Shown here: piece after piece, positions 1-21,215 of the stretch
Layout: each line of letters starts with the position of its first letter
Position numbering within the stretch: position 1 is the first letter of the stretch
Source of the DNA: a virus
Length of the DNA: 21,215 nt
Virus record (IMG/VR): IMGVR_UViG_3300033182_001696
Coordinates: 1 to 21,215 of that record
Strand: one strand, 5' to 3'
Made by a program: the position numbers and the translations under genes
The notes under the pieces: generated by a model
The model's input: only the letters and a program-made list of their open reading frames with translations
Databases searched by the model: none
What the model was told of the DNA's origin: nothing

Positions 1-333
1 ATGAACGACGCAGAAAACCTTGCTAAGCTCATTCGCCACCTACCACCGCACACGTGCCAGGAATTTATTACCAGCCAAATTTCCATAGAATTTCCTGAAC
101 TGGATCGTAAATCGTCTCTGACAATGCAGAGGCAAGCCGCCGCCATCAAATATATGGTCGAGCAAGCAAACAAGGGGAAATGGGAACTTCCCGCCGCTGA
201 AATTCTCGGTAGCGTTTACGGCACACAAAACCTGGGGCGCAGTAGGCGAATGCAAGACCTCTTTAAAAGTAATTCCCAGTGGCGCGATTACATCACAAAT
301 CACGAGAAAGGCATTTGGGGATTCATAACCTAA
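1..333 (+). CDS. Small hypothetical protein upstream of toxin-antitoxin pair
   Basis: This is a 110-residue soluble, basic protein that I do not recognise. The window begins exactly at its ATG, so its ribosome binding site cannot be seen and a longer upstream start cannot be excluded. No membrane segment or signal peptide is visible. Lys/Arg-rich stretches and a His-Cys pair near residues 17-19 are present without a clear motif. It stops at 331-333, just ahead of the toxin promoter, so it is probably a separate transcription unit. The region looks less GC-rich than the early operon downstream, which fits an accessory cargo segment. Confidence 0.55.
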   Translation: MNDAENLAKLIRHLPPHTCQEFITSQISIEFPELDRKSSLTMQRQAAAIKYMVEQANKGKWELPAAEILGSVYGTQNLGRSRRMQDLFKSNSQWRDYITNHEKGIWGFIT

Positions 334-337
334 ATTT

Positions 338-345
338 GCTATAAT
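338..345 (+). promoter_or_regulatory. Extended -10 promoter of the toxin-antitoxin operon
   Basis: A perfect TATAAT hexamer lies at 340-345 and is preceded by TG one base upstream, giving an extended -10 element. No good -35 box is seen at 17 bases. The expected transcript would start near 352, leaving a leader of about 20 bases before the toxin ATG at 371. This also argues against the in-frame ATG at 344, which lies inside the -10 box. Confidence 0.7.
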
Positions 346-362
346 GTATCTACTCGGATACA
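345..362 (+). promoter_or_regulatory. Palindromic operator overlapping the TA promoter
   Basis: The sequence shows perfect inverted 6-base arms, TGTATC and GATACA, separated by six bases. The palindrome overlaps the last base of the -10 box and covers the predicted transcription start. Antitoxins of this kind commonly repress their own operon through such a site, so this is the natural candidate for binding by the HTH antitoxin encoded at 671. Binding itself is inferred. Confidence 0.6.
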
Positions 363-370
363 CTTGCTTT

Positions 371-667
371 ATGTTTACCATCAAAACCCTTAAAGAATTC
401 GATGACTGGCTAAACGGCTTAAAAGATAGTCGCACAAGGATCCGTTTAGCTCGACGAGTTGAAAGGGCTGGCCGAGGTAATCTCGGTGACGTTGCGCCTG
501 TCGGTGAAAACGTCCATGAAATGCGTGAATTTTTTGGGCCAGGCTGGCGCATGTATTACATCCAGCAGGGTGATACTTTAATTGTAATGCTCGGTGGCGG
601 AGATAAATCCACCCAGAGCAAAGATATTAGCAAAGCCAAGCGACTGGCAAAGTCGCTGGAGGAGTAG
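371..667 (+). CDS. Type II toxin, RelE/HigB-like (addiction module killer protein)
   Basis: This 98-residue protein matches the RelE/ParE superfamily subgroup called addiction module killer protein (HI1419/phage Gp49-like). Family features visible include the start Phe-Thr-Ile, an early W-L-x-x-L-K-D helix, the V-G-E-N-V-H-E-M-R-E stretch, G-P-G-W-R-M-Y-Y in mid-protein, then a hydrophobic strand ending in L-G-G-G-D-K-S-T-Q. Proteins of this family are usually mRNA interferases acting at the ribosome; activity here is inferred. Start 371 is chosen over 344 because 344 falls within the -10 promoter box and the family begins at the Met-Phe-Thr position. The gene precedes its antitoxin by three bases, the toxin-first order usual for this family. 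Confidence 0.88.
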   Translation: MFTIKTLKEFDDWLNGLKDSRTRIRLARRVERAGRGNLGDVAPVGENVHEMREFFGPGWRMYYIQQGDTLIVMLGGGDKSTQSKDISKAKRLAKSLEE

Positions 668-670
668 AAC

Positions 671-985
671 ATGAGCAGACCAATCAATGTAGCCAATCTA
701 CCTGAGTTTGATATGGCGTCCCAACTCCGCGATGAAAATGATATCGCGGAATATTTGTCTATGGTCTTAGAAGATGGTGACAGTGATGAACTGATACGAG
801 CAATTGGTCATGTAGCCAAAGCACGCGGAATGACACAGATCGCCAAGGACACTGGGCTTGGGCGTGAGAGTCTCTACAAAGCATTGTCTGCCGGAGCCAA
901 GCCACGATTTGAAACCATTCTGCTTGTTTTGCGCGCACTCAATATAGATCTCAAAGCAGTAAGTCACGGAGTAGCCCATCACTAA
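671..985 (+). CDS. Antitoxin, HTH-type addiction module antidote (HI1420-like)
   Basis: This 104-residue protein follows the toxin by three bases, with a GGAGGAG ribosome site overlapping the toxin's last codons. The N-terminal third is acidic (the start of the partner-binding region in this family, including an I-A-E-Y-L stretch). The C-terminal half is a Cro/CI-like helix-turn-helix with the sequence G-M-T-Q-I-A-K-D-T-G-L-G-R-E-S-L-Y-K-A-L, typical of the putative addiction module antidote family. It should neutralise the toxin and repress the operon through the palindrome at 345-362. The pair probably stabilises the element in its host or acts against competing phages; that role is inference. 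Confidence 0.88.
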   Translation: MSRPINVANLPEFDMASQLRDENDIAEYLSMVLEDGDSDELIRAIGHVAKARGMTQIAKDTGLGRESLYKALSAGAKPRFETILLVLRALNIDLKAVSHGVAHH

Positions 986-1010
986 ACTTGCTTCGCACTG
1001 ACATCAAATA

Positions 1011-1032
1011 ACCGCCTCCGGGCGGTTTTTTG
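1011..1032 (+). terminator. Intrinsic terminator after the toxin-antitoxin operon
   Basis: A six-base-pair GC-rich stem (ACCGCC with GGCGGT, four-base loop) is followed directly by a run of six T. It lies 25 bases after the antitoxin stop and isolates the TA operon from the early phage genes. Between it and the gene at 1165 I see only C-rich sequence with a short repeated CCCCCCAT element (near 1073-1089) and no convincing promoter. Confidence 0.88.
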
Positions 1033-1164
1033 TTTCTGGTCGATTACCTTTTGACCGACTTACTCCACTCCCCCCATTTCTCCCCCCATCACGTGGGCTG
1101 ACGCCCCTACATCCCCGCCACCAAACTGACCTCACGTTTTCGCAATAACCAACAGGAGTGCAAC

Positions 1165-1377
1165 GTGAGTATCAAACACATCAATCAGACACAGCTGGCC
1201 GAGCGCTGGTGCGTCAGCGAGGCCACCCTCGAACGGTGGCGTACCTTGGGCATCGGCCCAGTCTTTCTCAAACTACATGGTCGCATCGCTTACCGCGAAG
1301 AAGATCTCGAAGCCTACGAGGCAGAGTGTCTGCGCAAAAGTACCTCAGAACGCGTTCACGCAGGAGGTGCAGCATGA
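1165..1377 (+). CDS. Small HTH DNA-binding protein (excisionase/AlpA-like, HTH_17)
   Basis: This 70-residue protein begins at GTG 1165 with an AGGAG site eight bases upstream. It has the compact MerR-like winged helix of the excisionase/AlpA group: Q-L-A-E-R-W-x-V-S-E-A-T-L-E-R-W-R at residues 9-25, followed by the wing G-P-x-F-x-K-L-x-G-R-I-A-Y-R and a closing E-E-D-L-E-A-Y. Such proteins bind DNA as transcription regulators or recombination directionality factors. As the first gene of the early operon, and with no integrase visible, a regulatory role is as likely as excision. It overlaps the next gene by four bases (ATGA). Confidence 0.8.
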   Translation: MSIKHINQTQLAERWCVSEATLERWRTLGIGPVFLKLHGRIAYREEDLEAYEAECLRKSTSERVHAGGAA

Positions 1378-1853
1378 ACCTTCAACAAATCAACGACATT
1401 ATCTGCACACCGGTCAGCACACTCGCAGAGCTATCAAGCGATTCCCTGTTTCATCTGAAAAATGATGCAGCCGATCAGCTAGCGATGGCCAAAGCACTGT
1501 GCGAACAAGTGGATCGTGTGCTTGAGCACCGCTACAACACCCAGGCTCAACAGCAGCGTCTTTCTGCCGGCAAAGACACGGGCGTCGTGCATTTCGACGA
1601 TGGCGAAGTGCGTATCTCGGCCGACCTTCCCAAGCGTGTCACTTGGGATCAGAAGAAGCTTAATGAGATCGCAAAGCGTATCGCCGCCAGCGGTGAAGAT
1701 CCGGGTCAGTACATCGACATCAGTTACAAAGTATCCGAACGCAAATACGACGCCTGGCCAGACAATCTGAAGTCCTCTTTTGCTGGCGCTCGCACCCTGA
1801 AGACTGGTAAACCAAGCTTCCGCCTGTCTCTACTCGAGGAGGCCCAGCCATGA
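1374..1853 (+). CDS. Conserved phage protein of unknown function, upstream of Sak4-like ATPase
   Basis: This 159-residue soluble protein starts at ATG 1374, with GGAGGTGC upstream and overlapping the previous stop. The open frame extends further upstream, but that part lies over the HTH gene in another frame. The N-terminal half looks helical and the C-terminal half carries the conserved-looking blocks D-L-P-K-R-V-x-W-D-Q, a D-P-x-x-Y-I-D-I-S-Y-K-V run, and T-G-K-P-S-F-R-L. I recall similar proteins next to phage ATP-binding recombination genes, but no function is known to me. It overlaps the next start by four bases, suggesting translational coupling with the recombination module. Confidence 0.78.
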   Translation: MNLQQINDIICTPVSTLAELSSDSLFHLKNDAADQLAMAKALCEQVDRVLEHRYNTQAQQQRLSAGKDTGVVHFDDGEVRISADLPKRVTWDQKKLNEIAKRIAASGEDPGQYIDISYKVSERKYDAWPDNLKSSFAGARTLKTGKPSFRLSLLEEAQP

Positions 1854-2728
1854 GTCTCCCAATTATCTCGGCGGATCAACGCCTAGCAGAAAAGCGTGGC
1901 ATCAAAGGCTGTATCTTCGGCAAAAGTGGCATAGGTAAAACCTCACTGCTCTGGACGCTGGATGCACCAAGCACCCTCTTCTTTGATCTCGAGGCCGGTG
2001 ATCTAGCTATCGAAGGCTGGAGCGGTGACAGCATTCGCCCCAAAACTTGGCAAGAGTGTCGCGACTTTGCCGTCTTCATTGGTGGTCCCAACCCAGCTCT
2101 TCGGGATGATCAGGTCTACAGCCAGAGTCACTACGATGCAGTCTGTGAACGTTTCGGTGATCCGGCAGAGCTAGAGCGCTACGAGACCATCTTTATCGAC
2201 TCAATCACGGTTGCCGGCCGCCTCTGTTTTCAGTGGTGTAAAGGTCAGCCGCAGGCATTCAGCGAGCGCAGCGGTAAGCCCGATATGCGCGGTGCCTATG
2301 GTCTGCACGGCCAGGAGATGATCGCCTGGCTGACGCACCTTCAACACACCCGCAATAAGAACATCTGGTTCGTTGGCATACTCGATGAGCGTATCGATGA
2401 CTACAACCGCAAGCTGTTCACCCCGCAAATCGATGGCTCCAAAACAGGTCTTGAGCTACCGGGAATCGTCGATCAAGTCATCGCTATGGCTGAACTCAAA
2501 GACGAAGACGGCAACCCATTCCGTGCCTTCATCAACCACACACTGAACCAATGGGGCTATCCCGCCAAGGATCGCAGCGGTCGCCTGAATACCATCGAGG
2601 AGCCACACCTAGGCCGACTGATGACCAAGATCAAAAGCCCCGCTGCGCCGGCGCCAGAGCGACTTCGCTTTGACAGCCCCAAAACACTTCAAGAGCCAAT
2701 CAACCCAGAAACAGGAGATGCCTTATGA
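1850..2728 (+). CDS. Phage nucleotide-binding ATPase, Sak4/RecA-like single-strand annealing family
   Basis: This is a 292-residue RecA-fold ATPase. A Walker A motif G-K-S-G-I-G-K-T lies at residues 24-31. A Walker B-like strand T-I-F-I-D-S-I-T has Asp at residue 117. The length and motif spacing fit the Sak4 group of phage recombinases, which anneal single strands for recombination-dependent replication, helped by a partner ssDNA-binding protein. The next gene encodes a plausible partner. A Pro/Ala-rich tail follows residue 262. Starts of this gene and the next overlap by four bases. A less specific label, AAA family phage ATP-binding protein, would be certain; the Sak4 assignment is probable. 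Confidence 0.8.
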   Translation: MSLPIISADQRLAEKRGIKGCIFGKSGIGKTSLLWTLDAPSTLFFDLEAGDLAIEGWSGDSIRPKTWQECRDFAVFIGGPNPALRDDQVYSQSHYDAVCERFGDPAELERYETIFIDSITVAGRLCFQWCKGQPQAFSERSGKPDMRGAYGLHGQEMIAWLTHLQHTRNKNIWFVGILDERIDDYNRKLFTPQIDGSKTGLELPGIVDQVIAMAELKDEDGNPFRAFINHTLNQWGYPAKDRSGRLNTIEEPHLGRLMTKIKSPAAPAPERLRFDSPKTLQEPINPETGDAL

Positions 2729-3336
2729 GCCTCTGGAACGACTTTAACAACGCTGATGATCAGCAATCCTATGACGTCATCCCCAAAGGAACGGTCGCAC
2801 GTGTTCGCATGACGATTAAACCCGGCGGGCTTGATGACCCAAGCCAAGGCTGGACAGGTGGCTTTGCCACGCAAAGCACGATGACCGGGTCGGTCTATCT
2901 CAACTGTGAGTTTGTGGTCACAGAAGGCCCTTTTGCTAAGCGCAAAATCTGGAGCCTTATCGGACTGGAAAGTCCAAAAGGACCTGAGTGGGCCAACATG
3001 GGTCGCAGCTTTATCAAAGGCATCCTGAATTCATCGCGTGGTCTGCACCCTGGAGATCAATCACCTAAGGCTCAACAGATGCGTCGCATCTCTGGCTTTG
3101 CCGATCTGGAGGGGGTCGAGTTTGTTGCCAAGATCGATGTCGACAAAGACCAGAACGGTGAGCTGAAAAACATCATCAAATCAGCTGTCACGCCTGATCA
3201 GAAGGGGTATGCAGAAGCGATGGGCTCGGCTGTTTCGACCCCAGCTCCAAGTGCTTACTCAGCTCCAGCCTCACAAGCAGCTCCTGTTCAAGAGCAACCG
3301 GCTGCACCCAGCGGTCGTCCAGCCTGGGCTCAGTAA
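2725..3336 (+). CDS. Putative ssDNA-binding protein (DUF669-like) partnering the Sak4-like ATPase
   Basis: This 203-residue protein has an N-terminal region of beta character with K-G-T-V-A-R-V-R-M and a central V-Y-L-N-C-E-F-V-V-x-E-G-P-F-x-x-R-K-I-W, resembling DUF669-type phage proteins thought to be OB-fold ssDNA-binding proteins. From about residue 165 it becomes a low-complexity Pro/Ala/Ser/Gln tail, as in SSB linkers. It ends R-P-A-W-A-Q, not the acidic D-D-I-P-F tip of bacterial SSB. Its position directly behind the Sak4-like gene, four bases overlapping, supports a role in single-strand annealing. No catalytic motif is seen. The fold is inferred. Confidence 0.68.
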   Translation: MSLWNDFNNADDQQSYDVIPKGTVARVRMTIKPGGLDDPSQGWTGGFATQSTMTGSVYLNCEFVVTEGPFAKRKIWSLIGLESPKGPEWANMGRSFIKGILNSSRGLHPGDQSPKAQQMRRISGFADLEGVEFVAKIDVDKDQNGELKNIIKSAVTPDQKGYAEAMGSAVSTPAPSAYSAPASQAAPVQEQPAAPSGRPAWAQ

Positions 3337-3348
3337 GAGGGCACTCTG

Positions 3349-5022
3349 ATGATTCTTCGTCCCCGTCAAAAAGTGTTTGTTGAACGCTGTCTATCGGCGC
3401 TCGAGAAACATGACAACACTCTGGGAGTGGCGCCAACCGGCGCTGGCAAAACCATCATGCTCTCGGGTGTTGCGGGACGATGGATCCAGGGAACTCAGGC
3501 GAAAGTGTGTGTGCTCGCTCACCGTGACGAACTCACCGAGCAGAATGCCTCCAAGTTCAGTCGAGTAAACCCGGGTATCGAGACCTCTGTCTTTGATGCG
3601 AGGGAGAAGTCTTGGGAGGGACAAACCACCTTTGCGATGGTGCAGACACTCTCTCGCCAGTCCAATCTGGCACAGATGCCTGCGTTAGATCTGCTTGTAA
3701 TCGATGAAGCTCACCACGCGGCAGCACCCAGTTACCGCATCATCATTGAACAGGCCCAAAAACTCAATCCAAGCCTGAAGCTCTTCGGGGTAACCGCAAC
3801 ACCCAATCGTGGAGACGGCAAAGGACTGCGTCCGGTCTTCAGTAATGTCGCTGATCAAATCACTCTTGCTGAGCTCATTCAGTCCGGTCACTTAGTGCCA
3901 CCTCGCACCTTTGTGGTGGATGTTGGCACCCAAGCCGCACTCTCAGAGGTGAAACGCTCGGCCGACGATTTCGACATGCATGAGGTCGACGCCATTATGA
4001 ACCGCAAGGTCATTACCGAAGCGGTCGTAAAGCACTGGCAGACACATGCAGGCAAACGCAAAACGGTGGTGTTCTGCTCCACGGTTGATCACGCCAATAA
4101 TGTTGCGAACGCCTTTCGACAAGACGATGTAAACAGTGTGGTTGTTCACGGCGCCCTGACCAAAGCTGAGCGAGAGTCTGCGCTTGCGCAGTTTGCCACC
4201 GGCCAAGCACAGGTCATCGTTAACGTTAGCGTCCTCACCGAGGGGTATGACCACCCGCCTATCGATTGCGTGGTATTGCTGCGCCCAAGTTCATACAAGT
4301 CGACCCTGATTCAGATGATCGGCCGAGGGCTTCGCACTGTTGATCCTGAAGAGTATCCGGGTGTAAGTAAGACCGACTGCATTGTGTTGGACTTCGGCAC
4401 CAGTACCCTCATGCATGGATCGCTCGAACAAGAGGCTCTGCTCGACGGTCATCAGGGCTCTGGCAAAGCTCCAACCAAAACCTGTCCAGACTGCGATGCA
4501 GAGGTACCACTCTCTTCTGTGGAGTGCGCGCTGTGCGGTCATGTTTGGGAGCGCACAAACGATGGTGAGAAAACCGAACTCACCGAGTTTGTGATGTCTG
4601 AAGTCGATCTACTGAAGCGCTCGTCATTCCGCTGGTGTGATCTCTTTGGCGATGACACAGCCCTGATGGCGACAGGCTTTTCGGCATGGGCAGGTGTGTT
4701 TTATCTAAACGGTCAATGGTTCGCCGTCGGTGGCGGAAAAGGGCTGGGAACGCACTTGCTCTCGATCGGAGAGCGCACACTTGGCATCGCCGCAGCTGAT
4801 GACTGGTTGAACGAGCACGAAAACGAGGATGCTGCTCTGAAGTCTCGCACCTGGCTGAGCCAAAGTGTCACTCAACAACAACTCAAATACCTGCCAGCTG
4901 GATACCAACAGGACTTCGGACTGACGCGGTATCAGGCATCGTGCCTGATCACTTTCCGCTTTAACAAAAGAGCCATTCAAACACGCATTTTCGCAGCAGC
5001 CAAAACACAGGAGGCTGCCTGA
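3349..5022 (+). CDS. DEAH-box superfamily 2 DNA helicase with zinc-finger
   Basis: This 557-residue protein shows the full set of SF2 helicase motifs: Walker A A-P-T-G-A-G-K-T at 28-35, D-E-A-H at 119-122, T-A-T-P at 149-152, a helicase C-terminal domain with V-V-F-C-S-T-V-D near 240, and motif VI Q-M-I-G-R-G-L-R at 322-329. A four-cysteine zinc ribbon follows (C379-x2-C382, C393-x2-C396). The last 160 residues form an accessory domain I do not recognise. The layout resembles phage members of the RecG/UvsW/type III restriction-like helicase group, so unwinding or branch migration of replication and recombination intermediates is expected. It is preceded by an AGAGG site and overlaps the next start by one base. 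Confidence 0.9.
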   Translation: MILRPRQKVFVERCLSALEKHDNTLGVAPTGAGKTIMLSGVAGRWIQGTQAKVCVLAHRDELTEQNASKFSRVNPGIETSVFDAREKSWEGQTTFAMVQTLSRQSNLAQMPALDLLVIDEAHHAAAPSYRIIIEQAQKLNPSLKLFGVTATPNRGDGKGLRPVFSNVADQITLAELIQSGHLVPPRTFVVDVGTQAALSEVKRSADDFDMHEVDAIMNRKVITEAVVKHWQTHAGKRKTVVFCSTVDHANNVANAFRQDDVNSVVVHGALTKAERESALAQFATGQAQVIVNVSVLTEGYDHPPIDCVVLLRPSSYKSTLIQMIGRGLRTVDPEEYPGVSKTDCIVLDFGTSTLMHGSLEQEALLDGHQGSGKAPTKTCPDCDAEVPLSSVECALCGHVWERTNDGEKTELTEFVMSEVDLLKRSSFRWCDLFGDDTALMATGFSAWAGVFYLNGQWFAVGGGKGLGTHLLSIGERTLGIAAADDWLNEHENEDAALKSRTWLSQSVTQQQLKYLPAGYQQDFGLTRYQASCLITFRFNKRAIQTRIFAAAKTQEAA

Positions 5023-5360
5023 TGTTGTGTGCAATTTGCGGGCGTGAAGGTCGCGGGTTCTGTTGGGTATCACCCAGACGCGCTGACAAACAGAGAACCT
5101 TCAAACGCTTCTGCTCAATGGCCTGCCAAGAGATTCATCAACAACGATTTAAAGGAGGTCATGTGACTGACCCTACTCATAACGAAAACGCGGCCGTGGC
5201 CGCTGTCCTTCCAGTGCTGGGTGATTACGTCGCCAAGATTGGTATGGACAAGCCTCTCGCTGACTACAGCCGCGAACAGATTCTGCAACTGATCGAAACC
5301 GTCCTCGATGGCTACTTTGCCCATCTGCGTGCCAACACGCCTGACGATGTGCCGTTCTAG
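5022..5360 (+). CDS. Small DUF6511-like phage protein with N-terminal Cys motif
   Basis: This 112-residue protein starts at ATG 5022 within the helicase stop. The N-terminus holds paired cysteines (C3, C6, then C14 and a later C-S-M-A-C), looking like a small zinc-binding treble-clef or FCS-like finger. The C-terminal half contains D-P-T-x-N-E and a helical Y-S-R-E-Q-I-L-Q-L-I-E-T-V-L-D-G-Y segment like those I associate with DUF6511 proteins. Function is unknown; its place among recombination genes suggests DNA metabolism. A strong AAGGAGGT at 5152-5159 stands before an in-frame GTG at 5163, so a shorter 66-residue product of the C-terminal half may also be made. Confidence 0.72.
   Translation: MLCAICGREGRGFCWVSPRRADKQRTFKRFCSMACQEIHQQRFKGGHVTDPTHNENAAVAAVLPVLGDYVAKIGMDKPLADYSREQILQLIETVLDGYFAHLRANTPDDVPF
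5151..5165 (+). promoter_or_regulatory. Strong internal ribosome binding site and GTG start
   Basis: AAAGGAGGT, almost a full anti-SD match, lies four to five bases ahead of GTG 5163, which is in the frame of the surrounding gene. The downstream part is the DUF6511-like region and would give a 66-residue product. The site is encoded by Phe-Lys-Gly-Gly-His codons, so chance cannot be excluded, but its strength exceeds that of the annotated upstream start at 5022. Confidence 0.5.
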
Positions 5361-5369
5361 GAGGTTGCG

Positions 5370-6128
5370 ATGTTGGACTTTAATTCATCTAACAACCTGA
5401 GCGAGCGTATCACCGCCTTCATCGATGAGGGGTTGGCAAAGGATCGTAATGCTCAAACCCCACGAGACTACCTTGGTGCCTCACGGTTGGGCGTCGCGTG
5501 TGATCGGGCGCTGCAGTACGAATACCTTAATGCACCCGTCGATACCGGACGTAAGTTCTCAGGTAAAACCCTGCGCATCTTTGAGGCCGGCCATGTCTTT
5601 GAGGAACTGGCGATTAAATGGCTGCGTGATGCGGGCTTTACGCTTCTCACAGAGACTGCGACGGGAGGTCAATTCGGCTTCACTGCAGCCGGCGGTCGGC
5701 TGAAGGGCCATATTGACGGCGTCATTACAGCCGCGCCAGCAGAGCTGGGGCTGACTTTTCCGATGCTATGGGAGTGCAAAAGCCTCAACAACAAATCCTG
5801 GAACGATACCGTCAAGAAAGGAGTCACGATTTCCAAGCCCGTCTACGCCGCCCAAATGGCGATCTATCAGGCATACATGGAAACCGATATCCCGGGCACC
5901 TCTGAGCACCCCGCTCTCTTCACCGCCATCAACAAAGACACCGCCGAGCTCTACTTTGAGTTGGTGCCGTTCAACGCGGAGCTGGCCCAGCAGGCATCGG
6001 ATCGTGCAGTGCGAATCTTGAATGCCTGCGAGGCTCATGAGCTGTTGCCCAGAGCTGCCGCCGATCCCTGTCACTTCACCTGCAAATTCTGCGCATGGCA
6101 GGAGCGTTGCTGGGGAGGCCGGGCATGA
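5370..6128 (+). CDS. PD-(D/E)XK exonuclease, Cas4/RecB-like with Fe-S cysteines
   Basis: This is a 252-residue nuclease starting at ATG 5370 behind a TAGGAGGT site. Visible motifs are G-H-I-D-G with Asp116 and W-E-C-K-S with Glu135 and Lys137, the PD-(D/E)XK catalytic core. A later Q-M-A-I-Y-Q-A-Y-M motif matches the RecB-family Q-x-x-x-Y. Cys44 in A-C-D-R-A together with Cys238, Cys241 and Cys247 near the C-terminus form the four-cysteine Fe-S pattern of Cas4 and AddB. It most likely degrades one strand of linear DNA to provide substrate for the Sak4-like annealing protein, the role of lambda Exo. No CRISPR genes are near, so a CRISPR adaptation role is not suggested. It overlaps the next start by four bases. 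Confidence 0.87.
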   Translation: MLDFNSSNNLSERITAFIDEGLAKDRNAQTPRDYLGASRLGVACDRALQYEYLNAPVDTGRKFSGKTLRIFEAGHVFEELAIKWLRDAGFTLLTETATGGQFGFTAAGGRLKGHIDGVITAAPAELGLTFPMLWECKSLNNKSWNDTVKKGVTISKPVYAAQMAIYQAYMETDIPGTSEHPALFTAINKDTAELYFELVPFNAELAQQASDRAVRILNACEAHELLPRAAADPCHFTCKFCAWQERCWGGRA

Positions 6129-6340
6129 GCAATATCGTTTGGCTCGATTTCAACGATGCGGCCGATCAGCCATCTGAGGACCAGCCATCCAAGCCGACCA
6201 CACAGGAGATCAAACAGCGTCTGCTTGAACGACTACCAGATGTGCTCGGCTCTCTGCTCCCGCGAGGCGTGACGCGCGGCAACCAGTTCCTCGTGGGCGA
6301 TCTGAACGGCAACAGAGGCAAGAGTCTTGTATCTATAAAC
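6125..6340 (+). pseudogene. N-terminal fragment of phage DNA primase/helicase, fused in frame to gpW
   Basis: Starting at ATG 6125, about 69 residues match the beginning of phage primase/helicase proteins as I know them: I-V-W-L-D-F-N-D-A, then L-L-E-R-L-P-D-V-L-G, then R-G-N-Q-F-L-V-G-D-L-N-G-N-x-G-K-S-L-V. In full-length relatives this is followed by the conserved W-H-D-F-A-x-G-x-G-G-D block, zinc-binding and toprim or helicase domains, hundreds of residues more. Here the frame runs after G-K-S-L-V into S-I-N-R-E-E-R and directly into gpW. No primase active site remains. The rest of the primase and everything between it and gpW, including both terminase genes, is absent. Confidence 0.75.
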
Positions 6341-6352
6341 CGCGAGGAGCGC

Positions 6353-6580
6353 ATGACCGAACTGACTGTTTTAAAACAACGCCTGAGCGAAGCCGAAGAG
6401 GCTCTGCATCAGTTACTGACAGGCCAGAAGGAGGCCAGCGTTAACGTCGGTGGATTCGGCAGTATAACCTACTCAGCAGCCAATCAGTCTGAGTTAGTGC
6501 GCTACATCGCGCAGTTAAAACTCGATATTCGCCGACAAGAGCGGGGCATTGGCCGACGCGCTCTGTTTGTGGAGTTTTAA
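6353..6580 (+). CDS. W: gpW-like head-tail joining protein
   Basis: Seventy-five residues from ATG 6353 match the lambda gpW family: an N-terminal helix T-E-L-x-x-L-K-Q-R-L-x-E-A-E-E-A-L-H-x-L-L-T-G, a beta hairpin with S-I-T-Y-S-A-A-N, and a second helix L-x-R-Y-I-A-Q-L-K. gpW closes the filled head beneath the portal and provides the platform for tail attachment. It has its own GAGGAG site at 6344-6349. The frame continues upstream into a primase fragment, but a separate start here gives the usual family length, so this domain is probably intact. It is followed two bases later by the portal start, the lambda order (W then B). Confidence 0.82.
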   Translation: MTELTVLKQRLSEAEEALHQLLTGQKEASVNVGGFGSITYSAANQSELVRYIAQLKLDIRRQERGIGRRALFVEF

Positions 6581-6582
6581 CC

Positions 6583-7425
6583 GTGGCACAACGTGATACG
6601 CGAGACACGGCCCACAGAGCCGCCTCATTAACGGCGCGCGAGTTAACCAGTTGGCAGCCTCGAACAGGCTCCGCTGACAGCGACCTCGTCGATGAGCTCG
6701 GTACCCTTGTCTCGCGTTCAAGGGATTTAGCGCGTAACCACGGTGTGGCTTACATTGCCGCTCGTAGCGACTGGAAAGTTCGCCTGCAAGGCGGTGCGAT
6801 TATTCCGGTATTCCCAGGCGACAAGGTCTCTGCATTTACACCGAGCCGCCCCAACAGTGGCTACGGACAGTTTGTAGAGAACGTGCTACGCCATATTGGC
6901 ACCGGTTTGAACATCCCGTTCGAACTATTGATGAAGGACTTCTCGAAAACCAACTACTCCTCAGCGCGCGCTGCACTTATGGAGGCCTGGCGTTACTTCA
7001 TGGGCCGTCGTCAGTGGTTAGCCACCTATTGGGCGCGCCCGGTGTATGAGCTCTGGTTAGAGGAAGCGATCAATAAAGGGCTGATTGAAGCACCCAACTT
7101 TTATGGAAACAAAGCACTCTGGACACGTTGCAAATGGATTGGTCCAGGGCGTGGTTGGATCGACCCCGTCAAAGAGGCCAAGGCCTCGCAGCTTCGCCTA
7201 GAGACGGGACTTTCCACGCTGGAAGATGAGTGTGCAACTCAAGGATTGGACTGGGAAGAGGTGCTTGAGCAACGGGCTCGCGAGCAGAGCAAAATGCGCG
7301 AATTGGGGCTATCCATTCAACCGATCATGCCAGAGCCAGGAACTGACCCAAGCAACGGCCAACTAAATACCGAACCAGATCACTTACCCGATGAAACCAA
7401 CACTCAGACCAACACCCCTGTTTAA
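6583..7425 (+). pseudogene. Lambda-type portal protein with a large internal deletion
   Basis: The reading frame (GTG 6583, GGAG upstream, 280 residues) joins two separated parts of a lambda B-type portal, normally about 500 residues. Residues 1-56 are the N-terminus, ending R-S-R-D-L-A-R-N-H-G-V-A. From about residue 66 the text is the C-terminal half: I-I-P-V-F-P-G-D-K-V, T-P-S-R-P-N-S-G-Y-G, L-L-M-K-D-F-S-K-T-N-Y-S-S-A-R-A-A-L-M-E-A-W. The roughly 220 residues between them, containing the clip and much of the wing and crown, are missing although the frame stays open. Such a protein could not form a normal dodecameric channel. The C-terminal tail is low-complexity, as usual in this family. 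Confidence 0.82.
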
Positions 7426-7443
7426 CTTAAACGAGATTCACTG

Positions 7444-8796
7444 ATGCGATTTTGGAACTACGCCACCGGAACACCCTGGGCAATGACAGAGCCCTCACTC
7501 GATACGGTGCTCACGATTGCCAAGCGCGAGCAGGACTCGATCGAAGCCATCACAGAACGACTAGGCCGCCCGTTAGAGCACAGCCATCAAATTACGATGT
7601 ATGGGCAAACGGCTGTCCTTCCGGTTACCGGCCCGTTGTTTCGTTACGCCAATTTGTTTACCGCCATCAGTGGTGCCACAAGCTATGAGGTGCTTGCCCG
7701 TGAACTTGGACAAGCACTGGATAATCCAGCTGTTCAATCGATCATATTGGATATCGATTCACCCGGCGGCGAGGTCAATGGCTGCGCCGAACTGGCGAAC
7801 CTGATTTACCAAGCCCGTGAGCGTAAACCGATCATCGCCTACTGCTCAGGCGATGCCGCTTCCGGTGCCTACTGGATCGCCTCAAGTTGCAAACGGATAG
7901 TGATTTCTGAGACTGCCTCTCTTGGCTCTATCGGTGTCGTGGGTATTTATAAACGTTCAAACGATGCCGAGCAGTTCGAGATCGTTTCATCACAAAGCCC
8001 TTTTAAACGACTCGATCCTCAAGACGAAGGAGACCGCACTCGACTGCAATCTCGTATCGATGCGCTGGCCGAAATCTTTATTAGCGCGGTTGCCAAACAC
8101 CGGGGACTTGATCCGCCAACCGTCAAAGCACAATTCGGGCAGGGTGACCTACTGATCGGGGCTCAAGCCGTAGCACAGGGCTTAGCCGACAGCATCAGTA
8201 CGCTCGATCAAACCCTTCAAGAACTCAACAACCAGCAAACTTATGAATCCAGCCCTGCCACTGCGCAGGGCTTTTTAGTATCCAACTCTTTATCCAAAAA
8301 GGAGGCCGACATGCCTGACCAACACAACCGACAGCCCCAATCGGGCACAACCCCGGAGGCGAGCGGTTCAGTCGATCCGAAGGCCTCGCTTTCACTAAGT
8401 AATTTAAAAGCCGATCACCCACAACTAATTCAGGCGCTTCACGAGGAGTGGACACAGGCCAATGCAGGTACCGTCCATACCCAATCAATTGAAGCGGGTC
8501 GTCAGAAAGAGCGTGAGCGCATTGCTGCCATTCTAGACTCTGACACGGCTGAAGGTCGTGAATCCTTGGCCCGTCATCTGGCCTTTGCCACCGATATGAG
8601 CGTGGATATGGCAACCGCTGCAATGTCCGCAGCTCCCAAACAATCAACCTCACCTGCAAGCCATACCAGCGGCTTTGAATCCTCCATGGCGCAGATGAAC
8701 AACCCAGCGATAGAACCGGCAGATGAGAGTGCCTCGGATGATGCTGACAACCTCGCACAGCGCATCGCTCGATACTCACGTGGAGGTGCACTATGA
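7444..8796 (+). CDS. S49 family head maturation protease with C-terminal scaffold (lambda C/Nu3-like)
   Basis: This is a 450-residue protein with the lambda gpC plan. The S49 (SppA-like) protease domain covers about residues 1-270 with D-I-D-S-P-G-G-E-V, then G-D-A-A-S-G-A-Y-W with likely nucleophile Ser140, then S-L-G-S-I-G-V-V-G, and Lys188 in S-P-F-K-R as the probable general base, 48 residues later as in SppA. From residue 290 the sequence is the charged, Ala/Ser-rich scaffold, also made separately from 8311. It trims capsid and scaffold proteins during head assembly. The ribosome site ahead of 7444 is weak (CGAG). A terminator-like hairpin lies in the linker at 8251-8276. It overlaps the gpD-like gene by four bases. 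Confidence 0.9.
   Translation: MRFWNYATGTPWAMTEPSLDTVLTIAKREQDSIEAITERLGRPLEHSHQITMYGQTAVLPVTGPLFRYANLFTAISGATSYEVLARELGQALDNPAVQSIILDIDSPGGEVNGCAELANLIYQARERKPIIAYCSGDAASGAYWIASSCKRIVISETASLGSIGVVGIYKRSNDAEQFEIVSSQSPFKRLDPQDEGDRTRLQSRIDALAEIFISAVAKHRGLDPPTVKAQFGQGDLLIGAQAVAQGLADSISTLDQTLQELNNQQTYESSPATAQGFLVSNSLSKKEADMPDQHNRQPQSGTTPEASGSVDPKASLSLSNLKADHPQLIQALHEEWTQANAGTVHTQSIEAGRQKERERIAAILDSDTAEGRESLARHLAFATDMSVDMATAAMSAAPKQSTSPASHTSGFESSMAQMNNPAIEPADESASDDADNLAQRIARYSRGGAL
8251..8276 (+). terminator. Terminator-like hairpin inside the protease-scaffold gene
   Basis: An eight-base-pair GC-rich perfect stem (AGCCCTGC with GCAGGGCT, six-base loop) runs straight into five T. It has the anatomy of an intrinsic terminator but is read through as the protease-scaffold linker (codons for P-A-T-A-Q-G-F-L). 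It stands 34 bases before the internal scaffold start at 8311. It could uncouple protease from scaffold expression or pause ribosomes or polymerase; translation across it would tend to suppress termination. Confidence 0.6.
8311..8796 (+). CDS. Nested capsid scaffold protein (Nu3-like), internal start
   Basis: An in-frame ATG at 8311 is preceded by AAAAAGGAGG, a much stronger ribosome site than that of the full-length protease gene. It gives a 161-residue product equal to the C-terminal part of the protease fusion, as lambda Nu3 does with gpC. The protein is hydrophilic: a Gln/Pro/Ser-rich start, a helical Q-K-E-R-E-R-I-A-A-I-L stretch, and E-G-R-E-S-L-A-R-H-L-A-F then M-A-T-A-A-M-S-A-A-P similar to the scaffold part of this family. 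It would organise capsid protein assembly and then be removed by the protease. The nested start is strongly supported by sequence and by the family precedent. Confidence 0.85.
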   Translation: MPDQHNRQPQSGTTPEASGSVDPKASLSLSNLKADHPQLIQALHEEWTQANAGTVHTQSIEAGRQKERERIAAILDSDTAEGRESLARHLAFATDMSVDMATAAMSAAPKQSTSPASHTSGFESSMAQMNNPAIEPADESASDDADNLAQRIARYSRGGAL

Positions 8797-9173
8797 GTTT
8801 GCAAGGCATCGCCAGTGGCGTCACCACTCAAGGGGTATTCACACCCGAAAATCTAATTGCCGGTGAATTTCCACGCATTATGCGTATCGAAACCATCACC
8901 GGCGGGCAGTCACTCCCTCAGGGGGCGGTACTGGGTCAAATCACCGCAACCGGAGCCTATGTACTCAGCACCACCACAGCAACCGATGGCTCGGAAGTAC
9001 CGGTCGCGATTCTTGCGCAACCGATCGATGCCACATTGGATGTTGAAGGACATCTATTTCTGACAGGTGAGTTCAACGCGCTTGCTCTGACACTTGGCAG
9101 CGGCCATACGCTCGCAAGCGTCACTGAAAGCTTCCGTACTCGCTCCCTTTTCATTCGAACCAACCAACCTTAA
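8793..9173 (+). CDS. gpD-like head decoration protein
   Basis: This 126-residue protein matches the lambda gpD head-stabilising family in length and pattern: G-E-F-P-R-I-M-R-I-E-T-I near the start, G-A-V-L-G-Q-I-T-A-T-G-A-Y-V-L, an A-x-D-G-S-E-V-P-V-A-I-L-A-Q mid-region, and the C-terminal S-F-R-T-R-S-L-F-I-R. gpD trimers plug the threefold points of the expanded capsid. It overlaps the protease-scaffold stop by four bases and has TGGAGGTG upstream. The gene looks intact even though its capsid partner downstream is cut short. Confidence 0.9.
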   Translation: MSLQGIASGVTTQGVFTPENLIAGEFPRIMRIETITGGQSLPQGAVLGQITATGAYVLSTTTATDGSEVPVAILAQPIDATLDVEGHLFLTGEFNALALTLGSGHTLASVTESFRTRSLFIRTNQP

Positions 9174-9188
9174 TCCGGAGTCCCCACC

Positions 9189-9638
9189 ATGGATATATTT
9201 TCAACGCACGTGCTCAACCGGGTGGTGGAGCAACTGGAGCGTCCAGCCTCTTTTTTGCTGGACACCTTCTTCCCCTCGATTCAAACCGAGGAGAGTGAAG
9301 AGATACACTTTGATATTGATAAATCAAAACCGCGTCTGGTGCCGTTTGTCTCGCCACTGGTAGAAGGCAAGGTGGTATCGGCAGAAGGCTTTGAGACTCG
9401 CAGCTTCAAACCCGCATACGTCAAAGATAAACGCCGCTTTGACCCCAACGCGCCACTGAAGCGCCTAATCGGTGAGACCATTGGGGGTTCACTCGCACCG
9501 ATGAACCGTCGAGAGGCCGCGCTCAATCGCGCGCTGACCAATCAGGTCGAGAACCTCACCCGTCGTGAAGAGGTGATGGCAGCCGAGGCACTGCGCACAG
9601 GTAAGATCACCGTGGCTGGCGAGGACTATCCGTCTTCA
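9189..9638 (+). pseudogene. gpE-like major capsid protein, C-terminal half missing
   Basis: From ATG 9189 (CCGGAG site) about 148 residues follow the lambda gpE major capsid family: F-S-T-H-V-L-N-R-V-V-E, an F-F-P segment, V-P-F-V-S-P-L-V-E-G-K-V near residue 57, F-K-P-A-Y-V-K-D-K-R, and E-A-L-R-T-G-K-I-T-V-A-G-E-D-Y-P. Full family members are about 340 residues. After D-Y-P-S-S the similarity stops at about 9636 and the frame runs on to 9761 through about 40 Cys/Arg-rich residues that are the tape-measure gene read out of frame. The missing part contains much of the capsid core, so this product should not assemble. Confidence 0.85.
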
Positions 9639-9645
9639 GTCACTA

Positions 9646-12123
9646 GGTCTCGAACCTTCAGCTGCGGCCCTGCGCTCGTATGGCAACACCGCCTCGGCGA
9701 TGGGCAAAGGCTTGATGCAGTTTGTGGAAGCGATTGCCGATGCTGCTACCGGAGAGTTTGAGCGCCTCAAAGAATTCGGCATCAAAGCGCGCACGCAGGG
9801 CGAACAGGTTACATTTACCTTTCAGGGTGTCAGTACCACCGTTGCCAAAGAGAGTCAGGCAATTGAGTCTTACTTGCGACGCATCGGCCAGGTGCAATTT
9901 GCCGGCGCGATGTCCGAGCAGATGGCTACCCTCAACGGCATTATTAGCAACATTCAGGACAACCTATCACGCCTCGCGCGTGAAGTCGGTGCCGGCGGTC
10001 TGAATGATGCGCTCAAAGATATTGCTGTCGATCTGCGCGAAACCACCGTACGGGGTAATGAAGCTGCGCGTGCTCTAGGTGAGTCGCTTGGCGATGTCGT
10101 TCGCACCAGTGCCGATGCATTGGGCTTTATGGCGCGTCATGCCGATGTTGCCGTCAAAGGGTTGGGCGCACTGCTGATTGCGCGTACCGTTGCGGGCGCG
10201 CTCACCCTGATGAACGCCACAATCATCGGTAATGCCGGTGCCATTATCGGCCTTCGAATGATGGCACAGGTCTCACTGATTGCCGCCACTCGCCTTGCAG
10301 TTGTTGAAGGCGCAGCACGTTTAGCATCCGTAGCGATGGTGGGACTGCGTAGCGCAATGGCGCTGGTCGGGGGCCCCGCCGGTATCGCGGTATTGGCTGG
10401 TTTTGCCCTGTGGGAGTTGGCTCGCAGCCAAGATGCGGCACGCCAAGCCGCTTCAGATCATGCAGCGGAGTTGGATGAGATACGTGCACAGGCCAAACGC
10501 GCGGCCGAGAGCATTGAAGATTTAACCGCCGCAACGCGCGATGAAGCCTTAGCGCGTTGGACTGAAAAACTGATCACCGCCGAGCACAACGTAGCGGATG
10601 TGATGGAACAACTCAAAACCGAATGGTGGACCGGCTCCATCTGGGATCGTTTGGGGCGAGTAGGTTCCGACCTACAAGAGAAGCTTGAGTGGACGCGCCG
10701 CTGGTTCCAGATGGGTGTCACCTCGGTGGATGAGTACCGAGCGTCCATCTGGAAGTTGGCACAAGACCATCCCGAATTTACTGCGACTGCGCGAGCGATA
10801 TCCGATCAAATCGACGCCCTGAAAGCGGCCGAGTTAGCCGCTTCACATGCACGCGAACAGATTGATCGTATTAGAAACGGCTCAAGTACCTCTTCGAACG
10901 AGACAGGGCAACCTGAAGATTCGTTAGCACCGGCTTCGCCACCCTCAGCGCCTATCGATACTAAGCGCTCTGAACGTATTCAGGCAGCTATTGCTGATCT
11001 GCAAGCCGAGGAGACAGCATTACGACGACTGATCACAGCACGCTCAGAGAGTGAAACAGCTGTTAATCAGGCCATGTTGCAAACCGAACAGGAGCAAGCG
11101 CTTCGCCGCTTAGGATTGGATCAAACACAAAACCTAACCTCTGCCGAAGCTGCATTAGCTCAACAAATTCGTGATCTGATCGCCTCAAAAGCGATACTCG
11201 AACGACAAGATCAATCGGCCATCGATCGGGACAAAAACCATCGAGAAGCGATAGAGGAAATCACTCGCGCATACCTGGGCCTTGGTTCTGAAACCGACCA
11301 AGCACGTGCCAAAGCCAATCAGTGGCGCAATGAAGCGCTGGCAGGACTGGATGCAACGCGCGAAGGTTATGCCAGCTTTGCCGCTCAGGTTGAGGCTATC
11401 TACCAAAACATGCTGGCAGAGGCCCGTGCCAAAGATCTCGAAAGCTCACGCCTTTGGGAGGATGGGTTAACCCGCGGGTTCAAGGCCGTCTTGGACGAAG
11501 CTGAAGATATGGCCTCACAAACCGAGCGACTGGTGCGCAACGCCTTCAAAGGGATGGAAGATGCGCTGGTCTCGTTTGTAACTACCGGCAAGTTTGATTT
11601 TAAGTCCTTTGCGGACTCTATTATCGCCGACCTACTTCGTATTCAGATTCGCCAGAGCATTACTCAGCCAATCGCCAATGCGCTAGGCAGTATCAACTTT
11701 GGTTCATTTTTTGGCGCAGCGCATACCGGTGGAGTGATTGGCGTTGACGGCCTGCAGTCACGGCAGGTGAGCCCATCAGTTTTCGCTGGGGCGCCTAAGT
11801 TTCATAGCGGTGGAGTCATAGGCGACGAAGTTCCGATCATCGCTAAACGCGGCGAAACCGTCTTTACGCCCGGCCAAATCCGCGCTCTAAAGGATCAGCG
11901 CAGCTCTGCTCCTGTCAACGTTGAAGTCAATGTCATCAACAAAGCCAGCGGTGTTGATACGCGCGTTCAGCAACATCAACAGCCAGATGGTGGGCTGCGA
12001 CTTGACGTGTTCATCGAACAAATTGAAGGGCGGATGGCGAGAGCCATTAGCCAAGGAACCGGCATTGCACCAACCCTGGAGCGCCGGTACGGATTAAACC
12101 CAGCGTATGGAGCGGTGCGATGA
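9646..12123 (+). pseudogene. Tape measure protein, N-terminus missing
   Basis: About 825 residues of a lambda H/TP901-type tape measure remain. The coding text can be traced upstream of the first ATG (9700) to about 9646, reading L-E-P-S-A-A-A-L-R-S-Y-G-N-T-A-S-A-M-G-K before entering capsid sequence, so the true N-terminus and ribosome site are lost. Recognisable parts are the E-R-L-K-E-F-G-I-K-A and F-T-F-Q-G-V-S-T-T-V block, hydrophobic segments around 10130-10420, long Ala/Gln/Arg helices, and the C-terminal F-K-S-F-A-D-S-I-I-A-D-L-L-R-I-Q-I-R block followed by Gly-rich A-H-T-G-G-V-I-G repeats. The tape measure sets tail length and enters the host envelope. ATG 9700 might still give an N-truncated product. 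Confidence 0.87.
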
Positions 12124-12608
12124 CCACCGTGAACAATCTATCGCTCTGGCCTGAAACACTCCCACCACCGCTGGTGGAGGGTTATAGCCTATCACCCAGA
12201 CCAAGTTTGCTGCGCACCGAGATGGAAACCGGTGCAGCACGTCATCGCCTGCGGTCACTCACGGTTCACTATCAAGTGACCGCTGAATGGCGATTTACCC
12301 AGGATGGGCTCGCCATATTTGATGCCTGGTGGGCACAGAACACTCGCATGGGGGAGCAGTGGTTTGTGATGCCACTCGCCGTGCCATTGGATATCCAAGC
12401 GGTTGAAGCTCGCTTTCTTGGCCCCTGGCAGGCAGAACTTCTCCCCGCGAAACGATGGCGAGTCAGCGCTCGCATGGAGATCCGAGACTTACAAAGACTC
12501 ACCGAAGACGAGCTCGCCGTAGCCTCCGTCTATGGCGATCCCGCTATGCAGCTAGCCGATCGACTTCACAAGTGGCTTCACGAACGGATGCCTGAACTTA
12601 AATTTTAA
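12120..12608 (+). CDS. Minor tail protein (tail-tip region)
   Basis: This 162-residue soluble protein overlaps the tape-measure stop by four bases. It begins with L-W-P-E-T-L-P-P-P-L-V-E-G-Y and has alternating aromatic and charged strands (Y-Q-V-T-A-E-W-R-F, W-F-V-M-P-L, W-R-V-S-A-R-M-E-I-R), suggesting a beta-rich fold. I have seen this P-E-T-L-P type of start in siphophage proteins lying right after the tape measure, where the distal tail proteins are encoded. A role at the tail tip or distal tail is inferred from position; no enzymatic motif is visible. Confidence 0.68.
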   Translation: MTTVNNLSLWPETLPPPLVEGYSLSPRPSLLRTEMETGAARHRLRSLTVHYQVTAEWRFTQDGLAIFDAWWAQNTRMGEQWFVMPLAVPLDIQAVEARFLGPWQAELLPAKRWRVSARMEIRDLQRLTEDELAVASVYGDPAMQLADRLHKWLHERMPELKF

Positions 12609-12617
12609 GGATCGATT

Positions 12618-13469
12618 ATGTCTCTCAAAGACCGCTTAGACAGCTCTGTTTCCCAGTTAGAAACTGACTCAAACCTGGTTCACGACTGGGCGCATGGTGA
12701 CAGCCAAAAGGTCATTAGCACCGAAGGTGGTAACGTCCGTTCACCAGCCAAGCTTATTGCAGATAAAGATGCAGAGATTAATACCGGTGCAGAGAGCCTA
12801 CTATCACATGCAACTAAAGCCGTAGCCGATGCTTCAACATCGGCAGAAACAGCAGCAGAAAAAGCATCCGAAGCGTCTACATCTGCGAAGGAAGCCAACA
12901 CGTCTGAAGATAACGCCGCGGACTCTGCCAGTGCTTCAGCGTCCAGCGCCACGAGTGCAGCAAAGTCAGCAACAGCAGCAAGCAGCTCCGCCAAAGCGGC
13001 TGCAACCAGTGCAAACAATGCCGCTACTTCTGAAGCCAATACGAGTACGTTGGCTACTGAAGCGGCCAATTCGGCAGATGCAGCCAGTTCCAGCGCAGCC
13101 ACCGCATCAAATGAAGCGACAGACGCACAAAGCAGTGCAACACTGGCAGAGAGCTTTGCCAATGGGGCCGACGCATCTGCAAAGGCCGCCCGAACATCTG
13201 AAACACAGGCTAATACCAGCGCAGCAGGTGCTCAAACCTCCGCGGAGAAGGCAGCATCCTCCTCACTGACGGCAAGCAAACAAGCAGACGCTGCGCGGGA
13301 ATCTGCAGTTGCAGCCCTTGCAAGTGAAAGCGCATCAACCCAGGCAGAAAGCGCGTGTGCTGACTATGTGGAGTTAGCCGATACCCTGGTGATCTCTCCC
13401 TATGCCCGCATGGCTTCCCAACTGATTCGTACCCAAGCAGTCGTGGTTGATCACCACGCCTTCACCTGA
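12618..13469 (+). CDS. Ala/Ser-rich coiled-coil tail fibre stalk protein
   Basis: Of 283 residues, positions 60-245 are almost wholly Ala, Ser, Thr, Glu, Asn and Lys, in a loose heptad-like pattern (A-A-x-S-A, S-A-x-x-A-A), typical of lambda Stf-like tail fibre stalk repeats. The first 50 residues include V-H-D-W-A-H-G-D, and the last 35 change to hydrophobic S-P-Y-A-R-M-A-S-Q-L-I-R-T-Q. The likely role is a trimeric stalk or adaptor joining the tail to the larger fibre encoded next. It has no receptor-binding head of its own. The repeat composition makes the opposite strand open as well; I treat that as a shadow. Confidence 0.72.
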   Translation: MSLKDRLDSSVSQLETDSNLVHDWAHGDSQKVISTEGGNVRSPAKLIADKDAEINTGAESLLSHATKAVADASTSAETAAEKASEASTSAKEANTSEDNAADSASASASSATSAAKSATAASSSAKAAATSANNAATSEANTSTLATEAANSADAASSSAATASNEATDAQSSATLAESFANGADASAKAARTSETQANTSAAGAQTSAEKAASSSLTASKQADAARESAVAALASESASTQAESACADYVELADTLVISPYARMASQLIRTQAVVVDHHAFT

Positions 13470-13485
13470 TTAAAAAGGAGCCGAT

Positions 13486-16107
13486 ATGGCTGATACCAGT
13501 AATAGTCCATTAATGGCTGAAGTGGCAGCGCTCACAGAAGCGACCACCGAGTTACTGACTAACGTTAATGTGCGCAAAAGCACCTTAGATGAGAAAGTCG
13601 ATGACGCGGCTGCTAGCGCACAATCTTCAGCGCAAAGCGCTACCGCCTCAAACGAGAGTGCTCAGCTTGCCGCGACAGCCTTGGAAGAGACAGAACTAGC
13701 ACGTGACACCACCTTCACCTATCGTGATGAAGCCGTTGCCGTGGTCACCAGCAATGATGGTTCGTTTGAATCTGCGCCGGGTAAAGTTCCAGTAGCAGGG
13801 CTGGATGGCAAAATTGATTATGACTATTTGCCGCTTCTGGAGCACAACTCCATAGTGGCTGAGGCGCTGATACAGGCAACTCATGAGAATCTTCAGGACT
13901 TTTTTGAAGATCGAGAAGTCAGCACTCAAGTTGTCCAAAACAGCAACCAACTTTCCGAACTGACGGCTCATGTCGACAGTGAAGTAGCTCGGCTTAATCA
14001 ATCGATAGACTCAATTGAGCCAGGCATACCCCCTGTCTATAAAGGGCTGATCGAGCAAGATTTTCTCGTCGATGGCTTTGAGTCAGCCTACACCGCAGAG
14101 ATTTTGCGAGGCATGGGTGGATCGGGGCTATACAGCACTCGTAACTATTCGATAGATGATGGCTTCCAAGCATTACACCGGCCTTTCACAGTCACCTCCA
14201 CGGCACAGTTTCAGCATAACCACCCAAACTACTACCGCATGGTGGGGTTGGGCGAACTATGCGCCATCGTCAACGGCTACTACGTGCGCACCACACATAA
14301 CGATCCGACACTGATTGATCAGGATGGGGCTATTCTCAGTGCTCCGGAAGTACCAGCATCGGTGCTGGCAAAGCCAACGGGTATTTCGCTCAACGGAGAT
14401 GGATCCGTCAGTATCGATACCGCTGGTGACACTCAAGCTAGATACATGCGCAATCTATTTACTGATTCGCTTGAAGATACCCGACTGGACCTTCTTTATT
14501 TGGAAGTGTGGCTTGAGAAACTGCCTGTATCGGGCGAACTGAATACGACAATCCAGTCATTCCGCCATCAGGAGAACGCCAATAAGCTGCGCGACCTACT
14601 CAACTTCGCAGAGAAACTAAACTTCTCCGGAGCCAAGGATCTACCCGAAAACGGCTCTTTCAGAAGTGGTGTCATCACACTGGTTGATGAGAATGGCGTG
14701 CCAGAATATGCCTACGTCAATTACCGATTGCGCGCCCGTTCAGTAGGCAAACTGGCCGATCGTGTTACTAAAACCAGTTACACCGCCGGCGACCAAACGC
14801 CTGCTATCTCATTTGGGGTTGTCGCTTCCAGCTTTGGGGGTACCCACGGTCACGCGCTAGATGTTCCGCTAACCGCCGTTGAAATGAATAGCCTGCTCAG
14901 CGGCGGCACGCTTTACGTTGAAACCAGTTATGGGAAATCCCCTGCATCTCCAGATGCTGAATCGCACTCCCATCTTCGAGAAATCCGTTGGAATGGAACC
15001 AGTTTAGTCGGCAGTTCGCTGGGGGCTAGAGCAGAAGGATCCGAAGCGGATACCTTCGTAGCGGTTGCAAGCACACCTCCTAGCATTACTAGTTACCGAA
15101 AAGCGGACGGTAGTTACGGTGGCACAATCAATTGGATTATTGGGACCTCACCCCATCAGCACCCAATGGATATTCAGAGCGTACAAGACCGTTTCCCGTT
15201 CGATCTGGATAAAGCGGTACGCCATATTATTGATGACACAAACCGCTTTAAACTGGTGAAAGATTCTGAAGCCCTAAACCGCCTTCGTGAACGGAGTAAC
15301 GCTAACGCCGGTTGGGTTGAACTAGCGCTGTCCGGGCTTGCGCGCTTCACACTAGATCAAGAGAGTATGGATGCACTCTGTACTCAAATTTGGGGGCTTG
15401 ATGGCGAGGGAGCGTATATCCCAGAAGCCATCAACTCATATGGCACCACCTTCACAACCTATAACGTCGTCGGCAGTGCTCAGGCAAACCTCGCAAAATA
15501 TAACCGCACCTACAAAATCGGCAGCAGCGACGCAGCAGGCCGAACAGTTGCGCGGCGTGGCTTCAATGACCCAACCCTGTATGTAGCACGCACCACAAAA
15601 CCGAATGTGGTTGAAGGTTACAGCTACATGATTCCACTAGAGCTGATCGTCCGATCACCCCTAGAAGTCTGGAATCCCTGGGATCTAATCACAATTGATG
15701 GTAATGGCAGCCAAGGTACTGGTGCCGGCACACAAGCGAGCCCCTGGAATGCTGCTTACACTCGGTTGTGGTGGAATCTAATGCCACCGAAGTTCTTCTC
15801 TGCCGGCGTTTCAGACCCCGCCGATACAACCTCAGGTGGCGTTTGGATTAAAGCCCAAGACGGTAATGCCTACCCAGCCGACAACTCCGGCATCACCATT
15901 ACCCGTGGCAATGCCGCTGACTACCGTGATGCCAATAACGCGCTGCTTTCAAATACCTTCCGATTTCGTTACGCGATTGCCCCTGCGTGGCATGAATTTA
16001 CTTACTCCAACATCCAGCTGAACAACTTCAAAAACACCATCAAGGAAGTATTGAAAGAAGTCGTTGCTGGCACGGCCACAGACAGCGATATCGAAAAGCT
16101 TCTCTAA
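13486..16107 (+). CDS. Large tail fibre / receptor-binding protein
   Basis: This 873-residue protein has an AAAAAGGAG site. Residues 1-80 form an Ala/Ser coiled coil like that of the preceding gene. Then comes G-K-V-P-V-A-G-L-D-G-K-I-D-Y-D-Y-L-P, the linker pattern often seen in Stf-like fibres. The remaining 650 residues are a long Gly/Asn/Thr-rich region with frequent aromatics, expected to be beta-structured. Four H-x-H pairs are seen: H244/H246, H454/H456, H494/H496 and H557/H559, possible metal sites. It is probably the main host-recognition fibre. The exact family and receptor cannot be told from sequence. Confidence 0.75.
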   Translation: MADTSNSPLMAEVAALTEATTELLTNVNVRKSTLDEKVDDAAASAQSSAQSATASNESAQLAATALEETELARDTTFTYRDEAVAVVTSNDGSFESAPGKVPVAGLDGKIDYDYLPLLEHNSIVAEALIQATHENLQDFFEDREVSTQVVQNSNQLSELTAHVDSEVARLNQSIDSIEPGIPPVYKGLIEQDFLVDGFESAYTAEILRGMGGSGLYSTRNYSIDDGFQALHRPFTVTSTAQFQHNHPNYYRMVGLGELCAIVNGYYVRTTHNDPTLIDQDGAILSAPEVPASVLAKPTGISLNGDGSVSIDTAGDTQARYMRNLFTDSLEDTRLDLLYLEVWLEKLPVSGELNTTIQSFRHQENANKLRDLLNFAEKLNFSGAKDLPENGSFRSGVITLVDENGVPEYAYVNYRLRARSVGKLADRVTKTSYTAGDQTPAISFGVVASSFGGTHGHALDVPLTAVEMNSLLSGGTLYVETSYGKSPASPDAESHSHLREIRWNGTSLVGSSLGARAEGSEADTFVAVASTPPSITSYRKADGSYGGTINWIIGTSPHQHPMDIQSVQDRFPFDLDKAVRHIIDDTNRFKLVKDSEALNRLRERSNANAGWVELALSGLARFTLDQESMDALCTQIWGLDGEGAYIPEAINSYGTTFTTYNVVGSAQANLAKYNRTYKIGSSDAAGRTVARRGFNDPTLYVARTTKPNVVEGYSYMIPLELIVRSPLEVWNPWDLITIDGNGSQGTGAGTQASPWNAAYTRLWWNLMPPKFFSAGVSDPADTTSGGVWIKAQDGNAYPADNSGITITRGNAADYRDANNALLSNTFRFRYAIAPAWHEFTYSNIQLNNFKNTIKEVLKEVVAGTATDSDIEKLL

Positions 16108-16147
16108 CTATCCCTTCGCTAATTAATTCCCCAATGAGGACCCAATC

Positions 16148-16996
16148 ATGACCGTAGAAACAGATCTACAAAATGCTGTGGCAGCAGCCTCGGCACTTAA
16201 TCAAACTGTTCGAAGTGAAATTGATGCGATAGATGCAGCCCTCGAGAACGCGATCACTCAAAACCAGACTCAAACCAACGACGCCATCAGCTCCTTGGAC
16301 TCGAAGGTGACGAATTATGTTTCGAACGCAAGAGGAGAGTATCCACTGCCTCCGAACTTAATAAGCAATAGTTTTATGATAGAGCTAGAGGAGGCGCTGC
16401 CCTTAGGATTTGGGTACTCCGGTGTCCAAATTGAGGCTGTTCACCCCTATACACATGCATTTGAAGGACCCTATGTCGAGAATAAACCTTCAACAGCAGT
16501 GGATGATATTACCCTAGCAACCCAATCAACCCCTTATTGGTTTGGAAGGTACAACAAAGGACCTCGAATCTCACGAGGTGGACTTGCCGATGGATGGAAC
16601 GGTATTGGCACCGGACACATTCTGAAAATCACAGCTTCACCAAGTGACACAAGATCATGGACCACCGTGTATTTCCCCATGGCACGATTAGCCAGCACCA
16701 ATCAAATTGGTTTCAGGGGGTATTTAAAGATTGTTCAAGGAACATCTGCCGGTTTCGGTACGGATAGTGGCTATCAAGGATCACCACGTGGTTATACCGT
16801 TACAAAAAACCAAACAGATGCCGCGCCTCAAGGATGGCTAAAGCTAGCTTTTACTCGAGGTACATCCCAGGTTACTAGACCAATGTCATCAAACTTCTGC
16901 CTGGGCTTTCGACGCGATGAACCAATTGAAGCATACCTAGCCCTTCCATACGCCTACATTCCAGCGGGCGCCTCGCCGGGCATTGTTCTTGAATAA
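16148..16996 (+). CDS. Second, shorter fibre-type protein
   Basis: This 282-residue protein starts at ATG 16148 behind TGAGGA. Residues 1-60 are a predicted coiled coil (N-A-V-A-A-A-S-A-L-N-Q-T-V-R-S-E-I-D) resembling the start of the preceding fibre. From residue 68 there is a beta-rich, aromatic and Gly-rich domain with P-Y-W-F-G-R-Y-N-K-G-P-R and W-N-G-I-G-T-G. The plan of stalk plus compact C-terminal domain suits a tail fibre or adhesin tip. The DNA is more AT-rich than neighbouring tail genes, which may mark a swapped host-range segment. No specific family is recognised. Confidence 0.6.
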   Translation: MTVETDLQNAVAAASALNQTVRSEIDAIDAALENAITQNQTQTNDAISSLDSKVTNYVSNARGEYPLPPNLISNSFMIELEEALPLGFGYSGVQIEAVHPYTHAFEGPYVENKPSTAVDDITLATQSTPYWFGRYNKGPRISRGGLADGWNGIGTGHILKITASPSDTRSWTTVYFPMARLASTNQIGFRGYLKIVQGTSAGFGTDSGYQGSPRGYTVTKNQTDAAPQGWLKLAFTRGTSQVTRPMSSNFCLGFRRDEPIEAYLALPYAYIPAGASPGIVLE

Positions 16997-17006
16997 GGAG
17001 TGAAAG

Positions 17007-17309
17007 ATGAAAGTATTTATCGAAAACGATTTCTTTGGAGATTTCATTAACCAAACCGAGGCCGAAGAAATACTAAAAATAAGTGAAATACCGATTGATA
17101 CGGTTCGCTTTGAGGCCAGGCCAAATGAAGCTCGACGCCTATGTGCCAGTCACATCACCCATCATTATCCAGAATGGAAGCAGTTAAACATCCTGCGATC
17201 TGGTGATAAAGATGAACTAACCAGAATGAGCATCTTTATTGATTCCTGTAGAGCTTGGTCAAATGAAGACAAGCCATCCCCTGTCACCCTTCGCTCAATT
17301 ACGCCCTGA
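17007..17309 (+). CDS. Small protein following the fibres, possible fibre-assembly companion
   Basis: This 100-residue protein has a TAAGGAGTG site that overlaps the previous stop. The C-terminal portion (H-H-Y-P-E-W-K-Q-L-N-I-L-R then M-S-I-F-I-D-S-C-R-A-W-S) resembles the Y-P-x-W-K-Q-x-N helix pattern seen in small proteins next to phage tail fibre genes, some of which act as fibre-assembly chaperones. It is directly downstream of the fibre genes and shares their lower GC content. The chaperone idea is inference; it may equally be a small structural component. Confidence 0.55.
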   Translation: MKVFIENDFFGDFINQTEAEEILKISEIPIDTVRFEARPNEARRLCASHITHHYPEWKQLNILRSGDKDELTRMSIFIDSCRAWSNEDKPSPVTLRSITP

Positions 17310-17320
17310 GGAGACTGTTA

Positions 17321-17863
17321 ATGCCTGATCCAGCGCTATCAGAGGCAATTCAAGAGGCCTATGCCCAGGCTCCGACTGACGCGATCATTCTGCACACTCT
17401 GGAGATACGCCACCCTAACTTTCGGGATGAAAACGGTAATCCAACCGCAATCCGCGTAGTACGAGACCAGATAGATCTTCAGGCCCGTTTGGAAGCAGAC
17501 GCCCCGATGGATGCTGGAGCGATTGTGAACTTTGTGGCCATGGGATTTGATCTAGACCTCCCTGCTGTCGATACCACTCCAGTTCCTGAAATCGTTGTCA
17601 CCCTGGATAACGTCAGCCGAGAAATTGTTCGATATCTGGATGTGGCGGCAGAGTCACAGTCTGTCATTGAAATCACCTATCGGCCCTACCTGTCCAATGA
17701 CCTCGAAGGTCCCCAGATGGATCCACCGATCACCTTGATACTGTCTGAAGTGGAGGCCGATGTGCAACGGGTTACAGCAAGAGCACGCATGATGGATATC
17801 GGCAATAAGGCATTCCCTAGCCGAACCTATACAGCTAAAGAGTTTCCGGGGTTAACGCGATGA
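17321..17863 (+). CDS. DUF1833 tail-tip protein (gpL-like position)
   Basis: This 180-residue protein carries the DUF1833 pattern: T-L-E-I-R-H-P-x-F at the start, I-R-V-V-R-D near residue 45, a V-x-F-V-A-M-G-F-D-L-D-L-P segment, a V-T-L-D-N-V-S-R-E-I strand, and F-P-S-R-T-Y-T-A-K-E-F-P-G-L near the end. DUF1833 proteins sit between the tape measure and the NlpC/P60 and TipJ-like genes, the place of lambda gpL at the tail tip. GAGGAG precedes ATG 17321. It overlaps the next start by four bases, so the three tail-tip genes are likely translated together. Confidence 0.87.
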   Translation: MPDPALSEAIQEAYAQAPTDAIILHTLEIRHPNFRDENGNPTAIRVVRDQIDLQARLEADAPMDAGAIVNFVAMGFDLDLPAVDTTPVPEIVVTLDNVSREIVRYLDVAAESQSVIEITYRPYLSNDLEGPQMDPPITLILSEVEADVQRVTARARMMDIGNKAFPSRTYTAKEFPGLTR

Positions 17864-18306
17864 GCACTCAGGTGGATGCTAACGACATCCGTAACCTGAT
17901 AGGCCGCCCTTGGATTGCGGGGGCTCGCGGCTCTGAAGCCTATGACTGCTGGGGACTCTTCTTAGAAGTGCAGCGCACCCAGTTCAATCGCGAATTACCT
18001 GAGATCCCAGTCGATGCTTCAAACATCAAAAAGGTACTAAACGCTTTTAGCCATCATCCAGAAAGGCAACGTTGGCAGAAGGTAAAACAGCCTACGGAGG
18101 GCGACGCCATATTGATGCGGCAATCACGCTACCCAGTACATATTGGCGTTTGGCTAGATATCGATGGCGGTGGAGTGCTTCATGCGGTTCAGCACGCAGG
18201 CGTGGTGTATCAAACGCTAGCAGCGCTGGAGGCGCATGGTTGGCGCATCGAAGGCAATTACAGATTTCAGCCCGAAGAAAGCCGAGAGAAGCTGGATGAA
18301 GCTTAA
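17860..18306 (+). CDS. NlpC/P60 tail-tip peptidase (gpK-like)
   Basis: This 148-residue protein has the NlpC/P60 signature: Cys30 in Y-D-C-W-G-L as nucleophile, His94 in P-V-H-I-G-V-W, and His108 in L-H-A as probable third residue. In siphophage tails this protein lies at the tip and is thought to cleave peptidoglycan cross-peptides during DNA entry; it is not the lysis endolysin. The three residues expected for activity are all present. The N-terminal JAB domain of lambda gpK is absent, as is common in this group. It overlaps the next start by 11 bases. Confidence 0.88.
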   Translation: MSTQVDANDIRNLIGRPWIAGARGSEAYDCWGLFLEVQRTQFNRELPEIPVDASNIKKVLNAFSHHPERQRWQKVKQPTEGDAILMRQSRYPVHIGVWLDIDGGGVLHAVQHAGVVYQTLAALEAHGWRIEGNYRFQPEESREKLDEA

Positions 18307-20398
18307 ACCTAATGAGACAAAATCCAACCCGATTGTCGTTTGGCCTCGTAACCCATTCCAACCAGCGGATAAAGATATCCATACCGTTGAGCCAGACAGC
18401 ACTGTAGCCGATTGGATCGAGGCACAGGAGCTGAAGGAGTTTCCACTACCCACGGTATGCCTGATCAACGGAAAGCCGTTGATGCGCAGTGAATGGCCCA
18501 CATACCAGTTAACTGAAAACGATATCGCGGTGTTTGTTAGTCTGCCCGGTGGCGGAGGTGGTGGGGGCAGCAATCCGTTAAGAGTCGTCTTATCCATTGC
18601 CGTCATGGTACTCGCTCCCTATGCCGCGGCTGGAATTATGGGTTACGGCACTACGGCAGCAGGGATTGCTGCTGCTCAAGCTGCGATGGGCACTGTTGGA
18701 TTCGGCTTAATGGCGGCGGGCGTCAGCGTGGTCGGTTCTTATCTGGTCAATGCACTTGTCCCGCTCCCAAACCCCAGTGTACCCTCTGCGCAAAATGGCA
18801 TTGCACCCAGTCCAACCTATTCCCTACAGTCACAAGGCAACTTCGCGCGATTACTGCAACCAGTACCGGTGATCTATGGTCGACACCTCGTCTATCCCGA
18901 TCTTGGCGCAACCCCCTATACAGAATATGTCGATAACGAACAGTACTTGCACCAACTGCTAGTCATTGGCCAAGGTGAATACGACGTTGAAACGATTCGT
19001 ATTGAAGACACCCCGATTCAGTCATTTTCCGAAGTCCAGGTACAAGTTATCGCACCAGGTGGGCAAAACAACCTGTTTAACCACGATGTTGTCACAGCAC
19101 CTGAAGTGGCGGGCCAAGAGCTATTGGCTATCAATGATCCTGAAAATACGCGAGCAGAATTAGTCGGCCCATTTATAGCTAACCCACCTGAAACATCCAT
19201 CAACAGCATTGGAATCGACATACTCTTACCCAGAGGTCTCTTCTATGCCAACGACAGCGGTGGGCAAGATAGCAAAACTGTTTCATGGCAAGTAGAGGCC
19301 AGAAAGATCGACGATCTCGGCCAGTCAGTTTCAACTTGGCAAACCCTTGGATCCGAATCAATAACCGCAGCAAGCCCAGATGCAATACGCCGAAGTTACA
19401 GCTACCCCGCTACATCGGGACGTTATGAAGTCAAAGTAGTGAGATCCGACAATAAAGATACTCGGGCACGGGCTGGACATGAGTTACGCTGGGGCGAACT
19501 AAGGGGTTACCTGACCAACCCAAGTCTGCCCGATGGCATCACCTACTTGGCCGTTAAGATGCGCGCCACAGACAACCTCTCAATGCGCTCTTCCCGTCTA
19601 GTGAACTGCATCGTTACACGCCGCTTGCCAGTTTGGAGCCCAAACGCTGGCTGGTCGAATCCAACTGCTACGCGCTCCATCGCATGGGCATTTGCGGATG
19701 CCATAACGGCAAATTACGGAGCTAATCTGACTGAAAGCAGAATTGATCTGAAGAACCTTTATCAGCTTGATCAAACCTGGAGTAGCCGAGGTGATTCCTT
19801 CGATGCGGTATTTGACCAAAAAATTACCGTATGGGATGCACTAACAAGAATAGCTCGTTGCGGCCGTGCCGTTCCGTATATGCAAAGTGGGGTTATTCGC
19901 CTCGTTCGTGACGAGGAAAAATCACTACCCGTCGTTCAATTCACTACAGAAAACATAGTCCAAGGCAGTTTCAAACTGCAGTACGTTATGCCGGGCGAAG
20001 AGACTGCTGATGCAGTAACTGTCGAACTCTTCAACCCGACTACCTGGAAACCCGACGAAGTCACCGTTTCATTGCCTGGTTCCCTCGAAACAAACCCAGC
20101 AACCGTAAACCTCTTTGGTTGTACCAATCAGTTACAAGCAGAGCGCGAAGGTAAATACATTGCTGCTGCAAATCGCTACCGACGCCGATTGATCAATTTC
20201 CAAACCGAGATGGAAGGACTCATTCCAACCTTTGGCGATTTGATCTCCATCAGCCACGACATGCCAGCGAATCAAGATAGTGAATCAACATCACCTGTGA
20301 ACTACCTGGCACGAGTTATGGCCATTAGACCAAGAGGTGAACAAGTTGAAATCGCCTGCGTTGTGGAACACCCAGCAGTGCATAAAGCTGATCTTTAA
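18296..20398 (+). CDS. Tail-tip hub protein, gpI-like N-terminus fused to gpJ/TipJ-like body
   Basis: ATG 18296 is chosen since the open frame further upstream lies over the NlpC gene; it gives 700 residues. Residues 1-82 form a small ubiquitin-like domain (V-W-P-R-N-P-F, L-I-N-G-K-P-L). A seven-Gly run near 86-92 is followed by a hydrophobic region to about 165, together resembling lambda gpI. From about residue 190 it is TipJ/gpJ-like: R-L-L-Q-P-V-P-V-I-Y-G-R then Q-Y-L-H-Q-L-L-V-I-G-Q-G-E-Y, W-D-A-L-T-R-I-A-R-C-G-R and later hub domains. It ends soon after the hub without long fibronectin repeats, so receptor recognition is probably left to the separate fibres. Confidence 0.82.
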   Translation: MKLKPNETKSNPIVVWPRNPFQPADKDIHTVEPDSTVADWIEAQELKEFPLPTVCLINGKPLMRSEWPTYQLTENDIAVFVSLPGGGGGGGSNPLRVVLSIAVMVLAPYAAAGIMGYGTTAAGIAAAQAAMGTVGFGLMAAGVSVVGSYLVNALVPLPNPSVPSAQNGIAPSPTYSLQSQGNFARLLQPVPVIYGRHLVYPDLGATPYTEYVDNEQYLHQLLVIGQGEYDVETIRIEDTPIQSFSEVQVQVIAPGGQNNLFNHDVVTAPEVAGQELLAINDPENTRAELVGPFIANPPETSINSIGIDILLPRGLFYANDSGGQDSKTVSWQVEARKIDDLGQSVSTWQTLGSESITAASPDAIRRSYSYPATSGRYEVKVVRSDNKDTRARAGHELRWGELRGYLTNPSLPDGITYLAVKMRATDNLSMRSSRLVNCIVTRRLPVWSPNAGWSNPTATRSIAWAFADAITANYGANLTESRIDLKNLYQLDQTWSSRGDSFDAVFDQKITVWDALTRIARCGRAVPYMQSGVIRLVRDEEKSLPVVQFTTENIVQGSFKLQYVMPGEETADAVTVELFNPTTWKPDEVTVSLPGSLETNPATVNLFGCTNQLQAEREGKYIAAANRYRRRLINFQTEMEGLIPTFGDLISISHDMPANQDSESTSPVNYLARVMAIRPRGEQVEIACVVEHPAVHKADL

Positions 20399-20430
20399 TG
20401 CGCGCCAAACACGTCTAACAAGGAGAGCAT

Positions 20431-20748
20431 ATGGACAAAAGCCCAATCAACAGAGGTGCAAAATCAGAAACTGACAGTTCTGAAAAGCTTAGCCTTCGTC
20501 CAGAGGATCTTGATGACCTACTAACAAAGGCAGCCGAACGGGGCGCCGAACGCTGCCTGGCGCATCTGGGTCTTGAAAACGGCCATGCCGCCAGAGACAT
20601 CCGGGAGCTACGCGACCTTTTAGATGCCTGGCGCGACGCAAGACGAACCGTATGGCAGACAGCCATCAAAGTACTGACGACTGGCCTACTGGCTGCACTG
20701 ATAGTCGGCATTGCCATCAAGCTTAAAATCATGGGAGGCACGCAATGA
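20431..20748 (+). CDS. DUF6127-like single-pass membrane protein next to holin
   Basis: This 105-residue protein has an AAGGAGAG site. Residues 23-72 are helical and charged, with L-R-P-E-D-L-D-D-L-L-T-K-A-A-E-R-G-A and A-R-D-I-R-E-L-R-D-L-L-D-A-W-R-D-A-R-R-T, the pattern I associate with DUF6127. One membrane segment spans about 76-97 (V-L-T-T-G-L-L-A-A-L-I-V-G-I-A), and a short tail follows. Its coupling (four-base overlap) to the 3TM holin gene suggests a lysis-related or holin-accessory role, which is inferred. Confidence 0.72.
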   Translation: MDKSPINRGAKSETDSSEKLSLRPEDLDDLLTKAAERGAERCLAHLGLENGHAARDIRELRDLLDAWRDARRTVWQTAIKVLTTGLLAALIVGIAIKLKIMGGTQ

Positions 20749-21215
20749 TTGAAACACTGCTTGGAGGGCTGATGGGCGGTGCATTCCGCCTCACACCAGA
20801 AATCATCAAATGGATCGATCGCAAAGGCGAAAGAATTCACGAACTCGCTATACGAGACAAAACTCTTGAACTGGAACGGTTAAAATCGGCGACAAAAGCC
20901 AACGAGATACAAATCGAAGCAGAGACAACGGAACATGCTGCAGCCATTAACACACTGAATACTGCTGTAACCACGCAAGGCACGATTACAGGTGTCAGAT
21001 GGACCGATGCACTTTCCAGTAGCGTACGACCTATCATCACCTACTGGTTCATGGCTCTATATTGCGCTGCTAAAGCTGCAATTTTCGTTTCAGCTTTGCA
21101 AAATGGCGGCGAATGGGTAGTGGTAGTAAAGCAGAGTTGGACCGAGGCTGATCAAGCGCTATGGGCTGGTGTTCTGAACTTTTGGTTCCTTGGACGAGTC
21201 TTTGAACGCAAATAA
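20745..21215 (+). CDS. 3TM-type holin (GTA holin family)
   Basis: This 156-residue protein matches the GTA_holin_3TM type: a short N-terminal hydrophobic stretch (L-L-G-G-L-M-G-G-A-F-R-L-x-P-E), a charged coiled-coil segment of Glu/Lys/Arg-rich helices over residues 25-70, then R-P-I-I-T-Y-W-F-M-A-L-Y-C-A-A-K-A (second membrane segment) and W-A-G-V-L-N-F-W-F-L-G-R-V-F (third). The family forms inner-membrane pores that trigger lysis or release of phage or gene transfer agent particles. The window ends exactly at its stop codon, so an endolysin may follow outside. GGGAGG upstream supports the start. Confidence 0.85.
   Translation: MIETLLGGLMGGAFRLTPEIIKWIDRKGERIHELAIRDKTLELERLKSATKANEIQIEAETTEHAAAINTLNTAVTTQGTITGVRWTDALSSSVRPIITYWFMALYCAAKAAIFVSALQNGGEWVVVVKQSWTEADQALWAGVLNFWFLGRVFERK

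Follow-up and report, generated by a model that had tools for sequence, protein, structure and literature searches.

A fused primase-gpW reading frame and the probable recent decay of a lambda-like prophage

Background

Deletion is the typical route by which prophages are lost, and relaxed selection in the dead genes is a usual, though not a defining, sign of a cryptic prophage; it is not expected where inactivation is recent. In incomplete prophages, structural genes and the terminase are reported to be lost preferentially, and tail fibres to be enriched in short prophages (PMC7744054). The DNA analysed in the current study (the window) makes up the whole of the IMG/VR virus record IMGVR_UViG_3300033182_001696, 21,215 bases without N. 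It shares with the cryptic prophages of that survey the loss of terminase, portal and capsid genes and the retention of tail fibre genes, but differs in that every lesion seen in it is a large deletion, with no point decay yet.

The head module of the window's group follows the order of phage lambda (A, W, B, C, D, E), with a gpA-type terminase (present in the relative described below), gpW, a lambda-family portal, an S49 protease, gpD and gpE. Unlike lambda, this group places its replication genes (Toprim/AAA primase, helicase, nuclease) upstream of this module, and its sequence is distant. The window is best explained as a very recently decayed lambda-like prophage formed by illegitimate deletions (probability about 0.7), and the host was probably a gammaproteobacterium.

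An intact relative

The record IMGVR_UViG_2910798829_000001 (43,750 bases; abbreviated ref) is an intact relative that is collinear with the window and has the same gene order. The two align in blocks of 85–92% nucleotide identity up to 16.2 kb, and at about 70% over the last 3.5 kb. The relative has what the window lacks: complete genes for primase, portal, capsid, tail tube and tape measure, together with a methylase gene, an M15 peptidase gene and the genes of both terminase subunits. Its left end (L044 1–880) lies directly beside smpB and ssrA (tmRNA, tag ANDDNYALAA), followed by a gene that reads as recombinase-like from its sequence only. Because smpB, the tmRNA gene and a recombinase-like gene follow one another at this end, the relative is most likely an integrated prophage. 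The window opens with an ATG at its first base and closes with a stop codon, and no terminal repeat of 10–399 bases was found in it. Such ends suggest that the record was cut out of a longer contig along gene boundaries, which, together with the place of the relative beside smpB/tmRNA, would point to integration of the window as well.

The primase-gpW frame

The sequence-only reading had proposed that the frame from nt 6125 begins with some 69 residues of a phage primase/helicase, changes character at about nt 6326–6344 and leads into a gpW gene with its own GAGGAG and ATG, and that neither terminase subunit lies in the window. Comparison with the intact relative bears this out and places the change precisely (Table 1). 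Nucleotides 6125–6580 form a single open frame of 151 aa from the natural primase start (the ORF that contains it spans nt 6095–6580 at full length), of which residues 69–151 share 96.4% amino acid identity with ref 22356–22604. The switch lies at nt 6330, where one T is common to both sides: in nucleotide alignments, only the primase copy matches to the left of it and only the gpW copy to the right. The assignment of gpW is based on the Pfam match of residues 77–151 and on the position of the gene directly before a lambda-family portal gene. The Toprim and AAA domains of the primase lie at residues 200–506 of the full protein, of which the window keeps only residues 1–69, and the 70-residue piece by itself gave no PHROG match.

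In the relative, the sequence absent at J1 carries primase residues 70–723, the M15 peptidase, an N6/N4 DNA methylase, and the small (phrog_57) and large (gpA-type) terminase subunits. The counterpart of ref 13257–22356, with both terminase genes, is absent from the window except for its last 8 bases; no terminase-like ORF was recognised in the window, the genes of which map in order onto the relative. The identity of the missing part, formerly drawn from family knowledge, is now given by direct comparison, as the relative carries exactly the remainder of the primase and the terminase genes between the two halves.

The primase-gpW frame is best read as the scar of this 9.1 kb deletion and not as a new kind of protein. 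The fusion itself appears incidental and would have no function of its own, since gpW retains its own ribosome-binding site and ATG; as both are unchanged, gpW is predicted to be translatable as before. The primase frame reads into gpW because it happens to be free of stops ahead of that gene, a one-in-three accident plus the absence of a stop over 22 bases.

Table 1. Features at the four junctions of the window (ref, IMGVR_UViG_2910798829_000001; b, bases)
Feature	Position (nt)	Strand	Remarks
ORF combining the initial ~44 codons of one gene with the final ~67 codons of the gene that follows	1–333	+	J0 at ~130, about 1.86 kb lost
5' remnant of primase/helicase gene, residues 1–69 of 723	6125–6331	+	97.1% aa identity to ref 13051–13257; full protein of the relative carries Toprim and AAA domains; its PHROG match is the DNA primase/helicase family
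Junction J1	6330		Joins ref 13256 to ref 22357; 9,101 b lost; 1 b shared
Last 8 bases of terminase large subunit gene (..CTA TAA)	6331–6338	+	Frame differs from that of the fusion; terminase ORF ends at ref 22365
GAGGAG ribosome-binding site of gpW	6344–6349	+	Same as in the intact relative
gpW, head-tail joining protein, complete	6353–6580	+	In frame with primase remnant; PF02831, E = 1.9e-10; 96–99% identical to closest relatives
Portal gene with in-frame internal deletion of 705 b	6583–7425	+	280 aa vs 515 aa in the relative
Junction J2, inside portal gene	6750–6751		2 b shared (TT)
Major capsid gene (gpE family), truncated at about residue 147	9189–9761	+	PF03864 profile positions 1–138 of 329; 343 aa in the relative
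Junction J3	9627–9631		4,984 b lost; 2–5 b shared
Tape-measure gene without its first ~134 codons	9632–12123	+	965 aa in the relative

Other junctions

A view restricted to the primase-gpW joint understates the case. Besides J1, at least three more collinear deletions were found (J0, J2 and J3), which makes four or more such junctions in the record, and the total missing relative to the intact prophage is about 16.6 kb. Between the two halves joined at J0, some 1.84–1.86 kb is kept in the relative, in L009, L012, L016 and L030, and in others. The N-terminal 44 codons of the J0 ORF are only about 50–55% identical to the relatives, against 86–90% for its C-terminal part; the left part is an unusually diverged allele, and because of this divergence J0 cannot be placed to the base. 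The deletion at J3 took the 3' part of the capsid gene, the tail tube, the assembly chaperone and the 5' part of the tape-measure gene to codon ~134. This joint is out of frame, so that the capsid frame continues beyond it in out-of-frame tape-measure DNA.

No inversion or reordering relative to the intact prophage was seen in the window. Long repeats as the driver of the deletions are ruled out, as a repeat scan of the window found none at the junctions; the overlaps at J1–J3 are 1–5 bases. A chimera of two strains at J3 was also considered, as identity to the main relative falls from about 91% to about 84% to the right of this junction. The drop is not decisive, because L050 and L052 reach about 86–96% identity on that side (in 100-base steps) and identity is patchy elsewhere in the family.

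Related records

Nearby IMG/VR records, most of them about 88–93% identical, are unbroken at the junctions wherever they reach them. L009 and L011 continue through the primase with no break at J1; L002 and L003 are unbroken from the terminase through gpW, portal and capsid; L050, L051, L052 and L060 run across the right side of J3 into the tape measure; and L009, L012, L016 and others are unbroken across J0. None of the relatives examined shares any junction with the window. Search patterns across J1, J2 and J3, with degenerate positions wherever the relatives vary, gave zero matches in IMG/VR records other than the window's own.

A primase-gpW fusion occurring elsewhere as a normal gene was also sought. 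A relative of the primase start is encoded by 32 IMG/VR records, and no second fusion was found among these, among the records found with either half, or by a scan for the junction word; a conserved fusion gene is therefore ruled out. A scan of genomes for gpW returned only a distant Salipiger locus. SmpB of the intact relative led to a family (that of G306) in which genome G438 carries a related prophage with a portal 78% identical; the distance between the nuclease end and the portal match is about 9.6 kb in that prophage, compared with about 0.6 kb in the window.

Origin of the missing blocks

According to the favoured explanation, illegitimate recombination using 1–5 bases of homology would have removed at least four blocks, after integration and in the host chromosome; at J1 it would have brought primase codon 69 up against the final bases of the gene for the large terminase subunit. 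The window is collinear with, and derived from, an intact prophage, and its virion genes are disrupted (portal, capsid, tape measure) or missing (terminase). Sequence comparison shows the absent blocks to be deletions relative to many collinear relatives, and we infer that these deletions are real. Every missing block is present in a collinear relative, and the retained DNA keeps the ancestral order and orientation. Decay also fits in that terminase, portal, capsid, tail tube and a peptidase have gone while the tail fibres remain, as has been described for incomplete prophages (PMC7744054). Lacking a terminase, an intact portal, a full capsid protein and a tail tube, the element is predicted to be unable to make virions.

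Several observations count against decay. The broken genes show no relaxed selection, and no second record has any of the junctions. On the window branch, the retained portal, capsid and tape-measure sequences have 15 nonsynonymous and 85 synonymous changes (dN/dS 0.057), equal to the background on two other branches (0.056). Neutral evolution can account for no more than a few per cent of the branch: with as little as 5% of it neutral, a count no higher than that observed would have a probability of 0.008. Neither a frameshift nor a stop was seen in the other ORFs of the window. With neither relaxed selection nor point lesions, the deletions must be of very recent date or else artefacts. If real, the prophage has been caught at the very start of decay, with large deletions preceding point mutations.

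The main rival, less likely than prophage decay and on balance unlikely, is a fault of assembly or scaffolding, in which the contigs of an intact prophage, placed in order, were linked at their ends and the gaps closed, giving four false deletions; the primase-gpW joint, too, may be such a fault. This would explain the absence of relaxed selection in all broken genes, the restriction of the junctions to one record, and the occurrence of four large deletions in that record with no point lesion. However, the record contains no N, overlaps of 1–5 bases are far too short for a misjoin in a k-mer graph, and the order and orientation of the five pieces are unlike a random misjoin, so that the fault would have to come from a scaffolder that preserved the order and stripped the gaps.

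It is improbable that the record is a defective-interfering or satellite-like element, derived by deletion from an active phage and maintained through copying and packaging by an intact helper. Recent, collinear deletions would suit such an element, and intact near relatives are common in IMG/VR, but the deletions have taken the primase as well as the sequence upstream of the terminase genes, the position of cos in lambda-like phages, and the ends of the record look gene-trimmed rather than terminally repeated. More improbable still is a shrunken derivative of an active phage, parasitic on its intact relatives, in which selection for a smaller genome, rather than decay, raised the deletions. 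That the frame encodes a functional fusion protein is very hard to credit: it is a single open frame of 151 aa, but its primase part stops at residue 69, ahead of Toprim and AAA, gpW retains its own start, no other member turned up in the records retrieved with either half, and this record also has its portal, capsid and tape-measure genes cut. The case calls for caution: an odd fused ORF seen in a viral contig may have been left by a deletion, and comparison with a single intact relative explains it.

Tail and toxin-antitoxin regions

Affinity within the family shifts over nt 9627–16209, where identity to the intact relative falls to about 85% while L061 reaches 93% over nt 11605–16230; L050 and L052 are about 86–88% identical overall, and above 90% near J3. 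Such changes would be a sign of mosaic tail genes in this lambda-like prophage group. The tail-fibre region (nt 16210–17319) is replaced relative to the intact prophage, with no nucleotide alignment, and no counterpart of its 100-aa ORF (nt 17007–17309) was found in that comparison.

Near its left end (nt 344–985), the window carries a toxin (phrog_3445) and a repressor-like antitoxin. The same ~256 bases of the toxin gene (nt 390–645 of the window) are missing from both the intact relative (256 bases) and L009, and both keep the antitoxin, so that the decayed prophage has a complete toxin-antitoxin pair and the intact one a broken pair.

Follow-up and report, generated by a model that had tools for sequence, protein, structure and literature searches.

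The stretch of DNA that we analysed (the window; virus record G000, 21,215 bases) lacks, compared to its closest relative, 16.65 kb in four blocks of about 1.9, 9.1, 0.7, and 5.0 kb. Two readings survive the analysis, deletions that occurred very recently or an artefact of the assembly, and these are the very alternatives, recent deletion or bases removed between contigs, that an initial annotation of the sequence had put forward. We lean towards the first of them, according to which an integrated lambda-type phage would have lost four internal blocks very recently by illegitimate end joining. The weights that we give to the two readings are judgements and were not computed.

Comparison With Relatives Reveals Four Joints

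Among the records of the viral collection, the one most closely related to the window is G001 (IMGVR_UViG_2910798829_000001; 43,750 bp), whose first features are smpB (identified by eye) and a tmRNA gene and which encodes a serine-type integrase. Its gene order is the same as that of the window, and the DNA identity amounts to about 91% over window positions 645-9631 and to 85% over 9627-16209. Unlike the window, G001 possesses all four blocks, with complete primase, terminase, portal, capsid, tail-tube, and tape-measure genes. Alignment of the two sequences yielded the collinear blocks 645-6330, 6330-6751, 6747-9631, and 9627-16209 with 85–92% identity, whereby order and orientation at all joint edges are as in G001 and no foreign DNA is present. 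For the region at 16.2-17.3 kb there is no close relative, so that it lies outside the joint comparison; within the tail-fibre region 16148-17309 only 62 residues are common with relatives, and this region was probably swapped as a module.

Further relatives were found in metagenomes (L117, L118/L112, L197, L199, and L113 from IMG 3300045135; L198 from 3300043015); no mention of the relatives’ IMG identifiers was found in papers. They mostly share 89–93% DNA identity with the window in the aligned parts (86% for L112 right of joint 3), and those that reach a joint run on, collinear with G001, into genes that are missing from the window. The partial relatives reaching the joints (L117, L118, L119, L197-L207, L003-L005) break against the window at identical positions. 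Since these sequences and G001 are mutually collinear and break only against the window, the change has to lie on the window side. The three joints that had been noticed from the sequence alone were confirmed in this way, at 6330, 6750/6751, and 9627/9628, with the relatives collinear and the break in the window exactly there. The accompanying statement that all joints fall within 3.3 kb has to be corrected: a fourth one (joint 0) lies at the far left end at about 129-132, and the edges of joints 1-3 extend from 13,256 to 31,335 in G001 (~18 kb). The 3.3-kb spacing arises because the intervening DNA is lost, so that the argument drawn from the clustering of the joints is no longer valid.

At joint 0, amino acids 1-43 of ORF 1 resemble G001 5323-5451 (about 54% at the amino acid level), the start of a 414-aa ORF, and amino acids 44-110 resemble G001 7315-7516 (about 90%), the end of the next ORF. 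Ten relatives, including some that are only about 40–55% alike, have the two parts separately at a distance of about 1.85 kb, and the fused form occurs in none of the ten. At the portal gene, the open frame upstream comprises at least 230 codons in 72 of 73 related loci and 89 codons in the window; thus, the portal break of the window is not a matter of chance. The sole locus with a short upstream frame among the 73 is L186 (IMGVR_UViG_3300006915_000003; 115 codons), which possibly presents a frameshift or another broken portal. Neither the exact sequences of joints 1-3 nor the window-specific sequence left of joint 1 was matched in the viral collection, in a search that may not cover near-identical records.

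The reading frame is kept at three of the four joints, but as this has a chance of about 0.11 it does not count as evidence. The overlaps at joints 1-3 (TA, TT, and TA) measure about 2 bp each; a sum of 6 bp at three joints has a chance of about 0.03 and a sum of 5 bp one of about 0.08, which is a weak signal. No sequence longer than 10 bp is common to the edges of any deletion and none is in register, and homologous deletion between repeats was therefore ruled out.

Gene Content of the Window and of the Missing Blocks

According to PHROGs and Pfam, the head genes are ordered gpW, portal, S49 protease, decoration protein, and capsid E, followed by a lambda-type tape measure and a J-like protein (Table 1). 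This gene order assigns the window to the lambda-type tailed phages (siphovirus gene order). In the fusion at joint 1, the gpW part is recognised by phrog_75 and PF02831 at amino acids 88-149, and the intact primase/helicase of G001 has 733 aa. The capsid protein is broken at about residue 147 of 343, and the tape-measure match to phrog_1716 starts at position 141 of 943, the G001 version being full length. The distal tail genes are intact where testable. It had been claimed that all other genes are intact; this holds where relatives allow a comparison (645-6331 and 11605-16230), but not for the fused ORF 1.

Table 1. Genes of the window and joints at which DNA is absent compared to G001.
Feature	Position	Strand	Remarks
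ORF 1, in-frame fusion of two genes of relatives over joint 0	1..333	+	
Joint 0	129..132		1861 bp absent; overlooked in the initial annotation
Toxin-like gene (344-667, phrog_3445) and repressor (671-985, phrog_4268), both intact	344..985	+	
Early genes, intact: Sak4-like annealing protein, helicase, Cas4-type exonuclease	1850..6128	+	PHROGs
Primase/helicase start fused in frame to gpW head-tail adaptor	6095..6580	+	
Joint 1	6329..6331		9101 bp absent (G001 13256 to 22357); overlap 1-2 bp (TA)
Portal remnant, 280 aa vs. 515	6583..7425	+	phrog_21, PF05136; intact form in G001
Joint 2	6750..6751		705 bp absent (G001 22778 to 23479-23483); in frame; overlap TT
Head maturation protease, intact	7444..8796	+	phrog_53, Peptidase_S49
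Head decoration protein, intact	8793..9173	+	phrog_49, PF02924
Major capsid protein E, N-terminal part	9189..9626	+	PF03864, phrog_29; first part only matched
Joint 3	9627..9628		4984 bp absent (G001 26351 to 31331-31335); out of frame; overlap TA
Tape-measure protein without N-terminal part (about 140 aa)	9643..12123	+	
Distal tail genes to J-like tail protein	12120..20398	+	phrog_384, 396, 329, 469, 31
Two small genes, DUF6127 and phrog_6637	20431..21215	+	Final stop codon ends the record

The DNA missing compared to G001 comprises most of the primase/helicase, an RuvC-like resolvase, an M15-type endolysin, a ParB-type methyltransferase, and both terminase subunits. Also absent are 235 portal codons, the C-terminal portion of the capsid protein, connector-like proteins, a tail-tube protein (PF18906), an assembly chaperone, and the tape-measure start. 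The lambda-type packaging site usually adjoins the small terminase gene, and because this place is part of a missing block, the packaging site was probably lost together with the small terminase region. Judged from its genes, the window copy should be dead for replication, packaging, and virion building, in agreement with the earlier description as packaging-dead, since the terminase genes lie in a missing block. The ability for lysis would likewise be lost as far as recognised genes go. Lysis genes had been thought to be kept and spared by selection; however, the recognisable endolysin is located in the missing DNA, and none of the window proteins scanned was recognised as a lysis protein.

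Compared to G001, the window has truncated genes for primase, portal, capsid, and tape measure and none for the two terminase subunits, the endolysin, and the tail tube; it would thus qualify as a cryptic prophage, in which essential genes are missing or truncated. Like the window, known cryptic prophages with large deletions have lost replication, packaging, head, and lysis genes and kept distal tail genes (PMC7744054). Unlike in these, secondary decay was not detected in the window and its four losses are apparently very recent. The window is either a cryptic prophage of the ordinary kind or an artefact, and in both cases it adds no new type of element.

Edges of the Record Suggest a Trimmed Provirus

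The record opens with the ATG of one gene and closes with the stop codon of another. Such an ATG start and stop-codon end would result from provirus-type trimming at gene boundaries, and in MetaVR, a related resource, provirus edges are trimmed with geNomad and CheckV (PMC12807716). As the edges of the window are a start codon and a stop codon, as in a trimmed provirus, we infer that the record represents an integrated provirus. The bacterial genomes searched contain only relatives at about 63% amino acid identity or below, the phage records searched gave only distant matches, and nothing matching the window was found in the plasmids searched.

Substitutions and Indels Argue Against Slow Decay

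In order to date the losses, we counted codon changes of a single base that are private to the window branch or to the branches of its relatives; gpW does not belong to the set of broken genes. In this set, 9 nonsynonymous and 52 synonymous private changes fell on the window, compared to 29 and 274 in the relatives (Fisher P 0.25), and the neutral expectation is 2.72 nonsynonymous to 1 synonymous. Relaxed selection was thus not detected in the broken genes. Neutrality over 5% of the private branch of the window fits the data, whereas from 8% upwards it is rejected (P 0.036 for 8%). There are no gaps over 645-6331 compared to L198, none in the early genes compared to L198 and L199, and none over 11605-16230 compared to L113; the only indels elsewhere in the testable stretches are a cluster of small compensating ones at 20878-20913. 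The substitution test cannot distinguish a very recent deletion from an assembly drop, because both leave the codons intact.

Recent Deletion or Assembly Artefact

We consider recent deletion the somewhat better explanation. An integrated lambda-type tailed phage, whose record was trimmed at gene boundaries, would have lost the four blocks by illegitimate end joining that involved little homology or none, and a cryptic prophage would have resulted without DNA replication, packaging, head, tail tube, or recognised lysis ability. The conserved order and orientation, the overlaps of about 2 bp, the absence of repeats, the private changes in the broken genes, and the record edges of the trimmed-provirus type speak for deletion, and we infer that the loss occurred in a cell rather than in assembly. 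In incomplete prophages, replication, packaging, and release genes are lost first while tail-fibre genes stay (PMC7744054), and the losses in the window fit this bias. If real, the window shows a prophage shortly after its inactivation, while the order of events is not yet obscured by point mutations, and would help in studying how bacteria disarm prophages.

A serious competitor, to which we assign a probability short of even, is that the genome is intact and four unresolved stretches were dropped between correctly ordered contigs by closing gaps or removing Ns. Four simultaneous clean losses with no damage elsewhere and purifying selection up to the present would be expected from such an artefact, and four kilobase-scale losses without point-type damage elsewhere are unusual for neutral decay. 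Moreover, the island between joints 1 and 2, flanked by the 9.1-kb and the 0.7-kb loss, measures only 420 bp and resembles a small contig in a scaffold, and the joints are carried by no second record, in a search that may not cover near-identical records. Both points weigh against deletion. On the other hand, N bases are absent from the window and from G001, both of which were checked, and ordering a 420-bp piece over a 9.1-kb gap would need long-range links. In addition, 72 of the 73 related portal loci in the collection are uninterrupted, which argues against collapsed gaps as a widespread problem there. If the window is an artefact, it illustrates that collapsed gaps in viral records can mimic defective prophages or satellites.

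It is improbable that the deletions go back to one catastrophic event, in which several breaks were rejoined by microhomology and all four blocks disappeared at once; such an event would leave only recombination, regulation, and distal tail genes.

The retained distal tail and recombination genes could suggest a helper-dependent satellite or a domesticated tail element, which we regard as very improbable. The terminase genes, the likely packaging site, the tail tube, the chaperone, and the tape-measure start are lost, and the form is common to no relative. A satellite would be expected to recur in a conserved form in several hosts, and no record with the same joints was found, in a search that may not cover near-identical records. 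The initial annotation had considered reliance on a helper, which is not supported in view of the loss of the terminase genes and probably of the packaging site, and satellite-type genes were not recognised in the window. Its objection to a self-sufficient tailocin was well founded: a tailocin has a complete tail set including tube and tape measure, which the window lacks, because the tube (PF18906) and the chaperone are located in a missing block and the tape measure is truncated. The window is therefore a poor candidate for a satellite or a tailocin.

Chimaeras from multiple displacement amplification of a low-input sample have hardly any probability. Such chimaeras often join at a complementarity of at least 2 bp (PMC1855051), and the overlaps found here are also about 2 bp. 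However, all four joints are direct and inversions do not occur, whereas joins in direct orientation at less than 10 kb account for 11 of 475 published chimaeras (PMC1855051), so this explanation was rejected for its wrong orientation pattern. Equally slight is the chance of an old prophage remnant that decayed slowly: several genes are broken, but relaxed selection was not detected in them and indels are nearly absent elsewhere, and slow decay was therefore rejected, as the earlier doubt about gradual decay had anticipated.

Smaller Differences Among the Relatives

Besides the joints discussed above, two smaller length differences were observed. G001 lacks about 254 bp of the toxin-like gene (phrog_3445), which is whole in the window. 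The gap is located at 7572-7575 in G001 and at nearly the same point in L198 (1274-1276), so either G001 and L198 have a common deletion or the window gained the stretch. In L197, about 66 bp are gone within the Sak4-like gene at about 492-497 (window 1955-2016) with a 6-bp edge overlap, which is a small deletion in the same style as the joints of the window.
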